The position numbers and the translations under genes were made by a program. A stretch of DNA of 64,000 bases from NCBI GenBank assembly GCA_039640505.1, contig CP046865.1, positions 3,439,661-3,503,660 on the forward strand, in the 5' to 3' direction. Numbering within the stretch: position 1 is the first letter of the stretch; each line of letters starts with the position of its first letter. The notes under the pieces were generated by a model, which was given only the letters and a program-made list of their open reading frames with translations, was not told the DNA's origin and made no database searches. This document shows, piece by piece, positions 1 through 64,000 of this stretch. The stretch is from Rhodobacteraceae bacterium Araon29. GTDB taxonomy: Bacteria > Pseudomonadota > Alphaproteobacteria > Rhodobacterales > Rhodobacteraceae.

Positions 1-527
1 GCAGCCGTCAAAGCCCGTTTGTCACGATGCGATCCCTGTGCAATGAGCACATAGGTGGACAAAGACGAGATTTCCAAAAACACAAAGACGTTAAAGGCAT
101 CCCCCGTAATCACAACACCCAAAAGCCCGGTCAGACACAGCAAATATAGCGCATACAGCAAGGTTGAGCTGCGGCGCGGTATTTCTGCTTCAAAGCTGGC
201 ACGGGCATAAGGCAGGATCACTGTGCTAATGCCGGAAACTAAAAACAGCACAAATGCATTGGCGGCATCTACACGGTACTCAATGCCCAAGGGCGGCGCC
301 CAGCCCCCGATATGATAGGATATGTAACTGCCATCGAGAACCTGAAGCAGCAGCAAACAGGCAATTACAAATGATATCGCACTTGCGGCAAAAGCTATTG
401 GCCATGCCAGCCGGCGGCTGCCCAGAACCACCACCAATGGTGCGGCAACAAACGGCACCAAAACTTCGAGAATCGGCAGATGGTCCGTCAATGTAAGCGC
501 AACGTGGTGAACTTCTTGGGTGGCCAT
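1..527 (-). CDS. mrpD: Na+/H+ antiporter subunit D (MrpD/MnhD), 3' end cut by window edge
   Basis: Reverse-strand reading from the ATG at 527 stays open to the window edge, giving about 175 residues of a very hydrophobic protein. This is the N-terminal part of the proton-translocating MrpD/NuoN-like subunit, a membrane protein of the multisubunit cation/proton antiporter. The segment VFVFLEISSLSTYVL carries the conserved membrane glutamate of this family. The ATG overlaps the stop of the upstream subunit C gene (TGATG), so it is translationally coupled and part of the same operon. The full protein would be near 500 residues, so most of it lies outside the window. Confidence 0.9.
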   Translation of the reverse strand, partial: MATQEVHHVALTLTDHLPILEVLVPFVAAPLVVVLGSRRLAWPIAFAASAISFVIACLLLLQVLDGSYISYHIGGWAPPLGIEYRVDAANAFVLFLVSGISTVILPYARASFEAEIPRRSSTLLYALYLLCLTGLLGVVITGDAFNVFVFLEISSLSTYVLIAQGSHRDKRALTA

Positions 528-967
528 CAGCTGTGCTCTCCTGCAGCCTGCTCTGATGCCCACTGCTCACTTTTCAGCACCGCATTTTCAATCTCGGCAA
601 TCTGGTCTTCTTCGATGGAATGGTATTCTTCACGGATCCGGATGATCAACGCCAATCCCAGCGAGGTTGTGGCAATACCAACAACAATCGCTGTAAGGAT
701 CAAAACATGCGGCAGTGGATTTGAGTAGACAACATCTGGGTCCACTTTCATATCCAAAGGAAAGATAGGCGCGGTACCGCCTGTGACTTTCCCGATTGAA
801 ATATAAAGCATAAAAACCGAGGTCTGAAAAATATTCAGGCCAACGATTTTTTTCACCAGATTGCCTTTGGCAACGACAATATAAAGCCCGGTCATCATCA
901 AGAGAATGAACAGCCAATAATTCAAATGCCCGACGATAAAGTCCAAAGTCCCACTATCCATTATCAC
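527..967 (-). CDS. mrpC: Na+/H+ antiporter subunit C (MrpC/MnhC)
   Basis: A 146-residue protein with three predicted membrane helices, homologous to NuoK. The region around PHVLILTAIVVGIATTSLGLAL is the characteristic C/K-type second half. It belongs to the membrane arm of the Mrp cation/proton antiporter, which exports Na+ in exchange for H+ and supports pH and salt homeostasis. It overlaps subunit B upstream by four bases (964-967) and subunit D downstream by one base. The acidic C-terminal tail, rich in Glu, is cytoplasmic in this family. Length is slightly above the usual 110-125 residues because of that tail. Confidence 0.92.
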   Translation of the reverse strand: MIMDSGTLDFIVGHLNYWLFILLMMTGLYIVVAKGNLVKKIVGLNIFQTSVFMLYISIGKVTGGTAPIFPLDMKVDPDVVYSNPLPHVLILTAIVVGIATTSLGLALIIRIREEYHSIEEDQIAEIENAVLKSEQWASEQAAGEHS

Positions 968-1404
968 CAGTCCTCATCGCTTAGAACTGGCGCTCTGGAC
1001 GCAAACGCATAATAGACCGCAACCATGACTGCGGTCACGGTAATGCCAACGCCCAGTTCTACGATCAATATTCCGTAATGCTGACCATGTTCGGGATGGT
1101 GCGGTGCAAGTGCTGCGTAATCAAGATAAGCATAACCAGCAAACAGGCTATAAATCCCTGTGGCGGCATAAATTAGTACCCCTAGGGCAATCAACTTATG
1201 CACCAGCCAAGGCGGAAATACTTGCTGGGCTTTGTCGAGCGTAAATACGAGCCCATAAAGAATGAACCCGGCGGCCATAATCACACCCGCCTGAAATCCA
1301 CCGCCTGGGGAATAATCCCCATGAAATTGGACATACAGGGCAAAAAGGAAAATTGTGCCAACCAACAGCTTGGTGATCACGCGCAAGATAAGATGATGGC
1401 GCAT
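964..1404 (-). CDS. mrpB: Na+/H+ antiporter subunit B (MrpB/MnhB)
   Basis: A 146-residue membrane protein of the MnhB family. The N-terminal half contains the typical signature GDYSPGGGFQAGVIMAAGF, followed by further hydrophobic helices. It is a structural subunit of the Mrp antiporter. In this operon MrpB is a separate gene rather than fused to MrpA as in some alphaproteobacterial systems. The stop overlaps the start of subunit C, and its ATG at 1404 overlaps the stop of the DUF4040 gene upstream, so all are coupled. Confidence 0.92.
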   Translation of the reverse strand: MRHHLILRVITKLLVGTIFLFALYVQFHGDYSPGGGFQAGVIMAAGFILYGLVFTLDKAQQVFPPWLVHKLIALGVLIYAATGIYSLFAGYAYLDYAALAPHHPEHGQHYGILIVELGVGITVTAVMVAVYYAFASRAPVLSDEDW

Positions 1405-1940
1405 TACGCAGACCCCCCTGTGTCGGGATCATCTTCCTCTTTTCTTCGGCGGGTACGCAGCCCGCTTATCAGCATCAAGACGCCAATGCCGGCAGCAAAC
1501 ACAACGGCTGTTTCGCCAAGCGTATCATAGCCGCGATATGACGCCAGAATTGCTGTGACCGCATTGGGCACACCGATTTCGTGTGGAATACGCTCTAGAT
1601 AGTCTGGCCCAACATGGATTTGGGCTGGCGCATCGCTTTGGCCGAAACTTGGCATGTCAAGCGTGCCATAAACAAGCGCGGCTCCAGTCACTAAAACTGC
1701 CATTAATGGGACAAATGACGAGCGATTTGAGCTGCGCTCTGATCGCGCAGTCAAGGCCAGCGTGCCAAGCATTAAAACAGTGGAAATTCCTGCCCCAACC
1801 GCCGCTTCGGTAAAGGCCACATCAACTGCATCCATAGTGACAAACAACAACGCGGAGACAAGGCTAAACACGCCCGATAGCGTGACAACCGCAAACAAAC
1901 TTCGGGTGCGCACAACCGCCAGCGCGATAACCGTTAGCAC
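1404..1940 (-). CDS. DUF4040 antiporter subunit (MbhD+MbhE-like, equals C-terminal part of MrpA)
   Basis: A 178-residue membrane protein. The first part has the DUF4040/MbhD signature VAFTEAAVGAGISTV. The last part (PNAVTAILASYRGYDTLGE) matches the MbhE-like end of long MrpA proteins. It therefore looks like MbhD and MbhE fused, replacing the C-terminus of MrpA. The start is a problem. The GTG at 1940 has no ribosome-binding site and removes the usual first helix residues. Upstream in frame, reading IETFINITLFVVLTVIAL fits family N-termini and would begin at an ATA codon (1971-1973), preceded by AGGTG at suitable distance. No ATG, GTG or TTG lies in frame between 1940 and the upstream stop. 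Confidence 0.85.
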   Translation of the reverse strand: MLTVIALAVVRTRSLFAVVTLSGVFSLVSALLFVTMDAVDVAFTEAAVGAGISTVLMLGTLALTARSERSSNRSSFVPLMAVLVTGAALVYGTLDMPSFGQSDAPAQIHVGPDYLERIPHEIGVPNAVTAILASYRGYDTLGETAVVFAAGIGVLMLISGLRTRRRKEEDDPDTGGSA

Positions 1941-2015
1941 GACAAAAAGCGTTATGTTGATAAAGGTTTCTATTTTGCACCTGTAGTTTTTATTCTTACG
2001 CCTGTCTCGATTTGG

Positions 2016-2360
2016 TTATGCGGCATCAGGGTCGTCGCTTGAACCATCATCAGAATTCTTCGGGCGCAAACCAGACACCAAGGCCGCATTTGCCACCGCA
2101 TGCGTCGAGGTCGGGCCGGTGATAAATAAGAATACGCCAATGATCAACAGTTTGACTGCAATCAAACCCCAGCCAGCCTGCACCATCATTCCGGTCAACA
2201 ACAAAATCACTCCGGCCGACTCGGCAACAGAGGCCGCATGAAGACGCGTCCAAAAGTCGGGGAAACGATAGACACCAATAGCGCCAACTATAACAAAAAA
2301 GGACCCGGCTGAAATCAATGCCCAGCTTAAGATTTCAATAAAAAGTTGCCAACCGCTCAT
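2016..2360 (-). CDS. mrpG: Na+/H+ antiporter subunit G (MrpG/MnhG)
   Basis: A 114-residue protein starting at the ATG at 2360, which overlaps the stop of subunit F (ATGA). A longer reading frame from 2390 runs back into subunit F and is unlikely. Three membrane helices are followed by a hydrophilic C-terminal tail rich in Asp and Ser. The motif GVYRFPDFWTRLHAASVAES is typical of MrpG/MnhG. It is a small structural subunit of the antiporter membrane complex. Confidence 0.92.
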   Translation of the reverse strand: MSGWQLFIEILSWALISAGSFFVIVGAIGVYRFPDFWTRLHAASVAESAGVILLLTGMMVQAGWGLIAVKLLIIGVFLFITGPTSTHAVANAALVSGLRPKNSDDGSSDDPDAA

Positions 2361-2650
2361 TTGTTGTTTTCCTCTTTCGGGGGTGTCCACATCACATCAC
2401 CAATAGAACGGTAGCGGAAAAACTTTAGCACCGCGATGGTGCCGACAAAATTTATCAGCGCGTAGAGCAGGGCGATATCAAGGAAATCAGGCCGCCCAGC
2501 CAAAAAACCAACCACGCCAATAAACAGAACCGTTTTGGTTCCAAATGCGTTAACGGCCAGCACCCGATCATACAAGGTGGGCCCTTTGATCAATCTGGCT
2601 AAAACCAAAAACATTGCTGCAAAAACCGCAAGAGCTGCAAGAGCAAACAT
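2357..2650 (-). CDS. mrpF: Na+/H+ antiporter subunit F (MrpF/MnhF)
   Basis: A 97-residue three-helix membrane protein of the MrpF family. The segment RLIKGPTLYDRVLAVNAFGT is the family hallmark, containing the conserved Asp-Arg pair. The ATG at 2650 overlaps the subunit E stop (TAATG) and its own stop overlaps the subunit G start, so E, F and G are translationally coupled. In Bacillus-type Mrp systems subunit F is required for Na+ and bile-salt efflux; I assume the same structural role here. Confidence 0.92.
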   Translation of the reverse strand: MFALAALAVFAAMFLVLARLIKGPTLYDRVLAVNAFGTKTVLFIGVVGFLAGRPDFLDIALLYALINFVGTIAVLKFFRYRSIGDVMWTPPKEENNK

Positions 2651-3132
2651 TATCTTAGCCCCTCTGTTTCAACAGCGCTCACTCGGCGGTCCATATCCGC
2701 CAATGAGGCATCATCCTCAGGACAATAACTTAAGGCGTGAACCAAGAGCCCGTTTTCTTCTGTTTCAACTGTAATTGTTCCGGGTGTCAAAGTAATAGAG
2801 TTGGCAAATATAACCTGAGCAAGGTCGGTTTTTTGACTTTGAGGAACAACCAACATTTTTTGGCGGATTGGCATTACAGGCGACAGTATCACGCGGGTCA
2901 CCGCCCAATTGGACTTTGCAATTTCTCCGAAGAGCCAGATGATGTAACCCAAAAACCGTAATGGGTTTAGCCGAATTTGAACATGATCGCCATCAACCTT
3001 GTCCATGCGCCAAAGAATAATCATGATTAAAAAAACTGAACCAAGCCCAAATCCGATAACAAGCGGCTTATAGACACCAGACATCAATAGCCATAAAGCC
3101 ATTAGAAAAATTGCGCTGGCAATTGCCTTCAA
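2650..3132 (-). CDS. mrpE: Na+/H+ antiporter subunit E (MrpE/MnhE), first gene of the operon
   Basis: About 160 residues, with two N-terminal membrane helices followed by a cytoplasmic domain. The stretch ANSITLTPGTITVETEENG is the conserved MnhE signature. The frame is open from a GTG at 3150, but the only well-spaced ribosome-binding site (GGGGA, seven bases upstream) points to the TTG at 3132. That start gives MKAIASAIFLMALWLLMSG, a normal MnhE beginning. It is the promoter-proximal gene of the seven-gene operon running leftward out of the window. Confidence 0.88.
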   Translation of the reverse strand: MKAIASAIFLMALWLLMSGVYKPLVIGFGLGSVFLIMIILWRMDKVDGDHVQIRLNPLRFLGYIIWLFGEIAKSNWAVTRVILSPVMPIRQKMLVVPQSQKTDLAQVIFANSITLTPGTITVETEENGLLVHALSYCPEDDASLADMDRRVSAVETEGLR

Positions 3133-3150
3133 TTTCTTGTCCCCACACAC

Positions 3151-3461
3151 CCTTTGGCGTCAACTCTCAGCCAGCTCGCCTAACCAACTTAAAACTAACC
3201 CTCTTTTACCAGATGTATATGTAGAATGTGAACATATGATTCAATCCAGATCGATAAAATTTCGTACCTTTAATACAAAAAACATCAGGGCTTTGTTGCG
3301 ACAAAACCACTACAGGTTTGATTTTTGGTTTGAAAGATCCTCAAATTGCCTTTTTTCACTTTAAATTCATCAAGCGAGCAACTTTCTCAGATAACTCAAA
3401 TACATCCAATGCACCGATTAACACTTTAGTGCCCCAAAATCTTCTTGGATAAATGCAAAGC
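3151..3461. promoter_or_regulatory. Non-coding gap: promoter region of the antiporter operon and 3' end of the MarR gene
   Basis: This 311-base AT-rich stretch carries no convincing gene. Short open frames here lack ribosome-binding sites and recognisable protein composition. It must hold the promoter of the leftward antiporter operon. I see no clear rho-independent terminator after the MarR gene and no convincing operator. Confidence 0.4.
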
Positions 3462-3905
3462 TTATATGTTGGCTTCCAGACGCAGTCTAAGGTCACGCAA
3501 AACCGGCAATACTGTGCGCAGCTTTTGCGTACCCAACTCTCCAACAAAAGAGGACACAACAGGGGCCACGGCAGCCAGCGCTGTTTCGCGCGCCCGTTTA
3601 CCAGCCGGGCTTAAGGCCACAAGTTTACGCCGCGCATCATCCCAGTCGGGCCGCACATGAATATAACCTGCAACCTCTAGCTTGTTGAGGGTATTGGTCA
3701 TTGCACCGCGGGTAACATGAAAACTCTTGGCCAGTTGCGCAGGTGTTCTTTCCCCACCGAGGCCTGCCAATTGGTTGAGAACCGAGAAATGCGACAGCTC
3801 CATTCCCTTGGGCAAAACCCTTGCCAACCGATTTCGTAGCAACTGGTCGATCGTTAAAATCTCACTGAACAGTGAAATGGCTAACGGGCTTTGATCATCA
3901 CTCAT
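3462..3905 (-). CDS. MarR-family transcriptional regulator
   Basis: A 147-residue winged-helix protein starting at the ATG at 3905 (MSDDQSPLAISL). The helix-turn-helix and wing lie near residues 50-95, including TPAQLAKSFHVTRGAMTNTL and the wing DWDDARRKLV. This is the typical MarR dimer fold, usually a repressor released by a small aromatic or oxidant ligand. Its start overlaps the end of the nitrilase-family gene by eight bases, so it is the last gene of a grx-nitrilase-marR run. The target is unknown; it may control its own transcription unit. Confidence 0.85.
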   Translation of the reverse strand: MSDDQSPLAISLFSEILTIDQLLRNRLARVLPKGMELSHFSVLNQLAGLGGERTPAQLAKSFHVTRGAMTNTLNKLEVAGYIHVRPDWDDARRKLVALSPAGKRARETALAAVAPVVSSFVGELGTQKLRTVLPVLRDLRLRLEANI

Positions 3906-4737
3906 GTTCAGGTCCAGAGTACCTTTTCTGCTTATAAAGCGATGGCACACGCGCACGTGCCCTGTCAACGTCACCAAGGTTTATGTCAACCATACAAAAT
4001 CCCGTTCCCTCTGCCAAAAGTGTTAGCAACTCTCCCCATGGGGCGACTGCCAAAGTGTGCCCATAGGTGGTTCTTGGAGGGCCATTTTTACAGCAATGTT
4101 CACCATGTTGGGCCGGTGCCAAAACATAGCAGCCCGTTTCGATCGCACGGGCTCTCAGCAAAGCTTCCCAATGCGCATGCCCTGTGGTCACCGAAAAGGC
4201 CGACGGAACGGAAATAATTTGTGCGCCAGAATATGCAAGATCGCGATATAAAACTGGAAATCGAAGGTCATAACAGATAGTTAATCCAATCATTCCAACA
4301 TCTGTTTGGCAGATAACTGCCTGATTTCCAGGGCGGTAACCAGCAGATTCACGATAGCTTTCACTGCCAGATATTGAAACATCGAACATATGTATTTTAT
4401 CATAACGTGCTTTGATATTGCCATCCGGATCGATGACAAAGCTGCGATTGGCAAAGCGCCCATCCGGGTCATTGGTTTTCAACGCCAATGATCCAATCAC
4501 GATCCAGACTTTCGCAGTGCAGGCAACAGAGCGCAGCGCCGCCAGCGTAATATCATCCTGCTCAAGTTGTAATACATCTGCTTGATGACGGCGACTTGTT
4601 GAGACACAATTGGTTACTTCAGGTGTTAAAATCAATTCCGCACCCTGCGCTAGGGCACCATCAACCAAAGCAAGCGTCGCATCTAAATTTTTCTTCGGAT
4701 CATCCGAGCTATTAAGTTGAAGCAGCGCCGCCTTCAT
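3898..4737 (-). CDS. Carbon-nitrogen hydrolase (nitrilase superfamily, Nit1/omega-amidase-like)
   Basis: A 279-residue cytoplasmic amidase. The catalytic triad of the superfamily is visible: Glu in ELILTPEVTN, Lys in RYDKIHMFDV, and the nucleophilic Cys in GLTICYDLRFP. The sequence resembles Nit1-type enzymes that hydrolyse deaminated glutathione or short omega-amides. That role would fit its position directly after a glutaredoxin gene, with a four-base overlap. The substrate is inferred from family resemblance and context only. Confidence 0.87.
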   Translation of the reverse strand: MKAALLQLNSSDDPKKNLDATLALVDGALAQGAELILTPEVTNCVSTSRRHQADVLQLEQDDITLAALRSVACTAKVWIVIGSLALKTNDPDGRFANRSFVIDPDGNIKARYDKIHMFDVSISGSESYRESAGYRPGNQAVICQTDVGMIGLTICYDLRFPVLYRDLAYSGAQIISVPSAFSVTTGHAHWEALLRARAIETGCYVLAPAQHGEHCCKNGPPRTTYGHTLAVAPWGELLTLLAEGTGFCMVDINLGDVDRARARVPSLYKQKRYSGPEHE

Positions 4738-4994
4738 AGCCCGTTTAAGAGAGGCTCTAACTTGCCAGCATGCTCTAGACTGTAAAGTTCATCACACCCG
4801 CCGACATGTATATCACCCACAAAGATTTGCGGCACGGTGCGGCCACCTTCTGATCGTTTGGTCATCTCTGCCCTTTTTGCCGGATCACCTGCAACATCAA
4901 CTTCTTTAAAGGATACACCTTTTTTGTTCAAAAGCCGCTTGGCGGCATAGCAATAGCCGCAGGTTTGGGTGGTATAGATTTCAACTTTATTCAT
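4734..4994 (-). CDS. grxC: Glutaredoxin 3
   Basis: An 86-residue thioredoxin-fold protein. The dithiol active site CGYC lies near residue 11, and the GSH-binding elements TVPQIFVGDIHVGGCDEL follow. Glutaredoxins reduce protein disulfides and glutathione mixed disulfides in the cytoplasm. The frame can be extended to 5015, but the ATG at 4994 (MNKVEIYTTQTC) gives the standard GrxC N-terminus. The gene sits between a ComF-like gene and the nitrilase-family gene, all leftward and closely spaced, an arrangement I associate with alphaproteobacteria. Confidence 0.92.
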   Translation of the reverse strand: MNKVEIYTTQTCGYCYAAKRLLNKKGVSFKEVDVAGDPAKRAEMTKRSEGGRTVPQIFVGDIHVGGCDELYSLEHAGKLEPLLNGL

Positions 4995-5019
4995 TTCACA
5001 ATCCGCCTCAGTCACCGAT

Positions 5020-5751
5020 TTAACGGTTTTTTTCCGCGCGCGCTAGTACTGCCACATTCACATTTAAAGCGCCTGCTTTTAAACAGGCTTGTGTTGCTGC
5101 GTGCAAGGTCGCACCAGATGTCATCACATCATCCACGATCAAAACGTGTTTACCCATAAGAGCCTTCTTTCGCCTTTTATTGATCTCAATAGACGCGCTT
5201 AACCTTTTATATCTTTCATCAAAATCAACTTTTTCAAGGGCTCTCGTGTGAGCAGGCCGTCTCAATGCATTTGGCATATAAGTTAGGTTTGTGTGCTTTG
5301 CGAGAGCAGATGCTAAAAGACAGGCTTGATTATATTTCCGGCGCATCTGCCGAAACCAATGCAAAGGGACCGGCATTACAACTGTCTCAGGCGTTAAAAT
5401 ATCATGGCAGGCCTGCGCAATCCAGCGGCCAGCTGGACCAGCGATATCGGTGCGATCAGAGTGTTTAAGTCCTAGCACCAGCTTGCGCGCCGTGCCTTGA
5501 TAGATCATTGCGGCGCGTCCATTCTGCCATGGCCTTGGGGTCAAAATACAAGCATCGCATATTGCAGTGTCGCCAGTTGGTGATCCCATTAAAGATGATC
5601 CGCATAGATTACAGGTGACACCGGACGCAAATGGCATCTGGGCCCAACAGTTGCCGCAAAGACCAAAGTCGCTCTCTACAACCTTTCCACAATGTAGACA
5701 TCGGGGCGGGTAAATCATGCGTAAAGCAGTTTGAAAATTGACTCGATTCAT
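5020..5751 (-). CDS. ComF-family phosphoribosyltransferase-like protein
   Basis: A 243-residue protein. The N-terminus has two zinc-ribbon-like Cys pairs (CLHCGK, CGNCW, then CNLC and CDAC). The C-terminal half is a type I phosphoribosyltransferase fold with the PRPP-binding loop VLIVDDVMTSGATL. ComF proteins are needed for DNA uptake in competent bacteria, but in Proteobacteria lacking other competence genes nearby the role is uncertain. The start codon lies only 13 bases from that of the divergent methyltransferase, leaving almost no intergenic promoter, so the transcripts probably overlap. Confidence 0.88.
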   Translation of the reverse strand: MNRVNFQTALRMIYPPRCLHCGKVVESDFGLCGNCWAQMPFASGVTCNLCGSSLMGSPTGDTAICDACILTPRPWQNGRAAMIYQGTARKLVLGLKHSDRTDIAGPAGRWIAQACHDILTPETVVMPVPLHWFRQMRRKYNQACLLASALAKHTNLTYMPNALRRPAHTRALEKVDFDERYKRLSASIEINKRRKKALMGKHVLIVDDVMTSGATLHAATQACLKAGALNVNVAVLARAEKNR

Positions 5752-5764
5752 CTATGTGTTTCTC

Positions 5765-6586
5765 ATGTCTAAAGCACCGTTACTTATCGACCGCACGTCA
5801 CTTGCACGCCGCCGCGCCCGTACCAAAGCAGGCCGTGGGTATTTTTTGCATCAAGAAGCGATCACTGATCTTCAAGATCGCCTTCAAATGATTACCAAAC
5901 CCTTTACGGATATCACAATTGTCACCGGCCACCCTGCGCCTTGGGCAGAAGCTTTTCCAACAGCACAAATTGTGCCTGATGATGAGGTTTTGAACCTACT
6001 ACCTGCGAGCAATGACTTGGTGATCCACGCAATGTCCCTACACTGGGCCAATGACCCGCTCGGGCAAATGATCCAATGTCGCCGCGCGCTACGCCTTGAT
6101 GGTTTATTTTTGGCCAGTTTGCTAGGCGGCAAGACATTGAACGAATTGCGCTCGGCTATGTCCGAAGCAGAAACCTTGGTGCGCAGTGGTGTGTCCCCAC
6201 GAGTATTGCCTATGGCTGATATTCGTGACTTGGGCGCGTTGCTTTCAAGAGCAGGCTTTAATCTTCCAGTTGCCGACAGCCATAGTGTAAATGCAACCTA
6301 TCCTAGCCTGAATGATCTCATGCATGATCTTCGCTCAATGGGTGAAACAAATGCACAATTGGCGCGATCACGCCAATTCACCACCCGCCACATGCTTCAA
6401 AAGGCCGAAGAAATATACCGTGCCCGTTTCGGTTTGCCCGATGGCCGATTGCCCGCCACATATGAACAAATATGTGTTACTGGCTGGGTGCCAGATGATA
6501 GCCACCCCAAACCTTTACGGCCCGGTTCTGCCAAAATGCGACTGGCAGAGGCGTTAAATGTGCCAGAAGTTCCACTCAAAGATTGA
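5765..6586 (+). CDS. SAM-dependent methyltransferase, NDUFAF5-like
   Basis: A 273-residue class I methyltransferase. The N-terminus LLIDRTSLARRRARTK resembles the LFDR...RRARA start of the NDUFAF5/BioC-like family. The SAM-fold motifs that follow are weak in the first loop but keep NDLVIHAMSLHWANDP and GLFLASLLGG. NDUFAF5 hydroxylates an arginine of complex I in mitochondria; the bacterial function is not established. I chose the ATG at 5765 because longer readings overlap the start of the divergent comF-like gene. No strong ribosome-binding site is visible, so a leaderless or coupled start is possible. Confidence 0.82.
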   Translation: MSKAPLLIDRTSLARRRARTKAGRGYFLHQEAITDLQDRLQMITKPFTDITIVTGHPAPWAEAFPTAQIVPDDEVLNLLPASNDLVIHAMSLHWANDPLGQMIQCRRALRLDGLFLASLLGGKTLNELRSAMSEAETLVRSGVSPRVLPMADIRDLGALLSRAGFNLPVADSHSVNATYPSLNDLMHDLRSMGETNAQLARSRQFTTRHMLQKAEEIYRARFGLPDGRLPATYEQICVTGWVPDDSHPKPLRPGSAKMRLAEALNVPEVPLKD

Positions 6587-6644
6587 CCCCGTGCCAGAAT
6601 AGCTTACATCCTGACCGTCGCTTACATCAAACCGGATATCACGC

Positions 6645-7709
6645 ATGCCCGACGCCCTTGCCCCAGCTAAAAGACCAAATAACAGCCCGGCAGATCATCC
6701 AAAGGTACCCAAGCAGAAGGTTGGTATTCTTTTGGCCAATCTGGGTACGCCTGACCATCATGATTATTGGTCGATGCGCCGCTATCTCGGTGAATTTTTA
6801 TCCGACCGCCGCGTTATTGATTATTCACCTTGGCTCTGGCAACCTCTCTTACAGCTGGTGATCCTGACCTCACGCCCGTTTCGCTCAGGCGCCGCCTACA
6901 AGTCGATTTGGAATACTGCAGCGGATGAAAGCCCGCTGATGACAATCACCAAGGACCAGACCGCAAAAATAACCGATGCAATGCGCGCGCGGTACGGCGA
7001 AGATGTTATGGTGGATTTTTGTATGCGCTACGGTAATCCCTCAACCAAATCAAAAGTCGAAAAGATGACCAAGGCAGGATGCCAGAAAATCCTCTTTTTC
7101 CCGCTTTACCCTCATTACGCCGGCGCAACCAGCGCTACAGCTAACGATGAGTTTTTTCGTTCCTTGATGCAGCAAACCTGGCAGCCGGCAGCGCGCATCG
7201 TGCCGCCTTATTTTGATGATCCGCGATATATAAACGCCCTTGCCGGCTCAGTTGAGCGGGCCTATGCAGATGCTAATATCAAGCCTGATTTACTTGTTTG
7301 CTCTTACCATGGTGTGCCGAAGCGATACTTGATGCAAGGCGATCCCTATCATTGCCAGTGCCAGAAAACCACGCGGCTTCTAAAGGAAAAACTGGGCTGG
7401 GCGGACAGTGAAATCATGACCACTTTCCAATCAAAGTTTGGCCCAGAAGAATGGCTCAAGCCCTACACCGTAAAGGAAGTCGCACGGCTGGCAGCCGAAG
7501 AGGGCAAGAAGAATATTGCCGTTATTGCACCCGCTTTTTCGGCGGATTGCATTGAAACGCTCGAAGAGATCAATGAAGAAATCAAAGAAAGCTTTGAGCA
7601 CGCCGGAGGAGAAAATTTTATGTATATTCCCTGCCTTAACGACGAAGATGCCCACATAGGAGCGCTGAGCGCTTTAATTGAAGACAATTTAAAGGGCTGG
7701 CTGGACTAA
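6645..7709 (+). CDS. hemH: Ferrochelatase
   Basis: A 354-residue enzyme inserting Fe2+ into protoporphyrin IX, the last step of haem synthesis, on the inner face of the membrane. The N-terminal motif KVGILLANLGTPD is diagnostic. The catalytic histidine lies in LLVCSYHGVPKRYL. A second active-site region includes VIAPAFSADCIETLEEI, with the conserved Glu cluster. Length is normal for the proteobacterial enzyme. It follows the methyltransferase gene by 58 bases in the same direction. The hemD gene is also in this window, about 47 kb away. Confidence 0.96.
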   Translation: MPDALAPAKRPNNSPADHPKVPKQKVGILLANLGTPDHHDYWSMRRYLGEFLSDRRVIDYSPWLWQPLLQLVILTSRPFRSGAAYKSIWNTAADESPLMTITKDQTAKITDAMRARYGEDVMVDFCMRYGNPSTKSKVEKMTKAGCQKILFFPLYPHYAGATSATANDEFFRSLMQQTWQPAARIVPPYFDDPRYINALAGSVERAYADANIKPDLLVCSYHGVPKRYLMQGDPYHCQCQKTTRLLKEKLGWADSEIMTTFQSKFGPEEWLKPYTVKEVARLAAEEGKKNIAVIAPAFSADCIETLEEINEEIKESFEHAGGENFMYIPCLNDEDAHIGALSALIEDNLKGWLD

Positions 7710-7822
7710 CAATTTATACGTTCCTTGCGATGCGGCCCTCTTATTAGGGGTATCAGGGCACTATTTGCACAGCCGCCCAATAAAGGTAGGCTTGCGGGCA
7801 CAAAGGCTGCAAAGGATACTAT

Positions 7823-8353
7823 ATGTCACTTTATGATCAATTAAATTCTGCTTACACAACACAAGTGCACGAAAATAATTCTTTCATCGACCAGAACATG
7901 ATTTTTGCCGAACAAATTGTAAATGCGCTGATCAACTTTTTAGAAATCCCTCAGAAAAATCCAGATTTAAAGGGCGTCGAGAGCTATCTTCAATATCTGC
8001 GCTTGGACCGCGAAAAGGGATATCTTGCACAGGAAAGTCTTGCGAAGGCACTATCACATTTTCCAGAAGGAAAGTTTCAATTTGGTCTTGGCCTGTTGCT
8101 TGCGGCGCAACCTGACCATCACCCAAGACAATTCGCAACTTTTGCAATCGACGGAGACCGAGATGGTGATCGGCTCAAAGTTGGCGTTCTAGGTAAAGAG
8201 TTTGAGTACGAAGCAGCAACTCAATCTGAGCTTGATCTCAAGGCTCTATGTACACATGTGTTTGATGATCTAATGGCCGGGTTATCTTGGCGCATAAGTG
8301 ATGAGGTTGAAAAAACTCGAATTGGCTTTGACGTAACCCCTTTAGAAGACTAA
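7823..8353 (+). CDS. Uncharacterised 176-residue acidic protein
   Basis: I do not recognise this protein. It is soluble, acidic and predicted mostly helical in the first half (residues 1-90), followed by a region with alternating strands (QFATFAIDGDRDGDRLKVGVLG). There is no signal peptide, membrane segment or Cys motif. It stands alone between hemH (113 bases upstream) and the beta-oxidation operon (129 bases downstream). Codon use looks like its neighbours, so it is probably a real gene. Confidence 0.65.
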   Translation: MSLYDQLNSAYTTQVHENNSFIDQNMIFAEQIVNALINFLEIPQKNPDLKGVESYLQYLRLDREKGYLAQESLAKALSHFPEGKFQFGLGLLLAAQPDHHPRQFATFAIDGDRDGDRLKVGVLGKEFEYEAATQSELDLKALCTHVFDDLMAGLSWRISDEVEKTRIGFDVTPLED

Positions 8354-8482
8354 AACCGCTCAAGTATCCAGTATTTTGCCAAATTTCCGTTACGTTTTGC
8401 AATGCAAAACCCTTTTGCGATTTATTGACGCATGCAGGCCTGTAGCCTACTTTAGGCCGTGGGAAATTAATGTGAAAGAGAT

Positions 8483-10579
8483 GTGGTAGTGGACCAAAAA
8501 GATATAAATCAAGTCGTTTCTATTGAAGTAGCTGACGACTACGCGCTGATTTGCCTAAACAATCCACCAGTCAACGCAGCATCGCAGCTTTTGCGGCAGG
8601 GTTTGCAGGACGCTATGGCGTTTTGCACAGCACAGAGCGATATTAAAGCAATAGCGATTTATGGGTCTGGACGCACATTCGTTGCTGGCGCAGATATCAA
8701 GGAGTTTGGCAAACCGCCGCAGGCGCCGTTTCTGCCGGAACTTGTCAATACAATCGAACAAAGTAGCACACCGGTAATTTCTATTCTGCATGGAACGGCC
8801 TTGGGCGGTGGGCTGGAAATTGCACTGGGCACCCATGCCCGCGTTGGTATCAAAGGCCTTCGGCTTGGGCTTCCAGAAATTCACCTAGGTTTATTGCCGG
8901 GCGCAGGCGGCACGCAACGCACACCGCGTTTGGCAGGGATACCTGCAGCGCTCGAAATGATCCTTTCTGGACGTCATATTCCCGCAGATGAAGCATTAGA
9001 ATTGGGCCTGATTGACCAACTGGGCGAAGGAGAGGCGCGCGATGTTGCTATAAATGCAGCTCAAGATGTCGTTGCCGGTCGGTTAAAGACACGCAGAACA
9101 GATCAAATCTCGGTCAAGCCAAACCACGCGCATTTGGATGAGATCGAAGCTAAGTTACTGGCCACCAAAGCCCACTTATTTTCACCCCACAAATGTGTCG
9201 AAGCTGTCCGTGCGTCAAGTTTGCCGATACTTGAAGGCCTAAAGGTCGAGCGGCAAGCCTTTATGGAATGTATGGACACCCCGCAACGAGCCGGCTTAAT
9301 TCATGCTTTTTTCGGCGAACGTGCTGTCAGTAATATTCCCGAAGCCAAAGGGCCTACCCGCGACATTGCAAAAATAGGCATCATTGGTGGCGGCACCATG
9401 GGGTCCGGAATTGCAACGGCCTGTTTACTGTCCGGCTTGTCCGTCAGACTACTGGAAACAGCCCAAGAAAATCTAGACCGCGGCTTGGCAACTATCACCA
9501 AAAACCTAAAGGGTGCGGTCAAGCGTGGAAAACTATCGCAAGATAAATTTGACATGGTGTTGTCCAATCTTGATGGCAGCCTAGAGATCAGTAATTTTGC
9601 CGATGTGGATTTGGTGATCGAAGCCGCCTTTGAAGATATGGCCATCAAAAAGGAAATCTTTACCAAACTGGACGCTGTTTGCAAACAAGGCGCTGTGCTG
9701 GCGAGCAACACATCCTATTTGGATATCAATGAAATAGCGGCCGTGACCGCGCGGCCCGAGGACGTCATTGGTCTGCACTTCTTTTCCCCTGCGCATGTAA
9801 TGAAACTCTTGGAAATTGTTGTTGCGGATAAGACAGCATCTGATGTGGTTGCCACTGGCTTTGCACTTGCTAAAAAACTGCGCAAAATTGGCGTTAAAGC
9901 AGGGGTTTGCGACGGCTTTATTGGCAATCGTATTTTATCATACTACTCAAAAACCGCTTCTTATTTGGTGTTGGAAGGCGCCAGCCCAGAGCAGGTTGAT
10001 GAAGCTCTAGAGCGTTTCGGCTTTGCCATGGGACCGCATAAAGTGGGCGATTTGGCCGGATTGGATATCGGCTGGATGACACGAAAGCGCAAAGCTGCGA
10101 CCCGCTCAAAACAAGATCGCTATGCTGGTGATGTCGCTGATAGAATTTGTGAAAATGGTTGGTATGGCCGCAAAACCGGTCAGGGATATTATCTTTATGA
10201 TAGCTCGGATATCCGCCCCAACCCCGAGGTCGGCAACATAATTGACGCAACACGCACAAAGCTTGGGATGACGCCAAAGTCCTTCACAGAAAATGAGATC
10301 GTGGATCGCTATATGACCGCGATGATCAGTGAAGCTGTGCGGGTGCTAGAGGATAAGATTGCCGCGCGCCCTGTCGATGTCGATATGGTATTTCTATTTG
10401 GCTACGGGTTTCCACGCCACCGTGGGGGACCACTACATTATGCCGATAAAATTGGTGCAGAAAAGTTGATCGAGCGGATTGAAGCCTATGCCAAGGATGA
10501 TGATCATTACTGGAAAGTGCCAAACCTGCTTCGGGACATGGCGGCACAGGGTAAAAAATTCGCTGACTTAAACCGATAG
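8483..10579 (+). CDS. Bifunctional enoyl-CoA hydratase / 3-hydroxyacyl-CoA dehydrogenase
   Basis: A 698-residue two-domain beta-oxidation enzyme. Residues 1-190 form a crotonase domain with the oxyanion-hole loops GSGRTFVAGADIKEFG and GTALGGGLEIALG, and both catalytic glutamates (GGGLE and LPEIHLGLLPG). Residues about 295 onward form the NAD+-binding 3-hydroxyacyl-CoA dehydrogenase with IGIIGGGTMGSGIA and the catalytic His in HFFSPAHVMKLLE. No thiolase domain is present, so a partner thiolase is needed. It heads an operon with two acyl-CoA dehydrogenases (nine and three bases apart). GTG at 8483 is the likely start; an in-frame GTG at 8489 is an alternative. Confidence 0.95.
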   Translation: MVVDQKDINQVVSIEVADDYALICLNNPPVNAASQLLRQGLQDAMAFCTAQSDIKAIAIYGSGRTFVAGADIKEFGKPPQAPFLPELVNTIEQSSTPVISILHGTALGGGLEIALGTHARVGIKGLRLGLPEIHLGLLPGAGGTQRTPRLAGIPAALEMILSGRHIPADEALELGLIDQLGEGEARDVAINAAQDVVAGRLKTRRTDQISVKPNHAHLDEIEAKLLATKAHLFSPHKCVEAVRASSLPILEGLKVERQAFMECMDTPQRAGLIHAFFGERAVSNIPEAKGPTRDIAKIGIIGGGTMGSGIATACLLSGLSVRLLETAQENLDRGLATITKNLKGAVKRGKLSQDKFDMVLSNLDGSLEISNFADVDLVIEAAFEDMAIKKEIFTKLDAVCKQGAVLASNTSYLDINEIAAVTARPEDVIGLHFFSPAHVMKLLEIVVADKTASDVVATGFALAKKLRKIGVKAGVCDGFIGNRILSYYSKTASYLVLEGASPEQVDEALERFGFAMGPHKVGDLAGLDIGWMTRKRKAATRSKQDRYAGDVADRICENGWYGRKTGQGYYLYDSSDIRPNPEVGNIIDATRTKLGMTPKSFTENEIVDRYMTAMISEAVRVLEDKIAARPVDVDMVFLFGYGFPRHRGGPLHYADKIGAEKLIERIEAYAKDDDHYWKVPNLLRDMAAQGKKFADLNR

Positions 10580-10587
10580 AGAGAAAA

Positions 10588-11775
10588 ATGGATCTTAATT
10601 TTTCCGCCCAAGAACGGGCCTTTCAATCCGAAGTGCAATCATTTCTGGCAGATAACTTGCCAGACGATATCGCCGCAAAAGTCCGACTTGGCGATGGTTT
10701 GACCAAAGATATGATGGATCTTTGGCACAGCATCCTAAATGCCAAGGGCTGGCTTGCGACAACCTGGCCTAAAGATTTTGGAGGACCCGGTTGGACACCG
10801 GTGCAAAAGCACATTTTTGAAGAAGAATGTTGCCGTGCCTATGCCCCGCGCATCGTGCCTTTTGGGTTAAACATGCTTGGACCTGTGCTGCAGAAATTTG
10901 GTACGGCAGAGCAGCAGGAAAGTATTTTGCCGCGTATTTTATCCGGTGAAGATTGGTGGTGCCAAGGGTATTCTGAGCCCGGCGCAGGATCAGACCTTGC
11001 ATCCCTTAAAACCCGGGCGATACGCGACGGCGACGAGTACATCATCAATGGTCAAAAAACATGGACCACATTGGGCCAGCACGCAAATAAGATTTTCTGC
11101 CTTGTGCGCACAAGCGGCGAAGGCAAACCCCAAGAAGGCATCAGTTTTGTATTGGTTGATATAGACACACCTGGCATCGACATGCGTCCGATCCGCTTGA
11201 TCGAAGGGGGCCATGAGGTCAATGAAGTCTTTTTTACCGACGTGCGCGTTCCAGTCAGCAATTTGGTCGGTGAGGAAAACAAAGGCTGGACGATTGCCAA
11301 ATTTCTTCTTAGCCATGAGCGCACCGGGATCGCAGGCGTTGGCTTTTCGATGCAAGCGTTAGAAGAGGTTAAAACCCTTGCTCATAGCATTCGCCGAGGG
11401 GCGAAACGGCTCATTGATGATCCGTTGTTTTCCGCACGCTTGGCCAATGTTGAGATTGACCTTGAGGCAATGAAAATCACCAATTTGCGTATGTTATTTC
11501 AGGCCCAGAAGCAAGGAGCCCCGGGGCCAGAAACTTCAATGCTCAAAATCAAGGGAACTGTGATTAACCAAGAGCTGCGCGATCTTGCCCGTCGCGCATT
11601 AGGCCCTACGGCAGCGCCTTTTCCCGGGCATGTCACCGATGGCAATATTCTCTTTGGACCGGCGGACACCGCCTTTAATGCGGCAAGGTATTTTAACAAT
11701 CGAAAGACATCTATCTTTGGCGGGTCAAATGAAATTCAGCGCAATATTCTAACCAAAACCATGTTGGAGCTTTAA
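10588..11775 (+). CDS. Acyl-CoA dehydrogenase, pimeloyl-CoA dehydrogenase large-subunit-like
   Basis: A 395-residue FAD flavoenzyme that introduces the trans-2 double bond into acyl-CoA. Features include the FAD-binding segment WWCQGYSEPGAGSDLASLKT, the substrate/FAD region NGQKTWTTLGQHA, and the C-terminal FGGSNEIQRNILTK. The catalytic base position cannot be fixed by eye. Its pairing with a shorter, diverged acyl-CoA dehydrogenase immediately downstream is the arrangement of PimC/PimD-type two-component enzymes acting on dicarboxylyl-CoA or other unusual acyl-CoAs. Confidence 0.92.
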   Translation: MDLNFSAQERAFQSEVQSFLADNLPDDIAAKVRLGDGLTKDMMDLWHSILNAKGWLATTWPKDFGGPGWTPVQKHIFEEECCRAYAPRIVPFGLNMLGPVLQKFGTAEQQESILPRILSGEDWWCQGYSEPGAGSDLASLKTRAIRDGDEYIINGQKTWTTLGQHANKIFCLVRTSGEGKPQEGISFVLVDIDTPGIDMRPIRLIEGGHEVNEVFFTDVRVPVSNLVGEENKGWTIAKFLLSHERTGIAGVGFSMQALEEVKTLAHSIRRGAKRLIDDPLFSARLANVEIDLEAMKITNLRMLFQAQKQGAPGPETSMLKIKGTVINQELRDLARRALGPTAAPFPGHVTDGNILFGPADTAFNAARYFNNRKTSIFGGSNEIQRNILTKTMLEL

Positions 11776-11778
11776 TCC

Positions 11779-12864
11779 ATGGACTTTAACCTAACCGAAG
11801 ACCGACGCATGGTTTTGGACACGATCAGCCGCTTTTTGCAGGATCAATATCCGGTCGAGCACCGTATTCAGGTCGCCTATGATGCTCCGTTCCATGATCT
11901 GAGTAAGTGGCGGGAACTTGCAGAATTAGGGCTATTTTCTGCCCTTGCTGATGAAAGTGTTGGGGGATTTGGCGGCACTGGTTTTGATATTGCTGTGATC
12001 TTTGAAGCTTTGGGGAAAGCGCTCAATTGCGAACCTTTTCTACCCCTTGTTATGGCAAGTAGACTTCTAGGTTCTGCCGGACGAGACCAACAAACTCTGT
12101 TAGAGGGCGAACAAAATTACGCTGTTGCAATATCTGAACCTGATGCGCCCTATGAGTTAACTGATATCAGTTGCACTGCGACCGCAGACCACAGATTAAG
12201 CGGACGGAAATCAGCCGTCTATGGCGGTCAGATCGCCCAGAAATTTTTAGTTGCTGCAAAAGTTGGTAATACAGTGAACCTGTATCAAGTCGATGCAAAT
12301 GATGCAGAGGTTATAAGCTACGGACTGATCGACGGAGGCGGCGCTGCCGAAGTGTTGCTCGATGATACTCAAGCAGAACTTTTAATCGAAAATGCCGCAC
12401 AAGCCTTAAGCGGCGCTATGAACGCTGGCATTGTTGCGCTCTGTGCTGAAGCTGTTGGTTTAATGGCTGTCAGTTATGAAATGACCGTTGATTATCTACG
12501 TCAGCGCAAGCAGTTTGGCCGGCCTATTGGCAGTTTTCAGGCCTTGCAGCACCGCGCAGTTGACATGCTGACCGAGATTGAGCAAGCCCGCTCAATCACA
12601 ATCAAAGCCGCCGCAGAGCTTGATGGACCACAGGCCAGCCGCTATGCCTCTATGGCAAAAAATCTAATCGGTCGCGCAAGCCGATTGATCGCTGAAGAGG
12701 CCATTCAATTGCATGGCGGAATTGCGATGACTTGGGAATATCCTGTTTCGCATTATGCAAAACGATTAATTATGCTGGACCACCAGTTGGGAGATACCGA
12801 TTATCATTTGTCCAAGGTTATTGATGATCTAGCATCAGGAAGCCCAAATCTACGCGAGGCCTGA
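11779..12864 (+). CDS. Acyl-CoA dehydrogenase, small-subunit-like partner
   Basis: A 361-residue diverged acyl-CoA dehydrogenase starting three bases after its partner. The family is clear from MDFNLTEDRRMVLDTISRFL, the region YLRQRKQFGRPIGSFQALQH and the C-terminal IQLHGGIAMTWEYPVSHYAKR. The central FAD-binding loop (AISEPDAPYELTDISCTA) is much degraded compared with the partner, as is usual for the small subunit of PimD-type pairs. It most likely forms a heteromer with the preceding protein. The substrate may be a medium-chain dicarboxylate or branched acid; sequence does not decide. Confidence 0.9.
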   Translation: MDFNLTEDRRMVLDTISRFLQDQYPVEHRIQVAYDAPFHDLSKWRELAELGLFSALADESVGGFGGTGFDIAVIFEALGKALNCEPFLPLVMASRLLGSAGRDQQTLLEGEQNYAVAISEPDAPYELTDISCTATADHRLSGRKSAVYGGQIAQKFLVAAKVGNTVNLYQVDANDAEVISYGLIDGGGAAEVLLDDTQAELLIENAAQALSGAMNAGIVALCAEAVGLMAVSYEMTVDYLRQRKQFGRPIGSFQALQHRAVDMLTEIEQARSITIKAAAELDGPQASRYASMAKNLIGRASRLIAEEAIQLHGGIAMTWEYPVSHYAKRLIMLDHQLGDTDYHLSKVIDDLASGSPNLREA

Positions 12865-12886
12865 TTTTGCCAGACCCTAAGTTTCG

Positions 12887-14296
12887 CTAACTTGCAAACT
12901 GATCTAGGATTGAACTGATCTCTTTAAATTTTTCGTTCACCATTTGCGTGTCATTTCGGCTTTCAATGTTTAGCCTTACAACGGGCTCTGTATTGGAGGA
13001 TCGTAGGTTGAACCGCCAGTCATTAAATTCAAGGCTCACCCCGTCTGAACAGTCCTCAATCAACGCATCTTTTTTATAGGCGTCTATAACCTCTGAAATG
13101 GCTTTAGCCGGCTCTGTGATTTTAAAGTTGTGTTCTCCGGATGACGGGAATTTTTTCATCCTCTCTGCCAATAAAGCCGAAAGCGGTTTGCCAGTACGCC
13201 CCATAAGTTCGCAAATTAAAAGCCAGGGGATCATACCGCTATCGCAATAACTAAAGTCACGAAAGTAATGATGAGCAGACATTTCGCCACCATAAACCGC
13301 TTCATGTTTGCGCATCACCTGCTTTACAAAAGCATGCCCGGTTTTTGACTGCACGGCTTGCCCGCCCTTTGCAGCAATCACATCACGTGTGTTTAAAACC
13401 ACGCGCGGATCGTGAACGATTGCTGCTGCCGGCTCTTTGTCTAAAAACACATCCGCCAATAGACCAACGATATATTCACCCGGTATAAATTGACCCGTTT
13501 CATCAAAGAAAAAGCATCGGTCAAAATCACCATCAAAGGCAACACCGATATCTGCTTTTGATCCAAGTACTTTTTCGCGGGTTACTGGTTGGTTTTCCAC
13601 CAAAAGCGGATTTGGAATGCCATTTGGAAAGCTCGCATCAGGTTCTAAAAACTGATCTACAAACTCAAGAGGTGCTGCCCGGTTATCCAGTTCCTGTTTA
13701 ATTGCAGTATAGGCCCCAGCCGCGGCCCCATTGCCGCAATTGACCACAAGTTTAAGTGGTCTAAGACTATCTACATCTATAAAGGACAGGACTTTTTTCA
13801 CATAGGCGCTGCGTGCTTCTATATGAGCGTCGCGATAAGCGCCTAGCTGGTTTTGAACCTTAAAGCGCCCGGTCTCGGCAACTTTGTGTACTTCTGCAAG
13901 TTCAGCATCCGGATCAACCGGGCGAGACCCTTCTGCGACAATTTTCATCCCATTATAGTTGATCGGATTGTGAGAGGCAGTGATTTCTATTCCCCCACCT
14001 GCACCAAAGTGACTGGTTGCGTTATAAACTTCTTCTGTGCCTGCCAGCCTAATGTCAATCACAGCTGCTCCGGCATCGCGTATTCCACGGGTCAAGGCAG
14101 CCGCAAGCTCTTGCGAGCTGGCACGTGCATCATAGCCTACGACAACAGAATTAACGTTGAGAACATCAACAAACGCCCTACCAACCCGATAGGCAACATC
14201 TTCATCAATGGTTTCGTTTAAAATGCCACGTAGATCATATGCTTTAAAACAGGTAATTTCCCGTGGCGGCAAAACCTCTGTTATAGAATTTTTCAT
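12887..14296 (-). CDS. Phosphomannomutase / phosphoglucomutase
   Basis: A 469-residue alpha-D-phosphohexomutase that interconverts the 6- and 1-phosphates of mannose or glucose, feeding nucleotide-sugar synthesis. The phosphoserine loop is GGGIEITASHNPINYNGMK. The metal-binding loop is FDGDFDRCFFFDE. The sugar-recognition loop is GGEMSAHHYF, and the C-terminal phosphate-binding loop is RSSNTEPVVRLNIE. GEMSAHHYF is the form found in bifunctional PMM/PGM enzymes such as AlgC. It lies six bases downstream of galU, so the pair should be cotranscribed, supplying UDP-glucose and GDP-mannose precursors for envelope polysaccharide. Confidence 0.93.
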   Translation of the reverse strand: MKNSITEVLPPREITCFKAYDLRGILNETIDEDVAYRVGRAFVDVLNVNSVVVGYDARASSQELAAALTRGIRDAGAAVIDIRLAGTEEVYNATSHFGAGGGIEITASHNPINYNGMKIVAEGSRPVDPDAELAEVHKVAETGRFKVQNQLGAYRDAHIEARSAYVKKVLSFIDVDSLRPLKLVVNCGNGAAAGAYTAIKQELDNRAAPLEFVDQFLEPDASFPNGIPNPLLVENQPVTREKVLGSKADIGVAFDGDFDRCFFFDETGQFIPGEYIVGLLADVFLDKEPAAAIVHDPRVVLNTRDVIAAKGGQAVQSKTGHAFVKQVMRKHEAVYGGEMSAHHYFRDFSYCDSGMIPWLLICELMGRTGKPLSALLAERMKKFPSSGEHNFKITEPAKAISEVIDAYKKDALIEDCSDGVSLEFNDWRFNLRSSNTEPVVRLNIESRNDTQMVNEKFKEISSILDQFAS

Positions 14297-14302
14297 AATA
14301 TT

Positions 14303-15124
14303 TTAATCTCTTTGCTGAGCGACATGTAAAATTGCATCTAGGTATCCGGAAACCGATCCACAATCAAACCTTGGATCTTTTAGCATGACCGAACTTACTT
14401 TCCCCGCTGCCGCCTGTTTATCAATGGCCTCTGCTAGCTGAATTTCACCGCCAACACCGCTTTTTTGATGTTTCAGGATATCGAATATATCCGGAGTTAA
14501 CACATACCGACCGATGGAGGCCATAAGTGAGGGTGCTTTTTCAAGCGAAGGCTTTTCAATCAGCCGCCGTATTTTTCCACCCGATACATCAGGCTCAATA
14601 ATCCCATATTTAGAAACGTCTTTTGGGTCTACAGTCATAGTTGAAAGCTGAGTATTTCCTGTTTGCTGATAGGCATTGACCAAATCTGCAGTGACCCCAG
14701 GTTCGGTGAAAGGAATAAAATCGTCGGCCAGTAAAACCGCAAAAGGCTCATTGCCAACCACTCGCTCGGCGCAAGCCACTGCATGGCCCAATCCCAATTG
14801 TTCAGCCTGACGCACAAAAATGCATTCAACGTGCTTGGGAAGGATATTACGCACCAAGTCAGCTGCTGCATTTTTACCTTTTTTGCGAAGCGCGACTTCC
14901 AATTCAGGATTGCTATCAAAATGGTCTTCTATGGCGCGCTTATTTCGTCCCGTCACAAAAATCAGAGTATCAATTCCTGCGGCAACTGCCTCTTCTGCGG
15001 CATACTGGATGAGCGGTTTGTCAATAATTGGCAAAAGCTCTTTGGGCATTGCTTTCGTAGCGGGCAAAAAGCGCGTCCCAAATCCCGCCACCGGAAACAC
15101 AGCTTTTCGAATTTCTTGTTTCAT
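14303..15124 (-). CDS. galU: UTP-glucose-1-phosphate uridylyltransferase
   Basis: A 273-residue nucleotidyltransferase that makes UDP-glucose. The N-terminal signature AVFPVAGFGTRFLPATKAMP and the following KELLPIIDKPLIQYAAEEA are diagnostic of GalU. Further active-site pieces are FAVLLADDFI and the conserved IEKPS segment. Length is normal. It is the promoter-proximal gene of a two-gene leftward unit with the phosphohexomutase. Confidence 0.95.
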   Translation of the reverse strand: MKQEIRKAVFPVAGFGTRFLPATKAMPKELLPIIDKPLIQYAAEEAVAAGIDTLIFVTGRNKRAIEDHFDSNPELEVALRKKGKNAAADLVRNILPKHVECIFVRQAEQLGLGHAVACAERVVGNEPFAVLLADDFIPFTEPGVTADLVNAYQQTGNTQLSTMTVDPKDVSKYGIIEPDVSGGKIRRLIEKPSLEKAPSLMASIGRYVLTPDIFDILKHQKSGVGGEIQLAEAIDKQAAAGKVSSVMLKDPRFDCGSVSGYLDAILHVAQQRD

Positions 15125-15413
15125 TGTAAAGCTCTTCTTTGCGGCGGAGTATATCTAAAAACTTTAATCAGGGTATAGTTATTTGCCTAAGCCATCTGGT
15201 CTGAATACGTCTAACCCTTTATCGGATAATCTAACAGCCCTCTTTAACGTTCACAATTCTTTTGCTTTATTTTTCACGCCCATCTGCATCAGTAAAAACC
15301 TCAATTGGTTCACGGGATTTCATAAGTTGTTTTGGCTTGGGGAAACATCCTTGCTTGATAGTTTTCCTATTGCTAGAGTTGGTTGATTTTTCTTGTTGTA
15401 AGCTGAGTTACCC
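15125..15413. promoter_or_regulatory. Divergent intergenic region between galU and the 2OG dioxygenase
   Basis: This 289-base gap should contain promoters for both flanking genes. A possible 67-codon frame from a TTG at 15183 has no ribosome-binding site and poor protein-like composition, so I do not call it. I see no clear operator or hairpin. Confidence 0.4.
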
Positions 15414-16196
15414 ATGCAAAGCCTAAATAATATCGTTGATCTAGACACCTATCCGATCGAAGACCCGGGCTTTGGTGAAGAGTGCTTAAAGAATTTAAAT
15501 ACAGACGGCGTCTTAACATTGCCGGGATTTTTGCGCCAAGATGCAATAGAGCAACTTGTTGAAGAAGCGGAAAAGCAAAAGAACAATGCCTATTTCACAA
15601 CGTCGACCCACAATGTTTACCTTACCCCGACGCGTTCTGACATAGAGCCTGACCACATATTCAACCGCCAGCTTTGCTCTTCCAAAGGCTGTATAACCAC
15701 AGATCAGGTGCCACAAAAATCTCACCTGAACACAGTTTATAACGCAGATATTTTTCGCCAGTTTATAGCAACTGTGGTGGGTGAAAAAACGCTTTATGAA
15801 TATGCTGATCCCTTATCATCTATCAATGTGCACTTTGCCAGCGAAGGTCAGGAATTGAACTGGCATTTTGACAACTCCGAATTTGCCATAACTTTATTGC
15901 TTCAATCGCCAAAAGCCGGCGGCGAGTTTGAATACGTTAAAAATTTGCGCGATGCTGATCAAAACGATATGAACTATGCCGGCGTCGAGGCTGTTCTTGA
16001 TGAAAAAACTAAGCCATCACATCTCACAGTGGAACCGGGAACTTTGGTATTATTCAGGGGGCGCAATTCCATGCACCGCGTAACCCCAACAGTAGGGGAT
16101 CGCACCCGCATTTTGGTGGTTTTTGCCTATAATTCGGAACCCGGCATCGCCCTTTCGGAATCTGCTCGAATGACCTTTTTTGGTCGTTTGGGGTAA
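15414..16196 (+). CDS. 2-oxoglutarate/Fe(II)-dependent oxygenase-like protein
   Basis: A 260-residue protein with a double-stranded beta-helix. The putative iron triad is His and Asp in ELNWHFDNSEFAIT (about residue 150) and His in RGRNSMHRVTP (about 222), followed by the 2OG-anchoring Arg in DRTRILVVFAYNSEP. It resembles the HalD/ArpA-type group of small bacterial dioxygenases acting on free amino acids or small metabolites. The substrate cannot be predicted. It stands alone, divergent from galU. All ligands appear intact, so it is probably active. Confidence 0.78.
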   Translation: MQSLNNIVDLDTYPIEDPGFGEECLKNLNTDGVLTLPGFLRQDAIEQLVEEAEKQKNNAYFTTSTHNVYLTPTRSDIEPDHIFNRQLCSSKGCITTDQVPQKSHLNTVYNADIFRQFIATVVGEKTLYEYADPLSSINVHFASEGQELNWHFDNSEFAITLLLQSPKAGGEFEYVKNLRDADQNDMNYAGVEAVLDEKTKPSHLTVEPGTLVLFRGRNSMHRVTPTVGDRTRILVVFAYNSEPGIALSESARMTFFGRLG

Positions 16197-16408
16197 ATTT
16201 CCTCCTCTATAGGTGCCTTTGATTACGACCTTGCAGCTCGACTTTAGGCGGAAGTTCACTGCCTCTCTAACGGCTGCGGAGGGGAAATTTGATGCTATAT
16301 AGGTGCAAGAAATGCCCTAACGGATCAAAACCACCAGCAAAAGCAATGATTGCTTCTTCAACTATTCCGAGATGAATATTCTACCACTGCGCCTATGATA
16401 TTAGAACT

Positions 16409-17275
16409 TTAGCGCCGCCTGCCTATTTGACGAAGCACCAAGATATTTGACGCAACCAGTACACTAATGATGATGGTCCCTCCAATAAGTGCCCACTGGC
16501 CGGGATATTCACCGATCACAGCCCATACAAGCAAAGGCGCAAGAGCAGTTTCCAATAAAATCAATAAGGCGACTTCGGCCGAGCTAATATAGCGCGGCCC
16601 CAAGGTTAAGAACACGCTGGAGCACGCAATGAAGCTGCCATGCAGCAAAATTAACGTCGGCTGGGCATAAAAGGCGCTAAGCGGTTCTGCAAATGGGGCA
16701 ACCATCAAAGCGCCCAATACATAAGCCACTGGAATAGCTGGTACCATGGACACGGCTCGCAATTTACGAGCAGCAGTCATGGCGCCTGCGAAGCTGGCCG
16801 ATACACAAACAGCAACCAAATCGCCCTGCCAACTGGCTTGTTCGTTTACGCTCGAACCGAAGGCAACAATTGAAAGACCTAAAAAAACTCCGATAATCGT
16901 TAAAACCATTCTACGCGTTATTGGTTCGCCTAAAAATAACCGGCTGAATATGGCTGCAAAGACGGGCATCGATGCAATGATTAAAACCACATTCGCTACG
17001 CTGGTTAGCTTGATGGCCAAAACAAAACTTGGCGCGCTCAACGCAATGAGCACGGTGTAAATTAATCCAGAATATCCAGTTTGGAAACTTTCATAGAACG
17101 GCTTTCGCCCCATAAATATGGCAACAACCAATAGCACAATGAGGCCAGATAAAATGCCGCGCCAAAAAGTGACTGTCCAAGCCGTGGCATCAATCATACG
17201 AATGAATAATGAATCAGGCACTACAAAAAGAACGCCGATAGTCGTGATCCACAATCCTTTTTTATGTTCGCCCAA
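16409..17275 (-). CDS. EamA-family (DMT superfamily) metabolite exporter
   Basis: About 288 residues with ten predicted membrane helices in two EamA repeats (residues 10-140 and 150-285). Such proteins export amino acids or other small metabolites across the inner membrane. The frame is open to a TTG at 17293, but the TTG at 17275 has a GGCGGAG ribosome-binding site seven bases upstream and gives MGEHKKGLWITTIGVLF. This is the better start. No substrate-specific motif is visible. It is a single gene, divergent from the cys operon. Confidence 0.85.
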   Translation of the reverse strand: MGEHKKGLWITTIGVLFVVPDSLFIRMIDATAWTVTFWRGILSGLIVLLVVAIFMGRKPFYESFQTGYSGLIYTVLIALSAPSFVLAIKLTSVANVVLIIASMPVFAAIFSRLFLGEPITRRMVLTIIGVFLGLSIVAFGSSVNEQASWQGDLVAVCVSASFAGAMTAARKLRAVSMVPAIPVAYVLGALMVAPFAEPLSAFYAQPTLILLHGSFIACSSVFLTLGPRYISSAEVALLILLETALAPLLVWAVIGEYPGQWALIGGTIIISVLVASNILVLRQIGRRR

Positions 17276-17723
17276 TTCAATACTCCGCCACAAGCTTCGA
17301 TAGAGGCTAGATTTATTCAGCAGTTAGGGTCAATTCAAACAGTTGGAAAACTCGCAATTTTCTCAAAAATCATCCATTAAGACTCAGCTTTTGTGTAATC
17401 AATGTAACTTTTACCCAATTGATGGGGCCGTAAACCCATAAATTCTGTTTGGCCTTTGTTTACAAATAAAGTTTTTTATTTTGGCAGCTGTTTAATTGTC
17501 AGAACGGTATTTTTTTCATTTTAATTTAGAAATATTCTCAGCCATTGATACTTGCCCGATAGGCTAAAATCGTTTAGCGAACTGTGACAGTTTTCACAAT
17601 TTACTGTCAACTCACATAAATTTCTGTCAACTCACAAATGTAAAATACTAATTCTGAATTTCACAACCTAAAATTTTGCACAATGATAACACGTATTTTA
17701 TATCTACAGGAAAGGCGATTTGA
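17276..17723. promoter_or_regulatory. Regulatory region upstream of cysD, with 20-bp-spaced direct repeats
   Basis: This AT-rich region of roughly 430 bases separates the exporter from cysD. It contains two perfect 13-base repeats, CTGTCAACTCACA, at 17604-17616 and 17624-17636, exactly 20 bases apart, so on nearly the same helix face. A related imperfect element (CTGTGACAG, then TTTTCACA) lies just upstream at about 17582-17598. The spacing and position suggest binding sites for an activator or repressor of sulfate assimilation. The regulator is not identifiable here. Confidence 0.55.
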
Positions 17724-18626
17724 TTGTCTAAGGCTACTCTTACTCACCTAGCTCGGCTTGAGTCCGAAGCTGTTCATATCATCCGGGAAGTTGCCGCGGA
17801 AGCGGACAATCCTGTGATGCTTTATTCAGTGGGCAAGGACAGCGCCGTGATGCTGCATCTGGCGAAAAAGGCGTTTTATCCAGCGCCGCCTCCGTTTGCG
17901 CTTTTGCATGTAGATACCACTTGGAAATTTCAAGATATGTATGCTCTTCGTGATAGGGCGGCCAAAGAAGCAGGGATGGAGTTACTGGTGCACCAAAATC
18001 CCGAAGCTTTAGAAAAGGGCATTAACCCTTTTGATCATGGCCCGTTGCACACTGATATGTGGAAAACCGAGGGTTTAAAGCAAGCGCTGAATCATTATGG
18101 TTTTGATGCGGCCTTTGGTGGGGCTCGGCGGGATGAAGAAAAGAGCCGTGCGAAGGAACGTATTTTTAGCTTCCGCACAGCGCAACACCGCTGGGACCCC
18201 AAAGCACAGCGGCCAGAACTTTGGTCGCTTTATAACGCACGCAAAGCCAAAGGCGAAAGCATGCGGGTGTTTCCAATATCAAACTGGACCGAGCTTGATA
18301 TCTGGCAATATATACATCTTGAAAGCATCGAAATTGTACCGCTTTATCTTTCTCAACCGCGCCCAACTGTCGTGCGCGATGGTTTGATACTGATGGTAGA
18401 TGATGCCAGATTCCCATTAGATGGTGAAACACCAGTAATGCGCAATATTCGGTTTCGTACGCTTGGATGCTATCCACTGACAGGTGCTGTTGAAAGCGCT
18501 GCAACCACACTTCCAGAAGTGATACAAGAGATGCTTTTGACCTCTACATCCGAGCGGCAAGGCCGGGCCATCGACCATGATCAAGCCGCCTCAATGGAAG
18601 TCAAAAAACAACAAGGTTATTTTTAG
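17724..18626 (+). CDS. cysD: Sulfate adenylyltransferase small subunit
   Basis: A 300-residue PAPS-reductase-fold protein that makes adenosine 5'-phosphosulfate from ATP and sulfate together with CysN. The PP-loop is [19 protein letters not shown]. The region [20 protein letters not shown] and the C-terminal [16 protein letters not shown] are family hallmarks. It starts at a TTG (17724) with a strong AGGAAAGG ribosome-binding site eight bases upstream. Twelve bases separate it from cysNC, so the two form one operon for assimilatory sulfate activation. Confidence 0.96.
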
Positions 18627-18638
18627 GTTAGGTGCGAA

Positions 18639-20543
18639 ATGACGAAATCATCATATAAAACTGACGCCCTGATCGCTGCGGACATAAACGCCTATCTAGA
18701 GGCGCATCAACACAAAAGCCTTTTGCGATTTATAACATGCGGCTCTGTAGACGATGGCAAATCCACTCTCATCGGCAGACTGCTGTATGACAGCAAGATG
18801 ATTTTTGAAGATCAATTGGAACAGTTAGAATCCGACAGTAAAAAACTGGGAACGCAGGGGGATGAGATCGACTTTGCGCTTCTGGTTGATGGTTTGGCAG
18901 CGGAGCGCGAACAAGGCATTACCATTGATGTTGCTTATCGGTTTTTTGCGACGGATAAACGAAAATTCATTGTCGCAGATACACCCGGTCATGAACAATA
19001 TACGCGTAATATGGTAACCGGAGCCTCCACAGCAGATTTGGCAGTCATCCTGATTGACGCGCGCAAGGGTATTTTAACACAGACCCGCCGGCATAGTTAT
19101 TTGTGTCACCTCATTGGTATCAAAAATATTGTACTGGCCGTCAATAAAATGGACTTGGTCCATTACGCAGAAGAAACTTTTGACCAGATTGTCGAAGACT
19201 ACAAACGCTTTGCCACAGAAATCGGCATCGGCAAATTCGCTGCCCTGCCGATCTCAGGGTTCAAAGGCGATAATATCACGGCTTTATCTGCGAATACCCC
19301 GTGGTATCAGGGTTCAACCCTGATGCAGCATTTGGAAACTATAAACCTTGAGCAGGCTAACGATGACCAAGACGCTTTTCGTATGCCTGTACAGTGGGTC
19401 AATCGACCGAACCTAGATTTTCGGGGCTTTTGCGGCAAAATTGCAAGTGGCCAAGTGCACCCGGGCGATGAAATCCGTATTCTACCCTCTGGAAAGACCT
19501 CGTATGTTGACCGTATTGTAACCCAAGACGGAGATTTAGATGTTGCGCAGAAAGACCAATCTGTCACCCTAACCCTGCGCGATGAGGTTGATTGTTCACG
19601 TGGGCAGATTATCACTGCTGCCAAGGAACCTTTGGAAGTTTCCGATCAATTTGAAACCACTTTGATCTGGATGGAAGAAGAGGCTCTAACGCCCGGGCGG
19701 GCCTATTATTTGAAAATTGGTGCACAAACAGTTTCAGCGACTGTTGCAGAACCAAAATACCAAATCAACGTGAACACACTGGATCACAGCGCAGCAAAGA
19801 CACTTGATCTTAATTCAATCGGCGTGGCCAATATAACCACCGACCGGGCCATTCCTTTTGCACCTTATTCAGAAAACCGTGAGCTTGGTGGGTTTATCCT
19901 TATTGATAAAATAACCAATGCGACAGTTGCTGCAGGTTTGATCAATTTTGCACTTCGTCGTGCCCAAAATATCCACTGGCAAGCAACTGATATCAATCGT
20001 GACCATCATGCAAATTTGAAAAATCAAAAACCGATGGTGCTTTGGCTTACAGGGCTTTCAGGATCAGGAAAATCCACGATTGCCAACGCTATCGAAAAAA
20101 AATTAGCACAAATGAATCGTCATACATTCCTATTGGACGGCGATAATGTAAGGCACGGGTTAAACAAAGACCTTGGATTCACAGAAGCTGACCGCATTGA
20201 AAATATCCGGCGCGTGGGTGAAGTTGCCCGGTTGATGACCGATGCAGGACTAATTGTTATTACAGCCTTTATCTCACCCTTTCGTGCCGAACGGGAAATG
20301 GTGCGCCAGATGATGCAACCAGGTGAATTTATTGAGGTCTTCATTGATACACCGCTGCACATTGCGGAACAGCGGGATGTAAAAGGATTATATGCCAAGG
20401 CGCGTGCTGGAGAATTAAAGAACTTTACTGGAATCGATAGCCCTTACGAGGCACCAGAAAACCCAGAAATTATAATTGATACAACACAAATGGATGTAGA
20501 ACCTGCTGCAGATAAAATCGTTAAACTGCTTATGGGTGGGTAA
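18639..20543 (+). CDS. cysNC: Bifunctional sulfate adenylyltransferase subunit 1 / adenylylsulfate kinase
   Basis: A 634-residue fusion. Residues 25-440 are the CysN GTPase, with P-loop [14 protein letters not shown], switch [14 protein letters not shown] and NKMDLV. It couples GTP hydrolysis to APS synthesis. Residues about 460-634 are the CysC APS kinase with a second P-loop [18 protein letters not shown] and [16 protein letters not shown], which phosphorylates APS to PAPS. The N-C fusion (NodQ type) is common in alphaproteobacteria. The product feeds sulfite and cysteine synthesis. Confidence 0.96.
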
Positions 20544-20741
20544 GCCGAAAAAAACGCTTTCGCCAGATTTAAAGCGATCCCGAAAGGGAAAGGCTGTTAT
20601 TAGTCAAGTGATTAATCTTGTGGCAATAGGTCAAAAATATAACCTATTCGCTGGATCATCTAGAGCCCCTGTTCCAGAATTATATTGACCGGTTGGTAAA
20701 AAGTAATGCAGTGTTTGTCTTGTTCCAGATGGGGGAAAACT

Positions 20742-21734
20742 ATGAAAATTCTTAGCAAAATAAATCGTAGACTTGCCATTGCAATTCTGTTTGCTGTGGG
20801 AGCATCACTCACCAGCGGTGTGGTTGCTGCGGAAAAAATCAAAGTGGCAGCAATCTATACGCTACCTGTAGAACAGCAATGGATTAGCCGAATTCACAAA
20901 GCGTTAAATGCCGCTCAGGATCGGGGTGACATAGAATATCTTTATTCCGAAAATGTTGCAAATAACGACTATGAACGGGTGATGCGGGAATATGCAGAGC
21001 AAGGTCAGCAACTCATCGTTGGTGAAGTCTTTGGCTTAGAGCGGGCGGCTCGGAATGTGGCGAAAGATTATCAAGATACGGCGTTCCTGATGGGGTCTTC
21101 CTTTGGTCCCGTCGCACCGAACTTTTCTGTATTTGACAACTGGATCCACGAGCCGAGCTATCTGTCTGGTTTGGTGGCCGGTTCTATGACGGAATCGAAT
21201 TTAATCGGAATGGTTGGGGGTTACGCAATCCCGGAAGTTAACCGGTTGATGCATGCCTTTATGGATGGCGCGCGCGAAGTTAATCCTGACGTCAAGTTTA
21301 TGGTTAACTTTATCGACAGTTGGTATGATCCACCCAAAGCAAAAGAAAGTGCTTTTGCTATGATGGATGCAGGTGCAGATATTATGTATGCTGAACGCTT
21401 TGGAGTGTCGGACGCGGCCGTAGAACGCGGTGTAAAGGCGATCGGAAATGTCATTGATACGGCCGCCGATTATCCAGACACAATTCTTGCCTCAGCGCTA
21501 TGGCATATGGAAGCAACGATCGACAAAGCAATTTCTAATGTGGCCGACGGCCGCTTTGAAGCCGCTGATTATGGTCAATACAGCTTTATGGCCTATGGCG
21601 GTGGATCATTGGTATTGGACAGCTCATTGGTTCCAGCCGATGTGGTCGAACTTGTCACAGCTCGAGAAACCGAAATAAATGATGGGCTGTTTCGTGTAAA
21701 CGTGAACGACGCCCGTCCCATTTCTGACAATTAA
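20742..21734 (+). CDS. BMP-family ABC transporter substrate-binding protein
   Basis: A 330-residue periplasmic protein. The ATG at 20742, with GGGGGAAAA just upstream, gives a normal Sec signal peptide (residues 1-28, cleavage near VVAAEK). No lipobox Cys is present, so it is probably soluble. The mature part has the PBP1/BMP fold typical of nucleoside or nucleobase binding proteins of the BmpA/NupN group. Its operon continues with an ATPase, two permeases and a cytosine-deaminase-like enzyme, suggesting a purine, pyrimidine or related heterocycle as ligand. Confidence 0.9.
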   Translation: MKILSKINRRLAIAILFAVGASLTSGVVAAEKIKVAAIYTLPVEQQWISRIHKALNAAQDRGDIEYLYSENVANNDYERVMREYAEQGQQLIVGEVFGLERAARNVAKDYQDTAFLMGSSFGPVAPNFSVFDNWIHEPSYLSGLVAGSMTESNLIGMVGGYAIPEVNRLMHAFMDGAREVNPDVKFMVNFIDSWYDPPKAKESAFAMMDAGADIMYAERFGVSDAAVERGVKAIGNVIDTAADYPDTILASALWHMEATIDKAISNVADGRFEAADYGQYSFMAYGGGSLVLDSSLVPADVVELVTARETEINDGLFRVNVNDARPISDN

Positions 21735-21744
21735 TTGAAACCTG

Positions 21745-21772
21745 CACTGGCCTGCCACCCGGCAGGCCAGTG
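21745..21772 (+). terminator. Strong intercistronic hairpin after the binding-protein gene
   Basis: A perfect 12-base-pair stem (CACTGGCCTGCC with GGCAGGCCAGTG) has an ACCC loop. It is followed by TTTATAAAA rather than a long U-run. It sits between the binding-protein gene and the ATPase gene. Hairpins here usually stabilise the upstream mRNA or partly terminate, giving more binding protein than transporter. Confidence 0.75.
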
Positions 21773-21793
21773 TTTATAAAAGGTGAAGATTAG

Positions 21794-23305
21794 GTGGGCA
21801 AAGTACTTGCGCTTAAAGGCCTATCCAAACGATTTGGATCTGTTCAAGCGAACGCAGCAATAGACCTTGACCTCAACAAAGGTGAGGTTTTGGCGCTTCT
21901 GGGTGAGAACGGGTCTGGTAAGACCACATTGATGAACATGCTCTTTGGGCATTATCTGCCTGACTCCGGCAGTATAGAGGTTGCAGATAGTCAAGGCTCG
22001 TTGCAATCACTCACCCTAGGGCATCCCCAAATTTCACTCAAAAAAGGCATTGGCATGGTGCATCAGCACTTTACGCTGGCCGAAAACCTCAATGCATTGG
22101 ACAATATAACCTTAGGGACCGAACCGCTCTTATCTTTTCAAAGAAACACGCTGACCGCACGTAAAAAATTAGATAAAATTATGGATGATACGGGCTTATT
22201 TGCGCCCCTAGATATTGCTGTTGGAAAATTGTCTGTCGGAGAAAGGCAACGAATAGAAATCTTAAAGGCGCTCTATAGGGATGTGCGGATTCTGGTGCTT
22301 GATGAACCAACAGCAGTGCTCACACCACAAGAGGCCGATGACCTTTTCGACAATATCAACACGATGGCTAAAAACGGTTTATCGGTTATTTTCATCTCAC
22401 ATAAACTGCGTGAAGTGCTTTCATTTTCTCAGCGCATTGTTGTTTTGCGACAGGGTAAAAAAGTTGGTGAATTGGTTACTAATAAGACCAATGAAAGTGA
22501 AATCGCTCATCTGATGGTTGGCGGCGGGGTCAAGAGCGCCGAACGGGAAACTTGCATGCCCGGTGAAGCTGTTTTGCAACTTAACCAAGTTAGCATCACT
22601 GGCCGCTCTAAACGCGACAGTTTGTTTGAGCAATCACTAGAAGCTCGCGCACATGAAATTCTCGGCATCGCCGGCGTTTCTGGCAATGGTCAAGCGGCAC
22701 TTGCCAGCTTGATTGCAGGGTTAGAGGTACCCGAAAACGGATCAATCTTAATAGATGGCAGTGCGGTTGAAAAACCAACGCCAAAGAAGATGATAGGGGC
22801 CGGCGTAGGCCGCATTCCTGAGGACCGGCATCATGAAGGTATCATTGGAAAAATGAATTTGGCCGATAATCTGATCATCGAAAAACTCGATGATACGGAA
22901 ATACAAAATTTTGGCATTTTGAAGCAAGGTAAAATAAAAACCAGCGCGGCTGACCTTTGTGAAACTTACGACGTACGCGGCCCTGGTGTTGACGCAGAAG
23001 CCAGACTTTTCTCAGGCGGTAACATCCAAAAAATGATCCTTGCGAGAGTCTTTGAACAAAACCCCAAGTTAATTTTGGCAAATCAACCTACCCGCGGTTT
23101 AGACATGGGGGCCAGCGCAGAGGTTCGGCGTAGACTTCTCGACGCTCGAAAGAACGGTGCGGCTATCCTTTTAATTTCTGAAGATCTTGATGAGGTTCTT
23201 GCCCTGTCTGATAGAATACTTGTTATTCATGATGGAAATTTAATTCCTGCAGAGACACGTGATCGCGCTCAAATTGGTTTACTCATGGCGGGGACAGCAG
23301 CGTAA
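21794..23305 (+). CDS. ABC transporter ATPase, duplicated (nucleoside/nucleobase uptake type)
   Basis: A 503-residue protein with two ATP-binding cassettes. The first is complete: Walker A LLGENGSGKTTLMNMLFG, signature KLSVGERQRIEILKALYRD, Walker B LVLDEPTAVLT. The second is degenerate at Walker A (GIAGVSGNGQAALASL) but keeps LFSGGNIQKMILARV. This duplicated architecture is shared with ribose and BMP-type nucleoside importers. It starts at GTG 21794 and its stop overlaps the first permease (TAATG). Confidence 0.93.
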   Translation: MGKVLALKGLSKRFGSVQANAAIDLDLNKGEVLALLGENGSGKTTLMNMLFGHYLPDSGSIEVADSQGSLQSLTLGHPQISLKKGIGMVHQHFTLAENLNALDNITLGTEPLLSFQRNTLTARKKLDKIMDDTGLFAPLDIAVGKLSVGERQRIEILKALYRDVRILVLDEPTAVLTPQEADDLFDNINTMAKNGLSVIFISHKLREVLSFSQRIVVLRQGKKVGELVTNKTNESEIAHLMVGGGVKSAERETCMPGEAVLQLNQVSITGRSKRDSLFEQSLEARAHEILGIAGVSGNGQAALASLIAGLEVPENGSILIDGSAVEKPTPKKMIGAGVGRIPEDRHHEGIIGKMNLADNLIIEKLDDTEIQNFGILKQGKIKTSAADLCETYDVRGPGVDAEARLFSGGNIQKMILARVFEQNPKLILANQPTRGLDMGASAEVRRRLLDARKNGAAILLISEDLDEVLALSDRILVIHDGNLIPAETRDRAQIGLLMAGTAA

Positions 23306-24381
23306 TGCGTATAGAACCTCGCTCAAAGGTTTCAAAAACCCTGATAATCTCAGTTCCAATATTGTCATCTATTGCGGCTCTACTAATTGCGGCTATCCCA
23401 ATCAGTTTTGCAGGGGCAAATATTCTGCGAGCCTATCAAGAAATGTTTTTTGGTGTTTTTGGCTCTATTTTCTCATTTTCGGAAATGCTGACCCGGGCGA
23501 CACCGTTAATATTTACCGGATTGGCGGCGGCACTTGCCTTTAGAGCGCGTCTTTGGAACATCGGAGCAGAGGGGCAGCTTTATCTAGGCGCTTTGCTTTC
23601 AGTGGTCGTCGGTACTGGATATTTTGACCTGCCACCACTGCTTTTGACACCGATCATTATATTATGTGGCGCAATGGCTGGCGCTGTTGGAATGGCAGTG
23701 CCGACTTTTTTGAAAGTTCGCTTTGGGGCAGATGAAGTGGTCACAACACTTTTGCTGAACTTCGTGATTTTGATTTTTATTCAAATGATGCTGGAAGGCG
23801 CACTGAAAGACCCAATGGGATTAGGTTGGCCGCAATCCTCTCCGATTGTAGAAGAAGCGATGCTACCAAAATTAATACCGCGGATGCGGGTCCACTCGGG
23901 ATTGATTGTTGCCATTGTTTGCGCAGTTGTCGTTCATTTTGTTCTGTCTCGTACGGTCTGGGGCTTTCGTGTCCGCGCTGTGGGGGAAAATGCAACGGCC
24001 GCAAGATACGCGGGCATTCCCGTTAATCGTTCGCTTTTCATGGTCGCTATCTTCTCAGGTGCTCTGGCCGGTTTGGCGGGGGTTTCCGAAGTTGCGGGAT
24101 TAAAGGGATATCTAACGGCTGATCTATCACCCGGTTTTGGCTATACAGGGATTGTCGTGGCTATGCTGGCAGGCTTGTCACCCCTAGGCGTGGTTTTGGC
24201 GGCTTTGTTTATTGCTTCAGTTTTTGTCGGTGCAGATAGTATGAGCCGAGCCATGGGCGTTTCTTCTTATTTAGCAGATCTTGTGGTCGCATTATCACTT
24301 TTATCTGTTTTGATTGGCGGCTTTGTGACCCATTTTCGAGTAGTCTGGTCTAAGAGGCCGCTGGAGAAGACAGATGATTGA
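23305..24381 (+). CDS. ABC transporter permease 1 (BMP/nucleoside type)
   Basis: A 358-residue polytopic membrane protein of the BPD_transp_2 family, about nine helices. The motif LAFRARLWNIGAEGQLYLGAL is the permease signature of this group. The stretch FRVRAVGENATAARYAGIPVN is the cytoplasmic coupling-helix region contacting the ATPase. It overlaps the ATPase gene by one base and the second permease gene by eight bases, so stoichiometric synthesis is expected. Confidence 0.93.
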   Translation: MRIEPRSKVSKTLIISVPILSSIAALLIAAIPISFAGANILRAYQEMFFGVFGSIFSFSEMLTRATPLIFTGLAAALAFRARLWNIGAEGQLYLGALLSVVVGTGYFDLPPLLLTPIIILCGAMAGAVGMAVPTFLKVRFGADEVVTTLLLNFVILIFIQMMLEGALKDPMGLGWPQSSPIVEEAMLPKLIPRMRVHSGLIVAIVCAVVVHFVLSRTVWGFRVRAVGENATAARYAGIPVNRSLFMVAIFSGALAGLAGVSEVAGLKGYLTADLSPGFGYTGIVVAMLAGLSPLGVVLAALFIASVFVGADSMSRAMGVSSYLADLVVALSLLSVLIGGFVTHFRVVWSKRPLEKTDD

Positions 24382-25318
24382 TATCTTGAACATATTACTC
24401 AGCGAGTCGTTTTGGGCAGCGTCATTGCGGATAGCCTCACCCTTAATTTTTGGTGTTCTTGGCGCTCTTTTATGTGAGCGCGCAGGTGTTTTAAACCTTG
24501 GTATCGAAGGTATTTTCGTGGCTGGAGCTATGGCCGGTTGGATGGCTGTTTGGCTTGGGGCCGGGCTTTGGGGCGGAGTATTTTTTGCGCTCCTTGCTGG
24601 CGGCGCACTGGGTTTATTACATGGAATTTTAACTGTTCCTATGGGGCTTTCTCAGCATGTATCAGGACTAGGAGTTACATTATTTGCCACCTCGTTGAGT
24701 TATTTTGTCTATCGAACCTCGCTGCCAGCCGTTTCTTCCCCCCCGCGTATAGAACCATTTCGGGCGCTTGATATCCCAATCCTTTCCGACTTGCCGTTTG
24801 TTGGGCCGGTATTGTTCCAGCAAACCGCCCTTACATGGCTGGCCCTTATTTTGGTTGCCGTCATCTGGTATGTGATGAACCGCACGCCGCTGGGCTCTGC
24901 GTTGCGTGCTGTTGGGGACAACCCGGACAGCGTCGATGCACAGGGGCTTTCCGTTTATGCATTACGCATCGGCGCGGTTGTTGCGGGCTCGTCTTTGATG
25001 GCGCTGGGGGGCGCATTTTTGACCATGTCGGCCTTTGATGCGTTCTTTTTTGGCATGGTCAACGGACGTGGTTGGATTTGTATTGCCTTGGTGATTTTCG
25101 CCAGTTGGCAACCGGGCAAGGCCCTGCTTGGGGCTTTGCTCTTTGGGGCTTTTGATGCACTGCAGGTTCGCCTTCAAACCGAAGTAGGTGCCTTGGTGCC
25201 CGGACAGGTTTTCTTAATGGCGCCATATCTTCTATCCATTTTGGCACTTGTGATAGCCGCACGCCGCGCAGATTACCCGCGCGCCTTGTTGACCCCATGG
25301 TTCAAAGGTCAAAGATAA
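24374..25318 (+). CDS. ABC transporter permease 2 (BMP/nucleoside type)
   Basis: A 314-residue polytopic membrane protein, the second half of the heterodimeric channel. LCERAGVLNLGIEGIFVAGAMAG is the family signature and LGSALRAVGDNPDSVDAQGLS is the coupling loop. The start overlaps the end of permease 1. The deaminase gene begins ten bases after its stop, with its own AAGGAAG ribosome-binding site, tying substrate uptake directly to deamination. Confidence 0.93.
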   Translation: MIDILNILLSESFWAASLRIASPLIFGVLGALLCERAGVLNLGIEGIFVAGAMAGWMAVWLGAGLWGGVFFALLAGGALGLLHGILTVPMGLSQHVSGLGVTLFATSLSYFVYRTSLPAVSSPPRIEPFRALDIPILSDLPFVGPVLFQQTALTWLALILVAVIWYVMNRTPLGSALRAVGDNPDSVDAQGLSVYALRIGAVVAGSSLMALGGAFLTMSAFDAFFFGMVNGRGWICIALVIFASWQPGKALLGALLFGAFDALQVRLQTEVGALVPGQVFLMAPYLLSILALVIAARRADYPRALLTPWFKGQR

Positions 25319-25328
25319 GGAAGTCATC

Positions 25329-26612
25329 ATGTTTGATCTAATTGTAAAAAATGCAAATCTTCCAAACGGAAAGAGTGGCTTTGATATTGGGTGCAAGGGC
25401 AATATCATCATGGCCATCGAAAAAAATATCTCAGCAGAGGCCGGACAGGTTATTGATGCCGGTGGACACCTTGTTTCTCCACCTTTCGTTGACCCGCATT
25501 TTCACATGGACGCGACGCTTTCTTTAGGCACGCCTAGGATGAATGTGTCAGGAACGCTGCTTGAAGGGATCAGCTTATGGGGCGAGCTAAAACCAATACA
25601 AAGCGTCGAGCAGATCTTTGAGCGCGCGATGCGCTACTGCGATCTGGCCGTTTCCATGGGACTTGGTGCAATCCGCAGCCACGTTGACGTTTGTGATGAC
25701 ACTTTAAAAGGCGTGGAGGCCCTACTTGAGGTGCAAAAGCAAGTTGCAGCCTATATAGATCTGCAACTCGTTGCCTTTCCTCAGGACGGCGTTTTTCGCG
25801 ACCCAACCGCATTAAACAACCTCAATCGAGCGCTTGATATGGGCGTGTCAATTGTTGGAGGCATCCCGCATTTTGAGCGAACAATGGAGGAAGGTGCAAA
25901 CTCTGTTCGCGCCCTGTGTAAAATTGCTGCCGAACGGGGGCTTATGGTTGATATGCACTGCGATGAAAGTGATGACCCGCACAGCCGCCATATTGAAACT
26001 TTAGCCTTTGAAACCCAAAGGCTCGGCCTAGAAGGGCGGGTGGCAGGCTCGCACCTTACCTCGATGCACTCAATGGATAATTACTATGTCTCTAAATTGA
26101 TCCCTTTGATTGCAGAGGCCGGTGTACATGCAATCCCAAACCCACTGATCAATATCATGTTGCAGGGACGCCATGACAGTTATCCGAAACGCCGGGGCCA
26201 AACGCGTGTCAGAGAACTTCGCGACGCAGGTATAACCGTGGGCTTTGGGTCGGATTGCGTAATGGATCCTTGGTACTCACTTGGCAAAGCCGATATGTTG
26301 GATGTTGCATTCATGGGTCTTCATGTTGGCCAGCTTTCTAGCCGTGCTGATATGAGGTGGTGCTTTGATGCAGTTACAAAAAACTCTGCGAAAATAATGG
26401 GGTTAGAAAAATACGGTGTGGGCGTTGGCAACTATGCCGATATGGTAATTCTTCAGGCAAAGGATCCAATCGAAGCCATAAGGTTGCGTCCAACTCGTCT
26501 TGCCGTCATTCGAAGGGGAAAATTGATCGCACAAACCACCCAAAGCGTTTCCAAGTTACATCTATCAGACCGGCCGGATGAATTAAAACCGGATGACTAT
26601 GCACCAGAATAA
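25329..26612 (+). CDS. Cytosine deaminase-like amidohydrolase
   Basis: A 427-residue metal-dependent amidohydrolase of the CodA group. Visible ligands match E. coli cytosine deaminase: HFH in PFVDPHFHMDATLS, His and Glu in MVDMHCDESDDP, His in AGSHLTSMHS, and Asp in VGFGSDCVMDP. The substrate-side loop GGIPHFERTM is also conserved. It would hydrolyse an exocyclic or ring amidine of a pyrimidine, creatinine or similar ring. The gene is the last of the ABC-transporter operon and converges on the M24/M20 pair. Those neighbours make substrates such as creatinine-like rings worth considering beside cytosine. Confidence 0.88.
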   Translation: MFDLIVKNANLPNGKSGFDIGCKGNIIMAIEKNISAEAGQVIDAGGHLVSPPFVDPHFHMDATLSLGTPRMNVSGTLLEGISLWGELKPIQSVEQIFERAMRYCDLAVSMGLGAIRSHVDVCDDTLKGVEALLEVQKQVAAYIDLQLVAFPQDGVFRDPTALNNLNRALDMGVSIVGGIPHFERTMEEGANSVRALCKIAAERGLMVDMHCDESDDPHSRHIETLAFETQRLGLEGRVAGSHLTSMHSMDNYYVSKLIPLIAEAGVHAIPNPLINIMLQGRHDSYPKRRGQTRVRELRDAGITVGFGSDCVMDPWYSLGKADMLDVAFMGLHVGQLSSRADMRWCFDAVTKNSAKIMGLEKYGVGVGNYADMVILQAKDPIEAIRLRPTRLAVIRRGKLIAQTTQSVSKLHLSDRPDELKPDDYAPE

Positions 26613-26682
26613 GACGCCCTTGCGCCATCAAAGGCCTCTACCCAAACATTTTTGATGCGGTTTTATGCTGCAACAGGCGGCA

Positions 26683-27828
26683 TTAAATTATAACATCTTT
26701 CAGTGATTTTGGGTGGTTTGTCAGAAGCTCGTATCCATCTTCGGTGATGATGACACTATCCCCGACTTGGGCGCGGAAACTATCGACTGTCACCGATCCG
26801 TCCACGGCAAATACCATTCCCGGCTCTATGCGTGTTTTGTCGCCGGTCACAAGCTGGGGTTTTTCGAGAAAGCTAAAGCCCGTGGCGCGGCCACATCGAA
26901 ATGGATAGTCATATCCTGCGTCTTGAATGACTTTGGCATAAGCCGCGTGGACAGCTTCGGCGGTAATCCCCGGGCGCAAAACAGCAAGTGCAGCTTTTTG
27001 GCTTTCAATCGCCACGTCATAAACTGCCGCTTGTGATTTGTCTGCTATTTCCCCGATCCAAAAGGTACGATCAAAACCAAGCTTAAATCGGTGGAAATTT
27101 GTCATGCCACAAAAGCATAAAAATACCGGTTCACCAGTTTTCATAATCCGCGTTGTGGCGCGGTGATGGGTTTTGGTAATCTCTTTTCCAGAGGCCATAA
27201 TTTGCAGAAAATGCGTATTTGGCGACATGTCAGTGTCTTCATAATTCGCACTGAGCAATTCTGCTGCTGTTCTAGTTCCTGCCTGCGAGGTTGCAATAGC
27301 AACTTCATACTCTGGGACACCGTCTTTGATCGCAGCACGGCCAGCAGCCATCATAGCATTTGCAACCTGCCCTGCATCCCGAGCGAGTTGTAACTCTTGC
27401 GCGGATTTTATCATCCGCATGTCAGCCAAAATGGATGAGACGCTAGAGATCGTTTCGGCACCAAGCAAATCGTCCATATAACGGCGCACAATTGGCGGCA
27501 TATGATCGGGTTCTATACCAACGCAAGCAGCTCCGTGAACAGCTTTTGGTAATTCCGCGCGCCACTCTTGGCCCATCCCATCATTCCAAGCGGCAATTTG
27601 ATCTACCTTGGCAGAGACCTTGGCCATATTGAGATCAATAGTTGGGGTGATCAGCAGGCTTTGTCCATCTTGTGAAATAACAAGAATGGTCGGCCGGCCG
27701 AACTCCATGTAAAGATAGTCATAATATCCCGTGAGGTAATAAATGTTGTCTTCATCGGTAACCAAAGCCACATCGACATTCTTTTCACACAGTCTTTGGC
27801 AAAATCTTTGAATCCGAGACGCATACAT
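26683..27828 (-). CDS. Creatinase-like M24-family protein lacking metal ligands
   Basis: A 381-residue pita-bread-fold protein with an N-terminal creatinase/prolidase domain (residues 1-135) and a C-terminal M24 domain. The canonical metal ligands of M24 peptidases are replaced: the first two aspartates are gone in FLCFCGMTNFHRFKLGFDRTF, and the histidine of GHGIG is Arg in CGRATGFSFLEKP. The His-rich ITKTHHRATTR, used by creatinase, is kept. Creatinase is the known metal-free member of this fold and hydrolyses creatine to sarcosine and urea. The ATG at 27828 overlaps the M20 stop (TGATG). Confidence 0.85.
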   Translation of the reverse strand: MYASRIQRFCQRLCEKNVDVALVTDEDNIYYLTGYYDYLYMEFGRPTILVISQDGQSLLITPTIDLNMAKVSAKVDQIAAWNDGMGQEWRAELPKAVHGAACVGIEPDHMPPIVRRYMDDLLGAETISSVSSILADMRMIKSAQELQLARDAGQVANAMMAAGRAAIKDGVPEYEVAIATSQAGTRTAAELLSANYEDTDMSPNTHFLQIMASGKEITKTHHRATTRIMKTGEPVFLCFCGMTNFHRFKLGFDRTFWIGEIADKSQAAVYDVAIESQKAALAVLRPGITAEAVHAAYAKVIQDAGYDYPFRCGRATGFSFLEKPQLVTGDKTRIEPGMVFAVDGSVTVDSFRAQVGDSVIITEDGYELLTNHPKSLKDVII

Positions 27829-28985
27829 CAATTATGTCCAGTTTGATTTTTCTGCGGCAGCCTATCCTGAACAAGCTGCGCCCAGAATTTTGCCCCAATT
27901 GGGAGCAGAGCATCATTAAAATCATAGTCATTCGCATGAAGAGGTCGGCCAAAACGACCGCTTTGACCATTTCCCAAAAGTAAAAAGCACCCCGGCACTG
28001 CAGCACTAAAGTGGGCAAAATCTTCTGAAAAGCTCATCGGCTCTCGGTCGCCAATAGTTTCAAGGCCCAAGGCCCGTGAAACCTTTGTTGCGGCATCTGT
28101 AGGTCCATCAGAGTTTATCGTCTCAATAAATTCAGTTTTAAAACTCAGGTCTGACGAAACCCCATGTGCCACCGATGTACCCTCAACAATCTGCCGCATT
28201 AACTTTTCAATAATGCGGCGATCATCCGGCAGTCTTGCGCGAACATCACCTTTTAATTGCGCATATCCTGGCAACACATTGCGCTGACCATCCGTAAGAA
28301 ATTCGGTCACTGAAACAACAGCGCCAGCACCTGGGGCAAGTTTTCTTGAAACAATGGTTTGAAGCGCTTGCACTACCTCAGCACCCACAGTGATAGCATC
28401 ACGGCCTGCCTGCGGCATGGATGCATGTCCGCCCTGCCCTTCTATCGAAATTTCAAATAAGCTTTCACTTGAACAGATTAAACCTTTTCGAGTTGAAACC
28501 TGGCCCAATGGTGCCCCCGGTAAATTGTGAATTGCATATATTTCCTCGACAGGGAATTTTTCTAACACACCCTCATCAATCATGGCGCGCGCCCCTAACC
28601 CATGCTCTTCGTTTGGCTGGAAAATAAAAACCACCGTGCCGTCAAAATTGGGATCATCTGCCAATGTTTGCGCCGCGCCCAACAACATCGTCATATGCCC
28701 ATCATGTCCACAGGCATGCATCACGCCTGCATTTTGCGAGGGATAGTCGTGGTCACTGACTTCTTGTATGGGCAGCGCGTCCATATCCGCTCGTAGAGCG
28801 ATGGCACGATTGCCTTTGCCAGCTCTCAAGATGCCTACAATGCCAATGCCTTCATATACCTCTAGGCCCAAGTCTTTCAAAATACCTGAAATGCGCGTCT
28901 TGGTTCGGTGTTCATTGAAACCAAGCTCTGGAAACTGATGGAATTCCTGACGGAGCGCAATCAAGTTGTACGGTTCAGATACCAT
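27828..28985 (-). CDS. M20-family amidohydrolase (hippurate/N-acyl-amino acid hydrolase type)
   Basis: A 385-residue dinuclear metallohydrolase. Metal ligands are visible in MHACGHDGHMTMLLGA and the Glu-Glu pair in FQPNEEHGLGARAM, with a dimerisation domain near residues 175-290. Such enzymes cleave N-acyl or N-carbamoyl amino acids and related amides. It is the first gene of a two-gene leftward unit with the creatinase-like protein. Together with the convergent deaminase operon this suggests stepwise breakdown of an N-rich heterocycle or its amide products. Confidence 0.9.
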   Translation of the reverse strand: MVSEPYNLIALRQEFHQFPELGFNEHRTKTRISGILKDLGLEVYEGIGIVGILRAGKGNRAIALRADMDALPIQEVSDHDYPSQNAGVMHACGHDGHMTMLLGAAQTLADDPNFDGTVVFIFQPNEEHGLGARAMIDEGVLEKFPVEEIYAIHNLPGAPLGQVSTRKGLICSSESLFEISIEGQGGHASMPQAGRDAITVGAEVVQALQTIVSRKLAPGAGAVVSVTEFLTDGQRNVLPGYAQLKGDVRARLPDDRRIIEKLMRQIVEGTSVAHGVSSDLSFKTEFIETINSDGPTDAATKVSRALGLETIGDREPMSFSEDFAHFSAAVPGCFLLLGNGQSGRFGRPLHANDYDFNDALLPIGAKFWAQLVQDRLPQKNQTGHN

Positions 28986-29107
28986 CTGTGCCTCCTCATT
29001 ACATGCGTTTAGATTATCAATTCTTGCGGAAGCCAGTTGTCAAAAAACGTCATATCCTCTGTGAGTTTTCGCAGAGTAAATGATTTTCGCAAATAGGATT
29101 TTACGTT

Positions 29108-30082
29108 CTAGCCTTTCTGGGTTTGGCGATATTTCATGCGCTCATGTGCTTCCGCTGTACCATCATGAAAAGAGCCGAACCACTTATCCCACGGCATTTG
29201 AAGGTTGCCGTAGTTGACTTCAAAGTACCTATGGTGAAGTTGATGGTGAAACGTGCCTAAGGCAAGAGATTTTTCTTCCTTTACAAGTAGATTTTCAAAA
29301 CCTGTGTGGGACGTGGCCGCCGTGAGAGACTGGTGCTGCATATGAAAAAGTATATGCAAAGGGTGCGCAGGCACGACTAAGTGGATTAGAATGGAACTGA
29401 AAAATAAGAGATGCTCTAAAGGATGCATCGATAGCCCAGACCACGGTCCGACATTGATGTTTCGATGATGAAGACCATGCGCCAACTTGTAAAGCGGTGG
29501 CCAATGAAGCAGTCGGTGAATCCAGTAAAAATGAAAAGATATCCAAATTGGCGTTAATAGAAACAAAAGTGCAAACCAAATAGGATTATCAACCCATAAA
29601 AGAACAGGCGCCCATCCATTGGCCATAGCCCAGAACATCAGCACTTCATATGTGGTCCAGAAGAACACTCCACTCCCCAAAGACCAAAACATGTTATCCC
29701 GAACTTGACCACCCAATGAAAATTGCTTGCCAGATTTCATCAAAGGTCTAGGGTCGTATTTCAGCTTTTGGCCTTGCTTAGTGAAGGTATAAAAATATAG
29801 ATGCAAACCACCGGCCACCGCGCCCAAAAGCACAATATTTCGTATGTATATGATCGCAATCCACTCGAGCGAAAGGGTTTGGGCCTGCTCAAGGCTTGGT
29901 TGAAACCAGAAAAATGAAATACTTGCGATCGCAATAAGGATTAAGTTTTCAGTTATAAGAAACCAAGAATTCCATATCCATTTTAAAATTTCTTTAGGCC
30001 TTGGGGGCCAACTAAACAAAGGCGACACCTGGATTGGAACATTTGGGATATGATTCCATCCTTTGATTTTGGGATTTGGCAT
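29108..30082 (-). CDS. Sterol desaturase / fatty acid hydroxylase family membrane protein
   Basis: A 324-residue integral membrane di-iron protein. The eight-histidine pattern of the superfamily is seen in HFYWIHRLLH, LAHGLHHRN and FHHQLHHRYFE. Several hydrophobic helices cover residues 40-200. It would hydroxylate or desaturate a lipid. The ATG at 30082 (MPNPKIKGWN) is preferred to an upstream start that adds an unlikely leader. It is a single gene, so the substrate is unknown. The adenylate cyclase gene is divergent. Confidence 0.85.
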   Translation of the reverse strand: MPNPKIKGWNHIPNVPIQVSPLFSWPPRPKEILKWIWNSWFLITENLILIAIASISFFWFQPSLEQAQTLSLEWIAIIYIRNIVLLGAVAGGLHLYFYTFTKQGQKLKYDPRPLMKSGKQFSLGGQVRDNMFWSLGSGVFFWTTYEVLMFWAMANGWAPVLLWVDNPIWFALLFLLTPIWISFHFYWIHRLLHWPPLYKLAHGLHHRNINVGPWSGLSMHPLEHLLFFSSILIHLVVPAHPLHILFHMQHQSLTAATSHTGFENLLVKEEKSLALGTFHHQLHHRYFEVNYGNLQMPWDKWFGSFHDGTAEAHERMKYRQTQKG

Positions 30083-30391
30083 CGAATATACCTTTTTAAC
30101 AGTAGCACATGCATAAAAATACAAATTTTGAGCATATTGTACATAGCTTTGAGCTCTGCTCTAGCTTTTCAAGCTTATGGCATGAAAATGCCAACGCATT
30201 TGACCAAGTTTCATTGACCAACTTAATTCAAGGAAGGTTTGAATAGCCTCTAAATGACTAATGCTATAGCTAAAAGTTATAATCAGAAACCTGCGACCTT
30301 AAATTTCTTAAAAACTTTTTGTTATCTATGACGATGCAAGTTAGACTAAGTGTGTGTTAAAAATTTAAACTTCCGTTAATGAGTTAATCGT
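30083..30391. promoter_or_regulatory. Divergent intergenic region, hydroxylase / adenylate cyclase
   Basis: This AT-rich region of about 300 bases carries no gene that I can support. It should hold both divergent promoters. I see only a short repeated TTGACCAA near 30200 and 30214, too weak to call as an operator. Confidence 0.35.
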
Positions 30392-32161
30392 ATGCCAAGT
30401 GATAAAATTGTACGTAAGATCGCCGTTATTTTCGTAACTGACGCCGTAGGCTTCAGCAAAATGATGGCAAAAAACGAAGATCAAACCCTAAAAAGTCTTC
30501 GATTGTGTCGAGAAATCCTGGACAATCTATTCGAGGAACACGGAGGCAGAATATTTAACACTGCGGGAGACTCTGTTTTGGCCGAGTTCCAAAGTGCAGT
30601 ATCAGCCGTCATTTGCGCAACTGAGTTTCAAAAATTAATCAAAGAACGGAATGCCTCTGTTGAAGCTGATGCCCAAATGCGCTTTCGTGTCGGCTTGAAT
30701 ATGGGTGATGTTATTGTCGAGGGATCAAACCTATATGGGGATGGGGTTAATGTTGCCGCGCGGTTAGAGGCTCTGTGCCAACCTGAAGGCGTTTCTTTAT
30801 CCAAGTCCATTCATGATTTTGTAAGTCAAAAAGTTGATTTTACTTTCGCTGATCTAGGGGACCAAAAGGTCAAAAACACTGTTGTGCACGCTTTTGATAT
30901 AACGATGGAGGGTGTGGAAAGCAGATCAGCAGAAAAAGAAATCGAGAGCTCTTCAACAGATGAAAGTTCTCCTCCAACTATTGCTGTTCTTCCGTTTAAA
31001 AATATGAGTAATGACGAAGAGCAAGAGTATTTCGCAGATGGTGTGACTGAAGATATTATTGGAAATCTCTCGTCATGGAAATCTTTTCCCGTAATTTCCA
31101 GAAGCTCGTCGTTTAGCTTTAAAGGCATGGACCTTAAATACTCGGACATTGCAAAGCAATTAGGGGCTGACTACATTGTCGAAGGTAGCATTCGAAAAGG
31201 TGGTAACAAGGTTAGAATAACGGCAAGTTTGGTTGATACTAAAGATGGCCAGCAAGTTTGGTCGAAACGGTGGGATAGAAGCCTAGAAGATATTTTCGAA
31301 GTCCAAGACGAGGTTTCGCAAGAGGTAGCAGCCTTAATTGCACCTGCATTGAAAATGAAAGAGCAAGAGCGCGTTCAAGCCAAGCCCCGCGCATCATTTT
31401 CAGCCTGGGACAGCTATCTTAAGGCTCTTTCAATTTACAATCAAAAAAGAGGACAGGAATTTACCAATGAGGTCGCAGACTCCATTATGGAACTTTGTGA
31501 TAATGCGGTAGAAAAAGACCCTCAGCTTTGTGATGCCTATGTATTGAAGTGCCGTGTTGTTTACGGCCAAAAATTGTTTAACCCGTTATTTGGCTCAGAG
31601 CGTAAAGACAATGAAGCTCTTTTCCACGAATTGGCTGAAAAGTCATATTCCGTAGATCGGCACAATCCTGAAGCTGTCATCGCATACAGCCGTTCCTTTA
31701 ATCTTAAAAAAGATTATGCCCAAAGGATAAAATATGCAAAAGAGGCATTGGATTTGAATCCCAGTCATGCCGATACAAACTTCGATTATGGTTTGGCAAT
31801 TATTAATGATGGGCGCTATCAAGAAGCTGAGGCGTTTGTCCAAAGGGCTATCGAGTTAAATCCAATTGAACGTGCGGGGTATGAGGGGTTTTTTCCACTT
31901 CTCTATATGGCGATGCGCAACTCAGAAAAAGCCTTAAACTGGTGCGATATTCTGTGTGACCGGAACTTTCACAGCCGATACGACGGATTTAGAGCAAGTA
32001 TCTCAGCACATCTTGGAAATTTATCCGACGCAAGCGCCTATTTGGTAAAGTTTAGAAAGGCGCGACCAGAAATTGAAAGCCTAGAAGATTATCAAAAGGT
32101 GACGCCCAAAATTTGCGAGGACTATTTACTCGAAGGTTTTGCATTGATTTGGGATAAATGA
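30392..32161 (+). CDS. Class III adenylate/guanylate cyclase with TolB-like and TPR domains
   Basis: A 589-residue cytoplasmic protein. Residues 8-175 are a class III cyclase domain. Metal-binding aspartates lie in FVTDAVGFSKMM and NTAGDSVLAEF, and the transition-state Asn/Arg lie in YGDGVNVAARLEA. Residues about 195-320 are a TolB/FlgO-like domain beginning IAVLPFKNMSNDEEQEYF. The rest is TPR-like helical repeats (for example KYAKEALDLNPSHADTNFDY). This architecture is abundant in rhizobial and roseobacter genomes. It likely makes cAMP in response to an unknown cue. The ATG at 30392 fits the domain start. Confidence 0.88.
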   Translation: MPSDKIVRKIAVIFVTDAVGFSKMMAKNEDQTLKSLRLCREILDNLFEEHGGRIFNTAGDSVLAEFQSAVSAVICATEFQKLIKERNASVEADAQMRFRVGLNMGDVIVEGSNLYGDGVNVAARLEALCQPEGVSLSKSIHDFVSQKVDFTFADLGDQKVKNTVVHAFDITMEGVESRSAEKEIESSSTDESSPPTIAVLPFKNMSNDEEQEYFADGVTEDIIGNLSSWKSFPVISRSSSFSFKGMDLKYSDIAKQLGADYIVEGSIRKGGNKVRITASLVDTKDGQQVWSKRWDRSLEDIFEVQDEVSQEVAALIAPALKMKEQERVQAKPRASFSAWDSYLKALSIYNQKRGQEFTNEVADSIMELCDNAVEKDPQLCDAYVLKCRVVYGQKLFNPLFGSERKDNEALFHELAEKSYSVDRHNPEAVIAYSRSFNLKKDYAQRIKYAKEALDLNPSHADTNFDYGLAIINDGRYQEAEAFVQRAIELNPIERAGYEGFFPLLYMAMRNSEKALNWCDILCDRNFHSRYDGFRASISAHLGNLSDASAYLVKFRKARPEIESLEDYQKVTPKICEDYLLEGFALIWDK

Positions 32162-32271
32162 GTTAAGTGGACTAATTTTTGATAAAGGGGACGAGTTCCT
32201 ACTTTATTTACATCTATTTTGGTAAACTATTTAGCTCTTCTGCCGTTTAACTTGCAGAGGAGACGTTAAGT

Positions 32272-32442
32272 ATGACCGACAGTGAAGTTATTCAGATTAT
32301 CTGGGGCAACCCAGAGCTCCAATCCCAGTTTGAAATTGACCCCTATGGTCTTTCACAAAGGCAACTTATCATTTTACAATTGCATGAGAAATTTAAGTTC
32401 ATCTCGTCAAGACCTGATATCAAACGACCACAGAGCGTTTAA
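32272..32442 (+). CDS. Small 56-residue protein of unknown function
   Basis: A short frame beginning MTDSEVIQIIWGNPELQSQF has a strong GAGGAG ribosome-binding site ten bases upstream of the ATG. It is hydrophilic, with a helical central part (GLSQRQLIILQLHEK) and a basic tail. It lies 110 bases after the cyclase gene and converges on the GntR gene. I do not recognise it, but the ribosome-binding site and protein-like composition support translation. Confidence 0.55.
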   Translation: MTDSEVIQIIWGNPELQSQFEIDPYGLSQRQLIILQLHEKFKFISSRPDIKRPQSV

Positions 32443-32516
32443 TCCTGAGCAGATTTAGCCCTAGTTCTCGACATATATATTTCTAGGCCAGCTTTTTGCT
32501 GAGTGGATTACACAGT

Positions 32517-33239
32517 TTATTTCAATGAAACTGAATAGTGTATTTGGGATGTAAGATAAAAGCTGAACCGAAGTTCAACGACCTTACCGACAATGTCGAA
32601 TGCCCTTCGCTCAACCTCCAATACGGGGGTGCCTTCAGACACAGCGAGCATCTTTGCGATTGAGGATGTTGCTTGTAATGCTCTTAATTGCTCATCAGCA
32701 CGCACAATAGTGACCCCATAACTGCGTTGATAAAGTGGGTATAGAGCATTTGGCAGTGGGCTGCGTTCTTTTAAGCCTGGAAAAAGATCGGCAGTTAGCA
32801 CAGAGGTTTCATAACAAACTGGCGTTTCTTTGATGCACCTTACTCGAGTAATTTCAAACACTGCGCTGCGGGCTTCCAACCCCAAGACTTGTGCCTCTTT
32901 GGCGTTTGCCGCCCGTCTTCTAACCGTTTCAGAAAGCGGCTGGGGGATTGCCTGTGATCCATCTTGATGCCGCAAACGGAAAAAATGAAACAATGATGTT
33001 TCCGGAGTGGTAGTCGCAACAAAAGTCCCTTTTCCCTGATGCCGTTCAACTAGACCAGATTGTTCAAGCTTGCTTAGAGCTTTTCGAGCAGTTCCTTGGC
33101 TCACGCTATAGTGTGCGGCCAGATCAAATTCGCTTGGCAACATCGCACCCGGCGCCAGATCCCCTGACACAATGCGCGCCATAACTGCATCATGTACCCG
33201 CTGGTAAAGCGGTAAGGCTTGTTCGGATAAACTGCTCAT
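32517..33239 (-). CDS. GntR/HutC-family regulator, divergent from suyAB
   Basis: A 240-residue protein. The N-terminal winged helix includes ALPLYQRVHDAVMARIVSGDL, LPSEFDLAAHYSVSQGTARKAL and the wing VERHQGKGTFVATTT. The C-terminal UTRA effector-binding domain (residues 95-235) ends in VVELRFSFYLTSQ. HutC-type regulators bind a small pathway metabolite. Divergent placement next to sulfolactate sulfo-lyase genes makes it the likely local regulator, responding perhaps to sulfolactate; that is inference. Confidence 0.88.
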   Translation of the reverse strand: MSSLSEQALPLYQRVHDAVMARIVSGDLAPGAMLPSEFDLAAHYSVSQGTARKALSKLEQSGLVERHQGKGTFVATTTPETSLFHFFRLRHQDGSQAIPQPLSETVRRRAANAKEAQVLGLEARSAVFEITRVRCIKETPVCYETSVLTADLFPGLKERSPLPNALYPLYQRSYGVTIVRADEQLRALQATSSIAKMLAVSEGTPVLEVERRAFDIVGKVVELRFSFYLTSQIHYSVSLK

Positions 33240-33305
33240 TCGACCCCTTTTTTAATGAATATGATACATAAAATTGACTGACCTTCAAGAATTCAATCCA
33301 TTAGG

Positions 33306-33317
33306 TCTTGTATAAGA
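33306..33317. promoter_or_regulatory. Candidate operator between the GntR gene and suyA
   Basis: An imperfect palindrome, TCTTGTATAAGA (one mismatch), lies in the 137-base divergent region. GntR/HutC proteins bind short AT-rich palindromes near their own promoters. No second copy was found by eye, so this is a weak call. Confidence 0.3.
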
Positions 33318-33376
33318 ATAGATCAGTGTGATATCAATAGATGTTAATTAATCAAAATATGTCAAGGAGTGATATT

Positions 33377-33664
33377 TTGGCAATTCCTCAACTGTTGGTT
33401 CATGACCACAAAGACAATGTAGGTGTCGTAGTCGTTGAAGGTCTGACGGCTGGAACAGAAATGTTATGTGTGATTACGCATGATAATTCCGACTTTAAGC
33501 TTACCGCAAATGCAGACATTCCAATTGGGCACAAAGTTGCACTTAAGCCCTTGAAAGAGGGCGATACTGTTTTCAAATACGGTGAAGATATCGGAAAAAT
33601 GGTCGGGTCTGCTGATGTCGGCGATCATTTACATACCCACAACTGCAAAACAAAACGGTGGTAG
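33377..33664 (+). CDS. suyA: (2R)-sulfolactate sulfo-lyase, small subunit
   Basis: A 95-residue SAF-domain protein (UxaA N-terminal family). The sequence [20 protein letters not shown] and the ending [10 protein letters not shown] are what I recall for SuyA rather than the altronate dehydratase small domain. SuyAB cleaves (R)-3-sulfolactate to pyruvate and sulfite; the small subunit is reported at about 8-10 kDa. The start is a TTG at 33377, because AAGGAG at 33364-33369 is seven bases upstream. Upstream ATG codons at 33341 and 33359 lie before or inside that site. suyB starts five bases after its stop. Confidence 0.83.
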
Positions 33665-33669
33665 CTCCA

Positions 33670-34851
33670 ATGGCACTAGATTTTTCTAATCAATCAATTA
33701 ATGCATGGCGCCGCGAAAATGGCCGCGTCGGTGTTCGGAACCACGTTGTGATTCTTCCAGTGGATGACATTTCTAATGCAGCCTGTGAAGCTGTTGCAAA
33801 TAATGTCAAAGGAACAATGGCCCTTCCACATGCTTATGGGCGCTTGCAGTTTGGTGAAGATCTTGACCTGCATTTTCGCACCATGATTGGGACTGGCGCA
33901 AACCCAAATGTTGCTGCTGTTATTGTCATTGGTATTGAACCCGAATGGACCAAGGTTATCGTCGATGGGATCGCCAAAACCGGCAAGCCTGTTGAAGGGT
34001 TTTCAATCGAACAAAAGGGCGATTTCGAAACCATCCGTCAAGCCAGTTGGAAGGCCAAGGAATTCGTTCATTGGGCGTCTGAACTTCAAAAAGAAGCCTG
34101 CGGCCTGTCTGAGCTTTGGGTATCCACGAAATGTGGTGAAAGCGATACCACAACCGGTCTGTCGTCCTGCCCAACTGTTGGAAATATGTATGATAAGCTT
34201 CTTCCACATGGGCTTTATGGCTGCTTTGGGGAAACATCTGAAATCACCGGCGCTGAGCATATTTGCGAAAAGCGGGCTGCAAATCCTGAGGCCGCTGCTA
34301 AGTTTCGGAAAATCTGGCAGGCGTATCAGGACGATGTTATTTTCGCGCATCAAACAGATGATCTGTCTGATAGCCAACCTACCAAAGGAAATATACTTGG
34401 TGGCTTGACGACAATCGAAGAAAAAGCTTTGGGAAATCTTGAAAAAATTGGACGCACATCGACCTATATTGATGCGATGGGACCAGCAGAAGCACCCGAA
34501 AAAGGCCCTGGTCTGTACTTTATGGACAGCTCGTCAGCAGCAGCAGAGTGCGTTACGCTCATGGCGGCAGGTGGCTATGTGATTCACACCTTCCCCACAG
34601 GTCAGGGCAATGTGGTTGGCAATCCAATCGTTCCTGTTATCAAGATATCTGGCAACCCGCGCACCCTGCGCACTATGGCGGAGCATATTGATGTCGATGT
34701 CACCGGCGTTTTGACCCGTGAAATGACTATTGACCAAGCAGGTGATAGCTTAATCGATATGATCCAGCGGACTGCAAATGGACGGTATACAGCGGCGGAA
34801 GCTCTAGGCCATCGGGAGTTTTCAATGACAAAACTCTATCGTTCAGCATAA
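33670..34851 (+). CDS. suyB: (2R)-sulfolactate sulfo-lyase, large subunit
   Basis: A 393-residue UxaA C-terminal family protein. The N-terminus [20 protein letters not shown], the Cys motif [13 protein letters not shown] and [25 protein letters not shown] agree with SuyB as I remember it. The family also contains altronate and galactarate dehydratases, which this resembles less, and no uronate genes are nearby. Desulfonation yields pyruvate and sulfite. A GTG at 33658 is in frame, but the ATG at 33670 just after the suyA stop, with GGTGG upstream, is the better start. A strong terminator follows. Confidence 0.83.
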
Positions 34852-34884
34852 AGTTAACTTGGCTTAAAAAATTTACGGCTTTAT

Positions 34885-34913
34885 CCCAGCGCTTTTGCGC
34901 TGGGTTATTTTTT
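34885..34913 (+). terminator. Rho-independent terminator after suyB
   Basis: A perfect eight-base stem (CCCAGCGC with GCGCTGGG) has a TTTT loop and is followed by TTATTTTTT. It ends the suyAB transcript and lies just before the convergent FCD-type regulator gene; it may serve that gene's transcript too. Confidence 0.9.
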
Positions 34914-34924
34914 GGAAATCTGTT

Positions 34925-35578
34925 TCACATCGAAGCAAGCGCGTGCTCAACACCTTTGCGTATGTGCCCTTCTAATGCATTGACAGCTTTGCCGGCATCG
35001 CGTGCGAGGGCAGCCTCAAAGACGGTTTTGTGTTCGGCAACTGCCTCTTCGCCTCTGTATGTAAGCACAAGCATCTGGTAACGAAGATACTTATCATAGA
35101 TTGTGGCGTGTAAACTTAGAAGGTTTCGGGAATTACACGCCTGAATAAGTGCTTGGTGAAACTCCCAATCATAACGCTTCCAAGTTTCTTTTTCGGAATC
35201 ATCTCCCGAGAGCATGCGCTTTTCCATTATGTGTAACTTGTGGTGGGCCGCCACCAAATTGCCTTCCCAATCAGCGTCGCCGTTTTGTACAGAAGCGGCA
35301 AGCGCATGGCATTCAAGCAAAATCCTCAGGTTGGTAATTTCGATCAAGTCCTCGCGTGACACTTGAGTTACAAAAAACCCACGCTGTTCTTCGGCGTCTA
35401 CAAAGCCTTCACTTGCCAATCTATTTAGGGTTTCACGCAGCGTCGAGACGCTAGCAGAATATCGTCCTTTTAAAGCATCAAGTTTAAGCTTTACACCAGG
35501 AGCGAGCTCTCCAAAAATAATATCTTTTTTGATTTTTTCAAAAGTTGAAGTACCGACTGTATTTTGAGGTTTGCCCAT
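34925..35578 (-). CDS. GntR/FadR-family (FCD) regulator of the adjacent catabolic island
   Basis: A 217-residue protein. The N-terminal winged helix includes IKKDIIFGELAPGVKLKLDALK and ASVSTLRETLNRLASEGFV. A helical FCD effector domain (residues 80-215) holds the likely metal ligands in WEFHQALIQACNS and the C-terminal His residues (EHKTVF, LEGHIRKG). FCD regulators usually sense organic acids. A GTG at 35590 is in frame, but AGGTGA eight bases upstream favours the ATG at 35578. It is divergent from the Gfo/Idh-TRAP genes, so it probably controls them. Confidence 0.88.
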   Translation of the reverse strand: MGKPQNTVGTSTFEKIKKDIIFGELAPGVKLKLDALKGRYSASVSTLRETLNRLASEGFVDAEEQRGFFVTQVSREDLIEITNLRILLECHALAASVQNGDADWEGNLVAAHHKLHIMEKRMLSGDDSEKETWKRYDWEFHQALIQACNSRNLLSLHATIYDKYLRYQMLVLTYRGEEAVAEHKTVFEAALARDAGKAVNALEGHIRKGVEHALASM

Positions 35579-35792
35579 GGAGAATATCACCTGACATTTT
35601 TATAGTTTACAAAAAAATACAATTTTATCAGAGATATTTCAAGACATTGCTTTATAGGGTAAAAATTAAAACGCCATATATTATTGTCAATCTCATTTTT
35701 TCCAGTTAGCCTAGGCCTTCAGAGTTATCAATCAGATTCTGGCAGTGGCGCCCGGAGATCAAAACAGAAAGCTAATGGTGGGATTCAAGTTA

Positions 35793-36905
35793 ATGGCTAA
35801 AGTCACGGCATCAAAAGAAAATACCGCCAAAATTGGTGTCAATACAAGCACACGCTTAGCCATCGTTGGTATCGGGCTTGTGGGAAAGCGTCATGCAGAC
35901 GCGATTAACCAGCTTAGTCAAACTAGTCTATCCGCTATAGTGGATCCAAACCTTGAAGGAAAAAATTACGCCGTTTCCCATAACATACCTTGGTATGAGA
36001 CACTCTCTGACATGCTTGCAAACGAAATGCCAGACGGCGTGATATTGGCCACTCCGACGCCACTTCATGTCGAGCAAGGTTTGGAATGTATCAAAAAGGG
36101 GCTTCCAGTCTTGATTGAGAAACCACTTGCCAATTCAGCCTTTGAAGCCAAAGAACTGGTTGGCTTGTCAGAAGAATTAGGCGTCCCGCTGGTAGTAGGT
36201 CATCATCGACGCCACAACCCACTTATCCAAAAAGCAAGTGAGGTTATCAAGAGCGGGCAAATTGGGAAAATTCGCGCGGTCCATATGCAGTGCTGGTTTT
36301 ATAAACCTGACCATTATTTTGATGTTGCACCTTGGAGGAAGCTAAAAGGCGCTGGTCCTATATCGGTCAATCTGGTTCATGATGTAGACTTAATGCGCCA
36401 CCTCTGTGGAGAAATTGTGAGCGTCCAAGCAGAAGCCACACCCTCAACCCGAGGCTTCGAAAATGAAGATGTAGCAGCAGCCGTCCTTCGCTTTGAAAGT
36501 GGAGCCATTGGAACAATCACTGTTTCCGATTCTATATCATCTCCCTGGAGTTGGGAAATGACGTCTCAGGAATATCCGATCTATCCATCCACCTCTGAAA
36601 GCTCCTATTACATCGGAGGAACACTAGGCTCTCTTTCGGTACCTGATTTGATGCTTTGGACCCACCAAGAAAAACCAGATTGGTGGACGCCCATTTCCGG
36701 AGAAACTTTGTCGCGACAGGTATCTGACCCTCTAATTAACCAAATTAACCACTTTGCCAACGTAATAGCTGGGAATGAAGAGCCACTTGTTAGCGGCCGC
36801 GAAGGATTACGAACATTGCAAGTTATCGAAGCAATCCAAATTGCTGCTGAAAAAAAAGCAGGTGTTCAGGTAAATGATTTATTCGAAGCCAACCCCATTA
36901 GCTAA
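35793..36905 (+). CDS. Gfo/Idh/MocA-family oxidoreductase (first of three)
   Basis: About 370 residues. The NAD(P)-binding Rossmann fold begins RLAIVGIGLVGKRHADAIN, and the family EKP motif is in GLPVLIEKPLANS. The catalytic-region His is likely in ISVNLVHDVDLMRHL. These enzymes oxidise hydroxyls of sugars, cyclitols or related ring acids. The frame opens at GTG 35745 with in-frame ATGs at 35775 and 35793; GGTGGGA nine bases upstream favours 35793. It is the first gene rightward from the FCD regulator and sits 154 bases before the TRAP binding protein. Confidence 0.87.
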   Translation: MAKVTASKENTAKIGVNTSTRLAIVGIGLVGKRHADAINQLSQTSLSAIVDPNLEGKNYAVSHNIPWYETLSDMLANEMPDGVILATPTPLHVEQGLECIKKGLPVLIEKPLANSAFEAKELVGLSEELGVPLVVGHHRRHNPLIQKASEVIKSGQIGKIRAVHMQCWFYKPDHYFDVAPWRKLKGAGPISVNLVHDVDLMRHLCGEIVSVQAEATPSTRGFENEDVAAAVLRFESGAIGTITVSDSISSPWSWEMTSQEYPIYPSTSESSYYIGGTLGSLSVPDLMLWTHQEKPDWWTPISGETLSRQVSDPLINQINHFANVIAGNEEPLVSGREGLRTLQVIEAIQIAAEKKAGVQVNDLFEANPIS

Positions 36906-36930
36906 GAGGTTGGAAAGCATGTCCTAATCA

Positions 36931-36947
36931 TATCGGTTTTACCGATA
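36931..36947. promoter_or_regulatory. Inverted repeat upstream of the TRAP operon
   Basis: A perfect seven-base inverted repeat, TATCGGT-TTT-ACCGATA, sits in the 154-base gap before dctP. It is not followed by a U-run, so it is more likely an operator than a terminator. A partial copy (CCGATATTTTC) follows about 16 bases later. The FCD regulator is the obvious candidate ligand. Confidence 0.45.
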
Positions 36948-37059
36948 TAACAATTAATCTCCGATATTTTCATTAACATATTGCAATTTTAAAAAAATAA
37001 TGTCACTACTGACTCGGACCTTTTCGCTATGTCCAATTTTTCACGGGAGGACTCAATCA

Positions 37060-38067
37060 ATGATCACCAACTTCACACGTCGTGCGGCAATTGCTTCACT
37101 GACAGCGGCCAGCATTGCTGCGACCGCCGCCGTACCATCTTTCGCGGCAGACATTACATTTACTTTGGCCACTTCAGGCTCAGAAACTGACCAACGCTCA
37201 GTTGCAATGGCTGAAGTCTTTGCGCCAATGGTTGCCGGTTTTGCGGATTATCAGGTAGGCTACAATGGCACACTTTTCGCACAGGGCACCGAATTGGAAG
37301 CCATCAGCCGTGGCAACCTTACTATGTCTATCGCCTCCGCACAGGAACTGGCTCAATTCTTTCCTGAGTTTTCAATCTTTGCCACGGGCTATGTTCACCA
37401 AGATGCAGCCCACCAAGTGCGCGTGTTCAACAATCCTTTGATGGATCCGTTTAAGAAAACAGTTGAAGACGAACTTGGCGTAAAATTGCTAAGTGTTATG
37501 TATCTAGGCCGCCGTCACGTAAACCTTCGCCAAACGCGGGATGAAGTGAATGTGCAAACGCCTGCTGATTTGGCCGGCATTAATTTACGTATGCCTGGCA
37601 CGGATGCATGGCAATTCTTGGGTGCGGCTTTGGGCGCATCTCCTACTCCACTTGCGTTTTCTGAAGTCTACACTGCGCTTTCTACAGGTGCCGTTGACGG
37701 TCAAGACAACCCACTACCTACAGTTGTAGACAAAAAATTCTACGAAGTGACTAAGCAAATTGCCCTTACGGCGCACTTGGTCGACCTTAACTACATCGCT
37801 TTCTCGAAAGAAACTTGGGATAGTCTGACAAGCGAACAGCAAATGACAGTTCAGCGCGCAGCCGATGCGGCCGCGGCATACGGACGTCTGAAGCAGCTTG
37901 ACAAAGAAAATAATCTTGCAGACTTTATTCGTAGTCAGGGTGTAGAAATCTATACACCTGACCTGAAAGCGTTCCGTGAGCACGTGCAAGCACAATATGT
38001 GGGCTCGGAAGCAGCGGCCAGCTGGCCTGCAGGTGTACTGGATCAAATTAACGCTCTGGGTAACTAA
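37060..38067 (+). CDS. TRAP transporter substrate-binding protein (DctP type)
   Basis: A 335-residue periplasmic protein. The ATG at 37060 has GGGAGG nine bases upstream and gives a clear signal peptide (residues 1-29, cleavage after PSFA). The DctP fold is evident, with the conserved substrate-clamping Arg at about residue 177 in LAGINLRMPGTDAW. That Arg binds a carboxylate in nearly all TRAP proteins, so the ligand is probably an organic acid. The downstream AFSEVYTALSTGAVDGQDNP is the family signature. It is the first gene of the dctPQM set. Confidence 0.93.
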   Translation: MITNFTRRAAIASLTAASIAATAAVPSFAADITFTLATSGSETDQRSVAMAEVFAPMVAGFADYQVGYNGTLFAQGTELEAISRGNLTMSIASAQELAQFFPEFSIFATGYVHQDAAHQVRVFNNPLMDPFKKTVEDELGVKLLSVMYLGRRHVNLRQTRDEVNVQTPADLAGINLRMPGTDAWQFLGAALGASPTPLAFSEVYTALSTGAVDGQDNPLPTVVDKKFYEVTKQIALTAHLVDLNYIAFSKETWDSLTSEQQMTVQRAADAAAAYGRLKQLDKENNLADFIRSQGVEIYTPDLKAFREHVQAQYVGSEAAASWPAGVLDQINALGN

Positions 38068-38097
38068 ACGGAAATAAAAAATCGCGGGGGATCCGAT

Positions 38098-38703
38098 ATG
38101 AAAGCAATTTCCAAATGGTTCTCCCGCAGCACTGAATTTATCGCCGCTATGATGTTAGCGGCGATATTTTTTACTTTTCTTATACAAATTTTTACCCGAT
38201 ATGCCGCCAAAATCGCGTGGTTAATGCCCATTCCACCAATTTCTGATTGGATGTCTTCCCTTCAACCACTCGGCTGGACTGTAAATCTAATTTCATTGCT
38301 TTGGGTCTGGGTGGTATTTTTTGGCTCTTCTTTCATCGTGCGCGAACGCGACCATGTGACATTTGATATTTTATATTTGGCAGCACCCTTCAAAGTGCGC
38401 CGCATACTAGCTTATATTTCTGCCATTTGTCTTATTGGTATGATGATTTATGCCATGCCGGCAATGTGGGACGCCGTGTTTGCCAATCGGTTGATGGAAT
38501 TAAAGAAAATTCAAACGCTTCGCATACCAATCACGGGCGATAAAATCGCAATCAAGTGGCTGTTTGCCTCATTCTTTTTGCTAATGGTTGCAACCATTCT
38601 GCGTTATCTTTGGCGACTGGTCACAATAGCGCGCTACGGACCGCCAGAGACTGAGTTGGAGGATATCATCTCAGCGGAACATGGAGCAGGAGGCGACCAA
38701 TGA
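38098..38703 (+). CDS. TRAP transporter small permease (DctQ type)
   Basis: A 201-residue membrane protein with four helices. The typical DctQ residues FGSSFIVRERDHVTFDIL lie between helices two and three. It anchors the large permease and is needed for transport driven by the Na+ gradient. It starts 30 bases after the binding-protein stop and overlaps the large permease start by four bases (ATGA). Confidence 0.92.
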   Translation: MKAISKWFSRSTEFIAAMMLAAIFFTFLIQIFTRYAAKIAWLMPIPPISDWMSSLQPLGWTVNLISLLWVWVVFFGSSFIVRERDHVTFDILYLAAPFKVRRILAYISAICLIGMMIYAMPAMWDAVFANRLMELKKIQTLRIPITGDKIAIKWLFASFFLLMVATILRYLWRLVTIARYGPPETELEDIISAEHGAGGDQ

Positions 38704-39995
38704 GCATAGAATTAACACTTGGAATTATGGCTCTGTTTGGTATGGCCGCAATTGGAACACCTGTTGCGTTCTCTATTTTGATGGGCGTGATCGTATACCT
38801 GGGCGTTGCAGGACAAGACATCGCTATTGCTGGCGAAACTATGGTTCAGCGTCTATTTGACGGATTTTTATTGCTAGCTGTGCCGCTCTTTATCGTTTCA
38901 GCAAATATAATGAATGCGGGATCAATTTCTGATCGGTTACTTAATTTTTGTGTTGCTGTGGTTGGCCGCTTCCGGGGTGGCATGGGGCACGTAAATGTGG
39001 TGGCATCACTGATTTTTTCAGGGATGTCTGGTTCAGCTGTGGCCGATGCTGCAGGTATCGGCAAGATTATCATCGATATGATGGTAAAAAGCGGAAAATA
39101 TACCCGTGGATATGCTGCCGCAATCACCGCGGCAACCGCTACAATTGGCCCAATCATACCGCCTTCTATTCCAATGGTGATCTATGCGCTTGTCTCGGGC
39201 GCATCCATCGCTGATCTGTTCCTAGGCGGTATCATTCCTGGTCTTCTTATGGGATTGGTACTCATGGGAATGAATACAATTATTTCCCATCGCAGGAACT
39301 TTGGCGCCGAAGATCCCGTGCCCTTGCGGCAACTTCCGCGCCTTACTGTTCAGGCAACACCCGCGCTTTTAATGCCATTCATCCTTTTATTTTGCTTATA
39401 TAGCGGCATCACGACACCCACAGAAGCTGCTGCAATCGCCGCGCTTTATGCTCTTATTATCGCAGCAGGGCTCTATCGGACGATCCGTATTAAAACTCTC
39501 TATGAAATTTTTGTGGAAAGTGCCCGGGCTGCAGCATCGGTTGGATTGGTCATCGGTGCATCGATGATACTTACTTATATTGTCATTCAGGAAAACATCC
39601 CTCAGGCCTTATCAGCAAGTCTAGAAGGTGCAGATATAAGTCCCTTAGTTTTCCTAATCCTTATTAATATCTTAGTCCTACTCTTGGGATGCATCCTTGA
39701 TGCTACAGTCATCATTCTTGTGATTGTTCCACTGTTTATTCCGACATGTGAAGCGCTTGGTATTGACCTTGTGCATTTTGGTGTTGTTGTCGTTGTAAAC
39801 TCAATGATTGGTTTAATAACGCCTCCTTACGGTATTTTGCTTTTTGTAATCAACGCAGTCACAGGTATCCCGCTGAAAGAGATAATAAGTGAAGTCTGGG
39901 TCTTCCTGGGTGTGCTTATTTTCGCACTTCTTTTGATGATACTCGTACCAGAGATTGTACTTTGGCTACCTCGTGTCTTTGGATATCAAGGATGA
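38700..39995 (+). CDS. TRAP transporter large permease (DctM type)
   Basis: A 431-residue protein with about 12 helices forming the Na+-coupled channel. Family motifs visible include GMSGSAVADAAGIGKI, ATIGPIIPPSIPMVIYAL and the C-terminal GLITPPYGILLFVINAVTG. It overlaps the small permease upstream and the QuiC1-like fusion downstream by four bases each, so uptake and the first catabolic enzymes are translationally coupled. Confidence 0.94.
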   Translation: MSIELTLGIMALFGMAAIGTPVAFSILMGVIVYLGVAGQDIAIAGETMVQRLFDGFLLLAVPLFIVSANIMNAGSISDRLLNFCVAVVGRFRGGMGHVNVVASLIFSGMSGSAVADAAGIGKIIIDMMVKSGKYTRGYAAAITAATATIGPIIPPSIPMVIYALVSGASIADLFLGGIIPGLLMGLVLMGMNTIISHRRNFGAEDPVPLRQLPRLTVQATPALLMPFILLFCLYSGITTPTEAAAIAALYALIIAAGLYRTIRIKTLYEIFVESARAAASVGLVIGASMILTYIVIQENIPQALSASLEGADISPLVFLILINILVLLLGCILDATVIILVIVPLFIPTCEALGIDLVHFGVVVVVNSMIGLITPPYGILLFVINAVTGIPLKEIISEVWVFLGVLIFALLLMILVPEIVLWLPRVFGYQG

Positions 39996-41896
39996 GCCAT
40001 CTCTCAATTGCGACCACCGCCATTCCCGGAGATTTATCCGAAAAGCTGGAAAAAATTGCGGCTGCTGGATTTCATGGGGTGGAATTATATGAACCGGATT
40101 TCATCAGTTTTGATGGTGCTGCTGAAGATATTCGTAAATTATTGGAAGTTTACAATCTTCAAATTACTCTTTTGCAACCCTTCACTGACTTTGAGGGATT
40201 AATCGGCGATCAGCGCAATCAGGCTCTGAAAAGATTGGAAAGTAAGTTCGATCTGATGCAGAGCCTTGGAACGGACTTACTACTTGTGTGTTCCTCATGC
40301 CATCCCGACACCTCAGCTGACAGAAATGTGATCCTATCCGATCTCGCTGAACTTTCGAAACGCGCAGCTGAACGCAACCTAAAGGTCGCCTACCTTGCCT
40401 TGCCTTGGGCACGCCATATACAAACTGAAATGCAGGCGCTTGATATTGTGCAAAAGATTGACAGTCCAAATTTCGGGTTGGCCCTAAATAGCTTGTTTAG
40501 CCTTGCAGATGGATCAAAGCCAGCACGGCTTAGGGATATTCCAGGGGATAAGGTATTTCATGTTCAATTGTCCGATGCACCATTTCTAGGCTCTGACATC
40601 CAACATCTAAAGCAATACTTCGGGATGCTTCCAGGTCAGGGTGTGCTAAACCTAGCAGGATTTATTAGAGTTCTCGCAAAAAACGGCTACTGTGGAACCT
40701 GGTCACTAGCGTGTTTGGGAGAGGCTTCCAGACAAAAACAATATACAAACTTTACTGCCGACGGTTATCGGGCGCTGGTGAATTTACTAGACCAAGTTAT
40801 GCGAACAGATCCAAGTTTTGAATTTGGCATCCCAACACTTCCAGAACGAATTTATGCCAATGGATTCGAGTTCATTGAATTCGCCTGCGACGAAGCATCC
40901 GGAACGCAGCTCACGCAACTGCTTTCTTCTCTTTGTTTCAGGATGGAGCGCAGACATGTGTCAAAATCAGTGGAACTCTGGCGGCAGGGTGCCGTCAATA
41001 TTGTGGTAAATACCGAAAAAGAAGGTTTCGCGCATTCAGCTTTTTTGAGTCACGGTCCATCAGTTTGTGACATGGGGTTACGAGTAAAAGACGCTGCAAA
41101 AACTGTTGAGAGGGCATCAACGCTTGGTGCTAAGGTGTTTTCACAACCGGTTGGTGTCGGTGAATTGAATATTCCTGCAATCCGCGGCGTTGGTGGGGAT
41201 GTTATTCATTTTATCGATGAAAAATCCAATTTGCACCGGGTCTGGGATATCGAGTTTGACCCTGCGGAAAAAACCCAAGCCGTGCCGCCTGCTGGACTGC
41301 GCCGCATAGATCACATCGCTCAAACAATGAAATATGATGAAATGCAAAGTTGGCTTCTATATTTCGTTTCAACTTTTGAAATGGAAAAGTCGTCCGTGGT
41401 TGATGTGGCTGATCCATCAGGCGTAGTATTAAGTCAAGTCATTGAAAGCCCAGAAGGAGAGGTGCGCTTAAACCTTAATGGGGCGGACTCTCACCATACA
41501 TTTGCGGGGGCATTTCTTGCTGAAAGAGTAGGTGCGGGAGTTCAGCACATGGCTTTTCTAACAGACGATATTTTTGAAACATCTGATCAGCTAAACTCTT
41601 CAGGTTTTCCACGTTTGGAAATTTCAGCCAATTATTATTCTGATCTTGAAGTTTTATTTGACCTTGATACCGATTTTGTCTCAAAGCTAAAAGAAGGAAA
41701 TATTTTATATTCCAAGCACGACAAAAGTGAATACTTCCAAATCTACTCAACCCCTATTTTTGATGGGTTTTTCTTCGAAGTTGTACAACGCAAGAACGGT
41801 TACCAAGGTTATGGTGCTCGCAATGCACCAACACGCCTTGCAGCCCAAAGAAAGTACAATACTCCTAATGGAAAAGCTTCAGAAATGAGAACCTAA
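39992..41896 (+). CDS. QuiC1-like fusion: degenerate dehydroshikimate-dehydratase domain plus HPPD-like domain
   Basis: A 634-residue two-domain protein. Residues 1-275 align with the TIM-barrel 3-dehydroshikimate dehydratase of QuiC1. As I recall, Pseudomonas QuiC1 uses Glu134, Asp165, Gln191 and Glu239 as metal ligands. Here the aligned residues are Leu135, Asn166, Gln192 and Ala240, so three of four are lost. Residues 280-634 are a 4-hydroxyphenylpyruvate-dioxygenase-like (VOC) domain with intact His441, His519 and Glu596 for iron. The protein is probably not a dehydratase but may be an oxygenase. The start at 39992 overlaps dctM (ATGA); the frame's upstream extension lies inside dctM. Confidence 0.85.
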   Translation: MSHLSIATTAIPGDLSEKLEKIAAAGFHGVELYEPDFISFDGAAEDIRKLLEVYNLQITLLQPFTDFEGLIGDQRNQALKRLESKFDLMQSLGTDLLLVCSSCHPDTSADRNVILSDLAELSKRAAERNLKVAYLALPWARHIQTEMQALDIVQKIDSPNFGLALNSLFSLADGSKPARLRDIPGDKVFHVQLSDAPFLGSDIQHLKQYFGMLPGQGVLNLAGFIRVLAKNGYCGTWSLACLGEASRQKQYTNFTADGYRALVNLLDQVMRTDPSFEFGIPTLPERIYANGFEFIEFACDEASGTQLTQLLSSLCFRMERRHVSKSVELWRQGAVNIVVNTEKEGFAHSAFLSHGPSVCDMGLRVKDAAKTVERASTLGAKVFSQPVGVGELNIPAIRGVGGDVIHFIDEKSNLHRVWDIEFDPAEKTQAVPPAGLRRIDHIAQTMKYDEMQSWLLYFVSTFEMEKSSVVDVADPSGVVLSQVIESPEGEVRLNLNGADSHHTFAGAFLAERVGAGVQHMAFLTDDIFETSDQLNSSGFPRLEISANYYSDLEVLFDLDTDFVSKLKEGNILYSKHDKSEYFQIYSTPIFDGFFFEVVQRKNGYQGYGARNAPTRLAAQRKYNTPNGKASEMRT

Positions 41897-42026
41897 TTTT
41901 CCAATCTCTTTGATACCAAATATCACTTTTCTATGGGGTATTACAAATATGCAGGGGCAATAAATATTACTTTGTCCTCATTAATCCTGATGGCTAGGCG
42001 ACGCAGTAAAAGGAGGTCAAAGGCAG

Positions 42027-42848
42027 ATGAGCAACTATAATGAACAACGAGCCGTAAGGCATTGGTGGCGTACATCAATCATCGACATGGAACCCGGCAA
42101 GATCGCGTTTCGAGGGCGGCCCATCGAGGACTTGATTGGAAATGTCACATTTCCGCAAATGATCTGGCTAATGGTTCGTGGTGATTTACCAAGCCGAAAG
42201 CAAAGCGAATTACTGGAAGCCGCTTTGGTGGCAGGCGTTGATCACGGCCCTCAAGCACCTTCCATCGCAGCCGCAAGAATGGCGGCAACGTGCGGCGTTG
42301 GACTTAATAATGCAATGGCCACTGCTGTAAACATGCTCGGTGATGTCCATGGGGGCGCTGGCGAACAATGTGCCGAACTGTACTATTCAATTGCAGCAAA
42401 AATGGATGACGGCATCGCATTGGATATGGCTGTCATTGAGGGGTTAGATGAATGGCGCGCAAAATTTGGAAAATACATCTCTGGTTTTGGGCATCGGTTT
42501 CATAAACCTGTCGACCCACGCGCGCCACGCCTTATGGCATTGGTAAAAGAAGCAGCTAAGGAAGGCACCGTAAATGGGCAGTTTGCAGAAATTGGAGAGG
42601 CAGTAAGAGAACGCATCGGCAAACAACGCAACAATCGACCAATCGCTATGAATATTGATGGTGCAACAGCAGTAATATTCTGTGAGCTTGGTTTTCCATC
42701 GGCTTTATCACGGGGATTATTTTGTCTATCTCGCTCTGTTGGTGTGCTGGCCCACGCATGGGAACAAATGCAGCAAGGTGGAAGAAATAAAGGTCCAATG
42801 CCACCAGATTTTCTACCTCTTTATGAGCCCGCAGAAAATGATGAATAA
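42027..42848 (+). CDS. Citrate synthase-like protein (citryl-CoA lyase type)
   Basis: A 273-residue short citrate-synthase-fold protein, much smaller than true citrate synthase (about 430). Catalytic residues remain recognisable: His in DVHGGAGEQ, His in GFGHRFHKPVDPRA and Asp in AMNIDGATAVIF. Proteins of this size are annotated as citryl-CoA lyases and cleave or form acyl-CoA plus oxoacid adducts. A very strong AAAGGAGG site precedes the ATG. It may handle the CoA product of the pathway, for example an acyl-CoA cleavage; this is inference. It overlaps the next gene. Confidence 0.82.
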   Translation: MSNYNEQRAVRHWWRTSIIDMEPGKIAFRGRPIEDLIGNVTFPQMIWLMVRGDLPSRKQSELLEAALVAGVDHGPQAPSIAAARMAATCGVGLNNAMATAVNMLGDVHGGAGEQCAELYYSIAAKMDDGIALDMAVIEGLDEWRAKFGKYISGFGHRFHKPVDPRAPRLMALVKEAAKEGTVNGQFAEIGEAVRERIGKQRNNRPIAMNIDGATAVIFCELGFPSALSRGLFCLSRSVGVLAHAWEQMQQGGRNKGPMPPDFLPLYEPAENDE

Positions 42849-44028
42849 TGTACATAAACCTTTCCAAATTGGTCTGATTGGAACGGGTCGCATAAGTGAC
42901 ATCTATATTCAAACTTGTGCCAAATTTGATGAATTGGAAATTGTTTCATGCGGCAGCCTAGATGTCGAAGAAAGCCAAAAAAAGGCTAAAATGTATGGTA
43001 TTCCCAAGGTTCAGAGCCCGGAAGAAATTCTTGCTGACCCGAATATTGATTGTATTTTGAACCTGACAATACCTGCCAGCCATGCGTCACTAACCCTAAA
43101 AGCACTTGAAGCAGGAAAGCATGTCTATTCTGAGAAACCTTTTGTAACGGATGTCTCAGATTGTCGCCGTATATTGGATCTAGCGAGTTCTAAAAACCTT
43201 AAGGTAGGAAATGCACCTGACACCTTTTTTGGTGGTCGGTGGCAAACTGTTCGTAAATTATTGGATAAACAGGTCATTGGAAAGCCAACGGGTGTGATGG
43301 CTTTTGCAGGGACCCATGGAGTTGAACGGCATCATCCAAATCCAGATTTCTACTATCAAACCGGCGGTGGCCCACTGCTAGATCTTGGGCCCTATTACCT
43401 GACCGCCATGGTATTTTTATTGGGACCAATATCAAAAGTTAGTGGAATGGCGCGTAAAACATTCGATCAGCGAATGATAGAAAATGGAAAGCGCTACGGT
43501 GAAAGAATAAAGGTAGAGGTCGATACCCACTCTCTGTCTATGCTTGAGTTTCAAAATGGTTCAATCGGCTCTATGACCCTTAGTTTCGACATTTGGGATA
43601 GTGAAACTCCACGATTGGAAATTTATGGCGAAGACGGAACAATCTGCATTCCCGATCCCGATCCTGTGCATGGCGCCAATATTTTTCAAGGGCCCGTTTT
43701 GTACCGAACCCGCAGTGAGTCGCGCTGGGAATTTCAACCACGTCCAAAGGATCGAGGGGATTGGTTAGTGGCAGAAAATACCCATAGCTTTAATCAAGAT
43801 AGCCGGGGGGTAGGATTATTAGACCTATACTATGCAGTACGCGATGACCGAGCCGTGCGCGCAAGCGCAGAACTGGCTGCCCATGTCTGCGAGGTCATGC
43901 ACGGTATTTTAGATGCGCCAAGTCAAGGCGGATTTGTTTCCGTAAAATCTACCTGTGATGCCCCAGAAATTCTCCCGGAAAATTTTCCGGCTTCCGAGAA
44001 CCAAGATCATGAAAGGCATGGAATATGA
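42838..44028 (+). CDS. Gfo/Idh/MocA-family oxidoreductase (second of three)
   Basis: About 396 residues, starting at ATG 42838 or 42841 so that it overlaps the citryl-CoA-lyase-like stop. The longer open frame back to 42682 lies inside that gene and is not used. The Rossmann motif is FQIGLIGTGRISDIYIQT and the EKP motif is HVYSEKPFVTD. In the C-terminal domain, GGGPLLDLGPYYLTAM replaces the usual DIGxH, with Tyr where the His normally sits. It overlaps the next gene by four bases (ATGA). Confidence 0.87.
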   Translation: MMNNVHKPFQIGLIGTGRISDIYIQTCAKFDELEIVSCGSLDVEESQKKAKMYGIPKVQSPEEILADPNIDCILNLTIPASHASLTLKALEAGKHVYSEKPFVTDVSDCRRILDLASSKNLKVGNAPDTFFGGRWQTVRKLLDKQVIGKPTGVMAFAGTHGVERHHPNPDFYYQTGGGPLLDLGPYYLTAMVFLLGPISKVSGMARKTFDQRMIENGKRYGERIKVEVDTHSLSMLEFQNGSIGSMTLSFDIWDSETPRLEIYGEDGTICIPDPDPVHGANIFQGPVLYRTRSESRWEFQPRPKDRGDWLVAENTHSFNQDSRGVGLLDLYYAVRDDRAVRASAELAAHVCEVMHGILDAPSQGGFVSVKSTCDAPEILPENFPASENQDHERHGI

Positions 44029-44684
44029 GCGTCGAAACTCTTCAATTTTCTGAACCGTTTTTCACCGTTCGGCTTTTGATGGATGAAGCCAACTATAACG
44101 TATCTGTTCGATCAATAATCCTAAATCTTTCCGAGGAACCCATCGCTGTGCAAGACCAGAAAATAGGCCATTTGAACTCAGTCATCTTGTGCAACACGCC
44201 CATCCACAGACTGAAACACTGCATTGTGATAGAACGATTTGATGAAAACCCAAACCAAGAGGAATTGTTTGAAGACGTTAGGAAGATATGGCCCTCTGCC
44301 TGGGATGTTCGAAAAGAGCCACGTTTGAAAGGGGTAAGCCACTACATGTCTCCCAAGGTTTGGATTAACCAGCTAGGTCTTTCAATGTATCACTCGGCCT
44401 CCGTACCGCTTAAGGTCGGGCTGCATAAATTTCATGATTTTTGCCCTGTGCCAGGATTTCGGGAAGTCCATACCCAGATTGTTGGGTTTGGTAAAATGCA
44501 GCAGTGCTTAGAAAAAGATTTGCGCACGCTTTATCTTGAAGAAACTATGGCGCCAGGCTGCACTCACCGGCCGATGTATGATGCACAGGGAAATTACCCT
44601 TGGCACCAATATGAAACTATCACGCCTAGCATTTTCATGGCAGTGGAAATGCTCCCTGAGGGCGCATCACCACCCACGTTTTAG
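44025..44684 (+). CDS. Unknown 219-residue protein, possibly cupin-like
   Basis: I do not recognise this family. It is soluble, with no signal peptide. The C-terminal third has a His/Glu pattern that could be a cupin metal site: HTQIVGFGKMQQ, EETMAPGCTHRPMY and YPWHQYETITPS. An earlier HKFHDF adds two more histidines. Its position, coupled by overlap to one Gfo/Idh gene and 11 bases before another, argues that it is a pathway enzyme, perhaps an isomerase, as IolB is for inositol. Function is not established. Confidence 0.7.
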   Translation: MSVETLQFSEPFFTVRLLMDEANYNVSVRSIILNLSEEPIAVQDQKIGHLNSVILCNTPIHRLKHCIVIERFDENPNQEELFEDVRKIWPSAWDVRKEPRLKGVSHYMSPKVWINQLGLSMYHSASVPLKVGLHKFHDFCPVPGFREVHTQIVGFGKMQQCLEKDLRTLYLEETMAPGCTHRPMYDAQGNYPWHQYETITPSIFMAVEMLPEGASPPTF

Positions 44685-44695
44685 GAATTAATGCT

Positions 44696-45880
44696 ATGAA
44701 TATTTTACCAGAACACATAAATTTTGATGGGCCTTTTCCGAAATTAAATCGGCGGTTGAGATTGGGTGTATTGGGCGGGGGTCGCGTTTCAACCCTGCAA
44801 GCTGCTGCAGCTCGTATGAGCAACCATTGGGACATTGTAGCCGGCGCTTTGTCCTCTGATCCTGTGCGAGCAGCCGCTCAAGGTTCAGACTGGTTCTTTA
44901 GTCCCGATCGCAGTTATGCTTCGTTTGAAGACATGGCACGGATAGAGGCCTCTCGTCCTGATGGGATTGACGCGGTCATGGTCACAGCGCCCAATCATGT
45001 GCATTTTGAAGGCTCTAAAGCTTTCATTGAAGCCGGTATAGATATTTTGTGCGACAAACCCCTAACCAATGACTTTTCTCAGGCCCAAGAATTGGTGCGC
45101 CTAAGCGGGCAAGCCGGTGTTGTGTTCGGGGTTTCTTATGTGATGTCCTGTTTTCCGATGATCCGGCAAGCACGCGAACTTGTAAGCTCTGGGACTCTTG
45201 GCAAAATCAACCAAGTACATGTTGAGTTTCTACAAGATTGGATGACACCAGAAGATATGGGCGCCGCTGAGCATGTAAAATGGCGTCTCGATCCTGCAAA
45301 GTCCGGTAAAACAAGCTGTGTGGGTGATATTGGCACACATGCCGCTCATCTAGCCAGTTTTGTATCAGGATTGAAGATGACGGACCTGCGCGCGGAATTT
45401 CATGTTTGCGGATCGCCAAAACCTCTTGAAGATACAGCTTTTATGATGACGCGATTTGAGGGAGGCATTCCCGGCACCTTGATGATAACCCGCCTTGCAC
45501 CCGGCAACCGGGGCGGGTTGCGTTTACGTATTTTTGGAAGCGAGGGCGGGCTTGAATGGGATCTCGAAAATGCCGATCAATTGAAGTTAAATCGGTTTGG
45601 CGAAGCGGATCGCGTTATCTCTCGAGGAAATGGTCATGGTGTTTCACCAGCGACAGAGCGCTTAATTCGCACCGCTCGAGGTTTTCAAGAAGGCATAATT
45701 GAAGCTTGGGCGAATCTATATACAGAATTTGCAATGGCTGTGGCGGCTGGCAAAGACGGCGTGGCAGTTCCAGATAATTGGTTGGCTTTGCCCTCTGTCA
45801 AAGACGGAGCTGACGGCGTGCGTTTTATAGAAGCAACGGTTATTTCAAACGACAATGGTGGGCGCTGGGAGAAAATTTAG
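44696..45880 (+). CDS. Gfo/Idh/MocA-family oxidoreductase (third of three)
   Basis: A 394-residue protein. The Rossmann fold begins LRLGVLGGGRVSTLQAAAAR. The EKP motif is a DKP variant in DILCDKPLTND, which is tolerated in this family. The C-terminal domain has the standard catalytic context CVGDIGTHAAHLASF. It differs clearly from the other two paralogues, so the three probably act on different positions or intermediates. It is the last gene of the first transcription block; an AT-rich promoter-like gap follows. Confidence 0.88.
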   Translation: MNILPEHINFDGPFPKLNRRLRLGVLGGGRVSTLQAAAARMSNHWDIVAGALSSDPVRAAAQGSDWFFSPDRSYASFEDMARIEASRPDGIDAVMVTAPNHVHFEGSKAFIEAGIDILCDKPLTNDFSQAQELVRLSGQAGVVFGVSYVMSCFPMIRQARELVSSGTLGKINQVHVEFLQDWMTPEDMGAAEHVKWRLDPAKSGKTSCVGDIGTHAAHLASFVSGLKMTDLRAEFHVCGSPKPLEDTAFMMTRFEGGIPGTLMITRLAPGNRGGLRLRIFGSEGGLEWDLENADQLKLNRFGEADRVISRGNGHGVSPATERLIRTARGFQEGIIEAWANLYTEFAMAVAAGKDGVAVPDNWLALPSVKDGADGVRFIEATVISNDNGGRWEKI

Positions 45881-45991
45881 ATCCCAAGAGTTCCTACGAT
45901 ATATTTATAGTTGATATAAAACAAAATATCATATATTTTATAATTAATCATATTAAACAACTTGTATCATATTGATTCCGGGGCCCACCTG
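45881..45991 (+). promoter_or_regulatory. AT-rich promoter region of the second catabolic block
   Basis: This 111-base gap is strikingly AT-rich and contains an inverted repeat TGATAT-AAAACAAA-ATATCA (45912-45931). No coding is expected; the frame from TTG 45962 lacks a ribosome-binding site. It probably carries the promoter for the TIM-barrel to aldolase genes. Confidence 0.45.
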
Positions 45992-46870
45992 ATGACCGAG
46001 CGAAGGGAAAATAATGCGCCCAAGAGCCTTTATTCTTTAGCACATCTGACTTTGATAGGTGTGACGCCACCCGAGCTTGTTTATATTGCGGCGCGCGCTG
46101 GGTATGACGCAGTTAGCCCAAGATTTATACCGATGCATGTGCCCGGAGAGTTCACCCAATCTCCTGTCGGGAAATCTCAGGTTCAAGCAACAAAAACAGC
46201 TCTGAAAACCACAGGACTTAAAGTTCTTGACGTTGAGCTTGCCCGTTTAACAGAAGATGTAGATCCCCGTAATTTTATTCCTGCGCTGGAACTCGGTGGA
46301 GAATTGGAAGCCAAGCGAATGATTATGTCAGCTTGGACAAAAACAAGAGATGACCGAAATTTTCTAATCGACGTTTATGCAGAAACTTGTGATCTGGCAC
46401 GCCCCTATGGAATAACCGTTGATTTGGAATTTCCAACCTTTTCACGTCTTAGAACGCTTGATGAAGCACTTGATATCGTACGCGCTGCAGACCGGCCGAA
46501 TGGCGGTATTTTGGTAGATACCTTGTACCTGCATCTTAGCCGAGTTGATCTTGCCGAACTTCTGCATATACCGAGCGAGCTTTTCCACTTCTTGCATGTT
46601 TCAGATTGCCTGCCAGGTATTGCCGACACAAGAGAAGGAATGATCCAGCTTGCCCGTGACGCGCGCCTTTATCCAGGTGAAGGGTGGATCGACTTCAAAG
46701 GCATCATCGAACGCATGCCACCCGTTGATTACTCAATTGAGTTGCCAAACAAAGCGCGGATTAAAGAGCTTGGATACGAAGAACATGCACGCCGCTGCCT
46801 TCAGCATGCGAAACGCACATTTGGTGCAGCCCGCTCCGAGCGCCGTCAAAAGACGGCAATGGCGGTTTAG
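45992..46870 (+). CDS. Sugar phosphate isomerase/epimerase-like TIM-barrel protein
   Basis: About 292 residues of the AP_endonuc_2 (xylose isomerase-like) fold. Unlike the QuiC1-like fusion, its metal site is complete: Glu146 in VDLEFPTF, Asp176 and His181 in LVDTLYLHLSR, His202 in FLHVSDC and Glu250 in YSIELPN. Related enzymes are isomerases, epimerases or dehydratases (IolE, dehydroshikimate dehydratase) on polyols and cyclic keto compounds. The ATG at 45992 is preferred to a TTG at 45962. It leads a four-gene block with aldehyde dehydrogenase, ThDP enzyme and aldolase. Confidence 0.85.
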   Translation: MTERRENNAPKSLYSLAHLTLIGVTPPELVYIAARAGYDAVSPRFIPMHVPGEFTQSPVGKSQVQATKTALKTTGLKVLDVELARLTEDVDPRNFIPALELGGELEAKRMIMSAWTKTRDDRNFLIDVYAETCDLARPYGITVDLEFPTFSRLRTLDEALDIVRAADRPNGGILVDTLYLHLSRVDLAELLHIPSELFHFLHVSDCLPGIADTREGMIQLARDARLYPGEGWIDFKGIIERMPPVDYSIELPNKARIKELGYEEHARRCLQHAKRTFGAARSERRQKTAMAV

Positions 46871-46894
46871 GAATATTATAATATGAGGATAATT

Positions 46895-48304
46895 ATGGGC
46901 AAAGAACTGTCTGCAGAAGAACGCAATCTGGCCAAGGAGATGTTGGACCGCGCGCGCGCGGCAATGGCAAAAATTGAAGATTGGAGTCAAAAAGACCTAG
47001 ACCGCCTTTCACAAGCTATTGCTTGGTATGCGGGCAATGAAAAAACATTTACAAGATTGGCTGAGCAAGGTGTTGATGAAAGTGAGATCGGGGATCGTTC
47101 AGGCAGACCAGCGAAGCGATTCAAAATACACATGGTTCTGCGTGACGTTCTACGCACACCGTCAACTGGCATCGTGGAAATAGATGAGCCACGCGGATTG
47201 GTAAAATATGCCAAGCCAGCAGGCGTTATAGCTTCTCTCATTCCGATGACCAACCCGGCAATGACACCACCAGTCACGGGTGTTTCTGCAGCAAATGCCC
47301 GAAATGCAGTTATTTTCTCACCACATCCCCGCACTGCGCGCACCACCTTTGAAATGGTTGAAGTCATGCGGACTGCCTGCAAAGCTGTCGGTGCGCCTAA
47401 GGATTTGTTTCAAGCAATACTCAAACCGTCAATTCCGCTGACACAGCATTTGATGGAGATTTGCGATTTAACGCTGGCCACTGGCGGCAAGCCAATGGTT
47501 AAGGCCGCCTATAGTTCAGGAAAGCCAGCTTATGGTGTGGGTGCCGGCAATTCATCTATCGTAATTGACGAGACTGCTGATATTTCTATTGCAGCAGAAA
47601 ATACGCGAATTTCAAAAACATCCGACTTTGGGTCGGGCTGCTCAGCAGATGGAAATATCATCATACAAAAATCAATATACGATGATATGGTCAAGGCTTT
47701 GATAGTAGAGGGTGGTTACCTGTGCAGCGAAGAAGAAAAGGAAATGCTGCGGCAGGCTATGTGGGATGAAAAAGGCAATCGGACCTTTCCAACAATTGCC
47801 TGCCGACCACAACAAACCGCTGAGGTCGCTGGCTTCACGATCCCTGATGACCGCAAGTTTCTAATGGTTGAAAATCAAGGTCAAATCGGGAAGGAACATA
47901 AATTCTCTGGCGAAAAACTAACGACGTTGATGGCGCTTTATCACTTTGATCAATTTAAGGATGCTCTGGAAACAGTTCGGGCTATTTACAAGGTTGCCGG
48001 AACCGGCCATTCCTGCGGCATCTACAGTCACAATGACAGCCATATTGATGCTCTTGCTCATGTTGCGCCTGTCAGCCGCATGATGGTGCGTCAACCACAA
48101 TCCAAGGCAAATGCCGGTTCTTGGACAAACGGTATGCCAATGACATCTAGTTTGGGCTGCGGCATCTGGGGCGGCAATATCACCAACGAAAATGTCACTA
48201 TGAAGCATATGATGAACTACACCTGGGTCAGCCGTCCAATTCCAGAGGACCGGCCCTCGGAACAAGAACTCTTTGGAGAGTTTTTTGGACAGGAGGTCGT
48301 ATAA
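46895..48304 (+). CDS. CoA-acylating aldehyde dehydrogenase (SauS/acetaldehyde dehydrogenase-like)
   Basis: A 469-residue aldehyde dehydrogenase of the CoA-acylating group. The catalytic Cys is in SDFGSGCSADGNIIIQ. KPAGVIASLIPMTNPAMTPP and YSSGKPAYGVGAGNSS are shared with SauS, the acylating sulfoacetaldehyde dehydrogenase of sulfoacetate degradation, and with the N-terminal part of AdhE. It would oxidise an aldehyde to its CoA thioester using NAD(P)+. The ATG at 46895 follows GAGGATAATT, better placed than the ATG at 46883. It overlaps the ThDP gene by one base. Confidence 0.87.
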   Translation: MGKELSAEERNLAKEMLDRARAAMAKIEDWSQKDLDRLSQAIAWYAGNEKTFTRLAEQGVDESEIGDRSGRPAKRFKIHMVLRDVLRTPSTGIVEIDEPRGLVKYAKPAGVIASLIPMTNPAMTPPVTGVSAANARNAVIFSPHPRTARTTFEMVEVMRTACKAVGAPKDLFQAILKPSIPLTQHLMEICDLTLATGGKPMVKAAYSSGKPAYGVGAGNSSIVIDETADISIAAENTRISKTSDFGSGCSADGNIIIQKSIYDDMVKALIVEGGYLCSEEEKEMLRQAMWDEKGNRTFPTIACRPQQTAEVAGFTIPDDRKFLMVENQGQIGKEHKFSGEKLTTLMALYHFDQFKDALETVRAIYKVAGTGHSCGIYSHNDSHIDALAHVAPVSRMMVRQPQSKANAGSWTNGMPMTSSLGCGIWGGNITNENVTMKHMMNYTWVSRPIPEDRPSEQELFGEFFGQEVV

Positions 48305-50091
48305 TGGAAAAGGCTGGCATAACCGGAGTTACAAAGACCGTTGCTGAACACATCATCGATTTTTTGGAACGGCGTGATGTAAAACATGTATTTGGACTGT
48401 GCGGTCATACAAATATCGCTGTGCTTGCTGCGATGGCGGAAAGCCCCATTGATTTTGTAACTGTCAGACACGAACAAATTGCCAGCCATGCGGCAGATGC
48501 TTATGCGAGGGTGAATGGTCAGGCCTCGGTGGTGCTGTCACATTTGTCACCTGGGTTGACCAATTGCGCGACCGGCGTGGCAAATGCGGCAATGGACTGC
48601 ATTCCTATGGTGGTGATAGCAGGCGATATCCCAACCCACTATTATGGAAAGCATCCACATCAGGAAGTGAATTTGCATGCAGATGCCCAGCAGTATGAAA
48701 TCTATCGGCCCTTTGTAAAACGGGCTTGGCGGGTGGATCGAGCCGAGTTGATGGCCGAGATATTGGAAAAAGCATTTCACTTGGCCGAAAGTGGGCAACC
48801 CGGTCCAGTCCTTGTTAACGTGCCAATGGACATTTTTTCAGAAAAAATTTCATCCACGACATTTGATCGGATAAAGTCAAACACCCGCAACCTCATAAAA
48901 CCGTCTATAGATGATAAAACCGCCCGTCATATTGTGACACAATTGGCGCAGGCGAAAACGCCAGTAATCTATGCGGGGGGCGGAATATTACTCGCGCAGG
49001 CGTCAAGCGAACTTCAAGAGTTTGTAGATCATATGCAAATTCCTGTAGCCCATTCTTTAATGGGCAAAGGTGCCTTGCGCGATGACCACCCAATGGTCTT
49101 GGGAATGACCGGATTTTGGGGAACAGAATTGGTAAACCAAACCTGCCTAAACGCAGATTGGCTTTTTGCCATCGGGACACGTTTCAAAGAGGCAGACTGC
49201 TCATCATGGTATCCAGGCTATACTTTTAATATCCCGGGAACCAAGGTGATTCATGTGGACATAGAGCCTTCGGAAATCGGGCGAAACTATCCGGTTGAAA
49301 TTGGGGCGGTTGCAGATGCCAAATTGACCTTGGCAACCCTTACGCGTGTTGCCAAAGAAGTATATCCGCAGGGATTTAAGCGCACTGAAATTTTGGGAAA
49401 AATAGAAACTTTCAGGCGAGAATTCAAAGATGGTAATGCAGAGATGGCAACCAGCAATGCCTTTCCCATGATGCCTGAGCGCATTTTGGCAGAGACCAGA
49501 AGAGCGCTGCCTGAGGATGCTATTATTACCACCGACGTTGGCTGGAATAAAAACGGGGTGGGGCAACAGTTCGACATATTATCCCCAGGATCAATCCTAA
49601 CACCGGGTGGGTTTGCCACAATGGGATTTGGGCCACCCGCTGCCATTGGCGCGAAATTGGCGGCACCCAACCGCGTGGTGATTTCGCTGGTAGGAGACGG
49701 CGGTTTTGGCCAGAATCCTTCAATGCTTGCCACGGCTGTGGAGCGTGGGCTGGGAATTATTTGGTTGGTCATGAACAATAACGCTTTTGGCACAATTGCT
49801 GGATTGCAAAAAGCCCACTATGGATTAACCTACGGCACAACTTTTCCAGGCTCTGCTGAGGCTCCGACCAATGGGCCCGGCTATGCAGATATCGCGCGGG
49901 CTTACGGGGCAGACGGCATTCGAATTAGCTCGGCAGATGAGCTTTATCCAGCCTTATGTGCGGCAATCAAAACAGGTAAGCCAACAGTATTGGATATCCC
50001 AATGATCAATAATCCAACGCCAACCACAGGCCATTGGAATATTCTGGACATTTATACGCCAGAGGGCAATGTTTCACATGTATCCACCTGA
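48304..50091 (+). CDS. Thiamine diphosphate-dependent enzyme (acetolactate synthase-like), function unknown
   Basis: A 595-residue three-domain ThDP enzyme. The catalytic Glu is in FVTVRHEQIASHAADAYAR, and the ThDP-Mg motif runs from GDGGFGQNPSMLATAVERG to NNNAFGTI. N-terminal GLCGHTNIAVLAAM recalls the FGHGN segment of IolD, the inositol-pathway ring hydrolase. Sequence and motifs do not match sulfoacetaldehyde acetyltransferase (Xsc), oxalyl-CoA decarboxylase or IlvB closely. It could cleave a C-C bond in a dione or 2-oxoacid, producing the aldehyde used by the preceding dehydrogenase. It is tightly coupled to that gene (TAATG). Confidence 0.85.
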   Translation: MEKAGITGVTKTVAEHIIDFLERRDVKHVFGLCGHTNIAVLAAMAESPIDFVTVRHEQIASHAADAYARVNGQASVVLSHLSPGLTNCATGVANAAMDCIPMVVIAGDIPTHYYGKHPHQEVNLHADAQQYEIYRPFVKRAWRVDRAELMAEILEKAFHLAESGQPGPVLVNVPMDIFSEKISSTTFDRIKSNTRNLIKPSIDDKTARHIVTQLAQAKTPVIYAGGGILLAQASSELQEFVDHMQIPVAHSLMGKGALRDDHPMVLGMTGFWGTELVNQTCLNADWLFAIGTRFKEADCSSWYPGYTFNIPGTKVIHVDIEPSEIGRNYPVEIGAVADAKLTLATLTRVAKEVYPQGFKRTEILGKIETFRREFKDGNAEMATSNAFPMMPERILAETRRALPEDAIITTDVGWNKNGVGQQFDILSPGSILTPGGFATMGFGPPAAIGAKLAAPNRVVISLVGDGGFGQNPSMLATAVERGLGIIWLVMNNNAFGTIAGLQKAHYGLTYGTTFPGSAEAPTNGPGYADIARAYGADGIRISSADELYPALCAAIKTGKPTVLDIPMINNPTPTTGHWNILDIYTPEGNVSHVST

Positions 50092-50102
50092 TAGGAATTA
50101 TC

Positions 50103-50873
50103 ATGGACCTACGAAAAAATCGTTTTAAAGCCGCATTAAACGAGGGCCGCCATCAATTGGGCATTTGGAGCGGTTTAGGCGGACATACCGCCCCGGAAAT
50201 ATTAGCGACTTGCGGATTTGATTGGGTTTTAATTGATGCTGAGCATAGCCCAATGGAGCCAATCGATGTTTTGCCAGCGCTTCAGGCCATCTCAGGGTAT
50301 CCCGAAGTTACGCCGATTGTCAGGCCTGCGGATCACAGCGCAAGCGTTATAAAACGATTGCTAGATATGGGTGCACAGTCTCTGCTAATTCCTTTCATTC
50401 AAAATCGTCAAGAAGCGGAAGAGGCAGTTAAATCAATAAGATATGCTCCAAAAGGCATTCGCGGAATGGCTGGAATTACACGTGCAAACCGTTTTGGACA
50501 AGTTCAAGATTACGCCACGCGCGCCAATGAAGAGATTTGTTTGCTTGTCCAAGCCGAAACAGCTGAGGCGTTGGAAAACCTTGAGGATATTGCCTCTGTA
50601 GATGGGGTAGATGGGGTGTTTATTGGACCAGCTGATCTGGCCGCAAGCATGGGATTTGTCGGCCAACCTGACCACCCAGATGTAGTAAAAGCCTGCGAAG
50701 ATGCTATTGCGCGCCTAGGTGTAATAGGATGTCCGGCAGGGATCCTAACACTGAACGAAAATTTTTCTAAGCGCTGCATAGAGCTCGGCACGCTTTTCAC
50801 CGCCGTCGGAGTTGACTTAGTTATGGTTGTTGATGGCGCTAAAGAATTGCGGCAACGTTTCAATCACGTTTAA
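50103..50873 (+). CDS. HpcH/HpaI-family class II aldolase
   Basis: A 256-residue aldolase starting at ATG 50103, with AGGA upstream. The family is clear from LGIWSGLGG, FDWVLIDAEHSPMEPIDVLP, the metal ligands in LVQAETAEALENLEDI and VDGVFIGPADLAASMG. These enzymes reversibly split 4-hydroxy-2-oxoacids into pyruvate (or oxaloacetate) and an aldehyde. The substrate here is unknown. As the last gene of the catabolic island it probably performs the terminal cleavage to central metabolites. Confidence 0.9.
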   Translation: MDLRKNRFKAALNEGRHQLGIWSGLGGHTAPEILATCGFDWVLIDAEHSPMEPIDVLPALQAISGYPEVTPIVRPADHSASVIKRLLDMGAQSLLIPFIQNRQEAEEAVKSIRYAPKGIRGMAGITRANRFGQVQDYATRANEEICLLVQAETAEALENLEDIASVDGVDGVFIGPADLAASMGFVGQPDHPDVVKACEDAIARLGVIGCPAGILTLNENFSKRCIELGTLFTAVGVDLVMVVDGAKELRQRFNHV

Positions 50874-50986
50874 CTTTTATATTTCGAACTCAAATTTGGG
50901 CAGATACTGCTTAAAGTACAAAAACTGGGTTTAAAACTTTTTTCATGTAACATAAGTCTGGCAAGGTAATTAAAAGGACTGGTTGC

Positions 50987-51409
50987 GTGGCGTTTAAAAA
51001 AAGCTTTCTTGCTGGTGAAGAAATTTACAAGGCTGGCCAAAATTCCAATGGTGCCTTTATAATTGTGTCTGGGACTGTCAGCCTTTATACAGACATGGAC
51101 TTTCATTTGGTTACTCTTGGCGAGGGCGAGTTATTTGGTGAACTTGGGCAGGTTGTTGATGAACAACGAAGTGTGACGGCAATTGCAAGAACGGACTGTC
51201 AGCTTAAGCATATCCCGCGAAATGTTTTAGACGAGAAGTTTAAAAATTCTGATCCTGCCATAAATGGTATGTTTAGAGCTTTGGCGATACGGCTTAGAAA
51301 GGCAAACGAGCAAAAAGTTGAAATGTGGACAGAAATCGAAAGCTTGCGGACTGGTAGAAAAGACCTTGAACTGGAGATGGAAAAAATGAAACGGGCTCTA
51401 AAAAATTAA
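50987..51409 (+). CDS. Cyclic-nucleotide-binding-domain protein without a DNA-binding domain
   Basis: A 140-residue protein. Residues 1-95 are a cNMP-binding beta-roll (FLAGEEIYKAGQNSNGAFIIV, and GEGELFGELGQVVDEQRSVTAIA). The phosphate-binding cassette has Glu but shows RSVTA, as in CRP-like pockets. The C-terminal 35 residues form a charged coiled coil, with no helix-turn-helix. It starts at GTG 50987 after an AAAAGG site. It may regulate a partner by protein contact. The adenylate cyclase in this window is a possible cAMP source. Confidence 0.78.
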   Translation: MAFKKSFLAGEEIYKAGQNSNGAFIIVSGTVSLYTDMDFHLVTLGEGELFGELGQVVDEQRSVTAIARTDCQLKHIPRNVLDEKFKNSDPAINGMFRALAIRLRKANEQKVEMWTEIESLRTGRKDLELEMEKMKRALKN

Positions 51410-51563
51410 GCTTCCTTATTTTAGTTTTAGTCTAGCATATTGAAATAAATCCATTAGTGGGTGGTAAAGGTTTGTGAGCTTTTCGGGGGTAGGTTCCTAT
51501 CTGTTGCTATGCCACACAAAAACAGAGCCACTAATTTTTCTAAAGATAAAAGATAAATGGCAC

Positions 51564-52157
51564 TTAAGAGGTCTTTACCAGACCTTGAGCGGAAAGATAC
51601 TTTCGAATTTTATCCACTTTACTTTTGGGAACCATGCCCGTGCTGAGATAGTTGCCCTCAATTTTTGCACAGTGCCGTGGGATCATCGCTTCCATAACTT
51701 TTTCAAGGCGCAGCCTAATCACCATTTCAGTGCGAAGTTCCAGCAGCTCTTCGCTTGAAAACTTTCCAATCAGCAAAGCACCAGTTTTAGATTTTCTATC
51801 TGCCCACTTATCGCTTCCTAGATCTTTATGATGCATGATTGCAAGGTTTTGAAATTGAACCGCGCGCATTGCATTGTATACTGCGTCTTCAGTATCTTTT
51901 CCTTCAATTTTAGCTTGGGTTTGCTCAGCGTGTAAGATTGCTAATCCCGCATAATGAAATACTGTTCGCTCTTCACGGCCATCTTGGATTGCCAAGGCAT
52001 AATCATTATAGCCGCAATCCTTTAATATATTTGAACATTTGGCGATTATATCCGTCAAATCAGTATCCACATTCCAATTTGGAGAAAGGCTTATTGCATC
52101 ACCTTCAATAACTTTTGCCTTTATAATTGGTTCATTTTCGTCATCTGAAATTGGCAT
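51564..52157 (-). CDS. Uncharacterised 197-residue protein
   Basis: I do not recognise this protein. It is soluble, mostly helical and charged, with the central block ERTVFHYAGLAILHAEQTQAK and a C-terminal region rich in Glu and Arg. A ribosome-binding-like GAGAG lies upstream of the ATG at 52157. It is transcribed in the same direction as hemY, 41 bases downstream of it, so it may be a passenger of the hemD-mitofilin-hemY operon. No motif suggests a function. Confidence 0.6.
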   Translation of the reverse strand: MPISDDENEPIIKAKVIEGDAISLSPNWNVDTDLTDIIAKCSNILKDCGYNDYALAIQDGREERTVFHYAGLAILHAEQTQAKIEGKDTEDAVYNAMRAVQFQNLAIMHHKDLGSDKWADRKSKTGALLIGKFSSEELLELRTEMVIRLRLEKVMEAMIPRHCAKIEGNYLSTGMVPKSKVDKIRKYLSAQGLVKTS

Positions 52158-52198
52158 TTTTGGTATCTCTCACGATAGATTTTAACTTTTATTCTGCC

Positions 52199-53686
52199 TT
52201 ATGTTTTAGGGTTTTCCGGTTCTGGATCTTTTGTATCACTATCTTCTTGTGCACCGCGTTCAATATAGTCCACCGGTTGAGACACCTCTCCGTTGGCACT
52301 TTTTCCAACCAAAAGAGGTAGCATTTCGAAATGCGTTGAAGAGCTTAATGTGGTTGCAGGTGGCTCTTTCCAAGACATAGTATCAAAGGCATCACAGATT
52401 GGACAAACAGCGTCCCACTCTGGATGGGCCGTTTGACAATTTTCGCAAACCCACTGTGGTCCACGTTGAGCGCTTAGCGCTTTTGCAAGCCAGGCGCGCA
52501 CTGCGTGGTCCTCTCCTCCTTCACCGCGTTCAATGGCGGCCATGATTGTAAGAATATGGGCATCAGGTTGATGATCCAAAAGCGTTCCCAAAGCCCGCCG
52601 TGCCCCCGGAAAATCCTCTGCTACCAAGTGCAATTCAGCCAATGTTAGCTTTGTTTCACGGTGCTCAGGTGCAAGTTTGCGCAGCATTTCGAACCGCTTT
52701 AGCCGCTCTAAAGGCGTTTCATCAGGGGCAATTTCACAGAAGGCCGCCGCCAAATCTGGATGCGGCTGGGCAGCCCAAGCTTTCTTGATAACTCGTAACG
52801 CGTATTTATGCTTGTCTTGTTCAATATAACTTCGCGCCGCCATCACCGCTGCCGGTACGAGGTCTGGGGACAGTCTATTTGACTCTATTGCCGCCTCACG
52901 AGCTTCGATGGTCTCCCCATCTTTTAAAATTCCGCGCGCTTGCGACAGGGCTAAAACTGCATCGCGGCGCTTGTGGACATCGCGCGGCAGACCGCCATGC
53001 TTTAACTTAGCATTTAACGTCTTTCGCGCACCCTCCCAGTCTTGGGATCGGGCTTGTAATGATAAAAGAATATCTTGTGTCTCTTCATGCTTGGGTTTTA
53101 TCAAAAATGCTTTTTCTGCCAGCTTTAAAGCAACCTCGGTTTCACCATCTTCCAAACGTTGTTTTAAGATACCACGAATACCAACAAACCGGGTCTGTTG
53201 TTCCATGATCAGGGTTTTGTAAATTTCAGTGGCTTTTTGTCGATCGCCAGATATTTCCGCAGCTTGAGCAGCCAACAAGTTAGTGAGAGCTGGTTTTTTC
53301 AAATATCTCTCAGCTTTAGTCGCTTTTGACAGTGCAACCCCTCCCTCGCCTGAGGCCAAGGCCAGCATCCCCTCTGAAAAGGCTTGATATCCTTTGCGTT
53401 CACGGTTGCGGAAAAAATATCGCGATACGGCCGTTTCATCCCCATTTATAAACCGCAATATAGCCACCAGCAGAGTAGATAATTTGAGAACCAACAATAC
53501 AACGCCACTTAAAATTAAAATAAGTATCACAGTTTGTAGCGGGCTAATGGTGTACTCAGTGCCAGCAATTGTTGTTTGCACATCCCCAAGAACAATATTC
53601 TCAGCATCGAGCAAATATGTAATGCCCATGGCCAAGGCCGCAACCAGCGCCAGAAAAACCAGAATTTTCAACAAAGAAAGCAACAT
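52199..53686 (-). CDS. HemY-like membrane-anchored TPR protein with C-terminal zinc ribbon
   Basis: A 495-residue inner-membrane protein. Two N-terminal helices (residues 5-25 and 45-70) precede TPR-like repeats spanning about 100-400. Near residue 430 it has WVCENCQTAHPEWDAVCPIC, a rubredoxin-like CxxC...CxxC metal site similar to that of LapB. It is called HemY from its position in haem gene clusters but is not the protoporphyrinogen oxidase. It lies ten bases after the mitofilin-like gene. Confidence 0.87.
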   Translation of the reverse strand: MLLSLLKILVFLALVAALAMGITYLLDAENIVLGDVQTTIAGTEYTISPLQTVILILILSGVVLLVLKLSTLLVAILRFINGDETAVSRYFFRNRERKGYQAFSEGMLALASGEGGVALSKATKAERYLKKPALTNLLAAQAAEISGDRQKATEIYKTLIMEQQTRFVGIRGILKQRLEDGETEVALKLAEKAFLIKPKHEETQDILLSLQARSQDWEGARKTLNAKLKHGGLPRDVHKRRDAVLALSQARGILKDGETIEAREAAIESNRLSPDLVPAAVMAARSYIEQDKHKYALRVIKKAWAAQPHPDLAAAFCEIAPDETPLERLKRFEMLRKLAPEHRETKLTLAELHLVAEDFPGARRALGTLLDHQPDAHILTIMAAIERGEGGEDHAVRAWLAKALSAQRGPQWVCENCQTAHPEWDAVCPICDAFDTMSWKEPPATTLSSSTHFEMLPLLVGKSANGEVSQPVDYIERGAQEDSDTKDPEPENPKT

Positions 53687-53695
53687 CTAAGCGCC

Positions 53696-54955
53696 CTATT
53701 TTTCTATTTGTGCCATGATTGTGTCTATATAGGCAACCGCTGCGAGGCGTTCCTTGGCTTTAGAGATCCAATCATCCATTTGGTCTCTCGCAATTAAATC
53801 AAGCGCGTCAAGCTCTGACAAAGCGTCTTTTAGTCTGTCGTCTTTCACCGCAGCTTCGGCTCTTGAAAGTATTGCATCTGCAGACATACCTTCCCTAGGC
53901 ATAACAGAACGGGCTTTGAGTTGCGTTTTTAAATAATCTGCAAAGGTTTTACCCTGCGCATCCTTTGCTTCTGACCGGGCTGAATTGAGAGCCAAGCGCG
54001 CCACTATTGGGAAATTTTCGATTAACTGCTCTTTGGTAACAAAGCCAGTATCAGAATATTTGTGCAAAATATCAGGCGCCTTTAAATAACTGGCGGCTTC
54101 AAAATCAATCAGGACTGCCGCGAAAGTGTCTCCGTTTTTTATGGCAGCAGAAAGTCTGGAAACCGCCGAATATATGCGGGCTTCGCGAGCTGCTTGTTTC
54201 GCAATTGCTTCCTTTGTCTCGGCGTCCTGCATGACCGCCTGCACTTGCTCTCGTTGCTGCGTTAAAGTTTCCTTTAGGGCTTCCAATTCCTTGCTATGCT
54301 TTTCAATTATATCCTCAGGAACTGCCGTCAGAACAGGGCGCTTTTCTAAATCATCTGTACGTTTTGAAAGCGTTGAGAGCTGCAAATTTATAGTCTCTAA
54401 TTCAATGGTAAATTGATTTATTTTTTTGCCCAAAAACTCAAATTTTTCTGATGTGTTGTCAGTTCCAGTGCGCAAAATAAGCAACTCTAATTTGGACTGA
54501 ACGCTCGACACCTTTTTTTCAAGTTCCGAAAATTGTTCATTCTGTTTCGAAATATTTGTTTTAATGTCTACCTGTACTTCATTGGGCGAGGGCGGCGCAA
54601 TCAAAACACCATATTTGTATAAGCCAATTGCTGCTCCAAATCCGATAGCAACAGCTAAAATGCCACAAGTAATTATAACCACCAAATTGGCAGGATTGGA
54701 TGCGTTTTTTGGGGAATAAAGTGTCTGTTTTTGATCACGGGGTTGCGGATCAACCTCTATGATATCGTCTTTTGAGATGTCCACCACTTCTGGTCCGCCA
54801 CCAGCCTCATGATTAGTTTTCGGTTCGGCTTCCTCAACATTTCTATTATTTTGCTGAGCGCTCTTTGAACCAATTTCTTTTTTAGATCGCTTTTTTGCAG
54901 ACGTTTTTTGCTTTTCTGCTTCTATATTTTTAGTGCTATCTTGTTTTTTCGTCAT
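53696..54955 (-). CDS. Mitofilin/HemX-like inner membrane protein
   Basis: A 419-residue protein. The N-terminal 100 residues are charged, with Lys-rich and acidic stretches, then one membrane helix (NLVVIITCGILAVAIGFGAAI). A long coiled coil spans residues 130-280. The C-terminal region (VARLALNSARSEAKDAQGKT...ALSELDALD) is the conserved mitofilin domain. Alphaproteobacterial members are the bacterial counterparts of Mic60 and lie between hemD and hemY, as here. A role in shaping intracytoplasmic membranes is known for the family. Confidence 0.88.
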   Translation of the reverse strand: MTKKQDSTKNIEAEKQKTSAKKRSKKEIGSKSAQQNNRNVEEAEPKTNHEAGGGPEVVDISKDDIIEVDPQPRDQKQTLYSPKNASNPANLVVIITCGILAVAIGFGAAIGLYKYGVLIAPPSPNEVQVDIKTNISKQNEQFSELEKKVSSVQSKLELLILRTGTDNTSEKFEFLGKKINQFTIELETINLQLSTLSKRTDDLEKRPVLTAVPEDIIEKHSKELEALKETLTQQREQVQAVMQDAETKEAIAKQAAREARIYSAVSRLSAAIKNGDTFAAVLIDFEAASYLKAPDILHKYSDTGFVTKEQLIENFPIVARLALNSARSEAKDAQGKTFADYLKTQLKARSVMPREGMSADAILSRAEAAVKDDRLKDALSELDALDLIARDQMDDWISKAKERLAAVAYIDTIMAQIEK

Positions 54956-54996
54956 CTAAGACCTCTTTGATCACAGATAATACCTTTATTAGTAGT

Positions 54997-55746
54997 TTAA
55001 AGACGCTTTGCGGACGGCTCAAGCAGGTTCGCATCATCCAACAGCCGAACAACACTGTGCCGCATCGCTTCTTGAGTGGGGGCATGGGCGATGCTGCAAT
55101 ATATATTGGGTATTTTGGTAAATACTTGGGCGACCAATTGGCTCATTGCAACGATATAGGTCTGTATTGAGGGCTGCACCTGTTTGACAAACAAATCTGC
55201 TGTTCGCGGTGAAAAGATGGGAGCAATCACCAGCTTCTTTTCATTAAAGAGCTGCTGGGCGCTGTGATTGAGAGTTTGTTCAATTTGGTCATAAACAATA
55301 GACGTATCACATGGCCGTCCCATGTCAGACAAGCGTTGCGCAATTTCCCCCCTACTATGAACGCCGCGCACATGTACCAAACGGCCCTTAGTGGGAAAAT
55401 TTTTCACTAGATCTATCAATTCGTGGGAACTACCTCCTGCAGAAACTGCGGAAAATCCAATCTGCCGCGCTGCTTCAGCCGTCGTATCTCCAACACAAAA
55501 ACAATGACACCTATCCAAACGCTTTGAGGCGGAAAATCGCTCAACAGCGTTGGGCGAGGTAAAGATCACTCCTTGGTATTGGCTCAACTCAGGCAGTTCA
55601 CCTGTCTGAACAATCTCCAGAACCGGGCTTATGATAACATTTAGTCGAGGAAATTCCCTTAAAAGATCTGCCGCAAACCGCTCTGCAGCAGGGCGCGGCC
55701 GCGTTATCAATACAGATGGCATCTGAGCTGTGGGATTGTTTGTCAT
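54997..55746 (-). CDS. hemD: Uroporphyrinogen-III synthase
   Basis: About 249 residues, starting at ATG 55746 (MTNNPTAQMPSVLITRPRPAA). The longer frame to 55881 overlaps the divergent tsaD gene. Conserved pieces include VIFTSPNAVERF, CVGDTTAEAARQIGFSAVSAGGSS and LVHVRGVHSRGEIAQRL. The enzyme closes hydroxymethylbilane with inversion of ring D. Sequence conservation in this family is low, but position beside mitofilin and HemY supports it. hemC is not adjacent. Confidence 0.87.
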   Translation of the reverse strand: MTNNPTAQMPSVLITRPRPAAERFAADLLREFPRLNVIISPVLEIVQTGELPELSQYQGVIFTSPNAVERFSASKRLDRCHCFCVGDTTAEAARQIGFSAVSAGGSSHELIDLVKNFPTKGRLVHVRGVHSRGEIAQRLSDMGRPCDTSIVYDQIEQTLNHSAQQLFNEKKLVIAPIFSPRTADLFVKQVQPSIQTYIVAMSQLVAQVFTKIPNIYCSIAHAPTQEAMRHSVVRLLDDANLLEPSAKRL

Positions 55747-55794
55747 GCTCTGGGATGCTACCTGCCTTAGACACGTCACACAATGGAAGAAATC

Positions 55795-56895
55795 ATGGTT
55801 GCGAGTGGTGGCCTCTATCTTGGGTTGGAAAGCAGCTGCGATGATAGCGCCGCTGCTATTGTACAGGTTTTGCCAAATCAAAAAGCAAAGGTTTTATCTT
55901 CGGTTGTTATTGGCCAATCTGTTTTGCACAAAGAGTTTGGCGGTGTTGTCCCTGAGGTTGCGGCGCGCGCGCATGCTGAGCGTATGGATATATGTGTCAC
56001 TGATGCTTTGACACAGTCGGGAAAAACCCTAAAGGATGTTGATGTAATAGGGGTTACTGCTGGTCCAGGTTTGATTGGAGGCGTTCTGTCCGGTGTTATG
56101 AGCGCCAAAGGGCTGGCTTTAGGCTTGGGGAGGCCCTTGATAGGCGTCAACCACCTTGCAGGCCATGCGCTGACACCGCGCATGACAGATCAGGTGAATT
56201 ATCCTTATCTTATGCTATTGGTCTCAGGCGGGCATTGCCAATTTCTGATTGTGAAATCTGCGCAAGAGTTTCACCGATTGGGCGGCACGATCGATGATGC
56301 CCCCGGTGAAGCCTTTGACAAGGTCGCTCGATTACTGGGACTGCAGCAACCCGGCGGACCTGAAGTGGAAAAAAAGGCGCAAAGCGGCGACCCTAATCGT
56401 TTTCGGTTTCCAAGGCCCCTGCTTGATCGCGCGGGGTTTGATTTATCATTCTCGGGGTTAAAGACAGCGGTTTTGCGAGCGCGCGATACTCTGATCGAAG
56501 ATCAGGGCGGTCTTTATGATCAAGACCGCAGCGATTTTTGCGCCAGTTTTCAAGCTGCTGTGGCGGATGTTTTGATGGAAAAATCGCGGCGCGCTATTGA
56601 GCAATATTTGCGCCTAAACCCTGATCAACCGACGTTGGCGGTTGCAGGGGGGGTTGCTGCAAATTCTGAAATCCGAAGGCGATTAAAGCAGCTTGCTGAT
56701 GATCTAAATTTAACCTTCATCGCCCCACCCTTACAATTTTGTACGGACAATGCAGCAATGATTGCCTATGCAGCTGCCGAATTATATCAGCTTGGTATCC
56801 GCCATGATATGACGTTATCTGCCCGGCCAAGATGGCCCTTGGATGAAAAACAAACTGCGCTTTTGGGCGGCGGTAAAAAGGGGGCTAAAGCATGA
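55795..56895 (+). CDS. tsaD: tRNA N6-adenosine threonylcarbamoyltransferase
   Basis: About 366 residues of the Kae1/TsaD family, which transfers threonylcarbamoyl to A37 of ANN-decoding tRNAs. Signature pieces are [15 protein letters not shown], the metal-binding [35 protein letters not shown] and [15 protein letters not shown]. The ATG at 55795 has GGAAG six bases upstream; an ATG at 55783 is also in frame. It is divergent from hemD and overlaps gpsA by four bases (ATGA). Confidence 0.96.
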
Positions 56896-57857
56896 CTTTC
56901 GCAGTGCTGGGTGCTGGCGCGTTTGGATCAGCTTTGGCCATTGCACTGGCACGGGGCGGAAAAGAGGTGATGTTGTGGGGACGCAGCAGCGATCATATGC
57001 GTTTGATGCAATCTTCAAGGCAAAACCAAAAACACCTAGGGGATGCACAATTTCCAGACTCATTGTCCGCAACCCACGATCTGCGCGAGGCCTGTCAAAA
57101 AGAAGTGATTTTCCTTGCGGTTCCAATGCAACAGCTTTCAGCACTTCTGTCAAAAATTGAAACCAATTTGGATGCTAAAGTGCTGATTGCCTGCTGTAAG
57201 GGCATTGATTTAAGTACCGTGCAAGGACCAACAGGAATAATCAAACAGCTGGCTCCTAGAGCTGAAGCCGCAATACTGACCGGTCCGAGCTTTGCTTCAG
57301 ACATCGCAAAAGGATTACCAACAGCCCTGACGCTTGCTTGTAGATCAACTGAGGTTGGCAAGAAAATTCAGCATGATATTGCAACCGATGCGTTGCGAAT
57401 TTATCGAAGCGAAGATGTGAGCGGAGCCGAATTGGGAGGCGCCTTAAAGAATGTAGTGGCGATTGCTTGCGGTATCACAATTGGTGCTGGGCTCGGGGAC
57501 AGTGCCCGCGCAGCTTTGATGACCCGCGGATATTCAGAAATATGCCGGATGGCGCTGGCACTTGGTGCGAATCCTGAAACTCTTTCGGGTTTGTCTGGCC
57601 TTGGTGATTTAAGCCTGACATGTATGTCGGAAGGATCTAGAAATTATCGGTTTGGGCATGCACTCGGCAGTGGTCATCAACAGGGTGAAAAACAAACTGT
57701 TGAAGGTAAAGCAACAGCTCAGGCAGCCGTAAAACTGGCTCAAAAATTGGGGCTAGATATGCCCATTACCAAAGCTGTAAATGATTTAGTGTCTGGCCGA
57801 ATTGACGTCGCTCAGGCAACTCTTATGTTAATGTCGCGACCACAAAAGGAAGAATAA
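56892..57857 (+). CDS. gpsA: Glycerol-3-phosphate dehydrogenase [NAD(P)+]
   Basis: A 321-residue cytoplasmic enzyme reducing dihydroxyacetone phosphate for phospholipid synthesis. The Rossmann motif is [20 protein letters not shown]. The catalytic Lys lies in [16 protein letters not shown], and [12 protein letters not shown] and SRNYRFG follow, all family hallmarks. Length is normal. It overlaps tsaD and is followed with no gap by the YciI-like gene (TAAATG). Confidence 0.96.
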
Positions 57858-58127
57858 ATGCTCGTTGCTCTTATCGCCCACGACAAAGCCAATCATCTGG
57901 ATGTAAGGACACAGAATAGGGCTGCTCATCTGGAATATATCAAAAACTCTGGCAAGGTGTCTCAAGCAGGTCCTTTCTTGGATGAAAACGGGGAAATGAC
58001 TGGGTCTTTGATCGTGCTGGAGGTGGATAGCGTTTCCGACGCACAAAACTGGTCGCAAAACGACCCCTATGCCAAAGCCGGTCTATTCGAAAGTGTTCGC
58101 TTGATACGGTGGAATAAAGTGATTTAA
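57858..58127 (+). CDS. YciI-family protein
   Basis: An 89-residue ferredoxin-like-fold protein. The start MLVALIAHDKANHLDVR, the His/Asp pattern with NRAAHLEYIK, and DPYAKAGLFESVRLIRW at the end are typical of YciI (DAHP-like domain). The molecular role of the family is mostly unknown. It begins immediately after the gpsA stop and three bases before the EVE gene, forming a tsaD-gpsA-yciI-EVE operon. Confidence 0.9.
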   Translation: MLVALIAHDKANHLDVRTQNRAAHLEYIKNSGKVSQAGPFLDENGEMTGSLIVLEVDSVSDAQNWSQNDPYAKAGLFESVRLIRWNKVI

Positions 58128-58130
58128 GCA

Positions 58131-58544
58131 ATGCAGTACTGGCTATTCAAATCCGAACCTAACACTTGGAGTTGGGATGATCAGTTGGCTAAAAGTAGCC
58201 TTGGTGAAGAATGGGATGGCGTTCGAAATTATCAAGCCCGCAATTTTATGCGGCAAATGCAAGTCGGTGATCAGGGGTTTTTCTACCATTCATTGAAAGA
58301 AAAATCTGTCGTTGGAATTGTCGAAGTTATTGCATTAGCACACCCCGACAGCACCACGGATGACCCGCGCTGGGAATGCGTAGATATCAAAGCGGTAAAA
58401 TCAGTATTACAGCCGGTCAGCCTTGCACAAATTAAATCACGAATTGATTTGGCTGATATGGTTTTGATTAAAAATTCAAGGTTATCCGTGCAACCGGTAA
58501 CGCATCAGCAATGGACTGTTATCTGCGAAATGGCCGGCGTTTAA
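58131..58544 (+). CDS. EVE domain protein (modified-base reader fold)
   Basis: A 137-residue PUA-like EVE protein. The N-terminus YWLFKSEPNTWSWDDQL and the segment GVRNYQARNFMRQMQVGDQGFFYHS are highly characteristic. EVE domains bind modified bases in RNA or DNA. The housekeeping alphaproteobacterial copy is regularly found next to the YciI-like gene, as here. It is the last gene of the tsaD operon. Confidence 0.92.
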   Translation: MQYWLFKSEPNTWSWDDQLAKSSLGEEWDGVRNYQARNFMRQMQVGDQGFFYHSLKEKSVVGIVEVIALAHPDSTTDDPRWECVDIKAVKSVLQPVSLAQIKSRIDLADMVLIKNSRLSVQPVTHQQWTVICEMAGV

Positions 58545-58628
58545 TCAAAAATCCTTTCGAATTTCAGTATTTAATTGCCCAAAAGCAGTGAAGTAAAAAT
58601 TTACATTGCTCGTAACTATAGATTTATC

Positions 58629-59636
58629 TTACGCAAGGCGCCGGGCAATATCCACATAGGTAGTAGGAACTGCCAAGCCCTCGGACTGCGCGGCTTCACG
58701 CGCCTTTAGTCGCCGCTGACCGGGAAGCCGTGCGCCTTCGGCCGCATTGATTTCCCCAAGCAGTTGCTCAAAGCGGCCGGCAAAGCCTTCGCCGTCGGCT
58801 TGCTGCCCCGGCTTGATCGCTAACAGAAATTGACCTACCCGCGGCGGTGGCCCATCCGCATTGAAAAACGATCCTGCTGCGCTGCTAAGCGCACTGCCTG
58901 TATGAACCGCAGCCAGAGTTTCAACCATTAACGCCAGCGCTGTGCCCTTGGCTTCGCCAATGGGAACCATTGTTCCTTGCAGCGCTGCAGCAGGGTCTGT
59001 TGTCGGGTTTCCAGCACTGTCCAACGCCCAACCCTCAGGAATAGATTGACCGCTTTTGCTTGCGTTCATAACCTTGCCCCGAGCCACTTTTGAAAGGGAC
59101 AGGTCCATCACCAAGGCAGGCGCGTCCGAACGTGGAACTGCAAAGGCGATTGGGTTGGTCCCGAACTGTGCTTCTGCTGCGCCCCATGGGGCTATGGCTT
59201 TTGGCGTATTGGCAACCATCATCCCGATCAGGCCTTTCTGGGCCAGTTTTTCAACTTGTATCGACAATGCGCCACAATGATGGGAATTGAAAATCGACAT
59301 GCTAGCAATGCCATAAAGATGCGCTGCCTCTGCCCCACGCTCAAGCGCTTGGTCCAAAGCGGGATAGGCAAATCCACAATCTGCATCGATAGAAATACTG
59401 GCGGGAAAAGGGGTTTGCACTTGAATTTCGGCTGTGGGATTAATTTTCCCACTTTTCAATTGAGCGGCATAATCTTCGAGACGGGAAAACCCGTGACCAA
59501 CCTGCCCCTCGGATTCAGCAGCGGCCAATGCCTTTGCAACAGACATTGCAACCTCTGTCGTCGCACCCGAACCTCTCAATGCGCTACAAATCAGTTGTTC
59601 TGCTTCGGATATAGTCATCCACACGAAATCGGTCAT
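58629..59636 (-). CDS. comC: Ldh2/malate-type dehydrogenase, probable (R)-sulfolactate dehydrogenase
   Basis: A 335-residue NAD(P)+-dependent dehydrogenase of the malate/lactate/ureidoglycolate family. SIFNSHHCGALSIQVEKLAQKG carries the catalytic His, with APWGAAEAQFGTNPIAFAVP and VMDLSLSKVARGKVM following. Bacterial ComC, which oxidises (R)-sulfolactate to sulfopyruvate, belongs to this family. Location at the end of the hpsN operon makes a C3-sulfonate substrate likely. The symbol is provisional; malate or another 2-hydroxyacid is possible. Neither a sulfopyruvate decarboxylase nor a D-isomer-specific SlcC is visible in the window. Confidence 0.75.
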   Translation of the reverse strand: MTDFVWMTISEAEQLICSALRGSGATTEVAMSVAKALAAAESEGQVGHGFSRLEDYAAQLKSGKINPTAEIQVQTPFPASISIDADCGFAYPALDQALERGAEAAHLYGIASMSIFNSHHCGALSIQVEKLAQKGLIGMMVANTPKAIAPWGAAEAQFGTNPIAFAVPRSDAPALVMDLSLSKVARGKVMNASKSGQSIPEGWALDSAGNPTTDPAAALQGTMVPIGEAKGTALALMVETLAAVHTGSALSSAAGSFFNADGPPPRVGQFLLAIKPGQQADGEGFAGRFEQLLGEINAAEGARLPGQRRLKAREAAQSEGLAVPTTYVDIARRLA

Positions 59637-59694
59637 CGAAAACTCCGCTCTAGAAAAAGCAAATTGCGCATAGCACGGCTTGGTAGAGATTACA

Positions 59695-60684
59695 TCAGGG
59701 TTTGAGAATAATTTTAGGCGCCATTACTGACCCGCTACGAATATTGTCAAGGGCCATTTTGCCATCAGCCAAAGAGCGCGTTTCTGTCCAGTCCAAATTC
59801 CCAAGACTGCCATCAAAAATGGCTTGGGCCGTTTCACGGAAATCCTGTGCGGTATAGGTGTAAGTTCCAATAAAGGTAATTTCTTGCAGCGTCATGCGGC
59901 GAATATCTAGCCCACCAACGGCTGATCCCAGACCTATATGCGCAATCACACCGCCCGGTTTAACCTGTGCGCTGGCCGTTTCTCGGGTTGCCTCATAGCC
60001 TACACCATCAACGACAATGTCAAAATCTGACCCATTCTTTAACGCATCAGGCGACAGAACTTTTTGCCCGCAATTTTTAAGAAGGTAATCTCGCCGAACG
60101 TCGTTTGGTTCGAGCATGGTGATATTTTGAACCCCGAGAGCTTGGGCACTTATAGCCGCTCCAAGACCAATAGCACCGCCTCCAATGACCAATACCTTTA
60201 ACTCTGATGGATCATTGCGAACGGCAGCCAAAGCCAATTTGACCGCATGCCACCCACAGGCAATAGGCTCTGCCAATGCTGCCTTCTCTAAAGGTATATC
60301 TTTTGGAACGGTTACCAGATTTTGATCTGGCATTGTCACCCATTCGGCAAAAGCGCCCTGGCGCGGCGGCATAGAAATAATTTGTCGGTCCGGGCAAAGA
60401 TTATCACGCCCCGCCAAACAGGCAGGACAAGTGCCACAAGAAACCAATGGATTGATGGTGACTTGTTCACCGTCACGTGTTCCGCCCACAATCACGCCAG
60501 CGGCTTCATGACCCAAAATAAGTGGTGCAGGGCGACGTTCATCATGGCCAAGAAATGCATGCATATCTGATCCACAAATACCCACACTATCAATGCGGAT
60601 CAATTGCGTGCCCTCGTTCTGAACCGGGTCCGCCACATCTTGATAGCTTAATTGCGTCGGGCCTTTGTAAACCAATGCCTTCAT
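59695..60684 (-). CDS. Zinc-dependent alcohol dehydrogenase, probable DHPS 2-dehydrogenase
   Basis: A 329-residue medium-chain dehydrogenase starting at ATG 60684, which overlaps the SDR stop (ATGA). Catalytic zinc ligands are in SVGICGSDMHAF and LGHEAAGV. The structural zinc Cys set is CGTCPACLAGRDNLCPDR. The NAD fold is VLVIGGGAIGLGAAISAQAL. Next to hpsN, such enzymes (HpsO/HpsP) are described as 2-dehydrogenases that, as an opposed-stereochemistry pair, isomerise (S)- to (R)-dihydroxypropanesulfonate. Which of the two letters it is I cannot state. Confidence 0.82.
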   Translation of the reverse strand: MKALVYKGPTQLSYQDVADPVQNEGTQLIRIDSVGICGSDMHAFLGHDERRPAPLILGHEAAGVIVGGTRDGEQVTINPLVSCGTCPACLAGRDNLCPDRQIISMPPRQGAFAEWVTMPDQNLVTVPKDIPLEKAALAEPIACGWHAVKLALAAVRNDPSELKVLVIGGGAIGLGAAISAQALGVQNITMLEPNDVRRDYLLKNCGQKVLSPDALKNGSDFDIVVDGVGYEATRETASAQVKPGGVIAHIGLGSAVGGLDIRRMTLQEITFIGTYTYTAQDFRETAQAIFDGSLGNLDWTETRSLADGKMALDNIRSGSVMAPKIILKP

Positions 60685-61451
60685 TTTGCTGTGAACCCCC
60701 CGTCCACCATTAGAACCTGACCAGTGACATAATCCGATGCCCGCGATGCTAGAAATAAGACAGTCCCGTCGATGTCTTCCAATTCCCCGTTTCTGCCAAT
60801 GCAAGTTTGCTGTGCATTCAGGGCAGAGCGTTCGGGATCGGCAAAGACTGCAGCGGTTAGTTCAGTGCGAAAAAAACCGGGCCCTATTGCATTGGCATTA
60901 ATGCCTTTCTCGGACCAAGCTTGAGCCATGGCTCTGGTCATTTGTGCGACGCCGCCTTTTGACGCGCCATACGAAAGCCCGCCTGAGAAGGCTCTGAAGC
61001 TTTGCAAGGACGCAAAATTGATAATGCGGCCCCATCCTTTGGCTTGCATTGCAGGCACCAGATACTGCGAAAGAAAAAACGGGGCGCGTAAGTTCAAGTC
61101 AAGCGTAATATCCCATCCCTCAGGAGTGATTTCATCTGCAGGTTCACGGTTATTTATACCTGCAGCATGCACGATAATATCGGGATCACCATATGGTTCA
61201 GCCACCTTTTTGGAAAGGGATTTCAAGCCAGATCTATCTGCTACATCATGGTTAAAAATGGCACAGCTCTTTGGCATTGCCGCTTGAACTTCCAACAGTG
61301 CATCCCGCCGGCGCGCAACACATACCACTTTTGCACCAGCCGCTGCCAAGACAAGCGCCGAACGCCGGCCTAAGCCCGAACTTGCACCGGTAACGCAAGC
61401 GACTTTCCCGCTTAGATCAAAAAGTGCCGGTATAGCTTTTGAGTCACGCAT
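60681..61451 (-). CDS. Short-chain dehydrogenase/reductase, probable DHPS 2-dehydrogenase
   Basis: About 256 residues. The NAD-binding motif is VACVTGASSGLGRRSALVL, followed by HAAGINN. The catalytic Tyr and Lys are in GLSYGASKGGVAQM. The overall look is gluconate 5-dehydrogenase-like. It overlaps hpsN by eight bases (ATG inside the 3' end of hpsN) and the zinc alcohol dehydrogenase by four. In this setting it probably works with that enzyme to interconvert DHPS enantiomers through a 2-keto intermediate. Confidence 0.83.
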   Translation of the reverse strand: MRDSKAIPALFDLSGKVACVTGASSGLGRRSALVLAAAGAKVVCVARRRDALLEVQAAMPKSCAIFNHDVADRSGLKSLSKKVAEPYGDPDIIVHAAGINNREPADEITPEGWDITLDLNLRAPFFLSQYLVPAMQAKGWGRIINFASLQSFRAFSGGLSYGASKGGVAQMTRAMAQAWSEKGINANAIGPGFFRTELTAAVFADPERSALNAQQTCIGRNGELEDIDGTVLFLASRASDYVTGQVLMVDGGFTAK

Positions 61452-62751
61452 TTGCACTTAGATCAAAATCTTCATCTGGGAAGTATTTTTTAAGCCTAAT
61501 ATCCGCTGTGCGAGCATGGCCTTCCATCCCTTCAAGACGAGAGATGCGCGCTGTTGCCTCAGCTACGGGTTTTGCACCACTGCGCGTTGCACGCTGCCAA
61601 GTCACAATTTTCATATATTTGTGCACTGACAGACCGCCCGTGTAAGACGCCGCGCCTGAAGTTGGCAAAACGTGGTTTGTCCCAGAGGCTTTGTCTCCAA
61701 AGGCTACCGTGGTCTCTTCTCCTAAGAACAGAGATCCATAGCAATTCAGCCGCTCTAGCCACCAATCAAGATCTTCAGCTTGAACGGTCAAATGCTCTGG
61801 CGCATATTCGTCTGATGTTGCGGCCATTTCTTCTCGATCTGAGCACAAGATGACTTCGGCATAATCGCGCCATGCAGCTGTCGCATTATCCCGGTTTAGT
61901 TCTGGCAAATCATCGATCAGTTCCGGCACAAGTTTCATAACTTCATTTGCAAGAGCGTGATCATCAGTAACCAGCCATACTGGCGAATTATATCCGTGCT
62001 CTGCCTGCCCCACCAGATCGACGGCAACAACCATTGGATCGGCGGATTTGTCTGCCAAGATTAGGCTATCCGTAGGACCCGCAATCATATCAATGCCAAC
62101 GCGGCCAAATAAAATACGCTTTGCCTCGGCAACAAACTGATTTCCCGGTCCGACTAAGATATTTGCTTTGGGGAGACCAAAAAGACCAAAGGTCATGGAC
62201 GCCACACCCTGCACACCGCCCATTGCCATGATTGTATCTGCGCCGCAAACATGCGCTGCATAAATAATTGCAGGTGCAATGCCGACGTCTGGACGAGGAG
62301 GAGAGCAGGCAACGATGTGGTTACATCCAGCAACCTTGGCCGTCGTAACGGTCATAATAGCACTTGCGATGTGGCTATAACGCCCCCCAGGAATATAACA
62401 ACCCGCCGCATCGACAGGAATGCTTTTCTGGCCTGCTATCAAACCCGGAACCACTTCAATTTGAATATCTTTCAACGTCGCTTTTTGCGCTTCCGCAAAT
62501 CTGCGCACATTATCATGAGCGAAATCAATATCGCGCTTCAGCTGTTCTGGAACCAATGCGGCGGCCGCGTTGATTTCTTCTTTGGTCAAAATTACATTGC
62601 CAGAGTATTTGTCAAACTTGGCGGCATATTCCAACGCACCTGCATCGCCACGGGTTTCGATATCGTTGAGAATACTCTGAACAGTAGCGCTTACATCTGT
62701 AGCATCAGAGGTTGAGGTCAAGGTTGCTTTTTTAAGGTATTCTCTCGTCAT
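61444..62751 (-). CDS. hpsN: Sulfopropanediol 3-dehydrogenase (HisD family)
   Basis: A 435-residue protein of the histidinol dehydrogenase fold that oxidises (R)-2,3-dihydroxypropane-1-sulfonate to (R)-sulfolactate in two NAD+ steps. The zinc ligands correspond to Gln249 and His252 (VGQAEHGYNSP), Asp353 (AFGDKASGTNHVLPTSG) and His412 (GMEGHARTADI). The form GQAEHGYNSP, the dehydrogenase neighbours and the absence of any his genes argue for HpsN rather than HisD. Its ribosome-binding site AGGA (62760-62763 region) overlaps the stop codon of the upstream permease remnant. Confidence 0.88.
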   Translation of the reverse strand: MTREYLKKATLTSTSDATDVSATVQSILNDIETRGDAGALEYAAKFDKYSGNVILTKEEINAAAALVPEQLKRDIDFAHDNVRRFAEAQKATLKDIQIEVVPGLIAGQKSIPVDAAGCYIPGGRYSHIASAIMTVTTAKVAGCNHIVACSPPRPDVGIAPAIIYAAHVCGADTIMAMGGVQGVASMTFGLFGLPKANILVGPGNQFVAEAKRILFGRVGIDMIAGPTDSLILADKSADPMVVAVDLVGQAEHGYNSPVWLVTDDHALANEVMKLVPELIDDLPELNRDNATAAWRDYAEVILCSDREEMAATSDEYAPEHLTVQAEDLDWWLERLNCYGSLFLGEETTVAFGDKASGTNHVLPTSGAASYTGGLSVHKYMKIVTWQRATRSGAKPVAEATARISRLEGMEGHARTADIRLKKYFPDEDFDLSANA

Positions 62752-62760
62752 GTAAGATTC

Positions 62761-63054
62761 CTACTTATAGAAGTCCGGCAAAGGTGTGGTCGACAGCGCC
62801 GGGATGCATGCAATGAAGATCACCACAAACAGCATGAAAAACGCGAACGGTGTAGTTCTAGCAGAAATGCGAAGTATAGACTCGCCTGTCAACCCAGAAA
62901 CAACAAAAAGGCTTAATCCCAGCAGAGCCTTGATAAACCTCAAACCAAGTGCGGTGATGATCGTCCAAAAGCGACAAATTGCAAAATGAACCCACGATAA
63001 AGGCGCAGCCGAAAACCGCGCACTAAAAGCAGATAGGTTTAGGGACATGTCCAT
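62761..63054 (-). pseudogene. Remnant of a TRAP large permease (HpsM/DctM C-terminus)
   Basis: The last 55 or so residues (GLSLFVVSGLTGESILR, TPFAFFMLFVVIFIACIPAL) match the final two helices of DctM permeases. Upstream, fragments such as VHFAI and LGL fit the VHFGI...GLITPP region, but the invariant ITPP motif is gone and the intervening sequence is scrambled by small insertions or shifts. The frame reaches ATGs at 63054 and 63102, the latter inside an operator. A full DctM has about 430 residues. In other roseobacters hpsN follows TRAP genes hpsKLM, so this is probably the tail of hpsM left by deletion. Confidence 0.72.
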
Positions 63055-63087
63055 TACAAGCTCGTTGATAGATGATTCTGGACATTG

Positions 63088-63101
63088 TGTAAGCGCTTGC
63101 A
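63088..63101. promoter_or_regulatory. LacI-type operator 1
   Basis: TGTAAGCGCTTGCA is a 14-base near-perfect palindrome with the central CG typical of LacI-family sites. It lies between the divergent lacI-type gene and the hpsN operon. Confidence 0.82.
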
Positions 63102-63109
63102 TTTATTTC

Positions 63110-63123
63110 TGCAAGCGCTTACA
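63110..63123. promoter_or_regulatory. LacI-type operator 2
   Basis: TGCAAGCGCTTACA is the inverted copy of operator 1. The centres of the two are 22 bases apart, about two helical turns, so two dimers could bind on one face or as a tetramer. The LacI-family gene starts 72 bases to the right. Confidence 0.82.
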
Positions 63124-63195
63124 TCAGTGTTTGAGTTTTTTTTTGAAACCGCTAAAGTGACTGGAATTAACACTAAGCTGGATGCGAGAACGTTA

Positions 63196-64000
63196 ATGAC
63201 CCAAGGATCGACAGTCCCAACTTTAGCTGATGTTGCGCGCCAAGCAGGTGTTTCAACAGCAACTGTATCGCGCTGTCTTAACACGCCAGAACAGCTTAGC
63301 AAATCAACACGCGAAAGGGTTCTGCAAACCGTTCAGAATATGGGATATGCACCAAATTTTAATGCGCGGGCTCTGGCGGCAAAGAGAACAAATACCGTGG
63401 GGGCTATTATCCCCACAATGGAAAACGCGATTTTCGCGCGTGGTCTGCAGGCGTTTCAAGAAGAATTAGGGTCTCTTGGAATGACCCTACTTGTTGCCTG
63501 TTCCTCTTATGACAATGAGTTGGAGGAGCAACAGATAAGAGCCCTTACAGCACGAGGCGCTGATGCGCTTTTGCTAATTGGTCATCATCGCTCACCAAAA
63601 ATTTATGAATTTTTGGAAAAACGGGAGGTCCCAGTTTTAATATCTTGGATTTATCAAAAACACGCAGAACAAATTTCCATCGGGTTTGATAATCGAAAGG
63701 CCATTACCCCCTTGGCCGAAAAAGTGGTCGCTTTAGGGCACCAAAACATTGGATTTATATCTGCACCCACAACCGAAAATGATCGTGCGAGTGATCGAGT
63801 GGAAGGTGTTCGCGCAGTCATGCAAACATCTGGTTTAAACCCCGATGATCTAAAGTTAATCCAAATTCCTTACTCAATTGAAAACGGAGAGATCGCCTTT
63901 AATAAGTTGATGTCTTCCAGCAAACCTCCAACCGTCGTTATTTGCGGTAATGATGTTTTTGCTGTGGGTGCTGTAAAATCCGCAAAAACCCTAGGATTTG
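63196..64000 (+). CDS. LacI-family regulator of the hpsN operon, 3' end cut by window edge
   Basis: The frame from ATG 63196 is open to the window edge (268 residues). The helix-turn-helix and hinge are PTLADVARQAGVSTATVSRC, LNTPEQLSKSTRERV and NFNARALAAKRTNTVGAI. The periplasmic-binding-like core follows (PTMENAIFARGLQAFQEEL, with CGNDVFAVGAVKSAKTLGF at the edge). LacI proteins usually repress a divergent catabolic operon until a sugar-like inducer binds. The two palindromes just upstream are the expected targets. DHPS or an intermediate is the inferred inducer. Confidence 0.92.
   Translation, partial: MTQGSTVPTLADVARQAGVSTATVSRCLNTPEQLSKSTRERVLQTVQNMGYAPNFNARALAAKRTNTVGAIIPTMENAIFARGLQAFQEELGSLGMTLLVACSSYDNELEEQQIRALTARGADALLLIGHHRSPKIYEFLEKREVPVLISWIYQKHAEQISIGFDNRKAITPLAEKVVALGHQNIGFISAPTTENDRASDRVEGVRAVMQTSGLNPDDLKLIQIPYSIENGEIAFNKLMSSSKPPTVVICGNDVFAVGAVKSAKTLGF

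Follow-up and report, generated by a model that had tools for sequence, protein, structure and literature searches.

A QuiC1-type fusion with a lost dehydratase metal site and a conserved HPPD-like iron site, encoded beside a citryl-CoA lyase-like gene

The locus and the fusion protein

The window, a 64,000-nucleotide stretch of the genome of Rhodobacteraceae bacterium Araon29, carries a two-domain fusion gene within an operon. The features are listed by window coordinates and strand.

34925–35590, minus strand: GntR-family regulator; relatives up to 59% identical adjoin intact fusions in quinate-type operons
35745–36905, plus strand: Gfo/Idh/MocA dehydrogenase, shared by almost all clade operons (absent from the covered part of L054)
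37000–38067, plus strand: TRAP solute-binding protein DctP, 46–49% identical to DctP of operons with an intact fusion and aroQ
38098–38703, plus strand: TRAP small permease DctQ, assigned by its position between DctP and DctM, with no NCBIfam hit
38700–39995, plus strand: TRAP large permease DctM
39992–41896, plus strand: QuiC1-type fusion of a degenerate dehydroshikimate-dehydratase barrel (about aa 1–275) and an HPPD-like non-haem iron domain (aa 288–612)
39992–40816, plus strand: degenerate TIM-barrel half of the fusion, with Leu135, Asn166, Gln192 and Ala240 at the metal positions
40853–41827, plus strand: HPPD-like half of the fusion, which keeps His441, His519 and Glu596 together with Ser481, Asn496, Gln518, Gln583 and Phe594
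42027–42848, plus strand: citryl-CoA lyase-like protein (NF004864)
42769–44028, plus strand: Gfo/Idh/MocA dehydrogenase (optional module)
44025–44684, plus strand: 219-aa protein with no family match, conserved His/Glu and a weakly cupin-like fold (optional module)
44696–45880, plus strand: Gfo/Idh/MocA dehydrogenase (optional module)
45962–46870, plus strand: stand-alone TIM-barrel isomerase/epimerase-like protein (IolI-like)
46883–48304, plus strand: acylating aldehyde dehydrogenase, SauS-like
48304–50091, plus strand: ThDP-dependent enzyme (acetolactate synthase/2-oxoacid decarboxylase superfamily)
50106–50873, plus strand: HpaI/GarL-type aldolase, which adjoins the operon in the window and in genome G057 only

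The fusion reading frame opens with an ATG at 39992 that overlaps the dctM stop codon, and it runs intact for 634 aa. Its product aligns almost end to end with QuiC1 of Pseudomonas putida (PDB 5HMQ; residues 5–623, E = 8e-146), in agreement with the initial annotation, which had described a QuiC1-like fusion with a constant residue offset of one; that offset is correct on our alignment. A predicted model built from 25 relatives (mean pLDDT 88.7) has 5HMQ as its best PDB match (TM 0.88–0.90, 39% identity), and its second half matches an HPPD structure. The barrel plus HPPD-like architecture of the two-domain dehydroshikimate dehydratases, which ordinarily convert plant acids to protocatechuate, is present. 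The protein scores below the cut-offs of both the NCBIfam QuiC1 equivalog NF042435 (555 bits; cut-off 1200) and the HPPD family TIGR01263 (201 bits; cut-off 277). A pseudogene was ruled out by the open frame and by purifying selection, which in close pairs acts on each of the two halves, and misalignment or chance by the constant offset, the presence of relatives at all identity levels and the TM 0.9 match.

The citryl-CoA lyase-like protein scores 440 bits against the equivalog NF004864 (cut-off 261) and keeps the catalytic His/His/Asp on alignment to 6HXP. The 219-aa protein gave a poor model (pLDDT 64) with weak cupin matches only; it has many invariant His and Glu residues and, where present, is always flanked by two Gfo/Idh genes.

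Loss of the metal site and reversed constraint

On the alignment with 5HMQ, the QuiC1 metal positions Glu134, Asp165, Gln191 and Glu239 correspond to Leu135, Asn166, Gln192 and Ala240, exactly as first called; only Gln192 remains. The earlier claim of a lost metal site is thus borne out, and the loss is wider: Arg64, His168, Ser206 and Arg210, which belong to the published active-site list of QuiC1 (PMC7442255), are Thr65, Phe169, Lys207 and Gly211. Dehydroshikimate dehydratases without metal are inactive (PMC9324987). Approximately 80 fusions were collected by searches of relatives and of one-per-species genomes. Glu135, Asp166 and Glu240 (window numbering) are invariant in all 57 ordinary fusions, whereas no member of the core of the dead-site clade (n = 17) retains Glu135 or Asp166, and at position 240 the core members have Ala, Gly or, in L041 and L078, Asp. 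The loss of the site is therefore not a matter of chance. At the level of residues and family scores, the fusion fails as a dehydroshikimate dehydratase. Intact acidic ligands elsewhere in the barrel, which by the initial annotation would have refuted its claim, were looked for as compensating ligands; on the strand that held the old site, His190, beside Gln192, is the one new invariant residue able to bind metal. It is invariant in the clade and, as the sole candidate new ligand near the old site, could support some other barrel function. Other charged barrel residues are fixed in the clade as well, for example Asp173, Arg179 and Asp182.

Dead-site fusions occur in about twenty species, including members of Ruegeria, Roseibium, Labrenzia, Nioella, Tateyamaria, Cognatiyoonia and Pacificoceanicola and several MAGs. 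A clade of such fusions had been anticipated and it exists: when the C-terminal halves are placed on a tree, all 20 dead-site rows fall on a single branch (SH-aLRT 90; 100 for 19 of them). This branch is nested within the intact fusions, so the loss of the metal site is derived. L054, sister to the remaining clade, keeps Arg65, His169 and Ser207 but has Leu135, Asn166, Gly211 and Asn240, and by its residues looks transitional. The barrel is partly lost in L016, L060 and L066 (the deletions in L016 and L060 span the 207/211 region) and barely recognizable in L101, L102 and L152, in each case with an intact iron site. L101 and L102 have only ∼ 23% N-domain identity, yet they are encoded in the clade operon, and so is L152, which has diverged to a similar degree. 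In one Afifella MAG a dead-site fusion (L041) coexists with an intact one (L056), suggesting separate functions. L021 (genome G014), a divergent fusion (37%) that falls outside the clade, carries Glu/Asn/His/Glu at the metal positions.

Within the clade, the usual pattern of constraint is reversed. The N-terminal half is the less conserved one in 128 of 128 clade-core pairs (mean identities 53 vs 70%) and the more conserved one in 855 of 855 ordinary pairs (71.5 vs 56%); shared ancestry makes these pairs non-independent, but the pattern has no exception. In closely related clade pairs dN/dS is low in both halves, that is, under purifying selection, which argues that the barrel is not simply decaying. 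The suggestion that the two domains have exchanged roles, with a dead dehydratase as scaffold for an active oxygenase, is supported by the reversed constraint, by barrel deletions beside an intact iron site and by an operon mostly lacking dehydratase-partner genes (see below). However, ‘scaffold’ may be too simple a word for a barrel that is under purifying selection and has some clade-specific conserved residues. Asn166, Phe169, His190 and Lys207 are clade-specific and conserved in most members, and Gln192 and Asp195 are kept. Together with the selection on the N-terminal half, these residues would fit a barrel with a repacked pocket and a new function, as a metal-free isomerase or ligand sensor, attached to an oxygenase half that works as in ordinary QuiC1. 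We regard this as very improbable, since the barrel deletions in L016 and L060 take in the 207/211 region and since the diverged barrels of L101, L102 and L152 remain in the same operon.

In the C-terminal half the iron triad is intact, as first reported: His441, His519 and Glu596 correspond in the alignment to the iron-binding His161, His240 and Glu322 of HPPD, and Ser481, Asn496, Gln518, Gln583 and Phe594 to HPPD Ser201, Asn216, Gln239, Gln309 and Phe320. In all 19 clade members compared, neither the triad nor these pocket residues vary. The half thus shares fold, triad and pocket with HPPD (1CJX); it differs in its family score and in having Phe504 in the column of HPPD Gln225. Because Gln225 is lost, HPP is an unlikely substrate. 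A separate HPPD-type gene lies elsewhere in the same genome. The published role of the QuiC1-type C-terminal half, which the initial annotation had given correctly, is accessory or structural, in oligomerization or stability (PMC7442255, PMC9324987), and QsuB left protocatechuate unchanged (PMC7442255). P. putida QuiC1 has His at the positions equivalent to Gln518 and Gln583, where 54 and 51 of the 57 ordinary fusions, respectively, have the HPPD-like Gln; this enzyme may therefore misrepresent the C-terminal half.

A non-enzymatic fusion, a regulatory or structural subunit in which both halves are kept for assembly only, would agree with the proposed oligomerization role of the QuiC1-type C-terminal domain, for which no activity is known, and with the one operon that has no fusion (genome G258, see below). 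We consider it improbable, because the triad and pocket are invariant even where the barrel is partly deleted or hardly recognizable and because the C-terminal half is the most constrained part of the protein. We infer instead that the HPPD-like half is catalytically active. That a clade gave up its dehydratase while guarding the iron site indicates an independent function for the C-terminal half, and the operon suggests where its substrate may be sought.

The operon in the clade and around ordinary fusions

Nearly all clade fusions lie in one conserved operon, which comprises the GntR regulator, Gfo/Idh, DctPQM, the fusion, the citryl-CoA lyase-like protein, the TIM barrel, the acylating aldehyde dehydrogenase and the ThDP enzyme. 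The lyase, aldehyde dehydrogenase and ThDP genes are found in clade loci with enough flanking sequence (some contigs are too short to judge), except L060, whose covered sequence is without TIM-barrel, aldehyde dehydrogenase and ThDP genes. In L054 the transporter is of another kind, and the covered sequence shows no Gfo gene. Two additions are optional: the Gfo-219 aa-Gfo trio, and a quinate/shikimate dehydrogenase (closest solved relative 3JYO) that adjoins the operon in several members.

In contrast, neither citryl-CoA lyase nor acylating aldehyde dehydrogenase occurs in any of 36 ordinary loci, where the fusion instead has a shikimate dehydrogenase gene nearby and, in many cases, TRAP, aroQ and pca genes as well. 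For a dozen ordinary fusions the neighbouring TRAP genes are clearly related to those of the clade (DctP 46–49%, DctM 51–55%), and for some the GntR gene is too (up to 59%). aroQ and pca genes are absent from nearly all clade loci, and the window operon has no aroQ; the exceptions are L051, with pcaGH-like genes, and L078, with aroQ nearby. Since the GntR and TRAP relatives are shared, the clade operon resembles a quinate-type operon in which the aromatizing and pca part has been exchanged. Compared with QuiC1 and the Corynebacterium glutamicum enzyme QsuB, the clade thus retains the full-length architecture, fold, iron triad and a related TRAP/GntR context; it has lost the three acidic ligands and the equivalents of Arg64, His168 and Arg210, with reversed constraint and mostly without aroQ and pca genes.

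We searched the complete genome of the window for PF00775 (PcaGH) and PF02900 (LigB) and found no member of either family, so any protocatechuate from a working dehydratase would have no enzyme from either family to cleave it. This rules against protocatechuate being made by the fusion and cleaved elsewhere. PF00775 genes occur elsewhere in three of five clade genomes searched (G003, G045 and G057). A barrel that still works as a weak dehydratase with other ligands is hardly credible: Gln192 and Asp195 are kept, Asp240 is present in L041 and L078 and His190 is new, but Glu135, Asp166 and Glu240 are gone along with the equivalents of Arg64, His168 and Arg210, and there is no aroQ in the window operon and no PcaGH or LigB in the genome.

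Genome G258 (1.9 Mb; locus L153) has the GntR, Gfo, TRAP, citryl-CoA lyase, TIM-barrel, aldehyde dehydrogenase and ThDP genes and the Gfo-219 aa-Gfo trio, but no fusion gene anywhere. The fusion is therefore not strictly essential to the operon core, or is replaced by another gene; in L153 the 219-aa protein may take its place.

A candidate route through citryl-CoA

Taken together, we favour (at roughly 60%) a barrel that is no longer a metal-dependent dehydroshikimate dehydratase, joined to a working oxygenase half and encoded in an operon for a hydroaromatic acid. The barrel would be mainly structural, for oligomerization and perhaps ligand binding, and catalysis would fall to the HPPD-like half, acting as a non-haem Fe(II) oxygenase. 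Should this be true, ordinary QuiC1 enzymes, whose C-terminal half has identical iron-site residues, would carry a genuine oxygenase there too.

More tentatively, we propose that quinate- or shikimate-type acids are degraded without passing an aromatic stage, their carbon leaving via citryl-CoA in the form of acetyl-CoA and oxaloacetate. The TRAP transporter would take up the hydroaromatic acid, which Gfo/Idh or the quinate/shikimate dehydrogenase would oxidize. Because this pathway would omit the two dehydrations that lead to protocatechuate, the tertiary C1 hydroxyl and carboxyl groups of quinate would survive. We propose the iron domain, which alone in the minimal operon is clearly an O2-type enzyme, as the ring opener: with O2, it would cleave a C–C bond in a keto/enediol form. 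Further dehydrogenation would give a 2-oxoacid of the 4-carboxy-4-hydroxy-2-oxoadipate type, which the ThDP enzyme would decarboxylate to an aldehyde; the acylating dehydrogenase would convert this to citryl-CoA or an analogue, and the lyase would release acetyl-CoA and oxaloacetate. The lyase, acylating dehydrogenase and ThDP enzyme fit together because ring opening and removal of one carbon would leave the citrate skeleton. This is chemical reasoning of our own and not a result, although the route balances in carbon and oxidation state. We infer the substrate, the order of steps and the oxygenase activity; sequence fixes neither substrate nor order. If the pathway is right, it would be a new bacterial entry of abundant plant acids into central metabolism. 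Among open-licence papers we found none linking quinate to citryl-CoA.

It is also possible, though unlikely, that ring opening is hydrolytic and catalysed by the ThDP enzyme, in the manner of cyclohexane-1,2-dione hydrolase or IolD, and that the iron domain acts later, as an HPPD-type 2-oxoacid oxygenase on the ring-opened 2-oxoacid; the lyase would then yield acetyl-CoA and a 4-hydroxy-2-oxoacid to be split by the HpaI-type aldolase. The ThDP enzyme does match cyclohexane-1,2-dione hydrolase (2PGN) at 1e-49, but acetolactate-synthase-type enzymes match it better. The aldolase gene follows the ThDP gene in the window and G057 but lies outside the conserved core. Retention of Gln239 and Gln309 from the HPPD pocket is in keeping with a later-acting iron domain, and we retain hydrolytic opening as an alternative to oxygenative opening because G258 has the operon and no fusion.

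Catabolism of myo-inositol (Iol) combines Gfo/Idh, TIM-barrel, ThDP and acylating dehydrogenase enzymes in one operon, and the window operon shares these four kinds. However, none of the operon's proteins reaches an Iol equivalog cut-off, and the citryl-CoA lyase and the QuiC1-type fusion have no Iol counterpart. The lyase belongs to the same family as 6HXP and its alphaproteobacterial homologues and, like them, keeps the catalytic residues; in those homologues the lyase gene follows a CoA transferase gene, whereas in the window it is accompanied by the acylating dehydrogenase and the ThDP enzyme. By eye, the citryl-CoA lyase homologues of L156, L158, L160 and L164 adjoin a CaiB-type CoA transferase gene, and some are near tripartite tricarboxylate transporter or IclR genes; these loci probably serve uptake and cleavage of citrate-like acids. 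Elsewhere in the window, a gene pair at 26683–28985 resembles ectoine hydrolase and N-acetyl-diaminobutanoate deacetylase (DoeA/DoeB2-like), at scores below the cut-offs, and an altronate/galactarate dehydratase-like gene (33658–34851) lies upstream of the GntR regulator, outside the conserved operon.
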